64,000 nt of DNA. Origin: Trissonchulus latispiculum. Its lineage: Eukaryota > Nematoda > Enoplea > Enoplida > Ironidae. The translations under genes were made by a program, and so were the position numbers. The notes beneath the pieces are model-generated. The model had not been told where the DNA came from. It made no database searches and saw nothing but the letters and a program-made list of their open reading frames with translations. Location: NCBI GenBank assembly GCA_030248195.1, contig JASAND010006847.1:62001-126000 (forward strand), given 5' to 3'. Shown in pieces: positions 1 through 64,000 of this stretch; the stretch's first letter is position 1; each line of letters opens with the position of its first letter.

Positions 1-618
1 ACCCAACAATCGATAGGTATTACGACATTGTCTGGTTAACAACCAAATGCTTATGCTTATGTCATGTCTTAAAGTGAATATTTTCGGAAGCCATGTTGCA
101 CCAAGAGTACATAATGATAGTTGCACTAATGCTGTCTTAGCAATGGTCCGCACTGTCCCACTTTTCAGTTGTTTTTTTTAATTTTTCATGTTCGATGGGT
201 AGGTTCTAAAATTTCCCCTTTGCACATTATGCCATGACTTGTGCTTGCACACCTCTGTGCTCACGTCATGACAAACACGGGAACCATGTCTTACACTAAA
301 CTCTCACTGGTCCGTTTATTAATAACCGAGTATCCTTATGTATTATTTGAACCAACTGTTTCTTTCTAATAGTTTCACATCCACCCAAAACGTTTGTGAA
401 ACATGTTGAAATGAATCTGCTTCTTGCATATCTTCGATTAATGCATTAAAGTACAGTTCTTATTATCCAGCCGGTCCCTCTCTGAACGATCCTCCTTTGG
501 TTGGCCAGGCTTTGATACCGGGTAAAGCGCTAAAGTTAGAAAATGGGTGATCGTAGGTCTAGCTTTTTACTTTTAACTTTTTTAAATTTGTCTCCCTTTT
601 AGTCTAACATTACGTATC
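1..618. other. Intergenic flank, nothing recognised
   Basis: AT-rich sequence to the left of retroelement 1. No long open frame, paired repeat or RNA-like structure is visible. Its last five bases (614-618, GTATC) are the left copy of the target-site duplication made by element 1. Confidence 0.6.
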
Positions 619-748
619 TGTAACAAGCAGCTATTGGAACAACTATAGCAACTCCACGAGCATAACGCTATAGCTTGTAATGACTGAATACAATGGCGGA
701 AGCAATCTCAAAAAACAATTTCATACTTCTGTAGTTAAGTTTGTTACA
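619..748 (-). repeat. Element 1 LTR (3' copy in element orientation)
   Basis: A 130-bp repeat identical to 5959-6088 with inverted ends TGTAAC and GTTACA. It is short for a Ty3-type LTR. Confidence 0.95.
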
Positions 749-765
749 TTTTCCCTCTTCCTTAA
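749..765 (-). promoter_or_regulatory. Polypurine tract of element 1
   Basis: Read on the minus strand, the bases just before the 3' LTR are purine-rich (GGAAGAGGGAAAA). This is the expected plus-strand primer site for reverse transcription. Confidence 0.8.
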
Positions 766-810
766 AAGAGTCAGCTAATTTAAAACTTTATTTTTCTTCT
801 GGTAAGTTCT

Positions 811-3800
811 TTATGGATTTATCGGGCCTGTAAATTTCCAGATGGGATCCAGTTTTTCCGGTGGGCGTCTTTGTCTTGTGGGATAGCGTCTTTGAAATAC
901 CGAGGGGAGAGTTTCTGGGGAGGAGGATGAATTAAATGTTCCAGATGTGGAGGGCGATGACCCTGCGAAAGTGGAATTGGAAAGATTAGGATCAATGTCA
1001 TTTGAAAGTTCCGTAGAAGAGTTAGGGGAGGAAACGGTTCCGTGATCATTGGCACCACTGGCGTGTGGGGAACCGTGATCACTGGCGGAATCAGGGCTAG
1101 GAATATTGAGAAGTCCTTGCGGTTCGACGGGCTGTGCGATGTTCGGCCTTTGAATATTAACAATATACTTCGCACAGTCCGTCTCTTTTACGTTGTTATC
1201 GGAAACGTCAGCTTGCGATTTCAAAGGAATCACTTTTCGCGGATTGATGGTTTTCCATGGAGGAAAAGTCTTTCTTGGCACATCGACGTCTGCCATGTCT
1301 TTGTCCTGCCTTTGGTGGAAAGGCTTGAGACGGTTGAAGTGCACAACTTTCCTGTGTCTTGGGTTGCTTTGTAGTTGAATACGGTAGCTCACATCGGACA
1401 GTCGTTTCACCACTTTGTACGGGCCGTCCCATCTCTTGTGTAGTTTTCCAGACTTCCCTTGTCCGACGAGAATATCTCTGAGCAGCACAAGATCACCATC
1501 TTGATAAGGCTGACCCCAGACGTTTCTGTCGTAGTACGCTTTCTGACGTCTTTGTTCAAGAAGACCAGCTGCCCGCACTGCTTTGTTAGCGGCTTCGACC
1601 TCCATTTTTACCTTCCCAGCGTATGAATTGATATTAGTTTCACTGTGTGGAAGATTGAAGAAATCGTCTGCAGGTGATCTAATCTCTTGGCCAAAAACCA
1701 AACGATTAGGGGTGTACCCAGTAGTAGCATGAACACTGGATCTGTAAGCACCCATAAGAAAAGGTAGCCAGACGTCCCAATCTCTTTCGATTTCACTCAC
1801 ATAGGCCTGAAGCATGGATTTGATCGTTCTGTTCACTCTTTCAACCATTCCAGCACCTTCTGGATGATAAGGCGAAGATCTAGTTTTCTTTACACACAGC
1901 AGGTCGCACATCGCTTTCATAACTTTATTATCAAAATTTCTTCCTTGATCTGAATGGATTGTTTCAGGAATTCCATATCGGGAAATGAACTGAGTAGCTA
2001 TTGTATTAGCAACGGATCTTGCTGTTATCGAGGACATCGGATAGGCTTCTGCAAACTTGGTAAAACTGTCAACTACGACCAAGATGTGCTGTTTACCACG
2101 GTAGGTACGAGGAAACGGTCCCATCATATCTATCACAACACGTTGAAATGGTCTTCCCACAGCAATTGGTTGTAAAGGTGCCTTCCGACTGTGGACGTCA
2201 GGTTTTACCTTCTGGCAAATCGGACAGGAAGCACAGTATTCTTCCACGTCTTTTCTCCAACCTGGCCAGAAAAACTTTGGGCGAATCCTTTCCCTGACTT
2301 TAGCTGCAGCCACATGACCGGCCATCGGAATGTCATGAGACATCTTCAGAATCGTGGTCACCGAGTCTTTAGGCATCACAGCTTGCATCCAAGTCTCTGA
2401 GTTGGTTCCTTCGTACTTACGATATAGTATTCCATTCTGTATGCGCAAAGCTGCAAATTGATCTATCAGACCTCGTCGAAAATGACTGGACCTATTCTTG
2501 TCATTTTCTGAAGGTTTCCGTCGCTTCACTATCAGCTGATACAGAAACTTTATGTCCTCATCTTTCTTCTGAAGTTGTCGAATTGGTAGCTCCTTGGTGC
2601 TGTCTTCTCGACCGATAGTCGCTGCTACTTCTTCTCCGTACCCTTTGTATTCCGGAGGCAGAAGAGTTTGAACTTTTTTGCACCAAGAGCAGGAACAGTC
2701 ACTCAGCCTTGATAGCGCGTCTGCATTTGAATGCATCCTGCCCGGACGAAGCTGAATCTCATAGTCGTACTCAGCTAATGTTTCGAACCATCTGCCAAGT
2801 TGTCCTTCCGCGTCTTTCAGTTTATGGATCCACTGAAGCGCTGAATGATCTGTGCGGACGACAAATTTCTTCCCAAGAAGATAAGGCCTGAAATGTCGCA
2901 CAAACTCAACAGTGGCAAGTAGTTCTCTTCGAGTGACACAGTACTTCCTTTCTGCTTTTGACAAGGTCTTGCTGGCATATCCAATGGTCCGTTCTTTGCC
3001 TTCCTGGATCTGAGACAGTTCTCCGCCTATGGCCCATCCGGATGCATCAGTATCCAAAACGAAGGTTGATGTGATGTCGAATCTTGGATAAGCCAGTACC
3101 GGTGCCGTCGTTAGCGCTTTCTTGAGTTTGTCAAAGGCGACCTGGCAATCCGTAGACCACTGAAATGTTGTATCTTTCTGCGTCAATCGGGTTAGTGGTT
3201 GAACAATAGCTGCAAAATTCTTGATGTACTGCCGGTGATATGATGCGAATCCCAGGAACGAAAGTAGTTCACTTACTCCTGTTGGCTGTTTCCAGTGACT
3301 AACCTTTGTTGTGGCACGTGGATCAACGCGAATTCCAGCTGACGAGAGAATATGACCAAGGTACTTTATTTCGGTCTTCAGAAATTCACATTTCTGAGGC
3401 TTGATCTTCATCCCTGCGTTTGCCAACTTTTCCAAAACTCGTGCCAACTTTAGTCGATGTTCTTCGTACGTGGTTCCGAAAACGAGGATATCATCCAGAT
3501 AGACTATGCAATCCTCGCAGTCGAGACCACCAAATATTCTCTGCATCGTTCTCTGAAACGTCGCTGGAGCTCCTGTGAGACCAAACGGCATCACGTTGAA
3601 TTGGTATAAACCAAACGGTGTGATGAAGGCGGTTTTGCTTTTGCTTTCTTCATCCATCTCAATTTGCCAGTAGCCGCTGATCAGATCAAGACTACTGAAG
3701 TATTTAGCTCCACCGAGCTTATCGATGCAGTCCTGGATATTAGGCAAAGGAAAACTATCCTTGCGTGTGAGATCGTTGAGCCATCGAAAATCCACGCAGA

Positions 3801-3960
3801 AACGCTTCGTTCCATCCTTTTTCGGAACAATCACAATCGGAGATGCCCAAGGTGAATCTGATTCCACAATGACGTCTTTGTCGAGCATATCCTTGATCAT
3901 TTGCTTCACATCTTTTAACAAATGAGGAGGAACACGCCTTGCCTTTTGCTTGAAAGGCAT
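811..3960 (-). CDS. Pol of element 1: reverse transcriptase, RNase H, integrase
   Basis: A 1049-codon frame. RT occupies about residues 1-200, with catalytic Asp92 in SSLDLISGY and YLDD at 154-157. RNase H spans about 295-420, with Asp305 in TDAS, Glu346, Asp371 and Asp414. The integrase zinc-binding residues are His542, His549, Cys579 and Cys582. The integrase core triad is Asp611, Asp671 and Glu707, with exact D-35-E spacing. A GPY/F-like module (KRWDGPYKVV) follows near residue 860, then a low-complexity Ser/Pro/Asn tail. All key residues are present. Methionine at 3960 is not the true start: the same frame stays open upstream to about 4060 and reads RT-linker sequence, so this is the 3' part of a polyprotein joined by a frame change near 4060 to the segment upstream. 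Confidence 0.93.
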   Translation of the reverse strand: MPFKQKARRVPPHLLKDVKQMIKDMLDKDVIVESDSPWASPIVIVPKKDGTKRFCVDFRWLNDLTRKDSFPLPNIQDCIDKLGGAKYFSSLDLISGYWQIEMDEESKSKTAFITPFGLYQFNVMPFGLTGAPATFQRTMQRIFGGLDCEDCIVYLDDILVFGTTYEEHRLKLARVLEKLANAGMKIKPQKCEFLKTEIKYLGHILSSAGIRVDPRATTKVSHWKQPTGVSELLSFLGFASYHRQYIKNFAAIVQPLTRLTQKDTTFQWSTDCQVAFDKLKKALTTAPVLAYPRFDITSTFVLDTDASGWAIGGELSQIQEGKERTIGYASKTLSKAERKYCVTRRELLATVEFVRHFRPYLLGKKFVVRTDHSALQWIHKLKDAEGQLGRWFETLAEYDYEIQLRPGRMHSNADALSRLSDCSCSWCKKVQTLLPPEYKGYGEEVAATIGREDSTKELPIRQLQKKDEDIKFLYQLIVKRRKPSENDKNRSSHFRRGLIDQFAALRIQNGILYRKYEGTNSETWMQAVMPKDSVTTILKMSHDIPMAGHVAAAKVRERIRPKFFWPGWRKDVEEYCASCPICQKVKPDVHSRKAPLQPIAVGRPFQRVVIDMMGPFPRTYRGKQHILVVVDSFTKFAEAYPMSSITARSVANTIATQFISRYGIPETIHSDQGRNFDNKVMKAMCDLLCVKKTRSSPYHPEGAGMVERVNRTIKSMLQAYVSEIERDWDVWLPFLMGAYRSSVHATTGYTPNRLVFGQEIRSPADDFFNLPHSETNINSYAGKVKMEVEAANKAVRAAGLLEQRRQKAYYDRNVWGQPYQDGDLVLLRDILVGQGKSGKLHKRWDGPYKVVKRLSDVSYRIQLQSNPRHRKVVHFNRLKPFHQRQDKDMADVDVPRKTFPPWKTINPRKVIPLKSQADVSDNNVKETDCAKYIVNIQRPNIAQPVEPQGLLNIPSPDSASDHGSPHASGANDHGTVSSPNSSTELSNDIDPNLSNSTFAGSSPSTSGTFNSSSSPETLPSVFQRRYPTRQRRPPEKLDPIWKFTGPINP

Positions 3961-4397
3961 AGCGCCCTGGACATCAATCTTATGCGTTGTGACGTTGCAC
4001 TTCCCATAATCTGTTGCAGAGAAAGCAAACGAGTCTTTGTATCTGACGAGGAGTTCCCCAAAGCCTGTTTTTCTGAAGCATTTTCAATGTGCTCCAGGTC
4101 GAGCAATGCCTTCAGTTTTTCAGACTTCTCAGCGTCAGAGAGTTCCTGGATTTCCAAGATATTTTCTGCATCTACTCTTCGGACTTCCACTTGAGTGTAC
4201 AGTTCCTGAAAGTCCACCGCATCTTCTATACGTGTGAAGGTACCAAGCTTCGTATTCTTGTTCACCACCTTCCGATACGCAGTCGGATTCACCAGTGCAA
4301 CCAGGAAGCACCCACTCTTCGGCTTCACCAAAGCACTTTGTACAGTTCCAATCCCTTTCCGATTGAATCTGTAGAATTCATCGACCACTCCAACCAT
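3915..4397 (-). CDS. PR-RT linker segment of element 1 pol
   Basis: A 160-codon frame overlapping the protease frame at its 5' end and the RT frame at its 3' end. Residues from about 22 to 125 read like the acidic linker between protease and RT in Ty3 elements. The last 35 or so residues are out of frame: around 4060 the sense continues in the RT frame (a segment containing VRYKDSFAFS). It is therefore one piece of a single polyprotein, not a separate gene. The shifts at both ends are in the -1 direction relative to the preceding frame. Two unrelated single-base indels or two assembly errors would look the same. Confidence 0.6.
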   Translation of the reverse strand: MVGVVDEFYRFNRKGIGTVQSALVKPKSGCFLVALVNPTAYRKVVNKNTKLGTFTRIEDAVDFQELYTQVEVRRVDAENILEIQELSDAEKSEKLKALLDLEHIENASEKQALGNSSSDTKTRLLSLQQIMGSATSQRIRLMSRALCLSSKRQGVFLLIC

Positions 4398-4969
4398 TCG
4401 TTGAAGGATTCTTTGTCGTTGATCATCGAAACCGGAACCAGCTGAACTGAGAATGGTTCCACTACAGCTTGGACAGCAGATTGAACATCACAACTTACTG
4501 CCGGTGAGTTGTCTCTCTGTTCAAACCAAGCTTTGCCAGACGAACAACGCAAACACCATTCATCCAGATCAACACAGAATTTGTTCTTCTTCAGGAAATC
4601 TGAACCCAGAATGGCTGGTCTACTCAAACCTTCGACCACCACAACTTCATGGCTTTCAGAAAGCCCACACACAGAAATCGTAACCAAAACCACACCAAGA
4701 ACTACCAACTTAGCACCATTGGCTACTTGAAGGCTAACATCCGACTTTTTCAGTCGATCCAACCAGTCATTACCTAGCACTTTACTACACACATCTTTTC
4801 GGATCAGCGTTTTGGCTGAACCGGAATCGACTAGAGCGTTAACCTTTTGGCTGTTCATTTTTAAGACTACTTCAGGACACTTTGTAGGTAGTTGGGTCTC
4901 TCTAGTAGCTTCTGATGATAGACCCAAGACATCAGAAGCTGCTAGTTTAAATCCGGTGGAGATGGACAC
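4325..4969 (-). CDS. Aspartic protease of element 1
   Basis: A 214-codon frame overlapping the end of gag by 28 bases, in the -1 frame, which suggests gag-pro frameshifting. The retropepsin catalytic motif is ALVDSGSAKTLI (DSG rather than DTG). About 60 residues later comes the matching hydrophobic-Gly motif PAILGSDFLKK. It would mature the Gag-Pol precursor as a homodimer. The frame ends just after 4330, where the reading continues in the linker segment. Confidence 0.85.
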   Translation of the reverse strand: MSISTGFKLAASDVLGLSSEATRETQLPTKCPEVVLKMNSQKVNALVDSGSAKTLIRKDVCSKVLGNDWLDRLKKSDVSLQVANGAKLVVLGVVLVTISVCGLSESHEVVVVEGLSRPAILGSDFLKKNKFCVDLDEWCLRCSSGKAWFEQRDNSPAVSCDVQSAVQAVVEPFSVQLVPVSMINDKESFNEWLEWSMNSTDSIGKGLELYKVLW

Positions 4970-5919
4970 TGAGACTTTATATGGCCTTTACCGCCACAAC
5001 GAAAGCAGACAATACTTTTCCGAACACTGGAGTTGTTGGCTTTAGACGAACCTTTAAAGGTTGTACCTCGACCACGCTGAACTGATTGGGTCGTCACTCT
5101 ACCAGAAAACTTTCTGAACCTATCCTGATTGTTGCGGCTGGTGGAGGGCGTCGCCTGCAGTGCAGTAACCTCATGAGTTGACAGTTGTGAAAGTCGTTCT
5201 TCAATCCTAGCTGCTATGTAATCATCTAGATTATTCTTACTACAGAACTCACTGTTACTGCTGCTGGCATCGCTTTCGTAGCTGTATACCTCGCTAACAG
5301 AAGCTGAATCCTTTTTAACTTGTTTACCTTTCTCGTGACTTTCGATGAATTCAAACCTTTGAGCCTTTAAAAGGGCATCTGATGTATCCGTTGGCCAAGA
5401 TTCTCTCACTTTGCGCCGTAGGGAGTTGGGTTGCAGCCCGGAAATAAACTTGTCTTTGATAAGACTGTCACGGATATCCAGAGGAGCACCTGGGTAGAGC
5501 TTGTCAACCAGGCTTTCAATGCCGCATTTATGTTGTTCAAGAGTCTCATCAGGTTTTCTTTGCCTGTCGTGTAACTGACCTTCGTACAAAAGTCTCTTTG
5601 ATTCAGGGTCGAACTTGTTGATGAGGGCCTTTTTGATGCCTGGACGGTTGATAGGATCACCGGGGTCCGGGTGCCAAGGGCCATCACGAATTGTTTCGGG
5701 CAAACTTTTGAATACCTGACGAGCATGACCAGTTAGCGAAAAGAACAACCAATCTTTGGTCTTTAGATCATCCCAGCCATTCAGTCTTTGACAGACTTCA
5801 AATTCTTCCATCCATTGCTTGAATGATTTGGAGCCGTCGTATTTAGATGGCTGTGGACCAATCATCATCTGATATAGTCCCTGTTGACCATTGAGATTAG
5901 GCTGAGGTCCATCTGCCAT
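4942..5919 (-). CDS. Gag of element 1
   Basis: About 325 residues from the ATG at 5919. The body resembles a retrotransposon Gag capsid: helical, with a QWMEEFEVCQRLNGW region near the start and a conserved LYEGQLHDRQ/LEQHKCGIESLVDKLYPG region in the middle. A Ser-rich linker and basic segment lead to one CCHC zinc knuckle (CFRCGGKGHIKSQC) close to the C-terminus. It would package element RNA into virus-like particles. It lies directly downstream of the 5' LTR and primer site, as expected for the first gene. Confidence 0.92.
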   Translation of the reverse strand: MADGPQPNLNGQQGLYQMMIGPQPSKYDGSKSFKQWMEEFEVCQRLNGWDDLKTKDWLFFSLTGHARQVFKSLPETIRDGPWHPDPGDPINRPGIKKALINKFDPESKRLLYEGQLHDRQRKPDETLEQHKCGIESLVDKLYPGAPLDIRDSLIKDKFISGLQPNSLRRKVRESWPTDTSDALLKAQRFEFIESHEKGKQVKKDSASVSEVYSYESDASSSNSEFCSKNNLDDYIAARIEERLSQLSTHEVTALQATPSTSRNNQDRFRKFSGRVTTQSVQRGRGTTFKGSSKANNSSVRKSIVCFRCGGKGHIKSQCPSPPDLN

Positions 5920-5939
5920 TTTCACCCAACTTAGAAAAG

Positions 5940-5956
5940 GTTATCCGCTGCCACCA
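5940..5956 (-). promoter_or_regulatory. Primer binding site of element 1
   Basis: Two bases inside the 5' LTR, the minus strand reads TGGTGGCAGCGGATAAC. It starts with the TGG needed to pair with a tRNA CCA end. The tRNA was not identified. Confidence 0.75.
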
Positions 5957-5958
5957 AA

Positions 5959-6088
5959 TGTAACAAGCAGCTATTGGAACAACTATAGCAACTCCACGAG
6001 CATAACGCTATAGCTTGTAATGACTGAATACAATGGCGGAAGCAATCTCAAAAAACAATTTCATACTTCTGTAGTTAAGTTTGTTACA
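5959..6088 (-). repeat. Element 1 LTR (5' copy in element orientation)
   Basis: Identical to 619-748 over 130 bp. It is followed at 6089 by GTATC, the right target-site duplication. Confidence 0.95.
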
Positions 6089-7965
6089 GTATCCTCATGC
6101 TTAATTGTCAGCATTATAACTGTTTAAGAGTCTAGAATGTTTTATGCAATGCAGTTCCAATTCATTACTTTTGCTTTTTACATTCACATTCATCTACATT
6201 TGCATTCTCTTGCTGCATTAACATTGTATTTAAACAACTTCTACCTGAAACGTAACCCCGTCTATGGTTAAGCAATATCCAGATGAAATTAACTGCTGAC
6301 AATCTGCAACTCTTTTAATTTTGAAAATGAATTTGGAGTATAAGGTCGGAGATTTTGACATCAGTCAGACCAACGATACAAACGTTCAACACAAATCATT
6401 CATAGCTTTATACTTTACTAATCAAGAGAGTTTTTTTGCGTTGTCAGCTGTGGGAAATGAAATGTTTCTTCGCATCTCCTACTCCTTTTTGGGGATATCC
6501 TATTAATTATTTTCCTTAATCTCTAATTCTCCAGTTCTCGTAATTGACAGATTTCCTGTAAGCAACATACGGCGAATTAAGATGAGCTTATATTAACCTT
6601 GTTTTTGTTATCCTTTTTGATGAAGTTTGCAAAACGTTGTAATTTTTTGTAATATTTCCAGATCTTGAAGTGAAACTATAACACTTTTATGCTTAAGCTC
6701 CAGAATCCTGCGCAAACTAGTGCACTGTAATTATAATTTAGATGTAAATGAAAATGGCTCACGGCTAGCTCTTCATCGTGGTCATCAACAAGATTGCAAT
6801 TTTAGATTTGAGTCATGAAAACCGGGAATTACAAGTTTTGATTTGTTCTTTGCAAATTACCCAAAACAGTGTTCAATGTTTCTAGCCCAGATTTAGCGAA
6901 AGGAGTGTTTATAGCTTCTCTTTTGCCAATACGTTGAACTATATATTTCACCTACGATGTTTGTTCACTATATAAACGGATCTTAGAGACGTTTATGTTG
7001 TATTTCATTTTAATTCATTAAATATTGTTTTTGAAACAATTTCAGACACTAATCGCACATTGCTCAGGTATCCAAACCAGACCTATTGTGCGGTTAGATA
7101 TTGTTTGGGTCTGTGTGCGAGATTTCGATCAAATGCAATCTCACGTCGGTTTTGGTTTCTTCATTAGTGCTTGGTAAACATTTTGTGTCCATTAACAGCC
7201 TCTGAATCTAAAGCCCAATTCTTGGTACGTAAATATTGCTTTGTCAGCTTATCCTTTAAAATTCGTACACTGCTGAAATAATCAGTGTACCGTCTCCTTT
7301 TAGAACGGTTTCAGTTGACTTTACTTCAAATCAGAAGTTTTCGCGACCATTCCGTCTTTTTCTAGAAATTACAGTAGTCAGCTTCTCCTCCTGGGATTTC
7401 CTTCACTTTGAAACTCATCCTGCCATTAGGTATCGGTATTGTATCGTAAGCATGTTTTGCCAGAAAAATTTTCTTGACTCACTCACACTGTTTGAATGCC
7501 TTAATTTGGCAAACACATTAGCCATTATCGCTGCGAATTTCCTTTAGAAATTAGCCGCATGGCAACATCTGTAAAAGGTTGTCCTAGATTATCTTCCTTA
7601 TAAAATCCTCTGAGGTGTATTGACATTTCCTAGAATAAAAAACGCCTAAAAGGCCTAAAATATGCGAAAACAAGAACAAACTGTCAGCTATTTGTCAGTA
7701 AGTTTCTCACCTCCATATTGTTATACGATCCCTATTTGCGCTACGCGACTGTTATAGGTCATTTATCAAAAGTATGCTTGCCGATATGAGTGTGCGAGAT
7801 TATGAGCATTAATACCTCGGTTGTTGGCGTATTCGGAAAAACAAACCAAAAACAACACCTGACTTCTCATGAAACGTCATAAGAATTATGGAATTGCATT
7901 GAGATTGAGTCACAAATTGACCTTAATAAACCTTGAATTGAACTTTTTCGTGGATCTATTTTTTA

Positions 7966-7983
7966 TTCCGCCTGGAGGCGGAA
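7966..7983. repeat. Hairpin repeat, family A, copy 1
   Basis: TTCCGCCTGGAGGCGGAA forms a 7-bp stem around TGGA. It is preceded by a T run and followed 13 bases later by GGAAAAT. The copy at 16249-16266 shares the arrangement and keeps the stem paired through a C-G to T-A exchange. Confidence 0.6.
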
Positions 7984-8829
7984 TTATTGCTTCGGAAAAT
8001 AGATAGTATACACTATAGCTCCAATCTCTTATCTGCACGTTTCCACATGTTTAGCACTACTTTTCAGCTTATTTTTTAGCTGCATGCTCGGCTGTCAAAG
8101 CAATAGTGGAATTTCAAATTCTGGAGTTGTTGTTGTAGGGAAAAGGAGTAACTTTTCACGGAACATTAAATTTTAAAATAGAAAGAGGAAGAAAATTAAA
8201 TTCGCCGCCCCCCCCCCCTGTGAAGGAATCGAAAAGACAAATTGAACAGATGGATTTGGAAAAATATGCAAATTAGATATGAGAGCACAAATGCTCAGTT
8301 GAACAGCCCTTTGCTGGTAACCGGTGGCTGGTGCACTTTAATTCCTGTAAGCTCCTTCTAACCGTCGTATTGCAGATGCATTCCGGATTCAGATTGTGTG
8401 TAAACTCAACTCTCATTGTATTCTGTAAACCCTATCAGTGAACCCGGGGAAATCAGCTAATTGGCCCCATTTAGGCAGCATGTATCTACCCTTACGGGAC
8501 AAAAACTGTAGCTTGTTTTATAAAGTACGATCTAGCAAATTAGTCGAATCAGCAAATGTCATGACGTCGCGTGCATGCTTGAGTCTAACTAACGTATGAC
8601 GAGAAAAACGATTTTTCAAAAATTGTAAAAGTAGCGCCTTAATGTTTTGAGAATATCGTAAGCTTAATATTAGGAAGTCTTGAGTGTCTTGATCTTGATG
8701 TTAATATAAGCATTTTATTGAACTGATGCTGCTTTATAAAAGCCCATATTTTTCAATTTCAATAACTTCCACACTTCTGCCATCAACTTTCGTCTTTCAC
8801 TCCCATATACACATAAACATACACCACTG

Positions 8830-8871
8830 CTCAAATGCGGAATAATGCCCCTTTTAGGGGCCTGCTTGTTT
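8830..8871. repeat. 42-bp hairpin repeat, family B, copy 1
   Basis: A 42-bp block running from GCTCAAATGCGG through GCCCCTTTTAGGGGC to GCTTGTT. It recurs at 15331-15372 (nearly identical) and 32687-32728 (diverged flank, same core). The core can form a GCCCC/GGGGC stem. Sequence outside the block differs in each case. Confidence 0.75.
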
Positions 8872-9999
8872 ACATGTTTCCATATGTTGGACAACGACAG
8901 AACAATTATTTGCACTAGCTGCAAGAGGATGGCCGATACCTACTGACACAATCCTTCAGTTGGTCTGATTAAGATTAATTCAAACCGAAATCTGAAACTC
9001 ATTCATTCACTACTAGGCAAAGCTTTGAGGATTTCCGCCGTCATTTCCCTCTGCCGGAACGAAACTGAAAGAGTTTCAAATGCTTTCAGTTTTATATATA
9101 GCACTGATATACACTAAATGTATACGGAGCGAACCGTATGATCTAGAAACATCCCATTAGCGCAGGACAGTTTGAGATCTCCAATTAGATAATTAAGATT
9201 GGCAGCTTGCCTTGAACAGGCCAAATTTTGCGTCATTTCAATTGTTCATAAAACGATAACTCAAAAGCAGCACCCCAGGAATCTTAAATAGAGCTTAACT
9301 CTTACTCTTAAATCTAGATTTAGAAGTCCTTTTTTGCCACAATTAGAGTAATATTAATTCTTATTGTTAGTATGTCTTAATTTTACTTGTTGTAAGCCGT
9401 CATAACTTTTAGCTTGAGCTAATTACTACAACAGTTCTATCCAAATATGGCCTTTCGGCTAATTAAGGGAGGGATTGGCTGAACCAAATGCTGGAAACCG
9501 AAAAACTGTGGAGACAATCTTAAGGAATATTGTCAGGATGCAGCGATTATATAAAAATTATTTTGAACATTTTACGACAGGAAACGACAGCTCATTACAG
9601 CGGTGGTTTAGTCTGTACAATAGGTGGCATCCCCTGTATGTACATATAAGATCCTTGCCTCATTAGCTTTAGGTTTATTTTTGTCTTAACAATTCATTAC
9701 GGTTCTGAAGTTCTGAACTAACACAGCGGATACTGCAAAACAATACATAACTATTTCTTGAAACGGACACCTGATGACAACTCAGTATTTTTGACATTTC
9801 AAGATTAAGGTTGCAACAAAATAAAACGTAGAAGCTTCACGGAGGTTGACCAAAGTTTATTTGTTTACAAAGTGGAATTGAAAAGAATTGAGTCTAATTG
9901 GTTTTCCCAAAAATCGTCTTAGAACTGAATTAAAAAAACAAAATAAATGAAATTTATTTTTAAAAATATGGCATAGTAAATATGTTCGAGTACACCTGA

Positions 10000-10125
10000 G
10001 GCCAGTGTTATTAAAGTCCAAACCCGGGTTAACTCTCTAACCCGGGTTGAAATCGTGTGTTAAAGTTAGCCAAGTTAACCCAGTTTAACGACAAAACCAG
10101 GGTTTAGACGTTGATAACATCGGCC
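10000..10125. mobile_element. 126-bp MITE with GGCC ends
   Basis: Terminal inverted repeats of about 26 bp: the left starts GGCCAGTGTTAT and the reverse complement of the right starts GGCCGATGTTAT. The element is flanked by CCTGA at 9995-9999 and 10126-10130. The interior holds two AACCCGGGTT palindromes. It is non-coding and must be moved in trans. The superfamily was not assigned. Confidence 0.8.
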
Positions 10126-10130
10126 CCTGA

Positions 10131-11644
10131 TCTGTTGATTTATGTACCAAGGGCCATGGCTAATAATGTTTGTATGGCATATTTAGTTGATAAGCAGTGA
10201 ATGGAGATCCGTTGAAATCTATCTTTAAGATTAAAAGACATGAATTGTGCCAGGGCCTAAAATCTGGCCGTCTTACAATAATACAGCTTTTTCGTAATTT
10301 GGTTGAGTTTCGATAGAAAAATTGCCAATTATTAGCTTGGCTCTCCAAAACGTACAAGAATCTATAAATAGACAATAATAATTCAATAATAGTCTAGCGG
10401 GTTCTGGCCGGATGTCACGACACGAAGGTCCTGTCTAGGCTTTACCTGCTGTAGGTTGATCTGGAGTCATCTTTACTTCAAAAAGTCAGTAGAATGGACA
10501 GTTTTATTAACAAGTTTCTGTTCCACTATTTTCCCGAACTGAGGTTGAGCTGTCCTGTGTCTGACTGATTGATGCGAAAATTTATTTTCTAAAACTGCTG
10601 AAGACAGGAACTATTTTTACTCACAGTTTAAGTAATTGTAGTTTTTTAAAAGTCATGTTGATGCCATTCACAAGAATGAATGACGACATGCAACCATGTC
10701 CAGAACAAGTCAAGAAAATGAAATTAAATTAAATCACTTGTCGGTCGATATAGCAAGATGGAGGATCAGATCAGGAGGTTCAGATCACAACAGAACTCGC
10801 TCGGAAGCAATCAACTCATACTGAACAACTTATTTCAAACTTTTTGAGTTGCCGCTTTTTTCGGTAAAAGTAAAGTAAAAAGCTACCTTTTCATCTGGGT
10901 CCGTTTATTAATTTATTCAATTATCCGTTTAGTCGGCTCGTTAGCCACTGTCCCCCTCTAACTTTTGCTACTAGGGTTTAGCGATTGCGCTAAAATGTTG
11001 CGTGTGGGTTTGGGGTGGGGTGAAGAGTTGACTGAAGCGGAGGACTCCCCCGTTGCGGTATGCGAAAGTACTCGATAAGGTGATTTGCAAATGGTGAAAA
11101 TTGAAAGTGACGGAAACTGTCAAATATGACGTTCACTTGAAAGCTCTTGTTGAGTAGATAAACAGTTGTAGTTACAAAGCGTCTAAATGGACGGAATCTG
11201 ACTTGTGGAGCTTCGTAGTGGTAAAAAATGGTCAAAATCAACCGAAATAACCAAAAACTGAAATTTTTCAGAAATATGGTCAATAAGGTACTTACATGGA
11301 AGCTTCCAGAGAACACTTATTGCAGTAATTTCATATAACGTTTACTACGGATTGATCAGCAACTTCAATTAAAAGTAATCGTGATAAACAGAAAGAGTAG
11401 CGGCAACCCCTTCTTTCCACCTCGCTCGTTTCATGCTTTTACTTTCAGTCTAGTTTCTGTTTGGTTCTAAATAATTCTTCCTCTCGTTTACTATAATTTA
11501 TAAATTGGTGCATATGTAACGCAAGGGATTCTAAAAACTAAACGTGAAGGACAATTAATAATGTTAATTTACATTAGTGTCTAATGACCACACTTCATTC
11601 TATAATATACCTTCAGTGAACATCTGGTCTTTGACTTGTTTCAG
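10131..11644. other. Upstream region of the GPCR gene
   Basis: No gene was recognised. The last bases before 11645 (TTGTTTCAG) look like a splice acceptor, so the exon containing the GPCR start codon may begin at 11645 with an upstream untranslated exon somewhere in this stretch. No clear core promoter was found. Confidence 0.45.
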
Positions 11645-11666
11645 GTAAATTAAGCATATCTTTTCC

Positions 11667-14037
11667 ATGGATCTCTGCTCACTACATTTACCAGTTCTAG
11701 AAATAGACTGTCTCAGTGATAGAGTTGTGATCAAGACAAAAGATGCCACATTTAATACAAGTTATTACTGGCTATCAAATAATGGAGGCTTGCTCAGAGA
11801 AATAGTAGAAACTTCATTGTCAAAACTGTACAGATCAAATCAGACTAGATATGATGCTTCTTCCAGTGCCCAATTAAACACAGACTCCTTTGGCGTCGTG
11901 AGCCTTTGCTGCGCCCTGATTATGATCGTGTTAGCAATTGTCGGCCTGACCGGTAACCTCATCAATCTCTATATTTTTGGTACCAAAAAGATGAGACGGC
12001 CAATCAGCATATTGCTTGCAGGTAATCTAACACATGGCGAAAATAGGAATAAGGGGTCTTTTACAGATTACCCCCCACCACTCAAAATTCTTTTAACTTC
12101 ACCAGTTGAGCTGATATTTGGTATGGGTATGGTTTCGACCACGCTGAGTTCAAATGTTTCAAAATTTTTCGATTTCGAGGGACTCTTTTTTCCGATTCGC
12201 AAGGGGGACAAAGGGAAGCCGACAAATGTATTGTCCCCGATTTTGCTGAAAAGTTGCATACAGGGGTTCTCTGGGTCGCTGAACACGAATTTAAAGTCCG
12301 TTTTTTTAATTCAGCTCTTCGTTAGCTTGATATAAGCTTGAGGTAAGCTTAAGTTGAAAGTTGTAAGCTTAAGTTTTGGAATAAGTTGCACATAGTTTGC
12401 AAGTTAGCTGCTTTGCGTTGCACTGCTGAATTGCTTCTGAGTAGTTGACCAGTACAATTGAACTTACCAATACATAGTGTTCTTGAACAGGTATAGCTAC
12501 ATAGCCAAAAAGGTATGTACTAAAAATTTATAATGTTCATTTCTTAATTCGCAGTAATTATATCAATGCTTACTCTAGTCAAAAATGTTGAATTGCTTTG
12601 TTTTAGGCTTGGCAGTTTGCGACGGCTTACTTTGCATTCTGGGCGCTTCAGTGTTTGCTCCTTTGGCGCTGTATTCCGTAATTCCCAGTCCTAATCTGCT
12701 TTCCACGATATCCTATTTGACCGTTTATGTTTATCCTGTAGCGTTGTGCTCACAAACAGCTTCTGTCTGGATTCTGCTAGTGATAACAGTGGAACGGTTT
12801 ATTGCAATCTCCTTTCCGTTTCAGTCTAGATATGTTTTCAGCATTCAACGAGCCTCCAAGGCTCTTGCAATTGTGGTGCTATTTTCCATTTGCTACAATA
12901 TCATTCGGTTTTGGGAATTCAGATTGGTTCAGACCACTTCCGGTGTTGTGTATGAAGAATTGTTGAAAAAGGATACAGCTTACAAATACTTTTATGCTAC
13001 CTGGGCTTACGTACTGGTTCTGTTCATTTTTCCGTTTCTTGTCATAGCAAGTCTAAACAGGTACGTCCAGCTTTGAGCGCTGGGTGTTTAACTATTGAGA
13101 TTGAACAATTTATAATAGTCCATCAAAACAACATTTGATAATATTCTTCCCAATTTTGCGACACCTGTAGAAACGAAATTTTCATTAATTAATTTTCGCC
13201 GATGTCGCAGTTGCTTGGATTTTGATTTTGTGTGATTTCGATAATGCCGGGGAGGTCATTGTGTGAAAATGTTGAGCGTTGTAGTTTGGTGTTGGTTGTT
13301 GATGTAGAAGACTGGAATAGCATGCAATCAACCAGTTTAATAGATATCATAGCATTGATCATAGCATTGTGTTAGTTAATCTCGTATTAGAGCAACAGTG
13401 TTGGATGGCATCCTACCAAGTTTCGAGTAGGCTAATTCTTCAATAAAAAACTAGCAGCGAGTTATTGTTTTGGCAGTATAGGAATGAAACTTTAGTTGAC
13501 ACGAAAACGCACACACTCAGCTTTTTAGCTTCATGTGTATTTCAAATTTCTGCAGCGAATCGCTTGTAATTACATGTTTCTTGCTTTCATAACTTTAGTG
13601 TTATCATCAACATTGTTCGGAGATCACAGAGAGATCGTCGTCAGCTCAGTCGAACTCAGTCTCGTGAGCACAAAACCACCACGATGATGGTTTGTGTCAT
13701 AATTTGCTTTATGATCTGCAATGCGCCTCCTTTGGTGGCCAATCTTCTGGAAGCCGCTGCAGATGACGGCCTGAAAACCAGTCGATGGTTTCATGTCTAC
13801 GTGGATGTGTGTAATGCCGCAGTAATCTTCAATTCAGCCGTAAATTGTGTTATCTATTACAAAGGATCAGCTCAATATCGAAGAACAGTTCTCAGTATTT
13901 TGAAGCGGAAGGCTCAGAGAGGACCAGGATCAGAGCTGAATCTTCAGGATGGCAACTTCCCGCTGATTCAGTCGCCTAAGCAGGGTCTCAGTGACAGTGT
14001 GCACCGACTGCAAAGAAGAGTAACGGCTTATGTTTGA
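11667..14037 (+). CDS. FMRFamide-receptor-like class A GPCR
   Basis: Three coding exons, 11667-12021, 12607-13060 and 13599-14037, join in frame (phases 1 and 2, all GT-AG) into 415 residues. Residues 1-74 are extracellular, with possible N-glycosylation at Asn30 and Asn58. Seven hydrophobic segments follow. The TM1 GxxGN motif ends at Asn97. TM2 spans the first splice junction (ILLAG/LAVCDGLL). TM3 ends with ERF (181-183) in place of DRY. TM6 has FMICNAPP. TM7 has NSAVNCVIYY (348-357), the NSxxN variant of NPxxY common in FMRFamide-type receptors. The third intracellular loop is short and basic (RRSQRDRRQ). It is likely a plasma-membrane neuropeptide receptor; the ligand cannot be read from sequence. 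No stop or frameshift interrupts it. Confidence 0.92.
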
Positions 14038-14103
14038 AACACATTTTTCTGTCGTGACGTCTTCATTAGGAAATAATTAGTTAAGATTATAATTACATGT
14101 TGG

Positions 14104-14109
14104 AATAAA
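14104..14109 (+). terminator. Polyadenylation signal of the GPCR gene
   Basis: AATAAA lies 67 bases after the GPCR stop codon, a normal distance for the 3' end of this transcript. Confidence 0.6.
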
Positions 14110-14424
14110 ATCACAAACCGATATGAATTTTTACTTGACAATATGTGAAGTAGGCCATTTGGACGGATGGCTGACTGTTCCTGCTCAAAGCATCGCGTCA
14201 TATTTATTCTTTTTTTATTATTATTGCTTCAGAGTGTGGATGTTACAGACGTGGACTCTCATCTGTTAACCAGCCTTTTCTTTGTTTACTACTGCTATTA
14301 TCTTTTTAGCTGAGGGGGGGGCTTAAACTCACTACTATCAATTATATTTCTCATTTTTGATTTGAGGTGAGGAGGGGACAATATAATTTTTAAGATGTGC
14401 TTTATTTCAAAATTAAAAGGTGAA

Positions 14425-14478
14425 CCGAGTTGTTAGTTTCATCTGATTTAGCCGAGTTGTTAGTTTCATCTGATTTAG
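14425..14478. repeat. 27-bp tandem duplication
   Basis: Two exact copies of a 27-bp unit starting CCGAGTTGTTAGTTTC, followed by a 12-base partial third copy. Confidence 0.85.
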
Positions 14479-15330
14479 CCCTCTGATTTAGCCTGCTAAA
14501 ATTGAAAAAGTTAGAGCAAACAGACAGGAGTTTGAAGCATATGCAAATTAGATAATTGGAACATGTGTTCATTTGAAGAGATTTGTGTCTGCGGGTCACC
14601 CGCTGCTTCCAGAATTTGGCACATTTTGGCAGATCTCGATTTTTAGGTGGTTGTAATTTTGCAGTACATTCCTTAAATAATGTTGGAACAAAACACAATC
14701 TTAGGGTGTAAGCGTGGTATTGGAAGCATTGGACATCTGATGGATCCAGAATTGGAAGAAAGAATCTTTGAATTTTCGGCTTTTGCCCATAAACGACAGT
14801 GTTGGGGAGGTGCTACAACTCTAAGTGGTGGGATGAGCTCCAGATCTGTTGGGGCAGTAAAAACTCCAACAACTCCCAAGCCCAAAGCATACGTATGAAT
14901 AGCACCACCTCATTGGATGAACTTTTGTCAAGGATAGCTGTGCTATCTAAATATTATATAACACCTTTTAAAACAATGCATGTAGCTTTGCTTTAGTGTA
15001 TTTGTACAATAACAATGTACAATGTTCAATGTACAATATATTATACAATAACCAGACAGGAGCAATGCTCAATTGTTACTACCAAGGAAATGCTCAATAA
15101 CTAAACCCTGCGCCGCGATGCTTGCTATATACTGCATCTTTCTGAGAAACTATTTGATTTCGACTGGTTAAAAAGAATCAAGCATCACTGACACTCCTGT
15201 AGATTCGATGTTCCCAACCAGCTCAACCCCAAAGTCAAATTGGTTCAACTCTCGGCAACACAACCAGAGATTTTTGATTTTTTGATTGAGAATGCCATCT
15301 CATGAAATTTTTTCCAGCGGAACGCCTGAG

Positions 15331-15372
15331 GCTCAAATGCGGAATAATGCCCCTTTTAGGGGCCAGCTTGTT
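15331..15372. repeat. 42-bp hairpin repeat, family B, copy 2
   Basis: Matches 8830-8871 at all but one position. A (TTA)n microsatellite starts at its right edge. Confidence 0.75.
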
Positions 15373-16248
15373 ATTATTATTATTATTATTATTTACATTG
15401 TTTGCGTAATTATCATTAGATGAAATCAGCAATAAAATCCACCAACGCAATGCGTCTAGGCAAACACGTCTGCAGATCAGCTCTCAACAGTTTAACACCA
15501 CAATGGCTACACTAATGTTACTACACAAGAATTAATTACCATAGTGAACTTTACACAATTCTTGAGATGTATATGTAGACAACAGATCAAACCGGACTTC
15601 TTTTCTATAGTTGAGCCGGTTAAATCCAGCAAATATTGTCAACCATGAATGCTAAAATTGATAGCTCTGTTTTGTAAATATTTCCAGAAGCAATTTCTTG
15701 CTGCAGTTTGCATTGGTTACCGCAGTCTGCACGCAAGTTATACTGCACAACGCCTGTGTAGTATAGAGAGCAGTATTTATTTGTAAATTTATTTATTTGC
15801 AGGGCAATTGAGAAATTTGTTTGGGCTGAATATTATTTAGATTTTCCACTATTTTTTCACTGCGATTATAAATTTCAGCTTTCAGCTTTATTTTCAGTGC
15901 ACAATGATGTTCAATCAATTTTATGTCGTCATCACCACTCTATACTAGCTATGCTATTTACAATTGAAATATATGCTTGACGGAATCTGATGCGGTTTGA
16001 GCACGGACTGTTTTGAACTTAGGTCCTACAGTTCAAGTCAAAAACCTGTTGGTTCTAGCGAACAGAACTACTAAAACCAAATGTTCCCTTCCCACAAAGA
16101 TACAATACGCTATTGTTCAAATCATGTAGCTCCAGCAAAACAAACCCCATTACGTATTCGAAACCGTAAGGTAATATGGTTGAGCTGAACAGGAAATTAT
16201 ATATCAGTACAACACCACCTGCACTAAATTTTGCTTCTAATCTTTTTG

Positions 16249-16266
16249 TTCTGCCTGGAGGCAGAA
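16249..16266. repeat. Hairpin repeat, family A, copy 2
   Basis: TTCTGCCTGGAGGCAGAA has the same layout as 7966-7983, with a T run before it and GGAAAAT after it. The one stem difference is compensated on the other strand of the stem. Confidence 0.6.
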
Positions 16267-16861
16267 CTATTTTCGCGGAAAATGGCTATAAATTGCACTT
16301 CGGAGGTATTCTCTAATAAACCTTAGCCTATCTTCAGCATTGGTCTCGTATGTAGGTTCAGTTCTTTTTTAACCGAAGGGGGCCTGTCGATTGGCAAATG
16401 TTTGCCTAAAATGCGTGTTAGTTTTACAGCAAATACAGCTTTTATTTCGAGTCTGTCGGTGTCTTAGTTGTCCTTGACCTATGAAAATTAAGCTGTCTTG
16501 TTTTAAAATTTTTTCTACGCCCCCCACAGACGAAATTTCTGCTAAGCTGATGTTTGCATTGCCCCCTCTAAGTTTATAGAATGTGGAAGCGAAGTTTTGA
16601 ACATTATGCAAATTAGGTCAACAAAATCTGAGAACATTCCCGAAAAAGCTTTCTCTGACTGATTGCACCACTAAACTTTATTAGCAACCTTGCCCTCTGT
16701 CAGTTGTTACAATAATGAGTGATTGGTAGCCCAATACTAGGAGTAACATAAAGCAACAATCTGTGGTCCCAGTCTTAGTTTTGGAGCTGTTTATGAAAGA
16801 CCATGGTATCCTTCCGTAAGTAGTATATTAGGTGCTCAAAACCTTATGAGCCCTTGATTTA

Positions 16862-18414
16862 TGTAAAGAAAAGGCTATTTGGGGGTCGTTTTTCTGTCTC
16901 TTTCAGAAACTATGCACACTTAGTTCAGCCAATACCTGATATTGACAGTGTGCTCAAGCCTCCTAACTACTCGATCGAAACCACAGGGGTCGTAAATTAT
17001 TGATATAACACAACTATATTAGGTCACTCTCTCACACGTATTCCCGAATCTAAAATTCGATGAAGCTTCCTATCTAAACTCTAATCCTACGTGATCTCGC
17101 TCGGTTTGACGCAGGTTAAGCCAAATACTCATTAGACTAAATTAAATTATTATTTTAATTAGATCGGTATAATATACATACAATATTAGATTATCTACAG
17201 TTTAAGAACGTAGGTAGCAATCGTCACAATACTAACGATATCTGAAAGCAATTGATCAACAACATATACAAGTACGACAGAATCAAGAACAACGGTTGGC
17301 GTTACACAGAATAATTGATTCCTGAACGTTCGGTTTAGTCCTCGACTTTTAGTTAACTCTTTAAAATCCTCAAGATTTTGCAAGTACAATTCTCTTTCAC
17401 GATTTCATAAGTCCAACTTACAGTTCGGGTTACCTTGGCGTTCCGGCGTCCTTGTGCGGTGTAAGTTCCAATGGGTTGATGACAGGTCCTCCTCGAACAA
17501 GGGAATGAGAAAATCACAGAACAAGCGCAGAATAAAAAGTATATAGAGAAACGCGAGTCGTGGCTGGCCCAAAAGCGAAAGTAAAATACAGGTCCAAGAC
17601 TGACCTTCCAACAACAATCCAAGTGTAGACCGGTCTCTCCCTCGTAGGGCCCTCGGTCGAAATCCAACAATACCAAGTAGCGCAAAAATAGTCCACCGTT
17701 CTGTTTGCCAGCACAACCACGACTGAATTTGAATTTTAGGAAATTTCGGAGTTTGGGGAAGACCTGTCAATCAAGTGAGTGACGTGCAGGAGGCGGAGCT
17801 TGCGGCCTCCTTTCATGTAGTGCGTTTCTTGCGTGTGTGTCTTATCATACGTCACTTCCCTGTGACGTATGAACCCAGCTCATGGGGTGAAGTAGGCTCC
17901 CAAAAATCCCAAACTTGGACGCATTAACCCCACTTAGTTACCTGGGGAGATAAGTCCCCAAATTTTGAGCTTTTTCGCAAACAGAGCAATAAATTTCTAA
18001 GATACATTTTCTTTTGAAATTTTCTCAACAAAGACCACTAAATCGCATCAAACCACAGCTCAGCAAACATTTTCAAAATGACATGCCGCAAACGCGGCGA
18101 CAATCACAATCAACCCAGAATCACTCAGAAATAGAAATACATGAAACTAAGAATCAACAACAGTACCTAGCTAATACCGTCAATCCATTTGTCAGAAATA
18201 GGAGCAAAACAGAATCCAATACAGAAAACCGAATTACGTACAGAAATGTCAAAAATCAGAACAAGAACAGAGTAACAGAATCAATTAGTCAATTAATCAA
18301 ACTCAGCAATCAATGATCAAACTCAGCAATCAATCTCTCAAACTTAGCTAGTTATCCCAAGATTAGCTTCCCTTCCATCAGTTAGATAGCATTCCGAAAT
18401 TCTTTGCCTCCACA
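16862..18414 (-). repeat. Element 2 LTR (3' copy in element orientation)
   Basis: A 1553-bp partner of 30877-32436. Most differences are single bases or 1-9 base indels. A block near 16945-16990 is much more diverged. A roughly 100-codon plus-strand open frame near 18014-18316 is present in both LTRs but starts without an ATG and is Gln/Asn/Ser-rich, so it is not treated as a gene. Confidence 0.95.
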
Positions 18415-18423
18415 CTCTCCACC
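18415..18423 (-). promoter_or_regulatory. Polypurine tract of element 2
   Basis: Read on the minus strand, GGTGGAGAG immediately precedes the 3' LTR. It is a short purine run where the plus-strand primer is expected. Confidence 0.6.
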
Positions 18424-19093
18424 GCAAAAAATGTGGTAGGCGTTTACTTAGGGGGGGAAGTGTAGTAAAGCAAACAAACAATCACGGCATCGATCAGTCA
18501 TCAGTGTACAATTACATTAACAAGCTCCAACCTAGACAACTCAGCTGTACAGACAGTGATAGTACATACAAAATAAAAGTTCACAATAAATCTAGTTCAT
18601 ATCAATTTCCTCTGTCGGTAGCAGTGGCGGTGGTAACAGCAGCAGTTTATGGCAGTAGTCAGTGGGAATAGTGGTGGTGGGAGATGGCCGGAGGGACACC
18701 TGCGACGGCCAGAGCTCCAGGCTGCAGATCCGGTAACTACAGCGATGGTGGCCGGTTACAGTTCACATCGGCCGGAGGAGGTGGGTGCGAACGTGCTACC
18801 CTGAGGGACAGTGATTCCAGTTGGGGCGCCGGGCGCGTAGAGTCCACGCCGGGCGGTTGATTTAGAGCAGACGGTACTGGTGGGAGGCAGGGGTGATCAC
18901 CGAGGCACTGGGCATGCCACCGGTCAGGGAAGTCGGCGGATGCCGACGTGGGGCGCCACAGGGAAGGAGTCAGTAGACGGTTCTGGTGGGTGAATGGTGA
19001 AATCAGGATTGAAAGATGTGAAGACAAGTGTCCAAGCGTTGATGACTGGTGGTGGTGTTGAATCGAACTGAGAACCTTCCGAATCAGCAAAAA

Positions 19094-19156
19094 GGGATCG
19101 AACCACGGACCAACTGAAGACCAGTCAAAAGAAAACAAAAACCCATTGCTGAGCAA
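19094..19156 (-). other. tRNA-like internal promoter boxes (possible SINE head)
   Basis: On the minus strand, TTGCTCAGCAATGGG (19142-19156) resembles a Pol III A box. GGTTCGATCCC (19094-19104) fits the B box consensus. They are about 40 bases apart, as in a tRNA gene. No convincing acceptor stem was seen, so a tRNA-derived SINE or pseudo-tRNA inside the retroelement is likelier than a working tRNA gene. Confidence 0.4.
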
Positions 19157-19345
19157 ACAGCCTAGAAATAGAACCATGTGCGGAATAAGTTATGGTATAA
19201 AAACAGCTTAATAAGGCAGTGAGTAGTTGATCTCACTGCCGTTCAGTCAATCAGTTCACTCAGGTACTTCGTGTATCAATCAAGGAATTGTCGAGTATTC
19301 AATTATTCCGTTCAAATTACCCGAAATCAGACAAAAGTCAGCAAA

Positions 19346-19696
19346 ATGGCATTTCAACGAATTGTTTCCCTCTATAACTGTGCTCAATGGCCATTAAATT
19401 CAGCAGCGTACTACAATTTATTTCGACGTCATCGTTCTACAAGTCAAGTTTCTAGGATTCTCGGTGCAACAATCAGACACAGTGTACAGAAAGTTAGTAA
19501 ACAGAAAAACAGGGCAAACTCAGTATCCGGACAGACAGAGGATCCGTGTCGCATGATCCGGATCCAATCCTTCCTGACTGCAGAAAGAGGAACAGAAAAA
19601 CAGCTGAAATATGTACAGGCACGCACGGACAGAAAACAGCTACAACACAGGTTTTTATACTTGTTGCTCAATTATTATCTTTTTAGATTTCTGTGA
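19346..19696 (+). CDS. Possible antisense small basic protein in element 2
   Basis: An open frame of about 116 codons on the strand opposite to the element's genes, starting at an ATG with a strong context (AGCAAAATGG). TATAAAAA lies upstream at 19196-19203, and TTCAGTCAATC at 19243 could be an initiator, although the spacing is longer than usual. The product would be rich in Arg, Lys, Gln and Ser with a hydrophobic C-terminal end. It has no recognisable domain. A chance frame in a low-stop region is quite possible. Confidence 0.25.
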   Translation: MAFQRIVSLYNCAQWPLNSAAYYNLFRRHRSTSQVSRILGATIRHSVQKVSKQKNRANSVSGQTEDPCRMIRIQSFLTAERGTEKQLKYVQARTDRKQLQHRFLYLLLNYYLFRFL

Positions 19697-20198
19697 TTGA
19701 ACATCCTCATCACTGTCAAGTGATACTTCTATTCATTTGTCAGAGTTCGTAAATCTATTTCAGTACAGCTAACCAGAATCAATACAGTACAAGTAACAGG
19801 AAAACAGAGAATAGCAAACAATAAGCAGTGTCACGTATGGTGCAGTGGTAGGCGCGTGGTGTGACAGCAAACTTGGAGGGAACGGGGAATCTCAGGTCCG
19901 GTGTAAACTAACCGTATCAGCAAGGGGTATGGGACCACTATCGAAGGCTGTCAGACCAGGCAGAAACATACAACTGAAACAGAAACTTATCGGTAAGTAG
20001 CATACACAAACAATAGCTGAATCCTAACATGCGGTGCGTTCAAGTGTCTATTCCTTCTAGCCTGCCTTTCACGTACCACTTTCGACGAAATTAGTGATCA
20101 ATGAACAGTTTTCTAAAAAGTGTTCTTTCTGCAAATAGCTTCCAGCGAATCTTATATTTTTCGTGAAAATGTACATTCAGCCATTGTTCAACAGAAAC

Positions 20199-20942
20199 TT
20201 AGAATTGGTTAGAAGACAGATTGGCAGGCATAAGAGGGTGCGAGCGTTGCAGTGCATTCAACAGAAAAGAGATAAGAGGGGGCAGCTGGCGGTCAAAAGG
20301 CATGCGACCGGAAGCGCCCCAGCTTGGATGCTCATACAAAACTAAAACACATTTATCGCCACACAAACGATTGGGACAACGAAAAACGGAGGGAAGAGGG
20401 GGAAGAAGCGCATGCACAGCTTCTCGCAAGCGGGCCTTAGCAGGAAACTTCTCAAACTGAAGGGTGAGGGGAGCGGGGAGGAACTGAAAGGGAACACAAT
20501 AAAAAGACAACTTAAACTTCCAAAAACACATAAGACACAGAACCGTGCTCATAGGAATTACCTCCGGCCCCAGGATGGAAATGGGCCGCCGGGGAATGTA
20601 GACCTCGGTGTGGGCCGGGGACGTGTAGACCCAATCATCGTAGTGGGATTGGCGCAGCTCAGGGGGCAAGGTCACTCGCTCCCGCTCCGGTCCTCTGGAG
20701 GGGGCGTCCATGGTCTCCGCGGCGGTGGTCGGCGGACTGTAGTGGCTCTGCCAGATGCGAACCACGGGCTGAATAGGCTGCGGGGGAAGGGACGGAGAGG
20801 TGCAGACGGCGGAATCCACCGACATCACATCATCATCCGGGTCAAGTTCAATCACATCCGACGAGACATCACTGAAGTCGGACTGGTTATCATACTGGTC
20901 CATCCAGATGTAGAAGTAGTTGTTGAGCCGGTTCTGGGACAT
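20199..20942 (-). CDS. Accessory gene B of element 2 (CFW cysteine module)
   Basis: A 247-codon frame with ATG at 20942. The N-terminal half is acidic and Pro/Ser-rich (SDVIELDPDDDVMSVDS), and resembles an intrinsically disordered segment. A conserved module follows at about residues 150-200: CLMCFWKFKLSFYCVP, then FPAK, then RCPNRLC. The same module, in the same order, is found in accessory gene A just upstream. The paired cysteines suggest a small metal-binding fold. I do not recognise the family. Its position between the OTU domain and the 3' LTR is where LTR retroviruses carry env or regulatory genes. Conservation between the two neighbours argues that both frames were coding. Confidence 0.6.
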   Translation of the reverse strand: MSQNRLNNYFYIWMDQYDNQSDFSDVSSDVIELDPDDDVMSVDSAVCTSPSLPPQPIQPVVRIWQSHYSPPTTAAETMDAPSRGPERERVTLPPELRQSHYDDWVYTSPAHTEVYIPRRPISILGPEVIPMSTVLCLMCFWKFKLSFYCVPFQFLPAPLTLQFEKFPAKARLREAVHALLPPLPSVFRCPNRLCGDKCVLVLYEHPSWGASGRMPFDRQLPPLISFLLNALQRSHPLMPANLSSNQF

Positions 20943-21098
20943 GGTTCTGAAACATACATACCACTATGAAGTAACTCGAATTGCAAGCTGAAATGGCACA
21001 AAATACGACAAGACAAAGGGACAGGACAAAACTAAAAATTAGAACTAAACTAAATTCGATCTTGTTGTATTACTAAAGAATTGCTGATCATACTGAAC

Positions 21099-21784
21099 TT
21101 AAATGAGGCGATAAGCACACTGCACTCCAGGAAAACTTAAAATATTAGGATAATAATCTGTGCTATCCCCCACCATACGCATGCGAAAATCATAAAGATC
21201 AGACGGAACGTATTTGGACAGTTGGACGACGACTTCGCGCAACGCACGCACAGTGTTATTAGACAGTGCCCTACACTCCAGGCCAAGGGGCCAACCACTC
21301 AGTTGTTGCAACAAAATCACACTTACAGCTTGACAGTTAATATTGGGACAACGACACATACCACCACCATACGACGACACATACCACCACCATACGACGA
21401 CACAGACGATTGACAGTACTGTTTTGCAGGTAAACGGGACTTACGAACTTCATCACTTACTGGGTGAATGGTTACCGGCACTCCGTAGTAGCTTAAACCG
21501 AATCTCCAAAAACATACCGTACATATCAGCGTAGCAACTTGCGCAACCTGTGGGCTAGTCAAATGTATTCGCTTATTCGACTCAAACAGGTCGTACTTTT
21601 CAGGATCAGTAAAAATATCAACAGTTCCGCGCAGCATCTTTAAACCCTCGGGTAAACAGTCGTAGTCTCGATACGGACCTCGCATCTCAAGCGGACAGTA
21701 TAAGGTAAGTGGCGCAGGCGGTGTATCATCGGTGGGATCACGATCAGGCGCAGGAGCGCAACGGGTGGGGGCTCTAGGAGCCAT
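21099..21784 (-). pseudogene. Accessory gene A of element 2, broken by a 23-bp duplication
   Basis: ATG at 21784. The first 130 or so residues are intact: a Pro-rich start, then a segment with CPLEMRGPYRDYDCLPEG, then TVCFWRFGLSYYGVPV and LPAK, matching gene B. The reading then leaves its frame inside a tandem duplication near 21347-21400, where a 23-bp unit (ACGACACATACCACCACCAT plus ACG) occurs twice. Because 23 is not a multiple of three, the conserved RCPN..C part continues in another frame (21099-21380) and ends about 90 residues later. The size and direction of the frame change match the duplication exactly. Its function is unknown. Confidence 0.6.
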
Positions 21785-22649
21785 AGCTGATTAGACACAA
21801 AACCTGAAGTTAAAATCGGTCACATTCGCATAGTTATGACTAAAAATCACTAAACCCTAATCCAGGTAGATTATGTCTCTCTAGGTATAACATTTACGTC
21901 TCGTTTGAGTATGTCTCTATCAACATTCCAGTTTCCGTCGGCTTATCTAGGTAATGTCATCATCCAACAAGGTATAAGTTACTATCCGGTTAGATTACTT
22001 AGCTAACAAGCAAATTACTTAAACAATACACAGTAACAATAACAAGAGAACGTTTTAGGAAAGGTTTTCAGATATTTTTGGATTTTCTGAACTTTATATT
22101 ACTTTTTATAGTAGGATTTTATGCTTTTGCCAAATAGAAATCTTATTTACAGTTGGACAACTATACAAAATAAACAAAAAGTTCGAACAATAAATACGTG
22201 ACAGTTTCTTTTGACTGCCAGTTTATTTTTGGTTATTTTTGGTTAACATTTTGTAACATGTTTTTGTTAAGGTTGTAAACCTTGGGTTTTCTGTGCAGCA
22301 CTTGTTCAGAAGCTGTGAATCCCGGAAGCTGCAACCGGAGCTTCTAGTGGGCATCATGGCCCAGAAGGGTTGACCGACGACTGGATAATTTTAAGTCTAC
22401 ATCAGTAAGGATGGATTAACTGAGTAGAGCAATGAAAAAGTAAAGAATGCGTAATAGCAATTAGTCGTCAAAGTTTAACGGTCAACTCCTTACCCGCATG
22501 TCAGTTTAGGGTGCGAAGCACCATACAAAGTTACTACATACAGTGCACTTAACAGGGTATAAGTTATCTTATCTGTACAGACTAAATCACTGGAATAGCT
22601 ATATTACAGGAATTATAATACAAATCACAGTAATGTTTAGCGTCCAAGA
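21785..22649 (-). other. Spacer between OTU and accessory gene A
   Basis: AT-rich sequence inside element 2. No open frame of note was seen and no integrase signature in any frame. It could hold splice sites for sub-genomic transcripts of the accessory genes; none is strong enough to call. Confidence 0.4.
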
Positions 22650-23036
22650 CTATTTCCCAGACGGACCTGAGTGTTGTTCGTCCGAAGATTCGTTGGAACG
22701 TTGAAATCTCCGAAACGGGTTTCTAAAAATAGCATTAGGCCCTGAGAAGAGTGGACTTTCAGAAAACATACGTTCAAAATCGGGTTGAGCTTTTAAAGCG
22801 TTTTGCTTAGCCGTGGCTTCAGTAGGCGAAGAAGAGTTAGAAGAACTGGTAACTAATTCTAGCACACTCAATTTCGGTGCCTTGCCAGTGGGCCAACTCC
22901 CGTGGGGAGGCTCACGAACGGATAAAACTACCATGAAGTGATCACTATTAACGTTATAGATGTAAAGAGAATTTTGTTCCATTTGGACCTGTTTTCCTAA
23001 GAGGGCAGTGGGGGGGGGAAGAGTTGCCAAGCCCAA
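22650..23036 (-). CDS. C-terminal part of the OTU protease, element 2
   Basis: About 128 codons in the -1 frame relative to 22997-23641, overlapping it at a run of nine C residues (minus strand, near 23011). Residues about 20-42 (LYIYNVNSDHFMVVLSV) supply the C-terminal strand and catalytic His expected of OTU-family cysteine proteases. The remainder is Ser- and Pro-rich and ends the pol polyprotein. A single-base change in the C run, real or from sequencing, would put both parts in one frame; programmed slippage is an alternative. Confidence 0.65.
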   Translation of the reverse strand: MGLATLPPPTALLGKQVQMEQNSLYIYNVNSDHFMVVLSVREPPHGSWPTGKAPKLSVLELVTSSSNSSSPTEATAKQNALKAQPDFERMFSESPLFSGPNAIFRNPFRRFQRSNESSDEQHSGPSGK

Positions 23037-23641
23037 AGTTTGCCGTATTTAGAGTAAGACATGATGGTAGTTTTTAGCCAAGCAGCAGTTAGAAAAATTT
23101 CATCATCAGTTGCAAATCTGGCAGCCTTGGTTAATCTCTCCTTTACCTCATTAATTTTTGGGTACAGGGCTTGAAAACGCCGTTTGTGTTCGTTAGATTC
23201 CAAAAATTCAAGAAGTCCCCGTTTAATATCTCTCCAGGAGTCTTCCAAACCAGTAATAGCTAAAGATAAAGCCCTATAATAACAATTCCCATCACCTAAT
23301 ACGTCTATTACTTCATAAGGTTCATACAGTGGCAAATGACGTAGCATTCCGGGTAGTTGAAAAGTTCGACTTTCCCTTCCTTCCCCTTTGACAACTACAG
23401 AGTTAATGTGAGCTACTAGATCATCGCTATCTTCCTGATGAAATCGTACTGACTGTCGCTCACCGTTCTGTTCCTTTCCGGGTAATCCCTTTGCCACATC
23501 TGCAAACAGGGGGTTCCTAGATAGTCCATCAGCATTCCTTAGCTGAGGGTTGTTCCTATGCTTAATCTCAAAGTCATACTCGGAGAAGGTCATTTGCCAC
23601 CTAGCTAATCGTGAATTTCGTGGGGGTGTTTCATTAACCAA
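22997..23641 (-). CDS. RNase H end plus N-terminal OTU protease, element 2
   Basis: The first 45 or so residues are the end of a Ty3 RNase H/tether (RWQMTFSEYDFEIKH...NADGLSR). After a linker, residues from about 113 start an OTU domain with VIDVLGDGNCYYRALSL, which contains the catalytic Asp and Cys (DGNC). It is followed by the helix FLESNEHKRRF and ATDDEIFLTAAWLKTTI. OTU proteases remove ubiquitin-like modifiers. In this element the domain occupies the slot where integrase normally follows RNase H. The catalytic His is in the next frame (22650-23036). The OTU assignment rests on the motif set and their spacing. Confidence 0.8.
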   Translation of the reverse strand: MVNETPPRNSRLARWQMTFSEYDFEIKHRNNPQLRNADGLSRNPLFADVAKGLPGKEQNGERQSVRFHQEDSDDLVAHINSVVVKGEGRESRTFQLPGMLRHLPLYEPYEVIDVLGDGNCYYRALSLAITGLEDSWRDIKRGLLEFLESNEHKRRFQALYPKINEVKERLTKAARFATDDEIFLTAAWLKTTIMSYSKYGKLWAWQLFPPPLPS

Positions 23642-23814
23642 CGCAGAGCTGAATGATCAGTAAAAAGAGTGAAAGGCGGTCCACCGTACAAATAATGTCG
23701 AAAGTGTTCGATACCAAATTTCATGGCTAAACATTCTTTATCGTGGGTGGAATAATTTCGTTCATACTTTTTCAGAGACCTGGCAGCGTAGGGCGACGGG
23801 GTGGTACTTTCCGT
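23642..23814 (-). pseudogene. RNase H middle segment read in a shifted frame
   Basis: Between the large frame and the OTU-bearing frame, both in the same register, about 175 bases of RNase H (KKYERNYSTHDKECLAMKFG ... TDHSALRW) are only legible in another frame. Two single-base indels of opposite sign, near 23815 and 23637, explain this. They would inactivate RNase H as assembled. Confidence 0.7.
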
Positions 23815-26800
23815 CGTCCTGCTCTTGCGATAGAACCGCTCCTAAACCTAAATCAGATGCATCAGTATGTAAAACAAATCCCTTAGCTAGATCGGGGTGG
23901 GCCAGTACAGGGGCCTCGACAAGACTTCTTTTGAGCAGTTCAAAAGATTGCTGATGAGTGTTATTCCAAACAAATCGTACTCCTTTTTTCTTGAGAGAAT
24001 ACAAGGGGGAAGCTAGATGGGCGAATCCCTTTATAAACTTAGCGTAGTACGCACACATTTCTAGAAAACTCTCAACGTCTTTAAGCGTCTTAGGTACCGC
24101 TAAATCATGTATTGCCTGAATTCTCTCCTTCAAGGGTTCGACTCCCTGTTCAGAAATGATATGTCCCAGGTAAGTAACAGATTTCTTAAGAAAATGACAT
24201 TTTCCCGGATTCATTTTCAAATCAGCAGCCCGCAGTCGGTCGAAAACTTCTTGCATAATTTCGAGATGTTCTGAGAAGGTTTTGGAGAAAATCAGAATGT
24301 CATCAATGTAAATAATACACTTTTTCCATTGCAAATCTCCCAAAATTCGCTCCATGCATCTTTGAAAGTTTCCTGGTGCACATTTCAGTCCAAACGGTAA
24401 AACGTTATATTCAAATTGACCGTGAAAGGTATTGAAACTGGCTTTTGCTTTAGAATCTTCATCCAACTCAATTTGATTAAATCCCTTACTTAGATCGATC
24501 GTCGAAAAGTATTTTGAACCCTTGAGAGAGGTCATAATATCATCGATACGGGGGATCGGATAAATATCGGGATCACTAATTTTGTTTACCCGTCTAAAAT
24601 CAACGCATAATCGCAACTTCCCGCCTGGCTTAGGTACGTAAATCATGGGGGAACTCCACGGACTAGAAGATGGACGGATTAGACCGTATTTCAACATCTC
24701 AGTCAGCTCCTCTAACAGAGGCTGTCGCAAATGTACGGGTAGACGATAGGGTGTAGCATAAAGAGGCTTAGCGTCCCCGGTGTTGATGTGAGCCTTAAAG
24801 ATGGTACATTTCCCTATGTCAAAGGAATGCTGCGAGAAACAATGCTTGTTTTGGCGGAGAAGCCCCAGAAATTGTCCTTTTTCAGTTTCATTCAAGGAGT
24901 CCTCATCAAACGAAATTGCCTGCATAGCTTCGGGCAAGTCTTTCACAGAACATGATTCGATATTTTTCAAGGAATTTATTCGAAAGTGGTGTCCCTCCCG
25001 ACTCGTTTTAGGATTAGATTTAAACCGGTTGTCCAACTTCACAACTTCCCCGTATTCGTTAACGACCTCCTCATATTTGACTTGTGGTTCCCGATGCCCA
25101 ACCCGATTACGAGGCGTTACATTGCCTAAAGTGGAGTTCTCATAAACGGTTACAGGTTGCCCAGTCCCGTTTCGCATGAGTACCGGTATACAGCGTGATC
25201 TCAAGTCTACCATGGCAGGGAGTGCCTGAACTGCACCGGCATTACCTTCAAACTTAGCTACGTCCGGTTCGAATAATCCATCATACTTAAGAGACTCTAC
25301 ACTTTCTACTAGTGCAGGTACAGCTACCTCAGCATAGGGGGGAATGATGACCTGCTTCATAGCAGATACTCGATAAGCAGTTTCTGTCACCGGGGATTGC
25401 TGTATTAGCTTAGCTACCATGGGGGGTTTACCGGCTTTTAGTAAACTCAGTTCTCCCTTGTGAAAGCTAAGGTTGAGATCCCCGCCATGCTCATGCAAGA
25501 AGTCAGTCCCCAACAGGCAATCCTCAGCTAGACCTTTAGGAACTAGAAAGGAGTGTTCAACCTTAATCCCCGGGGAGTCATAGAATTCGACAGGTAATTT
25601 GACGATACCCCTAAATTTCAGAGTTTGCCCGTTTATGCCCTCGGCGCGAGGAGGGTGCACAAGCGGTTTTACAGTTAATTTCAAGAAGTTAGCCAAGTTT
25701 TCACTCATCAGACTCAGATTAGCTCCGGTGTCAACTAAGGTCTGTATGGGGCGTCCGTTTAAGTTTACAAAGATCATGGGCAACGGTCGGTGTAGAACCG
25801 GGGTGTTAGCCCGAGATTCCCCGTGGTTTCTAATCTGAGCGGGTAAGGTACCAATGAGATGTATCTCTCGATTCCTAGAGGTCACAGGTAATTTCAGAGG
25901 AATCGTGACGTTTTTACCGTTCCGTGTAGGCCAAGTAATGGTGTGCTGTCCCAGATCGAGTGAGATTTCCCCAGGAAAGCTAGTCATAAAGTCAGATCCT
26001 ATAATGCAGTCGACAGTTAGGTTATCCACTACCACAAAGGTCCAATCGTGGATCGGTAGGGATTCCCGATTCCTATGAAATAGAACAGGTACAGTTACGG
26101 TCCCTACAATTTCACACTTCCCGCCGTTAGCAGTTTGCAAATATTGCGGTATTTCTACCGGAAGCACGTCTAGTTTGAGTTGTCGCACCAACCCAGTGGT
26201 CATGACTGAGACAAGCGATCCGGTGTCAAACAAGGCATCTACAGTTTGCCCTAGGATTAATAATGTCATAAGCAAAGGTACAGTTCGAACCATAAGTACA
26301 GAGTGTGCGTTGATAGTTCTATTGGGGTTCCCCACGAGGGAACGTGTCTGAACCTGAGAACTTCCAGTGTTAGCAGCAGAGTGAGAGACTCGGCGTTTCA
26401 AAGGACTGGTAGCCGCGTCGGAGTAAGAAACTAGTGACGAGTCAGTGGTCTCATCTCCCGAGTCTTGTTTCTCAAGTGGCTGCTGGCATGAGAACCGAAC
26501 TATATGTCGCTCATTCCTGTGTTTCTTATCTAGATTCATATCTATAGTAGGGGAGGCACAGTCGATTCTCTCATCTGATAAAAGGTTGGCGGAAGCGTCA
26601 CTGTCCTTAACATTATAATCAGACATGGAAGAGGCGTAGGACGTGTCCCTAGAAATAGCCTTAGAGGTGGCCTGACATCTATTAGCAGCCTTACGTAACT
26701 TATCGTAGTCTAGAGATCTACTAACGGGTCGCAAGGGGATCCGTTCCTCAGTTACAGCTAAGGAACCCAATTCTATAGGGGCTTCCTCCTCATCGTCACT

Positions 26801-29800
26801 AAAAAATCGTTCTGTTAGTCGACGGCCGTTTGAGGGCGCTGAGATCACTGGCGCTGCCGCGTTAGTATCAGGTTTACGATGACACTTACCTCGAACTCGG
26901 TTTCTAAATTTGCGACCACAAGGCGTAACCCAGAAAACTATGACACATCCAATAACCACAACAATTATTACCATAAACAGTCCATGGTTAAGTTGCAAGG
27001 GTACAAAAGGCAAGTGTACATACTCCTTCATTTGATCCTGTATGAGGTTCCGAGCCTGTTCATTCTCGTATTCGGCGGTAGATAGTTCAGTGAAATGTAA
27101 TGGTATCCTACCTAAGGGAGCAGGCACAACTGTTTCCTTGAGATCGGCTAATGTAACAGTCGTCCTAGCGATTCCTAACGTACTAGTAAGAATAGTGTTT
27201 CCTATAATAAGATGCAGATAGCGGCCGTGTTCGAACCAGAGCGTGCCCGTTTCTGGCACTGGCACTCTTTCTCCTTCGGACACATGATTCAGAGACGGCG
27301 ACCTAGCTACAATAACTTCGGTATAATTGGTCCGAATGAGCACTCCCGCAGGTGTGGTACGATACTCAGTGGAGTTATCCAAGACCTTAACTTTGACATA
27401 GTCCTTACAAGTGCTAAACTCTTTCTCTACCCTATCTTCGGAGAATGAGATAAGAATTTGTAGACACTTAGCTCTAAGGCTTGTAACGATAGCATTCGGA
27501 GGACAAAACCAAAGGCCAGGTGCGGTTTTACATTCGGTTACGTCGATCTCACGGACTTCACCGGAATCCAACCGTTGAGCATAGTCCGGCATAGGAGCCA
27601 GGGTGGTGATGCCGTGTAACCTAGAGTTGTAACCTAAGTTGTGTACTGCGTACAGTGGTCTCACCTCCTGTTCCAGTGGCACGGGGATTTCGAGCATAAA
27701 TCCAAATCTGAGCGAATTAAAGTCAATCTTAATAGGATAAACTTTGCCGAATTGGTAGATGAGACTAGGTTCTTGACTTAGCAGTGAATTGCGCAAGGAT
27801 GGATGCGTTTTGATTATCCCTTTCAGAGTTTGCAAATTAACGAGTCCCGGAGTAATTTCAGATCGCAACCCAGCGTGCATCACAGAATTTAAACCTTCAC
27901 GTAAAGAAGAAGTGAAAATATGAGCTAATAATTGCATGTAAATTTGTCGCATGTATGAGAAATTAGAACATCTGGCACGAATAATGAGTGTGGTCAGATC
28001 TTGAACTGTGTGATGCAGAAAGGCATAAACTTGCTCGTTTGCGTGTACGATTTTCCGAACTGAATCGGTAATTTTGATCTGCTCATCCCGAAGAATATGA
28101 AATCCCTGTTCCACGGCATTTACCTTAGCGTCTAACTTACCTAAGTGATAGGAGTTTGACAGGCTGTTGGCTATACCACCTATCCCCAATGCACCGGCTA
28201 ACAGAAATTCGATAAAACGTTTATGACGCTGCCTACCTGGTTCGATAGGTGGATAAGAAGTACAGACACCTGGGGTAGATCGGCATAGACTAGCTAGTAA
28301 TTTAGAATAGAAATTTGTGTTCAAAACTCCCGAATAAAGCTTTCGGTATTCCGCTTTTATCTGATCAATTTCTTGTTCCAAAAAGTCATGCTGGGGGCAA
28401 CTCTGGTTTATCATTCGCACACAATACTGGTCCGTCTTAGCTTTACCAGTATTAAGATCGATACAATCCTCCTCATTCGCCCACTCGGGGGGTTTCCACT
28501 GCGGCGAGATAGGGGGCACCGCCAACTGCACAATCAAAGCTAAGTACTCAGTTTTCTGAGATATTACTCCTATACCCGCGGGACTCAAGACAGCTCCCCA
28601 ACGGGGCAACACAACCGTACCTATCTTAGCTATTTCGTCTGCCAAAAAATGAGACGACCCAGTTTCCGTAGCCGACTGAGCACTAGCGGTTGAAAGTAGT
28701 AAACCCATCATGAGCCAAAAGATGGGCATACCGAGTTTTCTCAGTGAACGGACAGCCGAAAAGAAAGACCAAAATGGTATCAGAAGTAGTGAAAAGTCAA
28801 AAGTCTTTGGTTTTTCGGTTTCCGTCTCGAAAATTTCCAACAATTTATCTGAATAAAGTTCGCACTGAACAGCAACGGTATGAGATCTAGTACCCACCTT
28901 CGTTTCGCGATAACTTTCATAGTTTCGCGGACTTACGTCGTCAGAATTAGAAATAGGAATAAACAACTCCTCATCGGTTGAGGTTACGGTACTAGGAGTG
29001 AGCGCACCTCTCAGCAAGCAGGGTGGCTCGTAACGTTCTGGTCGACAGGTGCAAACCATTGGCTGTCGACACATCAGAATTCTGTGCGAGAAATGCGGCG
29101 AAGTAAGGCACCTTTTCGCGTGCCGCACACATTGGGGGGAAACAGCCCGTACTGAACGAGCAGAGTACTGGCCAGCCGACCCGGAGTCAGACCGAGGCTG
29201 TCGACTGTAATACTGCCTATGACTGTGATATTCCGAACGATCACTGCCAGAGTAAGCTGAAGAACCCGAGTAACGTCGATCCCTAGCGGAGTCGTCGTGA
29301 TAGTACCCGTCTCCCTGAGCTCTAGATCGAGAGACTGCGAATTTTGGCCCATACTCACGCCTCATCTCCGAAGGGAGATCAGACCGCTGATCCCTTCGGT
29401 CGTTCGGTTGACCATTGTCTCGCCGGTTGTCAGGTCGAAACCGTTCATTCCTATACTGTGGATCATAATTTCTATCATCTCTACGCTCATAATTTCTGTT
29501 ATCTCTACCATCATAATTTCTATTATTCCTGTTGTCATAACGATCCCTATTACTATTACCATTACTATCATTATATCTACCACGATCATAATTGTCACGC
29601 CTTTGCCCATTTCGATTATCATAGTTTCGATTTCGTTCAGAATTGCGAAAAGACCCACGGTTAGATTGAAAATTTTGGTTTCTTGCCTGATAGGCTCCTC
29701 CTCCCGGTTGTCGGCACTCACGTCGGACATGTCCGGGCTTATTACAGTTAAAACAGGTGGTACCGGGAGGCAGGTCTCGTGAACGCTCAGATTTTCCAGC

Positions 29801-30619
29801 ACTGGACGCTTTTTTGGAGTTTTCAGCCTCAAACTTTTCGAAACGAATCTTCAAATCTCTGACAGCCTTTTCTGCTTCAGCAATTGCAGCTGGAGCGTCC
29901 TGCTCTGCTCGAAAATTAGGTTCTAAAAAGGATGGGTATCCCTCCCCTGGGTACTCTCCTTCTGCCAACTGAGCCCTCTCAACAGCCTTAGCTAACGTAG
30001 TACACCCCGGAGGCACTCTGTTTTTGAGATCGGTTCTCAATCCGAAAAGAAACAATCGCAATTTTAGCAGTTCAACTTGTTTGTCGGTGAACCCGTCCTC
30101 CTCCTTAAAACTAAGGCGAGCATACCTATTCAAACGCATGAGATAATCTGCTACAGGTTCCCCTTTTTCTTGCTTCACCTGGAACATTAGGGACGAGGCG
30201 TGAAGCGCAGTATGCGGGGGTACCATAATCTTTTTAGCTTCCGCGATCAGTTCAGTCCATTTGCCCCGGCTATCCTTGGGCACAGATCGGAAGAGTTCAA
30301 GAGCACGCCCTTTCAAAGAACTGGAGAAAGTATGCACTTTTTGCCATTCATCAAAATTCATGACGCTACAAAATCTTTCGTATTTTTCGACGTGCTCTTC
30401 AAACGATTCCGAGGAGTGACCATGGTGGATAGGCACTGAACTGAAAGCAGTGGCTACCCCTTGTGCTCTAACTACAGCATTAAATTCGGTCAAGGTTTTA
30501 GTTAGCGCGGTTAAAGCAACGTTTTCGGGTCCAGCCGGTGGCGGCGTGGACGGGGGAGATTCCGGCTGTTCCGGTGGGTTGGGAGGTGTCCCCCCTCCCG
30601 TCTCTGCAGGATCAGGCAT
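23762..30619 (-). CDS. Gag-Env-PR-PR-RT polyprotein of element 2
   Basis: 2285 codons from the ATG at 30619, uninterrupted. Residues 60-235 are a Gag capsid-like region, 289-302 a CCHC knuckle (CFNCNKPGHVRREC), and 310-480 an Arg/Asn/Asp/Tyr-rich tract. An envelope-like glycoprotein spans about 631-1235. Retropepsin 1 has DTGS at 1465 and IIGSDF. Retropepsin 2 has DTGA at 1630 and LLGTDF. RT runs about 1960-2170 with YIDD at 2104-2107. RNase H begins near 2245 (TDASDLGLGAV), and the frame ends 20 or so residues later at an indel. RT and RNase H are of Ty3/gypsy type. Env normally follows integrase in env-bearing Ty3 elements; here it lies between Gag and the first protease in one frame. Separate Env or Gag-Pol products would need splicing or internal initiation, which I could not demonstrate. 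Confidence 0.9.
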   Translation of the reverse strand: MPDPAETGGGTPPNPPEQPESPPSTPPPAGPENVALTALTKTLTEFNAVVRAQGVATAFSSVPIHHGHSSESFEEHVEKYERFCSVMNFDEWQKVHTFSSSLKGRALELFRSVPKDSRGKWTELIAEAKKIMVPPHTALHASSLMFQVKQEKGEPVADYLMRLNRYARLSFKEEDGFTDKQVELLKLRLFLFGLRTDLKNRVPPGCTTLAKAVERAQLAEGEYPGEGYPSFLEPNFRAEQDAPAAIAEAEKAVRDLKIRFEKFEAENSKKASSAGKSERSRDLPPGTTCFNCNKPGHVRRECRQPGGGAYQARNQNFQSNRGSFRNSERNRNYDNRNGQRRDNYDRGRYNDSNGNSNRDRYDNRNNRNYDGRDNRNYERRDDRNYDPQYRNERFRPDNRRDNGQPNDRRDQRSDLPSEMRREYGPKFAVSRSRAQGDGYYHDDSARDRRYSGSSAYSGSDRSEYHSHRQYYSRQPRSDSGSAGQYSARSVRAVSPQCVRHAKRCLTSPHFSHRILMCRQPMVCTCRPERYEPPCLLRGALTPSTVTSTDEELFIPISNSDDVSPRNYESYRETKVGTRSHTVAVQCELYSDKLLEIFETETEKPKTFDFSLLLIPFWSFFSAVRSLRKLGMPIFWLMMGLLLSTASAQSATETGSSHFLADEIAKIGTVVLPRWGAVLSPAGIGVISQKTEYLALIVQLAVPPISPQWKPPEWANEEDCIDLNTGKAKTDQYCVRMINQSCPQHDFLEQEIDQIKAEYRKLYSGVLNTNFYSKLLASLCRSTPGVCTSYPPIEPGRQRHKRFIEFLLAGALGIGGIANSLSNSYHLGKLDAKVNAVEQGFHILRDEQIKITDSVRKIVHANEQVYAFLHHTVQDLTTLIIRARCSNFSYMRQIYMQLLAHIFTSSLREGLNSVMHAGLRSEITPGLVNLQTLKGIIKTHPSLRNSLLSQEPSLIYQFGKVYPIKIDFNSLRFGFMLEIPVPLEQEVRPLYAVHNLGYNSRLHGITTLAPMPDYAQRLDSGEVREIDVTECKTAPGLWFCPPNAIVTSLRAKCLQILISFSEDRVEKEFSTCKDYVKVKVLDNSTEYRTTPAGVLIRTNYTEVIVARSPSLNHVSEGERVPVPETGTLWFEHGRYLHLIIGNTILTSTLGIARTTVTLADLKETVVPAPLGRIPLHFTELSTAEYENEQARNLIQDQMKEYVHLPFVPLQLNHGLFMVIIVVVIGCVIVFWVTPCGRKFRNRVRGKCHRKPDTNAAAPVISAPSNGRRLTERFFSDDEEEAPIELGSLAVTEERIPLRPVSRSLDYDKLRKAANRCQATSKAISRDTSYASSMSDYNVKDSDASANLLSDERIDCASPTIDMNLDKKHRNERHIVRFSCQQPLEKQDSGDETTDSSLVSYSDAATSPLKRRVSHSAANTGSSQVQTRSLVGNPNRTINAHSVLMVRTVPLLMTLLILGQTVDALFDTGSLVSVMTTGLVRQLKLDVLPVEIPQYLQTANGGKCEIVGTVTVPVLFHRNRESLPIHDWTFVVVDNLTVDCIIGSDFMTSFPGEISLDLGQHTITWPTRNGKNVTIPLKLPVTSRNREIHLIGTLPAQIRNHGESRANTPVLHRPLPMIFVNLNGRPIQTLVDTGANLSLMSENLANFLKLTVKPLVHPPRAEGINGQTLKFRGIVKLPVEFYDSPGIKVEHSFLVPKGLAEDCLLGTDFLHEHGGDLNLSFHKGELSLLKAGKPPMVAKLIQQSPVTETAYRVSAMKQVIIPPYAEVAVPALVESVESLKYDGLFEPDVAKFEGNAGAVQALPAMVDLRSRCIPVLMRNGTGQPVTVYENSTLGNVTPRNRVGHREPQVKYEEVVNEYGEVVKLDNRFKSNPKTSREGHHFRINSLKNIESCSVKDLPEAMQAISFDEDSLNETEKGQFLGLLRQNKHCFSQHSFDIGKCTIFKAHINTGDAKPLYATPYRLPVHLRQPLLEELTEMLKYGLIRPSSSPWSSPMIYVPKPGGKLRLCVDFRRVNKISDPDIYPIPRIDDIMTSLKGSKYFSTIDLSKGFNQIELDEDSKAKASFNTFHGQFEYNVLPFGLKCAPGNFQRCMERILGDLQWKKCIIYIDDILIFSKTFSEHLEIMQEVFDRLRAADLKMNPGKCHFLKKSVTYLGHIISEQGVEPLKERIQAIHDLAVPKTLKDVESFLEMCAYYAKFIKGFAHLASPLYSLKKKGVRFVWNNTHQQSFELLKRSLVEAPVLAHPDLAKGFVLHTDASDLGLGAVLSQEQDDGKYHPVALRCQVSEKV
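26870..28729 (-). other. Envelope-like fusion glycoprotein domain inside the polyprotein
   Basis: Within the 2285-residue frame, Met631 begins a hydrophobic leader (PIFWLMMGLLLSTASA). An ectodomain with many Cys and several N-X-S/T sites follows. A furin-type site, RHKR, ends at residue 801. A hydrophobic, Gly/Ala-rich segment (FIEFLLAGALGIGG) follows directly, then a heptad-like helical stretch. A transmembrane span at about 1215-1231 (FMVIIVVVIGCVIVFWV) leads to a basic cytoplasmic tail. This is the layout of class I fusion proteins, such as the F-like envelopes of insect errantiviruses. The assignment to that class is by layout, not by close sequence match. Confidence 0.8.
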
Positions 30620-30876
30620 TCTGTATATTACGTAATATTATCTTACCTAACTAAACAACTAGGTTACAAGACAAAGTTATTATCACTTAACCACTTATTC
30701 GTAACACACACACAATTATACCTCGTTAGTGATCAAAAATAGTGAGTTCTTTTGGAAAAAATAAGGAGCCCAGAATTTTTCAGAGAAAACAAACTTAAGG
30801 AACGTTGCGAATTGATCTTTCTAAAAATTCTGTTTGAAAAACTCCAATATTTTTTCCTCCAAAGGCGGGCTCCACA
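30620..30876 (-). promoter_or_regulatory. Leader and primer binding site of element 2
   Basis: Between the 5' LTR and gag. Two bases inside the LTR, the minus strand reads TGGAGCCCGCCTTTGG (30859-30874 region), a plausible pairing site for a tRNA 3' end. The tRNA is not identified. The remainder is untranslated leader. Confidence 0.6.
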
Positions 30877-32436
30877 TGTAAAGAAAAGGCTATTTGGGGG
30901 TCGTTTTTCTGTCTCTTTCAGAAACTATGCACACTTAGTTCAGCCAATACGTCTGGATAACTGACAGTGTGCCTCCCAATTACTTCGAACGAAACCACAG
31001 GGGTCGTAAATTATTGATATAACACAACTATATTAGGTCACTCTCTCACACGTATTCCCGAATCTAAAATTCGATGAAGCTTCCTATCTAAACTCTAATC
31101 CTACGTGATCTCGCTCGGTTTGACGCAGGTTAAGCCAAATACTCATTAGACTAAATTAAATTATTATTTTAATTAGATCGGTATAATATACATACAATAT
31201 TAGATTATCTACAGTTTAAGAACGTAGGTAGCAATCGTCACAATACTAACGATATCTGAAAGCAATTGATCAACAACATATACAAGTACGACAGAATCAA
31301 GAACAACGGTTGGCGTTACACAGAATAATTGATTCCTGAACGTTCGGTTTAGTCCTCGACTTTTAGTTAACTCTTTAAAATCCTCAAGATTTTGCAAGTA
31401 CAATTCTCTTTCACGATTTCATAAGTCCAACTTACAGATTCGGGTTACCTTGGCGTTCCGGCGTCCTTGTGCGCGTGTAAGTTCCAATGGGTTGATGACA
31501 GGTCCTCCTCGAACAAGTAGGAATGGGTGAGAAAATCACAGAACAAGCGCAGAATAAAAAGTGTATAGAGAAACGCGAGTCGTGGCTGGCCCAAAAGCGA
31601 AAGTAAAATACAGGTCCAAGACTGACCTTCCAACAACAATCCAAGTGTAGACCGGTCTCTCCCTCGTAGGGCCCTCGGTCGAAATCCAACAATACCAAGT
31701 AGCGCAAAAATAGTCCACCGTTCTGTTTGCCAGCACAACCACGACTGAATTTGAATTTTAGGAAATTTCGGAGTTTGGGGAAGACCTGTCAATCAAGTGA
31801 GTGACGTGCAGGAGGCGGAGCTTGCGGCCTCCGTTCATGTAGTGCGTTTCTTGCGTGTGTGTCTTATCATACGTCACTTCCCTGTGACGTATGAACCCAG
31901 CTCATGGGGTGAAGTAGGCTCCCAAAAATCCCAAACTTGGACGCATTAACCCCACTTAGTTACCTGGGGAGATAAGTCCCCAAATTTTGAGCTTTTTCGC
32001 AAACAGAGCAATAAATTTCTAAGATACATTTTCTTTTGAAATTTTCTCAACAAAGACCACTAAATCGCATCAAACCACAGCTCAGCAAACATTTTCAAAA
32101 TGACATGCCGCAAACGCGGCGACAATCACAATCAACCCAGAATCACTCAGAAATAGAAATACATGAAACTAAGAATCAACAACAGTACCTAGCTAATACA
32201 GTCAATCCATTTGTCAGAAATAGGAGCAAAACAGAATCCAATACAGAAAACCGAATTACGTACAGAAATGTCAAAAATCAGAACAAGAACAGAGTAACAG
32301 AATCAATTAGTCAATTAATCAAACTCAGCAATCAATGATCAAACTCAGCAATCAATCTCTAAAACTTAGCTAGTTATCCCAAGATTAGCTTCCCTTCCAT
32401 CAGTTAGATAGCATTCCGAAATTCTTTGCCTCCACA
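30877..32436 (-). repeat. Element 2 LTR (5' copy in element orientation)
   Basis: 1560 bp, partner of 16862-18414. It is followed by TTTA at 32437-32440. It should contain the element's promoter, reading leftwards into gag. Confidence 0.95.
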
Positions 32437-32440
32437 TTTA

Positions 32441-32812
32441 TTCTTTGTATTTGCTGTTTATATAATTAGAGATAAACCAAACTAACAAAAGAAAAATTGC
32501 TTTGTTTAACAAGACAATTATAACGCAGTCTAAAGAATAGTACAAATGACAATAAGTGAAACTTTCGAAAAGTTTCATTTGATACCTCCATTGGAAACAG
32601 CACCTTTTGTCTGCTTTGTGAAACATTGAGTTGGATAGCTTAAGTTCACGCTTCTGTGCAAAAGACGAGAGTATTCCAAGTGTGCTGCTCTGACGCAGAA
32701 CTATGCCCCTTTTAGGGGTCATCTTGTTCATTTAGTTTCAGTTAGCTTTTCCTTACTGCGCGACAAAAAGGTGTAGGATCATGTCAAGTTTTGAATTTAA
32801 GAAAGGCTCCAG
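32441..32812. other. Short intergenic stretch with family B hairpin
   Basis: No gene was recognised. It contains the third 42-bp family B repeat at 32687-32728. Confidence 0.5.
32687..32728. repeat. 42-bp hairpin repeat, family B, copy 3
   Basis: Same length and core (ATGCCCCTTTTAGGGG) as 8830-8871 and 15331-15372, with several changes in the flanks (GCTCTGACGCAGAACT on the left). Confidence 0.65.
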
Positions 32813-32815
32813 TTA

Positions 32816-33398
32816 TGCGTCTGTCAAATTAACTAAGGTACACTGCGTGCAGCAATTGCATAGAAATACTTTTATTTCTATACAGATTGCAATAAAACTG
32901 CATAGAAATTGTTTTAAAATTGATTAAATCTGTGTAGATTTGCTACTTTTACGAAGGATGTCTGCATAGAAATGGATATAAATCTGTACAAAATTGCTTT
33001 GTTTATAAAGGGAGTTTATGCATAATCTACCCAGAAATTAGTAAAATGAAAACGTAAGTTGTGCACATTCTATACAGATTTATAACCCTAAATTACGTCA
33101 TGTGCCATGAAATGTGTAGTGAAGATATGCAGTCACAACTATGTTGTAGACAGAATTCGTATAGACAATGATTAACAGGTGCAACAATTCTGCACAGCTT
33201 TTGAGGAAGCAATGTTTAAATCTGCACAGAAACTCCTTTTCGAAATTATAATTCTATGCAGAAACCGAAATAAATCTGTGTAGAATTCTCATCTTCCATA
33301 ACCTATCTGTCTAGAATTCTTCATAGTTTGCTTATTGATAAAATGCATTTCTATACAATTGCTGCACATAGTGTACCTTAGTTAGTTTGACAGACGCA
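32816..33398. mobile_element. Harbinger-like MITE, 583 bp
   Basis: Terminal inverted repeats of about 55 bp: the left starts TGCGTCTGTCAAATTAACTA and the right ends GTTTGACAGACGCA, with few mismatches. The element is flanked by TTA at 32813-32815 and 33399-33401. A 3-bp TTA duplication is typical of PIF/Harbinger transposons. The interior is non-coding and repeats variants of TCTATRCAGAAAT in both orientations. A transposase must come from elsewhere. Confidence 0.8.
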
Positions 33399-33509
33399 TT
33401 AAGTTGATCCAGTTGATCTCGTTTATAAAACTCAAACCTAGGCAGCTTTAAGAAGATTAGGTGTATAGTGTTGATGTGAAAAATTCGGGTTCAATGTGCA
33501 ATTCCTTCA

Positions 33510-33780
33510 AATTTTCAGGACAAACCGCCTTAGTACCCAAGTCCCGACCCTATATTGATGTAACGCTTCTACGAAAGGCTGATGCACCAAGAGACCGATG
33601 GAAAGCCCAAGTCGAGACGTAACAGGCACCATCCATGTACCTTTGAAACTTTGACCTAGGTGGGAAAGGAGAAGAGCGAAGTCTTTTCACTCAGGATGGA
33701 AAGATAAAAAATTGTCCCGGCCGGAGCACGGGGTTTCCCCACTGCAGTGAGACGTGTTTTCCACTACACCACCATTGCCA
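33510..33780 (-). repeat. tRNA-derived SINE, copy 1
   Basis: Read on the minus strand, the head is GGTGGTGTAGTGGAAAACAC, which resembles a tRNA D-arm/A box. A decayed B-box region and a body containing CACTCAGG-type and AGGCACC-type blocks follow. These blocks are shared in the same order with 34400-34670. Confidence 0.6.
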
Positions 33781-33802
33781 TTAGCTCTAACTGAATTACC
33801 AT

Positions 33803-33822
33803 CAATCAATCAATCAATCAAT
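33803..33822. repeat. (AATC)n microsatellite
   Basis: Perfect four-base tandem repeat (ATCAATCAATCAATCAATCA). Confidence 0.9.
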
Positions 33823-34399
33823 TTTTCTATGCCTGCTTCCCTTACATCGCCCCAGGATTCCTGAGTTCCTGACACGCCTCGCATACAGGTGTATCAGGGA
33901 GGAAGGGGGTATCCCCCCAGCGAAGTCGCCCACAAGGGGTACCAAAACTACTCTCACAACGGATACGAAATTTGACTACAAATGCAAGAAAATTGCCCAA
34001 AGAAGTAAGCTTCCAGTCAAAAATTTCCAAAACCTTCCGTCTTCGAAGGATTATTTAGTAAAAATTGTAATTTCTTGCTAAAAATCTTCCCATGTTTCAG
34101 TTAACAATTTGCAGAAAAGGTGAAAAAAGGCTAAATTGTCTTGCAAAACTGCACTTAGGCACAATTGTTTCCACAAGCGATACTCAAGTTATCTAAAACA
34201 AGGGTCAGTTAAATTTGACCCCCCCGTTCAGCTATGGAATGGACCCGCTGTTTTCACTGAGCTCGAATTCAACCGAGACCGCATCAAGCGAAGGGCATTC
34301 TGAGATGAAGATGTTCTTGCTCCCCGACCTACGTTCTACCCAGACCTCTTTATGATCCAACCATCCAAAAGCAACAACTGGGGGACTAATGTCAAGAAC
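33823..34399. other. Intergenic, no gene seen
   Basis: No supported coding or RNA gene. A minus-strand frame beginning inside the next SINE has no recognisable domain. Confidence 0.45.
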
Positions 34400-34670
34400 T
34401 AACCAAGCCTCAACCAGGCAGGGTAATGTGTCGCTTCTGCCATACTGGTGGACCAAGAATACCGAGGGGAACTCAACACGGGAGGCGTCAGGCACCGTGT
34501 GTGTACCCTTTAAAACAAAACCTAGGACTTAGGGGATGAGACAAGTTCAGTTTTTTCTTTTTCACTCAGGATGCAGAGTAAAGTCGGTGCGGGCGGAGAT
34601 TGAACCACTGCCTATCCGCAATGCAGTGAGACGTACTTCCCATCAAGCCGATAGCTGAAACCCCGTATCA
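34400..34670 (-). repeat. tRNA-derived SINE, copy 2
   Basis: Related to 33510-33780: both carry, in order on the minus strand, a tRNA-like head with GTCTCACTGCA, the block CCTGAGTGAAAA, and a body with GTGCCTG and GGCAGAAGCG-type sequence. This copy keeps a good B box (GGTTCAATCTCC). The left limit is uncertain. Confidence 0.6.
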
Positions 34671-34707
34671 GGCTTGTCAATCTTTTCTTTGCCCGCTTCC
34701 CTTAGTG

Positions 34708-34744
34708 AATTAATGAATGAATGAATAAATTAATTAATGAATTG
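34708..34744. repeat. (AATG)n / (AATT)n microsatellite
   Basis: Short tandem runs of GAAT and TAAT immediately left of the hAT-like MITE. Confidence 0.8.
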
Positions 34745-34748
34745 TTGC

Positions 34749-35082
34749 TAGAGTTGTGCCGTAAACAAATTTTCCTGGCCGGGTCCGGATCCGTGCCTGC
34801 TGAACCGACCGGGACTGGCCCGGGTCCGGACGCTCAATTCAAAGCCTGGTCGGTCCGGTCGGCCCGGTGAAGGCCCGGCATACAAAACACAGTGACAAAC
34901 AATAGCTAGTGCTTACAACTTAAACATCTCCTGGAAGCTTAAATTTCACTTTTTAATGTAGAGAATTTAGAAAAAACAAACAAAACTTTGACCGGGCCTC
35001 ATCGGACCCGACCGGGCCTGGCCGGGCCTGGCCGGGCCGGCTGACAGACCTGGGCCAGAGGCCCGATTCAAGGCCAACTTTA
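34749..35082. mobile_element. hAT-like GC-rich MITE, interrupted at its right tip
   Basis: Starts TAGAGTTGTGCC. Its right end reads GGCCAACTTTA, whose complement TAAAGTTGGCC matches the start. The 8-bp duplication ATTGTTGC lies at 34741-34748 and, on the far side of element 3, at 39379-39386. The interior is rich in GGCCCGG blocks. An 8-bp duplication and TAGAG-type ends fit hAT transposons. Element 3 is inserted in its last five bases, CTTTA. Confidence 0.8.
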
Positions 35083-35214
35083 TGTTGTAACGTTAGTTAA
35101 TATGAAAAATTTTAAGTGATCTATGTTTTGTGCCAGGAGCTTATGTATGTAGTTATCACATGAGCTAGTGATTACAAGCTACTGTTGGTTGCTTATTGGA
35201 GGAACTTTACCAAA
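35083..35214 (+). repeat. Element 3 5' LTR
   Basis: 132 bp, starts TGTTGTAACG. It lacks 12 bp present in the 3' copy near base 20-40. Confidence 0.92.
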
Positions 35215-35228
35215 TTTGGCGACGAGGA

Positions 35229-35687
35229 TGTTTCGTTTACCTCCTCCTTATCTCGAAAGCCCCGTTGAACCAGCCTTACCCTGGGGTCAATGGAAAAAAC
35301 AGTTTGACACTTATCTGATAGCATCTGGTTCGGAGGACTTCCCAGACAGAAGGAAAATGGCTATCCTTCTGCATAGTTTGGGCACCGAGGCCCAAATGAT
35401 TTTTCATACCCTCCCTCAGTTGAACCATGGACCCGAACAGGAACCCTACATACCATGACATTGAACAGTTGTTGGAAAATTATTTTCAACCAAAGCAGAA
35501 TGTTGTCACAGCACGTCATTTATTTCGCCAACGTAGACAGCGACCTGGCGAGAAGTTCGACCTTTTTGTAAGCGACCTCAGATCCCTGATCGTCCCTTGT
35601 GATTTTGGCCTCTTGCAGGAAGATATGTTAAGTGATCAGTTGCTGGAAGGTGGTCAGAATTCGAAGATAAAAGAACTTCGAAGATAA
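35229..35687 (+). pseudogene. Gag capsid part of element 3, frameshifted
   Basis: Starts MFRLPPPYLESP. The sense runs to about 35440 in one frame, then continues in another (YHDIEQLLENYF ... RQRPGEKFDLFVSDLRSL) until a stop at 35685-35687. The content is that of a Ty3-type Gag capsid. More breaks follow before the nucleocapsid segment. Confidence 0.8.
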
Positions 35688-35882
35688 CAGATTGCTGATG
35701 GAACCAAACTTAACCGTGAATCGCTGCATTCAAACTGCGATGCAAATCGAAAAAGCCCTGTCCGAAGCGAAAGAATTATCAGCAGAGTAAAACCGACATC
35801 CAGCTTCGTCAATAAGGTGACCTAAAATCGACCAAAGCATTATAGACCATTCAAATCCTCAGTCCCATCACAGCCCTACTGT

Positions 35883-36123
35883 ATGCGGTGTGGAGTTGAC
35901 CATAAAGATAACAAATTCGATTGTCCTGCAATAAACAGTGCCTGCCATTACTGTCAAAGAAAAGGACATTACGAAAGATTCTGTAAACAAAAGAAATATC
36001 AGAACAAACCACGACGTACGGCTGTCAGGCAAGTCGACACCCACCTAGAAGATTCAGTCCAAATACTGAAAGTCCATGATTTAACCGACAACAAAGCACT
36101 TAAATATACCGTCACGATCGAAG
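35883..36123 (+). pseudogene. Nucleocapsid zinc knuckles of element 3
   Basis: A frame reading CGVDHKDNKFDC and CHYCQRKGHYERFC, the second a canonical CCHC knuckle. It ends in the region where the protease frame begins and is separated from it by another frame change. Confidence 0.75.
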
Positions 36124-36840
36124 ATGCACGTGGAAAACGGCATAAAAGAATTCTTAATCGATACGGGATCGCCTGTTTCACTGCTTCCTTTTGAACAGTA
36201 TCAACAACTCTTTCCCAACTGTCCACGCGCGGTTACCCGAACCCGATTGACAGCTTATGACAATAAACCAATCACGACGCACGGTTGTGCAACTGTAAAG
36301 ATTAAAAGTGACAATACTGACTTATATGCCAAATTCGTTGTTGTAGATGGAACCACTTCCCTTTTAGGCCTTGACATTATTCAGCTCTTAAAGTTGAAAA
36401 TTGACTGTTCCACCTTGACCGTAGCTCAAATCTCCATGAGTGACATTACAGTGAACTACCCAAACCTGTTTTCGGAAAACCCAGGAAAAATCAAATGTTA
36501 CCAACACCGCATTAAAGTTCTTCCTGGTGCAATCCCCACCATTCAAAAGCATAAAAGTGTTCCATTCTCCCTAAAGCAACAAGTCGCTGAAGAGCTGGTT
36601 CAATTGGAGAAAGACGGGGTCATCGAAAAAATTGAAACGTCAGAGTGGCTCCACCCAATGGTTGTAGTCCTAAAACCCAATGGTAAAATCAGAATATGCT
36701 GTAACCTGCGAAAGCTTAATGATGTTATAATACCCGACAAGTTTCCCATACCCGTTATAGAAGAAATATTTTCGACATTGCGCGATGGGAAACTGTTTAC
36801 TAAGATAGACCTAAAAAAGCTTACTTTCAACTGGAATTAA
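36124..36840 (+). pseudogene. Protease and N-terminal RT of element 3
   Basis: Retropepsin motif EFLIDTGSPVSLLP near the start with SLLGLDIIQLL about 60 residues later. RT then begins (GVIEKIETSEWLHPMVVVLK, IRICCNLRKLND, KIDLKK). The frame breaks at a run of A residues near 36816-36822, after which RT continues in another frame. Confidence 0.85.
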
Positions 36841-36841
36841 C

Positions 36842-37301
36842 GGATGACTGTCGACATCTTACTGCCTTCAGTACCGAAGACGGTATCTACCAATACCGAC
36901 GTTTACCAATGGGTATGAAAAATTCGGCGTCTGCATTGCAAAGAATGATGCAATCGATGTTACGTGGAATCTCAGGTGTGATTGTTTACCAAGACGACAT
37001 CATAATCTCCGGAAAAGATCAAGACCAGCATGATTTCAGACTACGTCAGGTGTTGTCTCAACTGGACAAACACGATGTTCGTTTAGAGAAAACGAAGATT
37101 ACCCTTGCCCAAAGAAAGATAGAATGCCTTGGTCATCAACTCTCCGATAGTGGCTTACAACCCAGTACCAAAAACCTGGAAGCGATCCTCAAAGCTCCTG
37201 CTCCATCAGATCTGTCTACTCTCCGAACTTTTCTTGGCATGGCGTCGTATTATCTGAGATTTGTCCCAAATTTTGCCACCTTAACCGAACCACTACGCTA
37301 A
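36842..37301 (+). pseudogene. Central RT of element 3
   Basis: Continues RT with the fingers/palm region and the catalytic box YQDDIIIS. Connection-domain sequence follows, ending with FATLTEPLR and an in-frame TAA before RNase H. Confidence 0.85.
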
Positions 37302-38717
37302 TTGACAAGAGAGAAAGCACACTTTGTCTGGAAAGATGCTCAAGAAGCCGCTTTTAGAAAGATAAAGGATCTAATCAAAGAGTCTCCTATCCTGGCTTTG
37401 TATGATCCAACCTTACCAACGATAGTCACTACAGATGCATCGGCCTACGGATTGGGGGCGATTCTTTCTCAACGACATGGTAACCAGGAAAAGACCGTCG
37501 CTTTCGCCTCCTGTACCTTAACTGAACGGGAGCGAAAGTACTCTACAGCGGAAAGAGAGGCACTTCCGTGCATCTGGGCATGCGAACGATGGCATGTCTA
37601 CTTATGGGGCCAAATGTTCACTTTAAGAACAGACCATCAAGCACTCACCGTCTTGCTGGATTCCTCGGGAAAAGGACACAAAACCTTAAGAATCTCCCGT
37701 TGGCATGCCAAACTTCTCAACTATACCTATAAAATTGAGTACAAACCTGGATCACAGAATGATTCGGCCGACTGTTTATCCAGGCTACCACTACTAGAGA
37801 ATCAAACGGTAACCGACGAGGACGATTTTCCAATATGCTACATTGGATCAATCAGCGGTATCAACAATGAACAGATTGTAAAAGAGTGTGAGTCGGATGA
37901 AACTCTGCAGTCCTCGTCTAAATTTGTTACTGATGGCTGGCCTAGCCGAAACAATGTTCCAGAAACATGCAGACCGTTTCTTTCCATTCAGCAAGAATTA
38001 TACTTATCAAGTAACCGTCTATTCCGAGCACCGAAACGACTGATAATTCCGAAGTTATTACAACAACATGTTCTGCACATCGCACATGAGGGGCACCAAG
38101 GCATCAGTAAGACCAAACAGATGCTTAGAGAGGACTTTTGGTGGCCCGGTCTTGACAAGGATGTAGAAGCCTTGGTAAAGAACTGTGTAGATTGTCAACT
38201 TAGTGATAAACCAGTTGTGCGACAGCATCCCCCAGTTCAACCAATACCATATCCTAAATACCCTTGGCAACGTGTAGGAATCGACATCGTTGGTCCTTTG
38301 TCGACTAGCCCAAGCCATTTACCGTACATCATCGTGCTGGTTGACCACTACTCCAAATGGGGAGAGCTAGCCGCTTGTCAAAGAATAACTGCTGAGTCGG
38401 TTGTTGATTTCCTGGAAAGCCTGTTTGCAAGATATGGGCTGCCTGATAATGGCCCACAGTTTACAAGCACGGCATTTGGATCATATTTGGAATCTATCGA
38501 CATAAAGCATCTACTTACTGCTCTGTATAATCCTCAGAGCAATGGGGCAGTAGAGCGCGTTAATAGAGTCCTAAAAGAGAAGCTAATGATATCGACAAAG
38601 TATGGGAAACCGTGGAAGACAACATTTAACGACACATTGTGCGCTTACCGCACAACACCTCACCGTTCAACGGATAAAACGCCTGCATTCCGATTCGCAC
38701 TAAACTTAATAGTGTAG
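37302..38717 (+). pseudogene. RNase H and integrase of element 3
   Basis: 471 codons. RNase H shows TTDASAYGLGAIL, a Glu helix and RTDHQAL. The integrase zinc region has HIAHEGHQG and CVDCQ. The core has GIDIVGP and, at the end, AVERVNRVLKEK. The middle catalytic block reads GLPDNGPQF, a few residues shorter than the usual form, consistent with a small in-frame deletion. The frame ends in the C-terminal part, which continues with breaks to about 39191. Confidence 0.88.
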
Positions 38718-38825
38718 CGTTTCGAGGTTGCCAGGAAAAACGAAGAGATAATCTCGTCGATAAAGTTAACAGATACCAGAAGTCATGGCCGCAAGGATCC
38801 CCTGGAAAATCCCAAACCTTAAAAG

Positions 38826-39191
38826 TTGGACGATTATGTTCGCCATCTTCTGCCAACTCAAGTAAAGGGAGTAACTAAATTTACGCTGCCACTGAAGATA
38901 ACATCTAGCAAAGGGCAGCATAGTTTTCTTCTAGAGAATGGCAAAGTTTGGAATGCCAGAAAGCTTGTGAAATTTCAAGCAGACAAGTCTTCACAAGTCA
39001 AAGATACAAATGACTTCTTATACTACAGTGCCGACGGTGAACAAGGTGTAAACCCCGCAGATGATCAAGTCTACCCTCCTCAAGGGGTACCTGGGCCTGT
39101 GGTTCGTCCAATGGTAGAACGTCCCGTGCGGCAAAGGAGACCACCACTCCGTTATGATCCAGCCACTGATCAGTATAGAAGAGTGGCTTAG
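38826..39191 (+). pseudogene. C-terminal pol tail of element 3
   Basis: 121 codons in a shifted frame. Starts near DDYVRHLLPTQVKG and ends in a basic Pro/Arg-rich tail (VRQRRPPLRYDP) just before the polypurine tract (GGAGGAAA) and 3' LTR. Confidence 0.7.
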
Positions 39192-39229
39192 TGGGAGTGG
39201 GACTAGAAATCTTCAATGAATGGAGGAAA

Positions 39230-39373
39230 TGTTGTAACGTTAGTTAATATGAAAATGTTAGAAAAACATTTTAAGTGATCTATGTTTTGTGCCAGGAGCT
39301 TATGTATGTAGTTATCACATGAGCTAGTGATTACAAGCTACTGTTGGTTGCTTATCGGAGGAACTTTACCAAA
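39230..39373 (+). repeat. Element 3 3' LTR
   Basis: 144 bp, partner of 35083-35214. It is followed by the CTTTA duplication and then by the ATTGTTGC duplication of the host MITE. Confidence 0.92.
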
Positions 39374-39386
39374 CTTTAATTGTTGC

Positions 39387-41854
39387 ATCTATTGTGCAAA
39401 CACATTTCGGGAACAGTATACAAAGATTCCCAGATTATAATTGTACTTAAATCTGAACGCGCAATCCTGTCCTGACATCATTACAACCACTCGTTGGACA
39501 ATTATGCATATCCGGATCCGGACAACTAACCGGTAGAACAAGAATGGAGTTTATCTACTGCAGACAGAGCATTGATTGCAACATTAGCAGTCGGTAGGAA
39601 GCGGATGCACTTAGCAAATGACGTCTGAGATTAATTCTAATTGTTTAACTATTTGATTTTGAAATTCTCATTTCAGCAAACAGTCACACAAGTCGATGCC
39701 ATGGTCAAAATTTTTTGCAGATACCGGCGCCACTTCGTAACGTAACGTTTTCGTTGCGTGTTGAGCAGTTTATGATGAATCGATGCTGAAAACTCCATCA
39801 ATTAAAAATTGCTTTCCAAACGAAACTTGTCAGTTAATATTTTAATTTAAAAATTCATCATTTTCAAGGATTTTTTATTTTTGGGTGCTTTATGGCCAAT
39901 TATTTGGAGCTTTTAGTGCCTAAAAGTGACAGACGTCACGTAACTTGAGAATCGTTTTTCCTGCTGCGCCTCAGCGCAGCAGGTAGTTTAAGTTTGCTCA
40001 GGTCGAGCTCTAGCACACACTTTGTTCGTTAAACATGCATTTTACCATAAATGCATGTGTGCAATGTTTTAAGATAGACTTTATATGATTTATGTGCAGA
40101 TTTCTGTTTTGGTAGTTTTCTGCTTCTAATCCATCTAATTACGTAAATGTGTGTAAATTGACTGAAGAATTCGAAACCGGAAATTCTATTCTTTTCTGCA
40201 TGTCTAATAAAGCCTTTCAACTGACACAGATCACTGTGGGATTATTCAAATGAAAGCCAATTTTTCCAAAGCTAGCAGAATAGATAACGGCACGATGTTT
40301 TGCAGAAAATTTTGCAGTACCTAAGCTATCGCCAGATCACTTTTGAAAAACTATAAACTGCGCAGCAGGTTTATAATTTCATAAAATATTTCCGGTGAAA
40401 ACTTAACCTTTTGCACAAAATCTTGCTTGTTCAAATATAAGCTCGCTGGTATCTTCACACGGCATTAATGTGGTTAATATCATTGCTTAAACGTTAATAA
40501 TTAAAGGAGTATTCGCAGTACTCAAGTACTCAAGATTTGTGTAATCGTCTAATCGCTATTCGCTAAACAAATCGAAGACAAGTTCTAAACTAAGCAAGTT
40601 TCAGGAAAAAGCTGTATTTCTGTGCCGAATAATCTTTCCAAATCTAGACTATTCCAGAAAAAACAAAACTATGTTTTTTGTGAGGACCAGTTGAATAGCT
40701 TGTAAGCTGTGAGAGTTACATTTATGGGGGCACACTTTTTCATACGTAAGCGGCTTTGAAGATTTTTATTTACAACCTTTTTGAAAGGGTGGCCCATGCA
40801 CAACAAAGCCCATAGCTAGCTTACTCAGGTTGTGTGCATTTGTATATAGAGCCAATGGAGATTCTTCAAGAAACTGCAATTTTTGAAGGAGTTAGCGAGG
40901 TATAAATTTTGATCAAACCAGAAAATCTGTAACTTGGCCAATTATACTTTTAAAAACACGAGATGCGCCAAAAGATCGCCGGCCAGAAGCGGTCTTCAAA
41001 ATCTCAGCATTTATTTTACTACTTTATTGTTGTCCTCATTGGACGCGCGACAACTTCAAATCTATCAAAAATTACGTAAAATCAAAAAGTCCGACTATAT
41101 ATTACGTTGTATTATTGGACATTTATTTATTTCCTCCATTCTTTAAATACTCTTAATTATAGGTTCCTAATTTTTAGACTGTACCACCCACGATGTTAAC
41201 TTTAACAAACTTAAAACATAGAATATTTGAGAGTTTCGCGGAAGTTTCAGGTTTCATTCGTTTCAAAACTGTAAACGTAAGATATCAGAGCGTACCGCTC
41301 TCGCCACTTTGCGTCGCATGATCGATTATAAAAATCGTACTGACAACTTGTACCATATCAAGGTTGCTGAAACAAGAAAGACTGCATTTTGTTAAAACAC
41401 AACTTTTGCATATTTACTGATTCTTTGCCAAGCAAAATCAACACAGAAACTTATGTTTTATTATAATTGTTACGCATATTTTAAACTATGTAATATGCAG
41501 CACAACAGCCAAAAGTTTGTATTAAACGGCTTTGCACTAACACAATCATGTAAACTTTATCCAATAGTTTCTTTTTTTGAAAACTTTAACCACAATCACC
41601 CATCTTGCATTTTTACGCGATTTATATTCAGATCTTTCAGTAACTTGAACCTTTCAACAAGAATTTAGTCTATAACAGAGAATTATCTGTAATTATTTTG
41701 TTCTCACCTAGCTTTCTTGGCACCAATACGTAATCTGACTATAAGAATCTATAAGACTATAAGAATCTGCTCAAATCTAGCGACGCTGTGATTTTTTAAT
41801 TACCCTGACAAAACTAAATTCTTTGAATTGTCAGTTTATTGTTTACTGTTTAGA
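39387..41854. other. Intergenic, upstream of the ankyrin gene
   Basis: AT-rich, no gene recognised. It contains a perfect 10-bp-stem hairpin at 39960-39983 (CCTGCTGCGC, CTCA loop, GCGCAGCAGG) after a T run. Part of the stem (GCGCAGCAGG) recurs near 40360. No TATA box was seen near the ankyrin start; a TCAGT initiator-like motif lies at 41830. Confidence 0.5.
39960..39983. repeat. Perfect hairpin, 10-bp stem
   Basis: CCTGCTGCGC and GCGCAGCAGG flank a CTCA loop. Its layout resembles the family A hairpins, but the sequence differs. Confidence 0.6.
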
Positions 41855-43804
41855 ATGGATCTATCTAATACGCCCAGTGTTTTACGATTTGCATTTAAGT
41901 TGGTCGGGCGTCCCGGAACTCCTCCTGAAAATGATCCAAGCAGTTCGGAGCGTTTGGCTAAATTCGCTGAGAAGGTTGCCGATGACATGAAGCAAATCAG
42001 AGAGCATGGGAATATGGGAAGGTAAGTATGTATGTCTACCTGCAAAAGTTATTGCAACTATAAGTTGTGATCCAATATGTACATGCAGTAGTTGATCAGT
42101 AACTACGTTTTGATGTAGATAATTAGTTAAGCATGAACAGTGGCACACACGAATTTGAGAGAATTTTCGACTCGAGGAAACATTTACAATTAAAGCACAT
42201 TTTCTGAATTATTGCCTGCTGTTCACTACTTCTTTAACCAACTATGAGCATGCAGCACCACATTGAGCTATAAGTTCTGTAAGTCATTAATTTATAGCGG
42301 TAATAATCGTGCATGTATGGTACGGATACGTATACGTGTATCGTGTATCGTGGATCGTGTACGTCATGGTACAGACTACTGGTTCCATGCATCATAGGCT
42401 TATTATGAAACATACATGAAAGGTTGTGTACTTGTGCAGATCAATCTGCACACAAACGCCTTACATAATTTGGTCACTACTGGTTACATTTTCGTAAAGA
42501 TATATTCGGATATGCACTTTATCGAATTATTACCATTCCAGTTTAGTTAGTTATTTATCGACAGCTGCATAACAATAATATTAGGAATGTTGGACGTGGT
42601 AATCATAGCGTAATTTAATTAGTCAGTTTTTACAGCCTTGTTTGATTATTACAGGGCTGAACTACTGGACGCTATCAATGATATTGAAAGCGGAATGAGA
42701 TGCATTTCAACTCAGCTCACCGAGAGTCCAGAGAAGTCGGGAACTGGTCACGGCCACACACATACCGTAAATGCCACGAGGAAGTCCAGTCTCTTTATTC
42801 CCTTTATCAACGTGGAGGGGCAGGCAGTGGCCATTGGTCGATTCAGTTCAGCTCATCGGAAGGCCGAGGCCATGTTTGCCGATGCCAATCTCACCGTGGA
42901 AGAGAGAACGGCCTGCCTCAGCTTTGTGGCCTTCTACGACATCATGGCCCGGTGGACGGATCCCGAAATGTTCGAGGATGTTCGCACCAATGTAAGAGCA
43001 TTCCTAAGAGATCCGGAAGTAAAGCATGTTCTGCAGCAGCATGAATGGGATAAGGTTTGCATCATCCTAAGTCCGCTGGTCTGGATCAAACGCATTCTGC
43101 AAGCTGTGGATAAGGATAAAGAATTTACCCAGGTGATTCAGGATGTCTCATCTGAGATCAGTGAGCTGGGAACCAAGTATCTAACCCAGAATCCGACGGG
43201 AAGAAATGCGAGTCACGACAGCAAAACCGTTGGAATCAGTCAACTGATAATGCTGCTGTCCAGCCCAGACAACCCTGGTCTCCAACCGACCGCCTTGCAC
43301 GATGCCTGTTCCCAGGGTTACGATCGGTTGGTGTCAAAGCTCCTGGCTGGTGCAATGGATATCAATCTTCAGGATGCCCGTGGTCGTACTCCTTTGCACT
43401 ACGCGGCCATCAATGGCAACGAAGGTGCGGTGAAGTGCTTGCTGGATTACGACGCGGAAATCGATGTGAAGGATAAGAAGTTTCGCACTCCACTGCATTT
43501 GGCCGCCTCTCGAGATCATGACGAATCTGTGCGTCTCTTGCTGGATCGAGGAGCCATGGTGGATGCCAAGGATGCCTATCGAAATACGCCCCTCCATTTG
43601 GCCCTAAAACATGAGGATGGGGGAATTTTGAGCGCGAAGTGTCTAGTGGAGCATGGAGCTGATGTGAAGGCAAAAGACGGTGATGGTAATCGACCCCTGG
43701 ATCTGGTTCCACCGGAAAGAAAAGCCCAAGTGAAGGTTGCCTTTGGTCTTGAGGCTCCATCGTTCAGAAAAAGACTGTCACTGTTTCCGAATATGAAGTT
43801 CTGA
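41855..43804 (+). CDS. Ankyrin-repeat protein with unrecognised N-terminal region
   Basis: Two exons, 41855-42021 and 42655-43804, with AAG/GTAAGT and ATTACAG sites; the split Arg codon joins them in frame. The product has 438 residues. Residues 1-265 form a soluble, helical region I do not recognise (FAFKLVGRPG, LTVEERTACLSFVAFYDIMA, VLQQHEWDKVCIILSPLVWI). Residues about 267-402 are four ankyrin repeats with standard TPLHYAA, TPLHLAA and TPLHLAL motifs. A short basic tail ends in NMKF. There is no signal peptide or membrane segment, so the product is probably cytosolic, with the repeats as a protein-binding surface. The frame is intact and the start codon is the first ATG of the exon. The partner and pathway are unknown. 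Confidence 0.9.
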
Positions 43805-44125
43805 CAGTTTTTCCATGACGAATTTGCTACTTTGGCTATATATAGCGCGACAGTGAGCATAATTATGACTTCAGCAATCCTTATACTCAAGTTATAAATA
43901 CTTACATGAACATTTTTGTGTAACTGTGCCCTAGTACTGTAACGTGGACTGTGCTGTGGATCTATTGCTTAGTTATCAGTTTGTTTTGGAATCCAATTTT
44001 CTAGATAGGCTAAGCTAATCAAAAACATCCAGGTTTTGTGTATGAGAAAATGAAATGTGTAAGTATGTTCCCAAAACAATCCATCTTAACTTTCGCAACT
44101 AGTGCTCGCCAATCTGTTGGCAAGA
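43805..44125. other. Intergenic between ankyrin and CAP genes
   Basis: About 320 bases. It must hold the 3' end of the ankyrin gene and the start region of the CAP gene. No canonical AATAAA was seen. Confidence 0.45.
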
Positions 44126-44935
44126 ATGCAGGCTAAAGTAGTCGTTGTGCTGATTTTCGTGCTCAGCCTAGCTCGATCCAGGTGATATATCTTTGTGGCA
44201 TTCAGTATTTCTAAGAAGCAGAAAACTTTCAAATTCAGATATTCCTCTGAGTAAATTTTAAAACATCACTAAGAGAGAGGATCACTGAGAACATCACATC
44301 AGAACATCACTGAGAAGAGTATCATTCCCTCATTTAAATTGAGAACATCACTGAGAAGAGTATCATTCCCTCATTTAAATTGAAAGGCAAACTTAACCTA
44401 AAAATTATGAACAAAATGTTTTGTTACTCTATGTACCATGAATAGGTTTCTAGATATATTGTCGAAGTTGATGAAGGAGTTTATGGAATAATTGATGATG
44501 ATCAATTTGATCAAGAAAAGAAAAAACCTTTCACAAGCACCGGTACGGCATTGTTTGATTTACAATAAACATTAAGTTAAATCTATTTAACTGAAGGTCC
44601 AACACTAGGCAATCTAGTAGTTACTCGCAAATTCAAAAACAAATATCCGAAAGCTTCAGTTTTAAAACAAAAGTTTAATAATTTACAGTTGCAGGTGATA
44701 CTATGTGCATCAATACAACATAAAAATAAAGTAGTATTGAATTGTATTAAATCAATTTTCAGGACTTCTTGTACGACCAACTGAATCCGATAAGGAGCGC
44801 GTGGTTGCTGTACACAATGAATATCGCTCTTCTGTTCAAGCCAAACGAATGTTTGAGTTTAAGTGGGACAAATCCTTACAAGACAGTGCTGCTCTCTGGG
44901 CATCCAAATGCTATTTTGAGCACAGCCCGATTTTA
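44126..44935 (+). CDS. CAP/SCP-family secreted protein, exons 1-3
   Basis: Exons 44126-44181, 44454-44542 and 44763-44935, joined in phase (2, 1, 0) with GT-AG borders, give 106 residues. Exon 1 is a signal peptide (MQAKVVVVLIFVLSLARS). Exon 2 is acidic linker. Exon 3 starts the CAP domain with VVAVHNEYRSSVQAK, which provides the first conserved His, and continues KWDKSLQDSAALWASKC and FEHSP. The rest of the domain is in the exon at 62583-62762. CAP proteins (CRISP, antigen 5, PR-1 family) are extracellular and Cys-stabilised. The exact role is unknown. The donor after exon 3 (TTA/GTGAGT) opens a 17.6-kb intron packed with nested transposons. Confidence 0.88.
44301..44382. repeat. 41-bp tandem duplication in CAP intron 1
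   Basis: Two exact copies of a 41-bp unit starting AGAACATCACTGAG. Confidence 0.9.
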
Positions 44936-45217
44936 GTGAGTCCTCCATGGTATTTTCCTAAAAACTTGGGATACTGTTTGAGCAAACTCGAGAATTTGGG
45001 AATGCATGCCTTTGACCATGTTCAGATAAAAAACATCACGCAATCTTTAGAGAACGGATACTTTTTCATTTCAGGTCGGATATTTCAGTCGCAACAATTA
45101 TTCCAAGGGAATTAAATGTATTACGTTGTAGCACTGAAAGCAGTGCTCTCAGAGATTTGTATGCAAACTAGCAGGCGAAGCTCCGAGTGACAGAAACGGA
45201 TGATTCATTTGCTGCCG
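44936..45217. other. Start of the large CAP intron
   Basis: Unique-looking intron sequence up to the first inserted element. It ends in TTTTATGG, the left duplication of the MITE that follows. Confidence 0.6.
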
Positions 45218-45225
45218 TTTTATGG

Positions 45226-45699
45226 TAGAGATGAGCACGGGCCGGATTTTTTCGGCCCGGCCTGGCCCGGCCCGCTCCAAAACCTTGCTAGGCCCGGCCC
45301 GGCCCGGCCCGCTGTCAAAAGTTTTCGGCCCGGCCCGGCCCGCAAACTAACAAAATTTGGCCCGGCCCGGCCCGCCAAAAGAAAATTTCAAAAATTTAAC
45401 TAACAATATTATTTCAAAGGCTTTAGTGAATGCTGGAAACGCTAAATTATGCTACGAAATGTTAAATTTTGCTGTAAAACAACCTGAATGAGTAAATGTA
45501 ATGTTGATTTTAGTGATTTGACAACATTTCTTTGAGTCGAACCGGCGCGTTTCGGCCCGCTCCGGCCCGCTGTTAAAAAATTTCTCGGCCCGGCTCGGCC
45601 CGGCCCGCTAACCAATGGATGTCGGCCCGGCATGGCCCGGCCCGCGGGCCGGGCCGGGGCGGGCTGGGCCGGGCCGACGGGCCGAAATGCTCATCTCTA
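45226..45699. mobile_element. hAT-like GC-rich MITE, 474 bp
   Basis: Ends TAGAGATGAGCA and TGCTCATCTCTA, flanked by the 8-bp duplication TTTTATGG at 45218-45225 and 45700-45707. It is made largely of GGCCCGG repeats at both sides of an AT-rich middle. The 8-bp duplication and ends fit hAT. It resembles the MITE at 34749-35082 in style. Non-coding. Confidence 0.9.
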
Positions 45700-45788
45700 T
45701 TTTATGGCACAATTGCTCGAATACTTCAAATATGCTATTAAGCTTAAGTTGAATTTTGAGTGTAGTTCCCTTCCCACTTTCCTTTCAA

Positions 45789-46075
45789 AGGGCCTTTTCA
45801 TAACATGATTAAACGGATTAACTTAAAAGTTTAATCATTTTATGAATACCCTCACGGATTAAACGGATTAAAGTTTAATCCGTGACTTAGACAGACTAAT
45901 TTAATCCGTCGATCAAAAACCTTTTCATAAAATACCAACGGATTAAACTTTAATCCGTGACGTATTCATAAAATCATGACGGATTAAAAATTTGGCGGAT
46001 TAAACTTTAATCCGTAGCCTTTTCATAAAATGATTAAATTTAATCCGTTTAATCCGTCACTTAAAAACAGTTCAA
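45789..46075. repeat. Left subterminal array of TIR-A
   Basis: Dense GGATTAAAC and GTTTAATCC units in both orientations, interleaved with TTCATAAAAT. The array at 62095-62375 is its inverted counterpart. Confidence 0.75.
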
Positions 46076-47707
46076 AAGCACTAAAGTTTAATCCTTGTTA
46101 TTTGCGGGAATTAAACGGATTCAACATCAAAATAGTACCGATTGCGTTTGAGACATCGACTTTAAACCTTCACTGCTCATTCATTACTTTGAGTTCAGCA
46201 ATTATTGTTATATCTAAATGTAACTTAACATTTTTAATGGCTACGATGAAACATATTTTGGTTGTCTGGAATTTTCTTTGCTTTATTATTATGGAACGAA
46301 GCTTAATTAAATTGCCTTGATATATGAAGGACACATGGGTCAAGAGAGATTTTTATTTAATCCTCAACAGGATCTTAATGCTACAGCAAATCCGCTAAAT
46401 GTGTGGTATCACAAAATTTGGCAACTTCGGATTGAGGTAACTCGCAGCTGGCGATATTTTGGCTCTACCCAAAAATGTCCCTCCGCAAATAGTGTGAATA
46501 CATCCTGCCAAAAGTCACGCGAATCCGTTTGGTAGTTTTTGAGAAATCGATGTTCAAAACAAAATAATCACAGTTTGCCAAAATGGTTTTTCGGTCAAAT
46601 CTCTAGCTTAAAACAACGAACTCCAGCTAATAGGTACCTATTGATAAAATATACAATTAGATGTGTATATATCGGTTGAGCATCAATATAAACCATATTT
46701 GTCCGTAAGATGGGCAGTAAATTTTAGAAAAACTGATTTCCTCGAAAATAATCATTTTTTGAAGAATTGGAGCTTGTAAGGTGAAATTTGAAACCTAGCA
46801 AGTATGAGGTGATTAATACAGCAAATTAATGCTGGTTCGTTGGTAGACAATACTCTAGGCTAGCCAGTCGCCAGACATTCGTCCTCTATTCATAGGAGGT
46901 TCTCAACCTTGAGGTTGAAGCGTCATCCATGCTTAGACTGTTCACTTACTTAGAAGTCACTTTTTGATGCGTTCTGATCTACTATATACTTGATTTTCTT
47001 GAAGCTTTTATTTTCATAGGGGTTCTCGGGGTTCTTTATTTTTTGTAGAGATTTTATCCGTGACTACATACATATATTTAGTTTCAATTTTTTGATGAGG
47101 GTTCTCGAGGGTTCTGAAATATTTTCAGGAGATTTGATCCTCTATTGCCTAGTCTTAAGTGTTTGTTGGAGCTTCTGAGGGCTCTGTTGTCCGGGTATAC
47201 CGAAAAGTGTGTGAGTTGTCTGGACTTAGATCTAGAACGAACTTGTTGTTCTTTTCGTCAGCTTTCGATTGATACCCATATTGTGGATATTGGATGTTTC
47301 CTATACACAAACTTCAGTCTAAATTTATGAGAAAAGCCAGGAGGACCCTCCCAGTACACTCCGGTTATATGCTACAAATTTGATGACTGAGATACTTATG
47401 TACATGCTGGAGTGCCTGCTGGAGGAAAGGATCCGCAACGTTGTCACGTACAAATCAAAGTCCTGGATGCAAACGCATGAAAACATTTGAGAACCTTTTT
47501 TTCTGATGGAGGTTCTGGAGGTTCTAACTTTTATCTTAACATGGGCCAACTGTTCTGAGGCAATACACAATATAATTGTCCAAAGTTTTATGACTTTTCA
47601 AGGGTTTAACTGTTAAAATGTGAAAATTGAAACAATGCGTTTTTAGACAAAATTTGCAGGTTCTAGAAAGCTAGAGAAAGACCACAGCCGAAAGAAAGTT
47701 CTCTTAC
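46076..47707. other. Interior of TIR-A, left part
   Basis: AT-rich sequence with no supported gene. Several short GGTTCT-containing direct repeats occur at 47010-47530. Confidence 0.4.
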
Positions 47708-48353
47708 TGGAGGGGGTTGTGTATCATTATGTATAAAATTCATTATGTATAAAGTCATTATGTATAAATTCGATATGTATAATTTGGGTTATGTATAAAT
47801 GAAGTTATGTATAATTTTGTTTATGTATAGGTTTAGAAATGTATAAACATGATTATGTATAAAATTGGTTTACTGAAACTCTTTATGAAACTGCGACTTT
47901 TTTGTCGTACTGCAACTTGGCGAAGGGCACCCTCCGTCGGCAACCTGTGGACTACTTCTATGGGTACATGGTGACCACATCAGCCACTAACCGTTGTGTA
48001 CTTGAGCCATGAGGCAACTCTGAGGCTCGGCGCTTTACTTCTTGTCGGATCAATGCTGTTGCTTCATCCCCTTCTCTCGGTGGGTGATCATGCTCTTTCT
48101 TGAGTTCGAAGATGTTGCGATCATTCCTGGCGATTGCTCTGGCACCACAGACGCGATCAGTGCAGATCCAGTATTCAGAATCACCATATTTTCGATTTCT
48201 CGTATATTGAAAACCGTCGTGGAAAAGCAGTTGTCACTTGTCCGCCCTTCTGGCTTGGTGCAAAATTCATTGAGGAAAGCCTTCATAAGTAGAACTGAGT
48301 TAAAAGAAACCACCAAATCACCAAGTTATAATTAGTACTCATGAGTAAACAAC

Positions 48354-48837
48354 TGTAGTGTATATGCATATGTGTATGCGGGGTGTTTACATTTTTGTTG
48401 CGCCTGCAGACTAATTTGCATATTGTCTGCAGACACTTCCGTTTGCTTACATTTGTGAGTCAGTGTTGCTTGTGTCTGTCTTGTGGGACAGTCGGGTGTA
48501 CCCGACTGCTCCCTTGTCTCCTCCAGTGTGTTGCCTTTGCGCTTATGTCTTCCGCAGGTATGTCGGCCAGAGGGCCATTATATTGTGTGCTTGTTATAAC
48601 TTGTATGCGTGTGTGTAGTGTACCGGCCATGCGCCTATAATTATAATAAATATAATTTGTATTCTGTAGTTTCTAGGGTTGTTAGGTTTAGTCTAGTCAG
48701 GTTACGTAGTATTTCTATAGAGTTATATCTATTGGCGAGGCTCCCCCAGGACTGGCTCTCCCCAAGCCAGGTGTGTTATCCATTGCGGGCGCAATCCTAG
48801 TAGTGGCTTGCACTGTTTATTCGGCATTCCCGCTACA
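48354..48837 (+). repeat. Element 4 5' LTR
   Basis: 484 bp. Contains a TATA-rich block (CCTATAATTATAATAAATA) about 285 bases in, a candidate promoter or polyadenylation region. Confidence 0.92.
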
Positions 48838-49844
48838 TTAGTCTGCCAGGACAGCGATCTGATTTATCTCTGATATTTGATCTGATCTCATCAATTGAAG
48901 AATCAGAACCTTGCGTTCGCCTGGAACAATTTTTCCTGGACTTACCTGGTGTTCTAAATCCAAATCTTCTGACTTGATCTGATCTCATCAATGAAGAAAC
49001 AGAACCTTGCGTTCGTCCTGATATGTTTTGCGCCTCTTCTGCGTATCTATCTACGTCTTCTCCTACGCCCAAGCGGCAAGTCTAGAGCGCCTGGCCTGTC
49101 CTGTGTGTAAGTCTTCCTTCGTACTACCTGTATTGATTTTTTCTCCCCCCACCCCTATTTTTGTGAGCGTGTCAGACACACCCAGCCTTAACGGTCAGTG
49201 CCTTTTCTCTATTGTTAGGTCTGTATTTGTCTATCTAGGCGGAGTGTGTGTCAGTTTACGTACGTAGTCTATTTTGTGTGCCTGTGTTAGGCCTTTCTCT
49301 TCTATTAAATTGGGGTATACGTTGAGATAGTTTAGGGACATTTTTATGGGATTTAAGATAGGTATAATTTTATCAAATAATCTACCATTTGTAATAATTT
49401 TTTTCTTATTTAATTATATCTCCACATTTGGTACCTGTCTTATTTTATTTTCTCTTTCAGGTCTAATAAGTCCCAATCTATAATTATAAAATCATTTCAT
49501 CGTATACATTTAATTTAATAATTTCTATTTTTAAATTTGGGGTACGTATGTAACTTACTTGTATTTCTCAAGGTATTTTGCAGCTCAGAAGAATTTTTCC
49601 ATGGAGAATCTAGCACAATTCGTGCGTTGAAGCATCCACAGGAAAGGCCTTGCGCCATGCCTCTTCTACGAATACAAGAAGTCAGGGGATTTTTGATCCT
49701 CACTGTGTGGGTTGCCGGTCCTTGCGACCTAGGTTAATTCTGATCACGGGGCGCCCTCTAAACATGTAAGTAAGGTAAAGGGGCGCACCCAAGCAGATTC
49801 TTGCCTTCTAAACAGGTCTTAACGACCAAAATGGATCAGATTTA

Positions 49845-51260
49845 ATGGAGAAAATTCCACTGAAGAACGTCGTCCGTCAGATGTCATCAGAATTTGGTTC
49901 TGGTCCTCCAGTATTCAATTTAGAAGATGAAGAAACAGCCCAGTACGGGCAAGAAGCTGCAGATCTGGTTCATTTTGATCCGTCTACTGCTCAGTCTTCT
50001 GCTTCGGCTGGGCTTTATCATCGTCATCACGTTTTTCTGGAGCGTCCCTTACCTACCGTGACCTGGAACCTGACTTTCGACAAATCCATTTGCTCCAGAC
50101 CTGGCTTCCAACAGAGCCCCGGGGACCGGACTGTAATTTTCCGTGACGCTTGTATGACCGAAGCGTCTAGCCACTTACGTCGGTCCCCGGAATCTACCTT
50201 TCTGTCTGTTGGTAACCTGGATCCGGGTGAACTTTTCAATCAGGGTGGACAGGTGGTCCGATCGGTGCTCCAGAACCCTGGAATACCGACCCTGGATCTG
50301 TACTCTTTATTTGATCTATTTATTGGGCGATTTGACTTTTCCAAATGTCTGGTATCTTTTGGGCAAACATCGCTTGTCCTGGGATCCAGTTGACTTTGAA
50401 GGGCGCTGGACTGCGGTCAACCCACCGGGGAGTCAAGACCCACCCTGTGGCGCTATGTGGGGACCGACAACCCCATTGCTTATTGGTCCGGTACATGACA
50501 CTACATTGACTGTACGCACGCCAATGCCGACGTACCGGGGAGCTTTCTCTCTCTTGGAGTTAGCAACAGAGAGGAGCATCATCTGTCGTGACTCTCAACT
50601 CACGCTCACGTAGCAACCGTCAGCCAGGTCGGCTTAGACATAGTAACCCGTTGCTCTCCTCCCCACCGTTATCTCGACGATTGCGGCGTTTCGTTTTGGC
50701 CTTAAACCTTGGCGATCGACCTGGTCATTCTGTGGCCAGACCCAGGTTCTCGTCTGAATCGTCAGATGAGGGACAATTTATGCCTGCCTGTCTGGCTCCC
50801 ACGTCCCCAATCATATCTACGATTCTGGTTCTGCCCGAAATTAAGGCCATTATGGTTCAGCTGTCGCCTGATATGGTAGTTATGCTGAATGACTATTGAT
50901 TGGATTAACCGATTCGTTGAAAAACTTGTTTCAATACCTCGGACGTGGACGCTTCTATGACAGAGGCATGCCCAATATATGTACGAGATTTGCAACGACA
51001 GATGTAAGATCTGCGGAACCTGGTAATCCAGCAGAACGGTGCGTTCGCTCTCCCAGCTGCAGAGGGGGTAGCGGCCGCCTGTATCTCTGGACGATCCCAG
51101 CCTTGACGGCCGAGATCCTGATGATCTATGTATGCTAATGGCCCAGCAATCAAGAGGTAATTCTGGCACGACTGGATGGGCTAGTGATCAATAAAAAACG
51201 GTTTCATGTCCGTATTGCGGAACACATGGACATTACTGAATGTGGTGTTCTCACACTAGC
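49845..51260 (+). pseudogene. Decayed gag region of element 4
   Basis: Fragmented frames without a recognised capsid. Near 51210 the plus strand reads CPYCGTHGHY, a stop codon, then MWC. This preserves the C-x2-C-x4-H-x4-C spacing of a zinc knuckle with one position mutated to a stop. A 182-codon frame at 49845-50393 is open but has no recognisable domain. Confidence 0.5.
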
Positions 51261-52559
51261 GCTCTGTTCGAGACTGGGGGACGTACCCACTTCTCGGAGC
51301 GACGTTCCGTAATTCTCGTTTTGGCACCCTGGCGTTTCCGGAACCCTCTACGGAGAACCCGACATTCTCCGTTCGCCAAATCGAGTGGACGTGATTCCTC
51401 TAGCCGCGGTGGTGGCGGTATTAAGAAGTTTTACGGCTGAAAAGCTCCCGATCTGGTGGGCAAGGTGGCAAGGGAGGATCCGGGCAAGCCCCAAATTCGG
51501 ACTAGGGAAACCAGTAACTGGGACGCGGAATCTAATCAATCTTCGCTCCGTCCTCCATTTTCCCGTTGGTCTGATTCAATGGGGGTCCCACTGTGGATCT
51601 TCTGTCTCCCACCTGCCCGTACCCACAGGAGTCGCCTTCACGTAAAGGTGGACGGACTGCTCAACGTAAGGGGCAAGTGTGTATGTTGTCAGGTCATGAC
51701 CCCTTTCAGGCACCTTTGATTTTTCATCGCAACCAGAGGATAGCCCTAGCGGCAGGACCCTCGTGAGCGGTTATCCTCTACTTGAATGTCAACATCGAGC
51801 CTATGTGGCACGGGTGGATCCCATCGATCCAACTGGAAATGTGGATCTCCCCCTTATGACAATACGAGAAACGAGGAAAATTAAGGGCAATGATTTTCCT
51901 GTGTGCGTTGCACCGCCTGTGTCTGAACATCAGCCGGACTAAGCGTCCAAACAGTCGAAAAGGCCGGTCTGTCGTTTTTGCTGTAATCCAGATTTCTTCT
52001 TTACGTGGCATCTTAAATCTTCAACAAGCCAATTGAGAATATTTTCCTGCGGACTCGACTATTCTTGAACCCACGAAGAAGGGTTGGACTCGTGATACGA
52101 GCCCCGGGGACCCTCCATCGTCTGCTTCACGAACTCGAGCCTAAGCGGCCAAATTAAAAACGAAGAATCTGGAGGCTGACCAAAAATCAGTTTCCAAAAT
52201 TGACTCTTCGTTGATCCAGTGACGGCAGTGGCAACGCCCGGAGGTGAAGGTGACCTCATTGTCACCAGACCCAACGAACTCCGTTTTCCTGCCCAAGCCC
52301 CCTCCTCTGGATCGTTCTGTCCTAGATGCCGATATGTTATTGGCATAGGGACAATTTGGCCCAACGCATGGAGGAATGTGAAGAAATCCCGGAATATTAC
52401 TTTCATTATCCTAAGAATGTTGCGGCGGCCGACTTGACTGTTTTGGGCGACTTTAGTGGCGCCGAACTTGACTCTTCGAACCGGAGTCAACCCTTATATA
52501 TTTCGGACACTGGTTAATCGACTTCGGAGATATGTACATAGAAGCAATCCTGATAAACG

Positions 52560-52829
52560 ATGAGTTGCTGCCTTTGTCGGACGGTATACCCATGCCGTTC
52601 AGCAATTCGTCGACGGCGAAAGCGTCTTCTACGTAAAAATATCGACGAAATTCGCCTTCGTTTTTTTGCTCCGTGCGTAGTCATCCATGTCGGATCGGTG
52701 GCAGCCTTAGCGCTGATGGACACCGGTGCGAGTGTAGCCCTTGTTTCCAAATTGTTCTACGAAAAGATCAAGGCCTACGTGAAGACCCAATTTGGCGTTT
52801 CCTCGTTGTCATTCACTTCTGCAGCCTAA
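52560..52829 (+). pseudogene. Retropepsin fragment of element 4
   Basis: A frame with SVAALALMDTGASVALVSKL, the catalytic loop of a retroviral-type aspartic protease. The second half, with the hydrophobic-Gly motif, is not in the same frame. Confidence 0.75.
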
Positions 52830-53281
52830 AGGCATCCAGTTGACAATCTTCAGTCAGTGCCATTTTGTTCTGCGTATGAAAAATCCTCAAGCAACCCTCA
52901 CCTTCTGTGTGGTTTCTATCCTTCAACTGGAGGTTCTCCGATGGTCCGACTTCCTATCCGCACTGGACTTCACGGTTCACCCCTATGAGAGTTATTGAGA
53001 CATCGGCAGCAACCGATGACCGTGTGTTGTTGTTCAATAGGACTGAACTGCAAGCCATTGCGACGGCTTATGGCATTGAAGTGACTCTGCGGTAACCTTA
53101 TGTGTCCGGGAAGAACGCGTTTTCTGCCGGCACAGGAGCGCTTTGTCCCAGTTTGGGTCGTACTAAAAACGGCTCCTATATGGATACGTCCATGCTCGTC
53201 CACTATGAACCTGACACGGATGTGATTGAAATCGCGGTGCGTATCCCCAGCCTGGAGTCCTCGAGGTATCTCCTAAGGTAA

Positions 53282-53760
53282 TGTATATTCGGTGTGGAAT
53301 ACTATTCTAAATTCATCTTTTTCTTTCCTTTTCAAGTTATGGAAATTTCATTGTTGAACGCTACATGCAAATTAATGGCTAGCTACGGGACTAGTCTGTA
53401 AACACGCATACACTATTGAATTCAAACATAGAGTCTGTGTTGGTTAGGCGTTAGTTATAAGTGGTTGGGTTCGGGGATTTACAGCACTTTTCGAGTGGCA
53501 GCTGAGACATATATAATTAGTTTATTTTCTGTGAAATTTATTGCGAAGTTTGGTTGCTCTGTTTGATTATCCGTGCTTCAGAGATGTGTAAAGTTGTGTC
53601 ATAGTTTTTTAATAAAGTAATCGTGTTCAAATGTCGAGTAATATTTGTCGTGGATAGGCACGAGAGGAGAGTTCAGGCATACACTACCGAGCTTGTGAAC
53701 CTGCAGAAAGTTAACCAATTTTTATTTAGCACTACATCAAAATAGTTCTTTATTTTTACA
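53282..53760 (+). repeat. Putative LTR of a further inserted element
   Basis: Starts TGTATATTCGG and ends TTTTTACA. Four bases later the sequence TGGCGACCGTTTCATGCGG (from 53765) looks like a primer binding site, and a gag frame follows. No second copy was seen in the window, so this would be a truncated element. The left limit is a guess. Confidence 0.4.
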
Positions 53761-53894
53761 AAACTGGCGACCGTTTCATGCGGTAAATGCCTAAACGTTT
53801 TTCTCCTTATACTCGTGCCAGATCAAAACTGCAAAAAGAGTTTTCTTTTTAAAATTTGCCTGCTTTTCAGGCACCTTCAGTTGACGATTTTTTG

Positions 53895-56240
53895 ATGTCT
53901 CAGACTGCCATCTCCTGTCATTTGGGGGGCGGGGGAGATCACCCCCAACCCAGTAGCAGTTTAGAGGGAGGGGGGACTCCGCGTCCATCGTTGTCTGGGC
54001 TGGGTCGGGGTTCGCTCCGTCCCTTCCCAGTGGCCCCAACACCCAGTCCTTCTACTGTATTTGTGCAAAATTTTCAAACTTTGGGGGTGGGACGGGGGAA
54101 GTTCTCCGGGGGCTATTATGCCGCCCAGCTGGGTCGGCGTCATGATGCGGTTGCCGTGTCAGAATCTTATCCTATCCTTGATCCAAATGCCTATCCGCAC
54201 TATTTGTCTTCAAAGACGGTAGCTCATACCGATTCGCATGATGTCATTGCTCAACATGCCGTGGTCCCACCTGGCCCGGGCTCCTCGGTCCCTGTGCTGC
54301 CTCAGAACCCGGTTCGGATCCCCGTTGCGAGTGCCGGCCAGGGTCCGGGAGGAGCCTACCAGGGGCCACAGGTGCAACATTTGGCTCCAAATTATGGAAT
54401 TCCAGAGGGACAGCCTACGAGATTCATATCTTCACCGCCTAGCCTTGTTCTCTCGCCTCATCCGTATCCAGATTATCCGACCCCTGCCACAGTGTATGCC
54501 ACGGATACCTCTGTGGCTAAGCACGATGCCTCTCTCTACCGGATGTATATGGATATTCTCCGAGATCTACCACGATTTGACCCAGACAAGATGTATTTTG
54601 AGGACTGGCTCCCAAATTTCAAGGCGGCCGCTACGATTCATCAGATCCCATACGAAAAGTGGGCAAGACTGTTGTTTCAAAAATTAAGCGGTAAGGCCTT
54701 GATTTATGTGTCCCGTTGCGGACCCAGAGTGACTGACAGTTTTGACGGTTTTGTTAGTTTATTGAAATCCCAATTCCCTCGTCCTCAAATATCAATTCGG
54801 GAAAGATACATATGTTTTGCAAAGCGGTGTCAGCGTCCTGGTGAGTCGGTTCGTTCATATATTTCGGAATTACAGGCGCAAGCTTTGGAAATTTGGCCAG
54901 ATGATCCCTTGGAACGTGAACAACAATGCGTACAACAACTGTTTGCTGGCATTGCCGACAAAACATATGTTAGCGCCTTAGCACCGTTGTTTGTTAGTCA
55001 GTCACCTGCAATGGATCAAATCTTACGTTTAATTGATAAATTGGACTCCCGCGACTCAAACTGCTTGGATCTGGACAGTGTTTTCTATGCGACGCCGCCC
55101 TATCAAGTGTTTGCGGAAGACATGGCTCAAGGAGGCCCCGTGCTCCCATCTAAAGTTTCGAAACTTGTTCCAGAAAATCCGAAGGATCCTGTGGGTGTAT
55201 CTGGCATGGAAATACGGGACATAAAGAATTGGGTCGAACAGCAAATTCAGGAAAAATTACAGGCGTGGGAGGAGGAACGAAAGAAAAAGTTGGGCTTTCC
55301 GTGTAAATTTTGCAAGCGTAGGGGGCATCCTTCCGAAAAATGTTGGGATAAATACCCGTTTCGTGCCCCTCCTGATTATAAAGCCCGTCCCTTGCCAATT
55401 GGGTTGCATTACTCAGAGGGCCACTCCCGTTATGGCCATGCCCCTAAATTTCAGCAACAGTATTATCAGGCCGCACCTCCATTGGCGCATTATGGCTGGT
55501 CGGCATACGTACATCCACAACACATGGTTCAGGCTCCAGTGGTTCCTGTGGGGGTGGGACCTTGGGGTTCCAATGCAGGTTTTGCTGGCGCTTCCCCTCA
55601 GACCACCCAAAATTGTGTGCAAAATAATCCTACCCCAAAACAGGCTACACAGGTGGTTGCTCCTTTTCGTGTGGGGATGATTGAAACTTTTTCCGAACCC
55701 CAAAACAGTTCAAAAGAGGGGGTAAGCCTCCAGTTGCCTATTCAGCCAGATTATTCTGACGATTTGCCGCTGGTCCCGTTGGGTTCTGCTGAGAATAAGG
55801 AAGTTTGTATACAGGAAGCGCAGGAAAGTCAGTCCTCTCCCTTACCGTCAAGGAATCTGTCCAAACCTCTACTGGAGACCCGTCCTGGGAAGTTGGCTCG
55901 AGGAGGACCGGATCAGGATTCTGGCCCTTCCGAAGGCTGCTTTCCCAAGGAACTGCCCCGTGGGGAACCGGAGGTGGACTCTGGCCCTCCCGTGGAGGAT
56001 ACAGGGAAGTCGATTGGCCAGGCAGAGTGGCATGGGGGAGAGAATGCCTCTACATCACCCACAGCAGTGAAATCTATTGCTACAAAATTTTACCAGGACT
56101 ATGAACGATTTTTTCTTTTAAATTTTATACCTATTTTCCTATTGTATGCACTTTGTTGTTGCCTAAAAAGTTTCCACCGCCACAGTCGACCCCCCTCGCC
56201 CTATTTTTTGTTGATTTTCCCTACCTACGACTTTGGGTGA
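53895..56240 (+). CDS. Intact retrotransposon Gag inside element 4
   Basis: About 781 codons from the first ATG at 53895; the frame is open from 53856, after a CTTTTCAG that could be a splice acceptor. A Gly/Pro-rich N-terminus precedes a Gag capsid-like region near residues 220-390 (WARLLFQKLSGKALIYVS, GESVRSYISELQAQALEIWP). A CCHC knuckle (CKFCKRRGHPSEKC) lies near 480, followed by a Pro/Gln-rich part and a hydrophobic C-terminal segment (FLLNFIPIFLLYALCCC). It is the only long intact frame in an otherwise broken element. It probably arrived with a later insertion or has been kept by selection. No protease or RT follows. Confidence 0.75.
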   Translation: MSQTAISCHLGGGGDHPQPSSSLEGGGTPRPSLSGLGRGSLRPFPVAPTPSPSTVFVQNFQTLGVGRGKFSGGYYAAQLGRRHDAVAVSESYPILDPNAYPHYLSSKTVAHTDSHDVIAQHAVVPPGPGSSVPVLPQNPVRIPVASAGQGPGGAYQGPQVQHLAPNYGIPEGQPTRFISSPPSLVLSPHPYPDYPTPATVYATDTSVAKHDASLYRMYMDILRDLPRFDPDKMYFEDWLPNFKAAATIHQIPYEKWARLLFQKLSGKALIYVSRCGPRVTDSFDGFVSLLKSQFPRPQISIRERYICFAKRCQRPGESVRSYISELQAQALEIWPDDPLEREQQCVQQLFAGIADKTYVSALAPLFVSQSPAMDQILRLIDKLDSRDSNCLDLDSVFYATPPYQVFAEDMAQGGPVLPSKVSKLVPENPKDPVGVSGMEIRDIKNWVEQQIQEKLQAWEEERKKKLGFPCKFCKRRGHPSEKCWDKYPFRAPPDYKARPLPIGLHYSEGHSRYGHAPKFQQQYYQAAPPLAHYGWSAYVHPQHMVQAPVVPVGVGPWGSNAGFAGASPQTTQNCVQNNPTPKQATQVVAPFRVGMIETFSEPQNSSKEGVSLQLPIQPDYSDDLPLVPLGSAENKEVCIQEAQESQSSPLPSRNLSKPLLETRPGKLARGGPDQDSGPSEGCFPKELPRGEPEVDSGPPVEDTGKSIGQAEWHGGENASTSPTAVKSIATKFYQDYERFFLLNFIPIFLLYALCCCLKSFHRHSRPPSPYFLLIFPTYDFG

Positions 56241-56385
56241 AAAATCTACTTTTACAATTTTACTATCCATTATCCCTATCCATTATTGTCTATGTGCATT
56301 GTATGTTATAAATTGTAGTATTTTCTTATTTCAGCTTACATTTTTGTTTATTTTAGCATCCTGGAACTTTTTCCATTCTAGATTT

Positions 56386-57008
56386 GGAGTGGCAGGCAGA
56401 TCCTGTATACAGGCTTCTGTTCGATCGCGTTAGGTTCAACCGGAGGATCCTCAGGAATTGGTGCTCCTGAAAAAGCTTCGGCCAATCTACTTCATCCAAG
56501 ACGTATTGCTGACTCGATGGCGTCTTGATGAGAGGTGCCGTCGTCGGGGTAATGCCTTCAAGGTCATTGCGACCCCTCATTGCTATCGTGAAATGATGGA
56601 TGAGGTACGTTCTGGCTTCATGGTTGGCGGTAACCGCAGCCATAATGCCGCCAACGCGAGTTTAACTCTGCGCTATTACTGGTCGGCGATTACTGGTCGA
56701 CGACGACGATCTCGCCGAATACATTCGCGCATCTAAGGTATGTGCCAAAGTCAATCCAGGACCCTTGCGTCCGCAGGCTGGATTGCAAAATGACATTCGT
56801 GTTAACCGTCCCCCCGAACTGGTCAGTCTTCATGTTACGCATTCCATGAAAACCCCGACGCTACGTGGTAATACGTGCATTCTTGTAATCGTGGATCACT
56901 TTACCCGGTATGCAGACGCCTTTGCTATGCCTAACGAAACTGCTGAGACGGTAGCCTATTATTGCTTTTGGGTAGTTATTGGGCGTGTCCTCTCATTTCT
57001 TATCTGAC
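56386..57008 (+). pseudogene. Integrase remnant of element 4
   Basis: Frames at 56458-56736 and 56765-57007 together read an integrase zinc region (YREMMDEVRSGFMVGGNRSH ... LTLRYYW) and the start of the core (TPTLRGNTCILVIVDHFTRY, ADAFAMPNETAETVAYY). The first core Asp position is mutated (SLHVTHSM where a D and GP are expected), and frame changes occur between and after the parts. Confidence 0.8.
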
Positions 57009-60000
57009 CGTGGGACGAACTTCTCGTCGTAACTATTTACCGCTCCTGGAGAGCATAGTGGATCGAGCTGCAACTCTCGAATAATATCGACGGTCAAAAC
57101 GACCACCCTGCACCATACGTGTGTGCGCAGCACGTGGTCTGGGGGTCTTTCGAGCAGAAAAAGCTGGTTGGCCTTGCCAACCTGATCCTCTGCTAGCCAC
57201 TAATGCTGGTTGATTATGCGCAACACAACAGGAGGAGCCTCTTCCGGCTTTGCGCCACCGATTTTGGCCAAAAATGATGATGCGAAAATGCCAGAAGTCA
57301 CCTTGAAAATCCAGAAGACTGAAGCTCAGCCCGATCGTGGAAGCTTGCTGGGCGATTGAATGAAGCCACATCTTGTTAGTCCTGTCAAGAACCAGGCTTT
57401 ACGCCACAATAAGAAATATGGTAGGATCTAGACTTGCCAGGCACTACGCCTTTAGGGCTATTTCAGTCACTGTGTGTCTATACGTATGTGTGGGGTTTTG
57501 CTGATCACTCAAACTCGCACTTGCTTGATTTGCACTTTTTTTGGGTTAGGGTACTGATGTATAACATTTATGTCTTGCATGAGCAACGCTGTTGCTTATA
57601 CCCACTATTCCAATTTTTCTGTGCATCACTTACGTATGTGCTACACCTTTTTAGTTAACCCTAATTGGATGTCTAGTCTGCACGTTTTCTTCACTGTTTT
57701 CAGATCTGGGCCGACTTCACATTAGTTTCTTGACGGAAGTTTCTGGAACACTTTATCCTTCCTGTTTCTCTACTCTACTCTTATGGCTGGTACTCCGTCA
57801 TTATCAGTCGTCTCTGTGCATTTACACTAGAATTGCGAACAATCAGTATCGACGAGAAGTCTACCCTGGCCCCTATGGCATTCAATGGCCCATGGACCCT
57901 ATTAACTTGACCAGCTACCCGTCACTATTGGTCTCGTTACGGTCGACGAGGAACTGTTGGGTCACATGCCATTGGAACTGGCGCCAGCTTATTCTCTGGC
58001 CTTATCTGGACGCTTCGTGCTTTCCAGTATCCCCTTCAGCCAATACGGTTACGTCAAGGACTGTTTGGGTCTCGCCTCGTTTATCCGGTGGCATGTCATT
58101 ACTGGTGGGTCTCTTTGGCCGAGGGACCTTCCTACGCCTCCGACCAGTACTGTTCCGGAGGCTCCCGGCATGTCGCTACGAGCTGATGACAGGGGCAGGC
58201 CGGCTCGTGAGCGTGTGGGCACTCCATCTAAGCCTACTATCTCTAGCCACGGAGCTCAGCCAGTCCGGACCCGGCTGAGTTACCAATGACTAGAACCTTT
58301 GACGCCTCCAGGTCGGAGCAGCGAGCCTAGTGGTCGATATTAGCCTGAGGTGATGGCGGTATGCTGGGACTTGCGAAGTACCCCAGTGCGGGCACTCACG
58401 TGAAGAAGGCTGCATCATCACCTTTTTCATCCGGTCAACAGGACATTCAGGCTTTGGCGGGTATGCCTGATGGCTTTTAGCCTAATCCTTTTGGCAGGAT
58501 TCTATCCCCACATCTATGGACTTAAGTGTCCGTTTCGATGTACGCAAATCGTCAGTTGAGCCATGCTCCTGGCCTTTTGTTTCATTTCATTCTATCATTT
58601 TCTATCGTCCTTGCGACTCCAACGTTTAGCACCTTGTCAGGCTATGTCGATTATTGAACATTCTGGTCCACTTTACCGATTCATATTCCATCCAATTCAG
58701 CGATGACTCCAGCTCACGATGCTCGCTGTTGAACATTTCGTTACTTTCTTCAGACATCGAGTATGCCATCATAGTGGTTTGCTTTCTGGCATTCCATTGG
58801 TGATCAGTTTGCTTCCATGACATCGTCACCAACTGAAACGGCATCACAGTTTCAACCACGAACAGGAAGACCCGGTCAGAGCGACCAAAGTGAACTGATC
58901 TCTGACGCTGATGCTCGATCTTCTTTTCGCATTCCGAAAATCAATGCGCCAAAACCATAATCGGAACTATATGTAACCAGATACTTGATGTATCTTACAG
59001 ATATCGTAATTTTTGCCTGCTTGGTGTTCTTCAGCGGAGTCAGCGGCACGAACACAGTGGACATGAACAATCCACTACAGTGCTAGAATGGGCAACTCGC
59101 CTCACTTCTGTGCCTTCGTCCCATGAGGAATCTCTCTTCAAACACGCGGACCTGCACTTGCTGGAGCAGTGTGGGTGAGCTGTGAATCGCCTGCTTTGCA
59201 TTCTGCTGTACTCCAGTGCAACATAAGTACAGTCCTACGTGCCCTTACGGCGTTGGCAACATGTCGAGCCCGGAAGTTAACTAACGAACTCACCATATTA
59301 CGCTTCCTGGGGCCCATTCATTTTAACATTGACTGTTAATTGACAATTTTATGAACTATATTAATTATGGGTAACCTTTTTACAACACATCGTTGGAGGC
59401 ATGTCGTCTCGTTTCGACCTCGGCGGTGGTTTTGGTCCCTGCTACAACTTCTTGGAAGGCAGTAGAAACTATAATCTGATTTCTTGGGTAACTTCAAACG
59501 GACCATCCATCTTCTGATTGCTGGGATTAATGGATTACTATTTCTTTCCGTGATTTCTCACTAACTCTGAAGGGCAATACGCTTTGGCAGCCAGTCTGAC
59601 ATCCTGGACTCAGAGCAGCTAAGGTAGATCCTACTCCATTCACGCCTACCGCACCTACTGCCTACTGCAAAAGGGATCTGGACAAAAAATCACCACAAGT
59701 ACCATCTGAAGCTTCAACTTTGTGACTTTTTATATTATGTTGCAAACTTTGTCGATCAATAATTGCATTTCGAATTTTTTGTATGTTTGTTTTTCTAATC
59801 ACAGGGTAAACCCCATTATTTGCTTGTTTTGTTAGTTCTTTGTTTGTTCTTATTTTCTCTTTTTGGATTATATATATGTATTTTGTTTTTGTAGTCTTTC
59901 TTTAATTCTGGTATATATTTAATGTGTCTTAAACTTTGTATATACTTGTAATATCTTTAATTTCTTCGTATTCTCAATCATGTCATAATATTACATCTAC

Positions 60001-60526
60001 TAGTTTCAAGCTCAAGCAACTATGTATTGTACCATTATGGTCTATGCCATTGTGACTGTGCTGATTTCCTAGATTACGGTACTTGCCAGTCTTTGGTTCT
60101 TTTGGACCTTCTGTATTGCTATTGCTATGGGAATACTTAGGGATTTGGGTTATGTATTTTACTCCCTTAGGGTACCTACCTTACGGTAATGTGGTTCTAA
60201 ATCTTAAGTTACTTACTCAAGGTACTTATCCTTTATTAATTTCTTGTTTCCTATTATTATTATTATTATTACTATACTTATAACCACATCCGTATGAAAT
60301 ATATTCCTAAGGAGAGACCTCCATCTCTCCTAGTACCCCTTGAGTGTAACCGGAAGTATTACCATAATTTTTTCTTTGCCAGCAGTACGCTATTGTATAC
60401 TGGTTTTCTTTTCTATTAGAAATTTAAAAATTTGTTCCTCTGTTTTTATGTATTTTGCTTTATTAGTGATAATATTTTATTTGGAGATGATCCTCGCAGG
60501 AGCTCGTCATGGGAGCCCTGGGGAGA
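57009..60526 (+). other. 3' part of element 4, no gene recognised
   Basis: Broken frames without recognised domains to about 59300, then AT-rich untranslated-type sequence to the polypurine tract. It contains a (TTA)n run at 60253-60272. Confidence 0.45.
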
Positions 60527-61010
60527 TGTAGTGTATATGCATATGTGTATGCGGGGTGTTTACATTTTTGTTGCGCCTGCAGACTAATTTGCATATTGTC
60601 TGCAGACACTTCCGTTTGCTTACATTTGTGAGTCAGTGTTGCTTGTGTCTGTCTTGTGGGACAGTCGGGTGTACCCGACTGCTCCCTTGTCTCCTCCAGT
60701 GTGTTGCCTTTGCGCTTATGTCTTCCGCAGGTATGTCGGCCAGAGGGCCATTATATTGTGTGCTTGTTATAACTTGTATGCGTGTGTGTAGTGTACCGGC
60801 CATGCGCCTATATTTATAATAAATATAATTTGTATTCTGTAGTTTCTAGGGTTGTTAGGTTTAGTCTAGTTAGGTTACGTAGTATTTCTATAGAGTTATA
60901 TCTATTGGCGAGGCTCCCCCAGGACTGGCTCTCCCCAAGCCAGGTGTGTTATCCATTGTGGGCGCAATCCTAGTAGTGGCTTGCACTGTTTATTCGGCAT
61001 TCCCGCTACA
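60527..61010 (+). repeat. Element 4 3' LTR
   Basis: 484 bp, same length as 48354-48837, with about three substitutions. Confidence 0.92.
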
Positions 61011-61212
61011 CATCTGAGTTGGCAGATCAAATCAAGAGTGAATTGTAAATTTAAAGTTTATACATATTCATGTTTATATATTTCTAATCCTATGCATAAA
61101 CAAAATTATACATAACTTCATTTATACATCACCCAAATTATATATATCAAGCTTATACATAATGACTTTATACATAATGAATTTTATACATAATGAATGG
61201 ACACCCTGGAGG

Positions 61213-62094
61213 GAGAGTGCACGCAGCGTTAGAAACCGTTTTCGTACGTTTATGAACCGACATTCAAGAGGGAACCACACGCTTTGGAATTTTTGGAATC
61301 ACGTTTTAGAATCTTGTTTTACCTGGTCGCAGAACGGTTGACTTTCAGAAGTTATGAATTTAAAGACTCGGCAAAAATTCAATACTCAACGAAATTTAAT
61401 CAAAACATGTAGATGTATAGCTGCTGTCTACTTCATGCACTTAACATGGTTGGAAAACTCCCAAACTGAATCTTAATTGCACCGAAAACTTTTAAAAACA
61501 AGATTTTTAGCGTAAATTTTACACTTCCCAATAATTATAACAATATGTCGGAGTCAGTCACCACTGAATGGTTAAACAGAATATATAGAAATTGAGAAAA
61601 TTGAGAAATTTCATGGCGTTGTTTTGAGAAGTTCCGTGGGGACTGCAAAATATATATGTGAAATTCAACAAAATTGAAGATGGCCAAGAATCAGCCAAAA
61701 AGCAACCCCACCCTTCTTGTACATGCTTTTAGTGGATTACATTACAATGTTTTTTGATGTAAAATTAATGTAAATTAATGTAAAATTAATGCATTGTACT
61801 AATAATCTCATTACTAGCTATGTATTGTTACTGTCTAATGAGCAGTTAATTCTCAAGCAAGCACGTCAAAACAGTAAACCTGAAAATCATCATTGTAAAA
61901 ATGTTACGAAGTTTAATGATATTATTGTAGCTGTTATCTATAGATTGAAATAGAACTTGTCTAGATAGAAATAGAAATAGAATGAAATAGTCACTCACTA
62001 ACTGAAATAATATAATATGCTTAAAATTTACAATTGTAGAATAAGTCAGCGAAATTAATAATGAAATATAGATGCTCTTTGAAATATGTTAGCT
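61213..62094. other. Interior of TIR-A, right part
   Basis: AT-rich, no supported gene. Short direct repeats of ATGTAAATTA occur at 61760-61790. Confidence 0.4.
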
Positions 62095-62375
62095 TCATTT
62101 GTATTCATAAAATCAGGATTAAACTGGCGGATTAAATGGATTAACTTAAACTGATTAACTTAAATGGATTAAAAGTGTATTCAGAAAATACGGATTAAAC
62201 TACTTAAACGACTTAATTTAATCCGTTTAAGTTAATCCGTTTAAGTCGTGGCTCAGTTTAATCTGTTTAAATAGTTTAATCCGTGATTTTATGAATACGC
62301 GTTTTTTAATCCATTTAATCTGTTTAAGTTAATCCGTTTAAGTTAATCCATTTAATCATTTTATGAAAAGGCCCT
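62095..62375. repeat. Right subterminal array of TIR-A
   Basis: GGATTAAAC/GTTTAATCC units as at 45789-46075, in inverted orientation, ending in TTATGAAAAGGCCCT. Confidence 0.75.
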
Positions 62376-62582
62376 AAGTAATTTGAAAACGTCCAGAGTA
62401 TACGTAACGAATGAAAGACATTGTTGCCCATGAAACAGACGTCCAAGAATTCGATGTGTCGCAATCGCTACTCCTTTTTGCAGCGTGTCCGCCGGAACCA
62501 CGGGAGCTTCAGTTGGTTGGTATCAAAATTCAAAGCAGACTTAAATATGTTATTTTAGTAAATCAGTAAAATGTTAGTTTAG

Positions 62583-62762
62583 AGCCGACTGAATCTGCAA
62601 AGGAAATGGTATATTGGAGAAAATCTATACGCGGACTCGTCTATTAGGACTACTGCTTGGGAAGTGGAAGACATGATAAGACTCTGGTGGGAGGAACATT
62701 CTTTGTTTGATAATTCAACAGGAATATGTCTTATTGAAGGCAAATGTGGTCACTATACTCAG
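62583..62762 (+). CDS. CAP/SCP-family protein, fourth exon
   Basis: 60 codons in phase 0 at both ends, with TTTAG before and CAG/GTATGT after. Reads WYIGENLYADSS, then EDMIRLWWEEHSLFDNS, then GKCGHYTQ. It supplies the remaining conserved CAP residues (Glu of GEN, Glu of WWEE, His of GHYTQ). It joins without phase conflict to exon 3 (FEHSPIL) at 44935, and the combined domain has normal spacing. The next exon, expected to start with a VVW-like motif, is not in the window. The upstream limit of the exon is the least certain part. Confidence 0.85.
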
Positions 62763-62880
62763 GTATGTAGCTTTATCACATAATACTTATTAACATACGT
62801 ATTTCTGTGCCTGAAAACTTACTAGCACTATTTCCCGAAGATTTGAGCTGGGGTAGGCGGAGGTGTTTCCGGTGGTGTCT

Positions 62881-63576
62881 AAAACCAGGAACAGGAACAG
62901 GAACAGGAATAGGAACAAAGGTCTAAAACCAGGAACAGGAACAGGAACAGGAACGGGGTCTAATTTCAGGAACAGAATAAGGAACGGGGTCTAATTCCAG
63001 GAACAGGAACTGGGGTATAATTTCAGGAACAGAATCAGGAACAGGGGTCTAATTTCAGGAGCAGAATCAGGAACGGGTGTCTAATTTCAGGAACAGAATC
63101 AGGAACAGGAGTCTAATTTCAGGAACAGGAACGAAGGTCTAATTTCAGGAACAGAATCAGGAACGGGGGTCTAATTCCAGGAACAGGAACAGGGGTCTAA
63201 TTTCAGGAACAGAGTCAGGAACGGGGGTCTAATTCCAGGAACAGGGGTCTAATTTCAGGAACAGAATCAGGAACGGGGGTCTAATTCCAGGAACAGGAAC
63301 TGGGGTCTAATTTCAGGAACAGAATCAGGAACAGGGGTCTAATTTCAGGAACAGAGTCAGGAACGGGGGTCTAATTCTAGGAACAGGAACAGGGGGTTTA
63401 ATTTCAAGAACAGGGTCTAATTTCAGGAACAGGAACTGGGGTCTAATTTCAGGAACAGAATCAGGAACAGGGGTCTAATTTCAGGAACAGAGTCAGGAAC
63501 GGGGGTCTAATTCTAGGAACAGGAACAGGGGGTTTAATTTCAGGAACAGGGGTCTAATTTCAGGAACAGGAACTGG
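62881..63576. repeat. Minisatellite built on CAGGAACAG / GGGGTCTAATTTCAGG
   Basis: About 700 bp of tandem, slightly varied units combining GGAACA hexamers, GGGTCTAATT(T/C)CAGGAAC and AGAATCAGGAAC. Higher-order units of roughly 35-80 bp are visible. It starts about 120 bp after the CAP exon. Confidence 0.95.
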
Positions 63577-64000
63577 GGCCCGTTGCATAAAAATGATAAG
63601 TAATAAGTTAATAAGTTCATAAGTTCATAAGTTAATATGTCATATACAATAAGTAGAGGTGTTGCATAAAATTTTATTGTAATAAGCGATTATTTCATAA
63701 GCAATTCTGAATTATAATAAGTGAAAAGTCATAAGTTCCACTGAAAATACTGGCTACTTATTACAATATGTTTCAGTTCTATGAAGAGCAATGCAGTTAG
63801 TTTCGGAGCAGTAAAATGGAAAAGTTTCACAAACAAAAACTTTAGGACTAAAAATTGTGGTTATTAACGTAATATTGTGGTTAACGTAATTGTGTAAATT
63901 GCGTAGGCAATGTAATGACGGATGATTGGCTTTTTCGGTTTCGCAATTTCCAGAAATTTCTTTACCCAGTAACGGAACGTGGAATTTGCTTCGTTGATAT
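63577..64000. other. Likely left end of a further MITE, then unique sequence
   Basis: Begins GGGGCCCGTTGCATAAAAAT, with repeated AATAAGTTAATAAGTTCATAAG-type units and a second GTTGCATAAAA at about 63661. The GGGCCC start and internal repeats look like a transposon end. The other end was not found in the window. Confidence 0.4.

What the first reader, a model, noticed from the sequence alone, without database searches (positions are those of the whole stretch)
16862..32436. A 15.6-kb LTR retroelement with the order gag-env-PR-PR-RT-RNase H-OTU and no visible integrase
LTRs, a TTTA target duplication, primer site and a 2285-codon polyprotein define a coherent, fairly recent element. Ty3 elements normally run gag-PR-RT-RH-IN with env, if present, last. 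Here env sits before the protease, the protease is doubled, an OTU domain follows RNase H, and two paralogous accessory genes come last. I know of no named family with this combination.
Basis: partly seen in the sequence, partly recalled or inferred. Interest (0 to 1): 0.92.

Follow-up and report, generated by a model that had tools for sequence, protein, structure and literature searches.

The report
Retroelement with envelope before polymerase
This is a broken copy of a large family of virus-like jumping genes, probably in an animal genome, whose members keep an envelope-like protein in the middle of one giant protein, between the capsid and the enzymes, an arrangement for which I found no published match.

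Summary
The element is real: 1.55-kb LTRs (98.3% identical), TTTA duplication, and a 2,285-codon frame with gag, an envelope-like glycoprotein, two proteases, RT and part of RNase H. The host genome (733.8 Mb) settles the rest. Env has 64 scored matches. On 17 contigs env and OTU matches report one open frame of equal length (3,359-3,396 codons). In 4 of 4 open-frame copies read from RNase H to OTU, one per sub-lineage, an integrase lies between them. The window copy lost it by an in-frame 2,202-bp deletion between 8-bp repeats, not seen in other scored copies, so 'no integrase' is damage to one copy.

The family layout is gag-env-PR-PR-RT-RH-IN-OTU in one frame, then two or three paralogous accessory genes. 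Env-before-protease is not a rearrangement: it recurs in sub-lineages saturated at synonymous sites and in a distant relative (P0012; RT 65%, env 30% identical). RT places it in Ty3/Metaviridae. Env matches no known family I could search.

My preferred mechanism, inferred and not shown: one polyprotein threaded through the membrane co-translationally, Gag cytosolic, Env lumenal, Pol cytosolic, as in flaviviruses. A spliced env message is an equal rival. A new variant of a known kind.

The parts
30877..32436 (-). 5' LTR (element runs on the minus strand)
   Evidence: 98.3% identical to 16862-18414, TG...CA ends
16862..18414 (-). 3' LTR
16858..16861 (.). TTTA target-site duplication, one side
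   Evidence: read directly
32437..32440 (.). TTTA target-site duplication, other side
   Evidence: read directly
23765..30619 (-). polyprotein frame of this copy, gag to RNase H; first Met at 30619, cut short by a frame slip in RNase H
30104..30331 (-). gag capsid-like region (Retrotrans_gag, residues 98-173)
   Evidence: E 3.1e-6
29708..29758 (-). CCHC zinc knuckle (residues 289-305)
   Evidence: E 4.9e-5
26879..28744 (-). envelope-like glycoprotein (ends approximate): signal-like segment, furin-like site at residue 799 followed by a glycine-rich hydrophobic segment, 8 invariant Cys, transmembrane segment 1214-1232
   Evidence: 64 scored genomic matches
25988..26257 (-). aspartic protease 1 (residues 1456-1545)
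   Evidence: DTG motif
25493..25768 (-). aspartic protease 2 (residues 1619-1710)
   Evidence: 31% identical to PR1
24155..24637 (-). reverse transcriptase (residues 1996-2156)
   Evidence: E 1.7e-38; Ty3 RT by PDB E 3.6e-59
23520..23968 (-). RNase H (lower end approximate), interrupted by frame slips in this copy
23351..23358 (-). site of the 2,202-bp in-frame deletion that removed integrase; 8-bp repeat left at the junction
22650..23320 (-). OTU-like cysteine protease domain and C-terminal tail (upper end approximate), with a frame slip at a C run near 23018
   Evidence: orthologues above Pfam cut-off in 2 of 4
21099..21790 (-). accessory gene 1, frame-broken at a short tandem duplication in this copy
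20199..20963 (-). accessory gene 2 (254 codons stop to stop), paralogue of gene 1; Cys-x2-Cys and Cys-Pro-Asn-x2-Cys pairs

Best explanation
The window holds a defective copy of an abundant, envelope-bearing Ty3/Metaviridae lineage whose standard form encodes gag-env-PR-PR-RT-RH-IN-OTU in one frame of about 3,350-3,400 codons, followed by a tandem array of paralogous, probably zinc-binding accessory genes. This copy lost its integrase by deletion between short direct repeats (the deletion is shown; its mechanism is inferred from the repeats); whether that happened during reverse transcription, with integrase supplied in trans, or after insertion is unknown. Proposed working of the intact form (inferred): the genomic RNA is translated into one polyprotein; Gag stays in the cytosol, an internal signal sequence sends Env into the secretory lumen, the transmembrane segment returns the chain to the cytosol, and the paired proteases, possibly acting as a single-chain dimer, release Pol. 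Furin-type cleavage primes Env, IN integrates with a 4-bp duplication, and OTU removes ubiquitin from element or host proteins during the cycle.
For: Architecture: 20 of 64 env matches and 29 rows of the OTU search (151 matches, list cut at the end; 3 of the 29 with a stop inside the matched stretch) report open frames of at least 3,340 codons; 17 contigs appear in both lists with the same frame length, which I take as the same frame. Integrase (H2C2, rve) between RNase H and OTU in 4 of 4 copies read. Zinc knuckle, furin-type site and two DTG in that order with no stop over 5.1 kb in 18 of the 30 best env loci, the window's included; the other 12 have stops. Two DTG in all four sub-lineages. 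Independent relative P0012: PR2-RT-RH 48%, env 30% over 664 residues in the same order; RT clade with the window 100/98. Constraint: fourfold third positions in RNase H differ at 59-77% between sub-lineages while the protein stays 95.5-96.8% identical; env 81-92%, IN 84-89%, OTU 62-73%, PR1 56-64%, PR2 66-75% identical, and Ks beyond saturation in 71 of 78 domain comparisons. Deletion: of 40 scored matches (79 candidates) to a 101-bp junction probe only the window spans it; 33 end at or just before the 8-bp repeat and 6 begin there. Single polyprotein: no stop between gag and OTU; no in-frame Met shared by all four sub-lineages before the conserved env block; splice-acceptor-like sites there not at equal distances and above the shuffled expectation in only 1 of 4.
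Against: Co-translational threading gives Gag, Env and Pol in equal amounts, unlike known retroelements (general knowledge). No RNA or protein data were available. The signal-like segment passes a mean hydropathy of 1.6 over 19 residues in only 2 of 6 rows (P0012 1.86, L043 2.08; window and L010 1.58, L033 1.23, L044 1.46). A further hydrophobic stretch (1.79-1.94) starts 25 residues before the DTG of PR1 in all 5 rows of this genome, not in P0012 (1.21), and would spoil the topology if it spans the membrane. Each sub-lineage has an in-frame Met 16-22 residues before the conserved env block (two share one), so internal initiation is not excluded, nor is splicing. Env has no sequence match to a known glycoprotein, and both structure predictions failed (mean pLDDT 33.5 and 34.0), so its fusion role rests on motifs. 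OTU is below Pfam's cut-off in the window and in 2 of 4 relatives.
Confidence: 0.85

Rival explanations
1. Same architecture, but Env is made from a spliced subgenomic RNA that fuses a short leader to the env frame (or by internal initiation); the unbroken frame is incidental.
For: Spliced env messages are the rule in retroviruses, and Cer1 makes a spliced 3' protein from a gag-pol frame without a stop (passages of PMC10309623). In-frame Met codons lie 16-22 residues before the conserved env block in four of four sub-lineages.
Against: Acceptor-like sites upstream of env are not at equal distances in four sub-lineages (not compared base by base); counts are below the shuffled expectation in 3 of 4 (2 vs 2.77, 2 vs 2.56, 1 vs 1.84) and above it in one (5 vs 2.19). 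A spliced env would read on through PR-RT-IN-OTU unless terminated.
Confidence: 0.4
2. One reading: an integrase-less family that integrates by another route or in trans.
For: The integrase profile finds nothing in the window copy, though it finds three other integrases in the same window, one of which supplied the seed.
Against: Integrase present in 4 of 4 open-frame copies read; the deletion junction is spanned only by the window copy among 40 scored matches.
Confidence: 0.03
3. A chimera or rearranged insertion: an env captured into a normal Ty3 by assembly error or recombination.
For: The layout is unusual, and the window copy itself is damaged.
Against: Same order in many copies and four diverged sub-lineages and in P0012 from another source.
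Confidence: 0.02
4. The env-like segment is not an envelope but a membrane-anchored accessory domain, for example for budding or membrane anchoring of the replication complex.
For: No recognisable homologue apart from P0012; it sits inside Gag-Pol, where membrane anchoring alone would be useful.
Against: Signal-like segment, basic cleavage site followed by a glycine-rich hydrophobic stretch, 8 invariant cysteines, single strong transmembrane segment at its end, strong conservation.
Confidence: 0.15

Closest known systems
Ty3/Gypsy (Metaviridae) retrotransposons
   Same: PR-RT-RH-IN order, RT (PDB Ty3 entries 4ol8/7q5b, E 3.6e-59 and 2.5e-58), CCHC gag, IN with a GPY string (by eye), TG...CA LTRs
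   Different: Env between gag and PR in one frame; PR doubled; OTU after IN; accessory array 3'
Errantiviruses and other env-bearing Ty3 elements
   Same: Ty3 pol plus a putative envelope with a furin-type site
   Different: There env is a separate gene after pol (recalled; for retroviruses the gag-pol-env order is stated in passages of PMC10309623); here it precedes the protease
P0012, 'MAG: pol polyprotein [Nitrospirales bacterium]'
   Same: env-PR-RT-RH in the same order; sister RT
   Different: Only one protease found; record ends in RNase H, so IN and OTU are untested; the bacterial label is presumably contamination (inference)
Ginger1 DNA transposons (passages of PMC2836005)
   Same: Gypsy-type integrase with GPY/F motif followed by an OTU protease domain (OTU in some families, Ulp1 in others)
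   Different: Cut-and-paste element with terminal inverted repeats; it is a transposase, not a gag-RT element
Troyka (abstract and domain section of PMC12440569)
   Same: Mostly a single Gag-Pol frame, animal hosts
   Different: No env in any Troyka, 3-bp duplications, CG...CG ends
Bdelloid rotifer LTR elements (passages of PMC5408684)
   Same: Capture of extra ORFs, env-like genes
   Different: Extra ORFs lie downstream of pol as ORF3; 'OTU' 0 occurrences in the text

Membership tests
Ty3/Metaviridae | RT groups with Ty3 | tested here: met
   Ty3 entries are the best PDB matches; RT tree among 36 rows of Ty3-type relatives, no named clade reference included, so the clade within Ty3 is untested
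Ty3/Metaviridae | pol order PR-RT-RH-IN | tested here: met
   RH-IN in 4 of 4 open-frame copies read at the 3' half; PR-RT-RH in the window
Ty3/Metaviridae | LTRs TG...CA and 4-6 bp duplication | tested here: met
   window copy only
Ty3/Metaviridae | GPY/F module in integrase | tested here: met
   GPY string after the DDE core in L039-L042 by eye; motif label from passages of PMC12440569 and PMC2836005
Env-bearing Ty3 (errantivirus type) | env gene downstream of pol | tested here: not met
   env lies before PR in the 18 of 30 fetched env loci that are fully open; the other 12 are broken
Retroviridae | dual RNase H (tether plus RH) and env last | tested here: not met
   env is not last; the tether was not tested
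Ginger1 | terminal inverted repeats, transposase without RT | tested here: not met
   LTRs and RT present
Troyka | 3-bp duplication, CG...CG termini, no env | tested here: not met
   TTTA, TG...CA, env-like segment present
Class I viral fusion glycoprotein | trimeric alpha-helical fusion fold | tested here: inconclusive
   two AlphaFold jobs at pLDDT 33.5 and 34.0
OTU deubiquitinase | Cys box and His box | tested here: met
   DGNC and DHF boxes in 4 of 4 copies by eye (the boxes are recalled features of OTU); Pfam above cut-off in 2 of 4; weak PDB matches to OTU proteins, best E 0.0044
OTU deubiquitinase | cleaves ubiquitin | not testable with these tools
   needs an enzyme assay

The most novel reading that the evidence does not exclude
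A retroelement lineage that makes Gag, Env and Pol from one uninterrupted polyprotein threaded through the membrane, flavivirus-style, with a covalently paired protease and an integrase-OTU fusion like that of Ginger1 transposases.
Probability: 0.35. Interest if true: 0.87.

Novelty: new variant of a known kind. Interest (0 to 1): 0.72.

Why it matters
Retroviruses and the env-bearing LTR elements that I know of place env last and decouple its expression from gag-pol. A successful lineage with env inside the polyprotein frame shows that this rule is not required, and would allow a direct test of how a membrane glycoprotein can be embedded in Gag-Pol. The IN-OTU arrangement repeats the Ginger1 transposase layout and bears on where that fusion arose. 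The case also shows that integrase absence in one genomic copy should not be read as a family trait.

Tried and rejected
Rejected: integrase-less family. Chimeric insertion. OTU as a chance match: the window score alone is weak (E 0.018), but 2 of 4 relatives exceed the cut-off and the genome gave 151 OTU matches. Membership of Troyka, Ginger1 and errantiviruses (see membership test).

Led nowhere: env search of the protein database (none at E <= 0.01 among 7,988 scored); that search missed P0012, which does encode a related env, so it is no proof of absence. The same search with P0012's env found only itself. Scans of viral contigs and of prokaryote genome contigs confirmed no relative. Env structure, PDB sequence matches (none below E 0.33) and PHROGs (a phage library; best E 0.34 for env). 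The host was not identified; 'animal' is inferred. A COX1-like fragment reads better with AAA as Lys and TGA as Trp, which by eye speaks against flatworm or echinoderm mitochondrial code. The integrase count over the genome did not complete. Literature: ten paper searches charged. In the listings and passages seen I found no gag-env-pol LTR element and no OTU-bearing LTR retrotransposon; 'OTU' in PMC2774666 means taxonomic unit (passages) and in PMC11943222 a fungal gene not described as part of an LTR element in the passage seen. Most subscription papers and Repbase are not covered.

Full report
WHAT IS THERE. On the minus strand of 16862-32436 lies an LTR element: LTRs of 1,553 and 1,560 bp, 98.3% identical over the alignment (8 mismatches, 11 gap openings; 4 and 7 of these in one patch of about 55 bp), TG...CA ends and a TTTA duplication. 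A frame of 2,285 codons from its first Met carries a gag region and zinc knuckle, a long middle part, two aspartic proteases, RT and the start of RNase H. PR1 and PR2 are 31% identical with both DTG motifs kept. RNase H continues through frame slips, an OTU-like domain follows and slips at a C run, and two paralogous ORFs come last.

NO INTEGRASE IN THIS COPY. A profile of 175 integrase stretches drawn from the 120 listed relatives, with the seed from another Ty3 element of the window, finds three other integrases in the window (502, 225 and 59 bits; the first is the seed's own source) and nothing in the element; the best fragment there scores 5.7 bits on the opposite strand.

THE FAMILY HAS ONE. 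The host genome is held as G000, 733.8 Mb. An env search gave 64 scored matches of 1,150 candidates, in groups at about 91-100%, 84-87% and 80-82% identity; 20 of 64 report open frames of at least 3,340 codons. A copy at C11170, 99% identical in env, has H2C2, the DDE core and a GPY string between RNase H and OTU in the same frame. The same holds for C4060, C666 and C17596, chosen from the other groups for their open frames; Pfam finds H2C2 and rve in 4 of 4 and OTU above its cut-off in 2 of 4. An OTU search gave 151 matches (150 of 558 candidates scored); 29 of the listed rows report frames of at least 3,340 codons, 3 of these with a stop inside the matched stretch, and 17 contigs occur in both lists with equal frame length.

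HOW THE WINDOW COPY LOST IT. Aligning the window with C11170 shows one 2,202-bp gap, 734 codons, in frame, between two 8-bp direct repeats. A 101-bp junction probe matched 40 scored places of 79 candidates; only the window copy spans the junction, 33 end at or just before the repeat and 6 begin there. The deletion is therefore private as far as scored.

ENV BEFORE PROTEASE IS A FAMILY TRAIT. Of the 30 best env loci, fetched with 1.5-kb flanks and including the window's, 18 are open over the whole 5.1 kb and show zinc knuckle, furin-type site and two DTG in that order; the other 12 have stops in that frame. Both DTG are also present in the two more distant sub-lineages. Of 120 listed relatives of the pol region (1,983 found), P0012 (1,705 aa, NCBI label 'Nitrospirales', presumably eukaryotic contamination) was the one I compared over env: it has env-PR-RT-RH in the same order, 48% identical in PR2-RT-RH and 30% over 664 env residues; Pfam sees one protease there. 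In a 36-row RT tree (a selection from about 120 rows at hand) the two are sisters (100/98), next to P0048, an RT-RH-IN protein cut off at its start (100/99).

SELECTION. Between four sub-lineages, RNase H fourfold third positions differ at 59-77% while the protein stays 95.5-96.8% identical. Env is 81-92% identical, IN 84-89%, OTU 62-73%, PR1 56-64%, PR2 66-75%, linkers 33-61%; Ks could not be computed for saturation in 71 of 78 comparisons. Env is thus held about as tightly as integrase. Copies at 98-100% env identity (15 of 64 rows, the window's included) point to recent spread.

THE ENVELOPE. By eye it has a signal-like segment ending in small residues, a basic site followed by a glycine-rich hydrophobic stretch, eight cysteines invariant in six rows including P0012, and one strong transmembrane segment. 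The signal-like segment is only moderately hydrophobic: 2 of 6 rows pass 1.6 over 19 residues. A further stretch of 1.79-1.94 begins 25 residues before the PR1 DTG in all five rows of this genome. No Pfam or PDB family matches, and AlphaFold on two sequences failed. I call it a putative fusion glycoprotein by motif only.

EXPRESSION. The frame has no stop from gag to OTU. No in-frame Met before the env block is shared by all four sub-lineages, though each has one 16-22 residues before it and two share one; acceptor-like sites are not at equal distances and exceed the shuffled expectation in 1 of 4. I favour co-translational threading of one polyprotein, with splicing an equal rival and the stretch before PR1 as an open problem.

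ACCESSORY GENES. C11170 has both open, gene 2 at 99% and gene 1 at 93% identity to the window over the parts aligned. They recur in C4060 (64% and 54%), C666 (49% and 41%) and C17596 (45% and 36%), which has three in tandem. The ORFs read in these copies carry Cys-x2-Cys and Cys-Pro-Asn-x2-Cys pairs, so a zinc site is likely (by eye). Cer1 of C. elegans has a 3' protein needed for export of its genomic RNA (passages of PMC10309623); a similar role here is a guess.

AGAINST KNOWN KINDS. Some Ginger1 transposases also join a Gypsy-type integrase to an OTU domain (passages of PMC2836005). Troyka has no env (section of PMC12440569). Bdelloid elements keep extra ORFs after pol (passages of PMC5408684). 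Odin elements lack env (passages of PMC9040795). In the listings of eight answered searches I saw no paper on this layout; Repbase and most subscription journals were not searchable.

VERDICT. The order is real and unusual; the missing integrase is damage to one copy. New variant of Ty3/Metaviridae.

Noticed in passing
window 48354-48837 and 60527-61010: A second LTR-like pair, 99.4% identical, TG...CA ends, enclosing a gag-like ORF (53853-56240) and an integrase fragment (56666-57004).
   Followed up: partly
window 811-5940 (-) and 36085-38717 (+): Two further Ty3-type elements with integrase.
   Followed up: partly
P0012: A retroelement protein of eukaryotic type filed under a Nitrospirales bacterium MAG, presumably contamination.
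   Followed up: partly
L049 681-3007 (G000:C17596): Three tandem paralogous accessory ORFs instead of two.
   Followed up: partly
window 62104-63578: Degenerate tandem and inverted repeat block.
   Followed up: no
window 32815-32873 and 33341-33399: 59-bp inverted repeat arms, 90% complementary, 467 bp apart, next to the element; MITE-like.
   Followed up: no
window 42623-43804 (+): 393-codon ORF with ankyrin-like repeats by eye, possibly a host gene.
   Followed up: no
G000:C17523:28493-29676: COX1-like stretch with frame breaks and an ND1-like stretch behind it (by eye), nuclear copy or poor mitochondrial contig.
   Followed up: partly
window 16936-16989 and 30951-30990: Half of the LTR-LTR mismatches (4 of 8) and 7 of 11 gap openings sit in one short patch, as from gene conversion or local assembly error.
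   Followed up: no
polyprotein residues 1439-1465 (about window 26230-26310): Hydrophobic stretch just before PR1, present in all five rows of this genome and absent in the single-protease relative P0012.
   Followed up: partly
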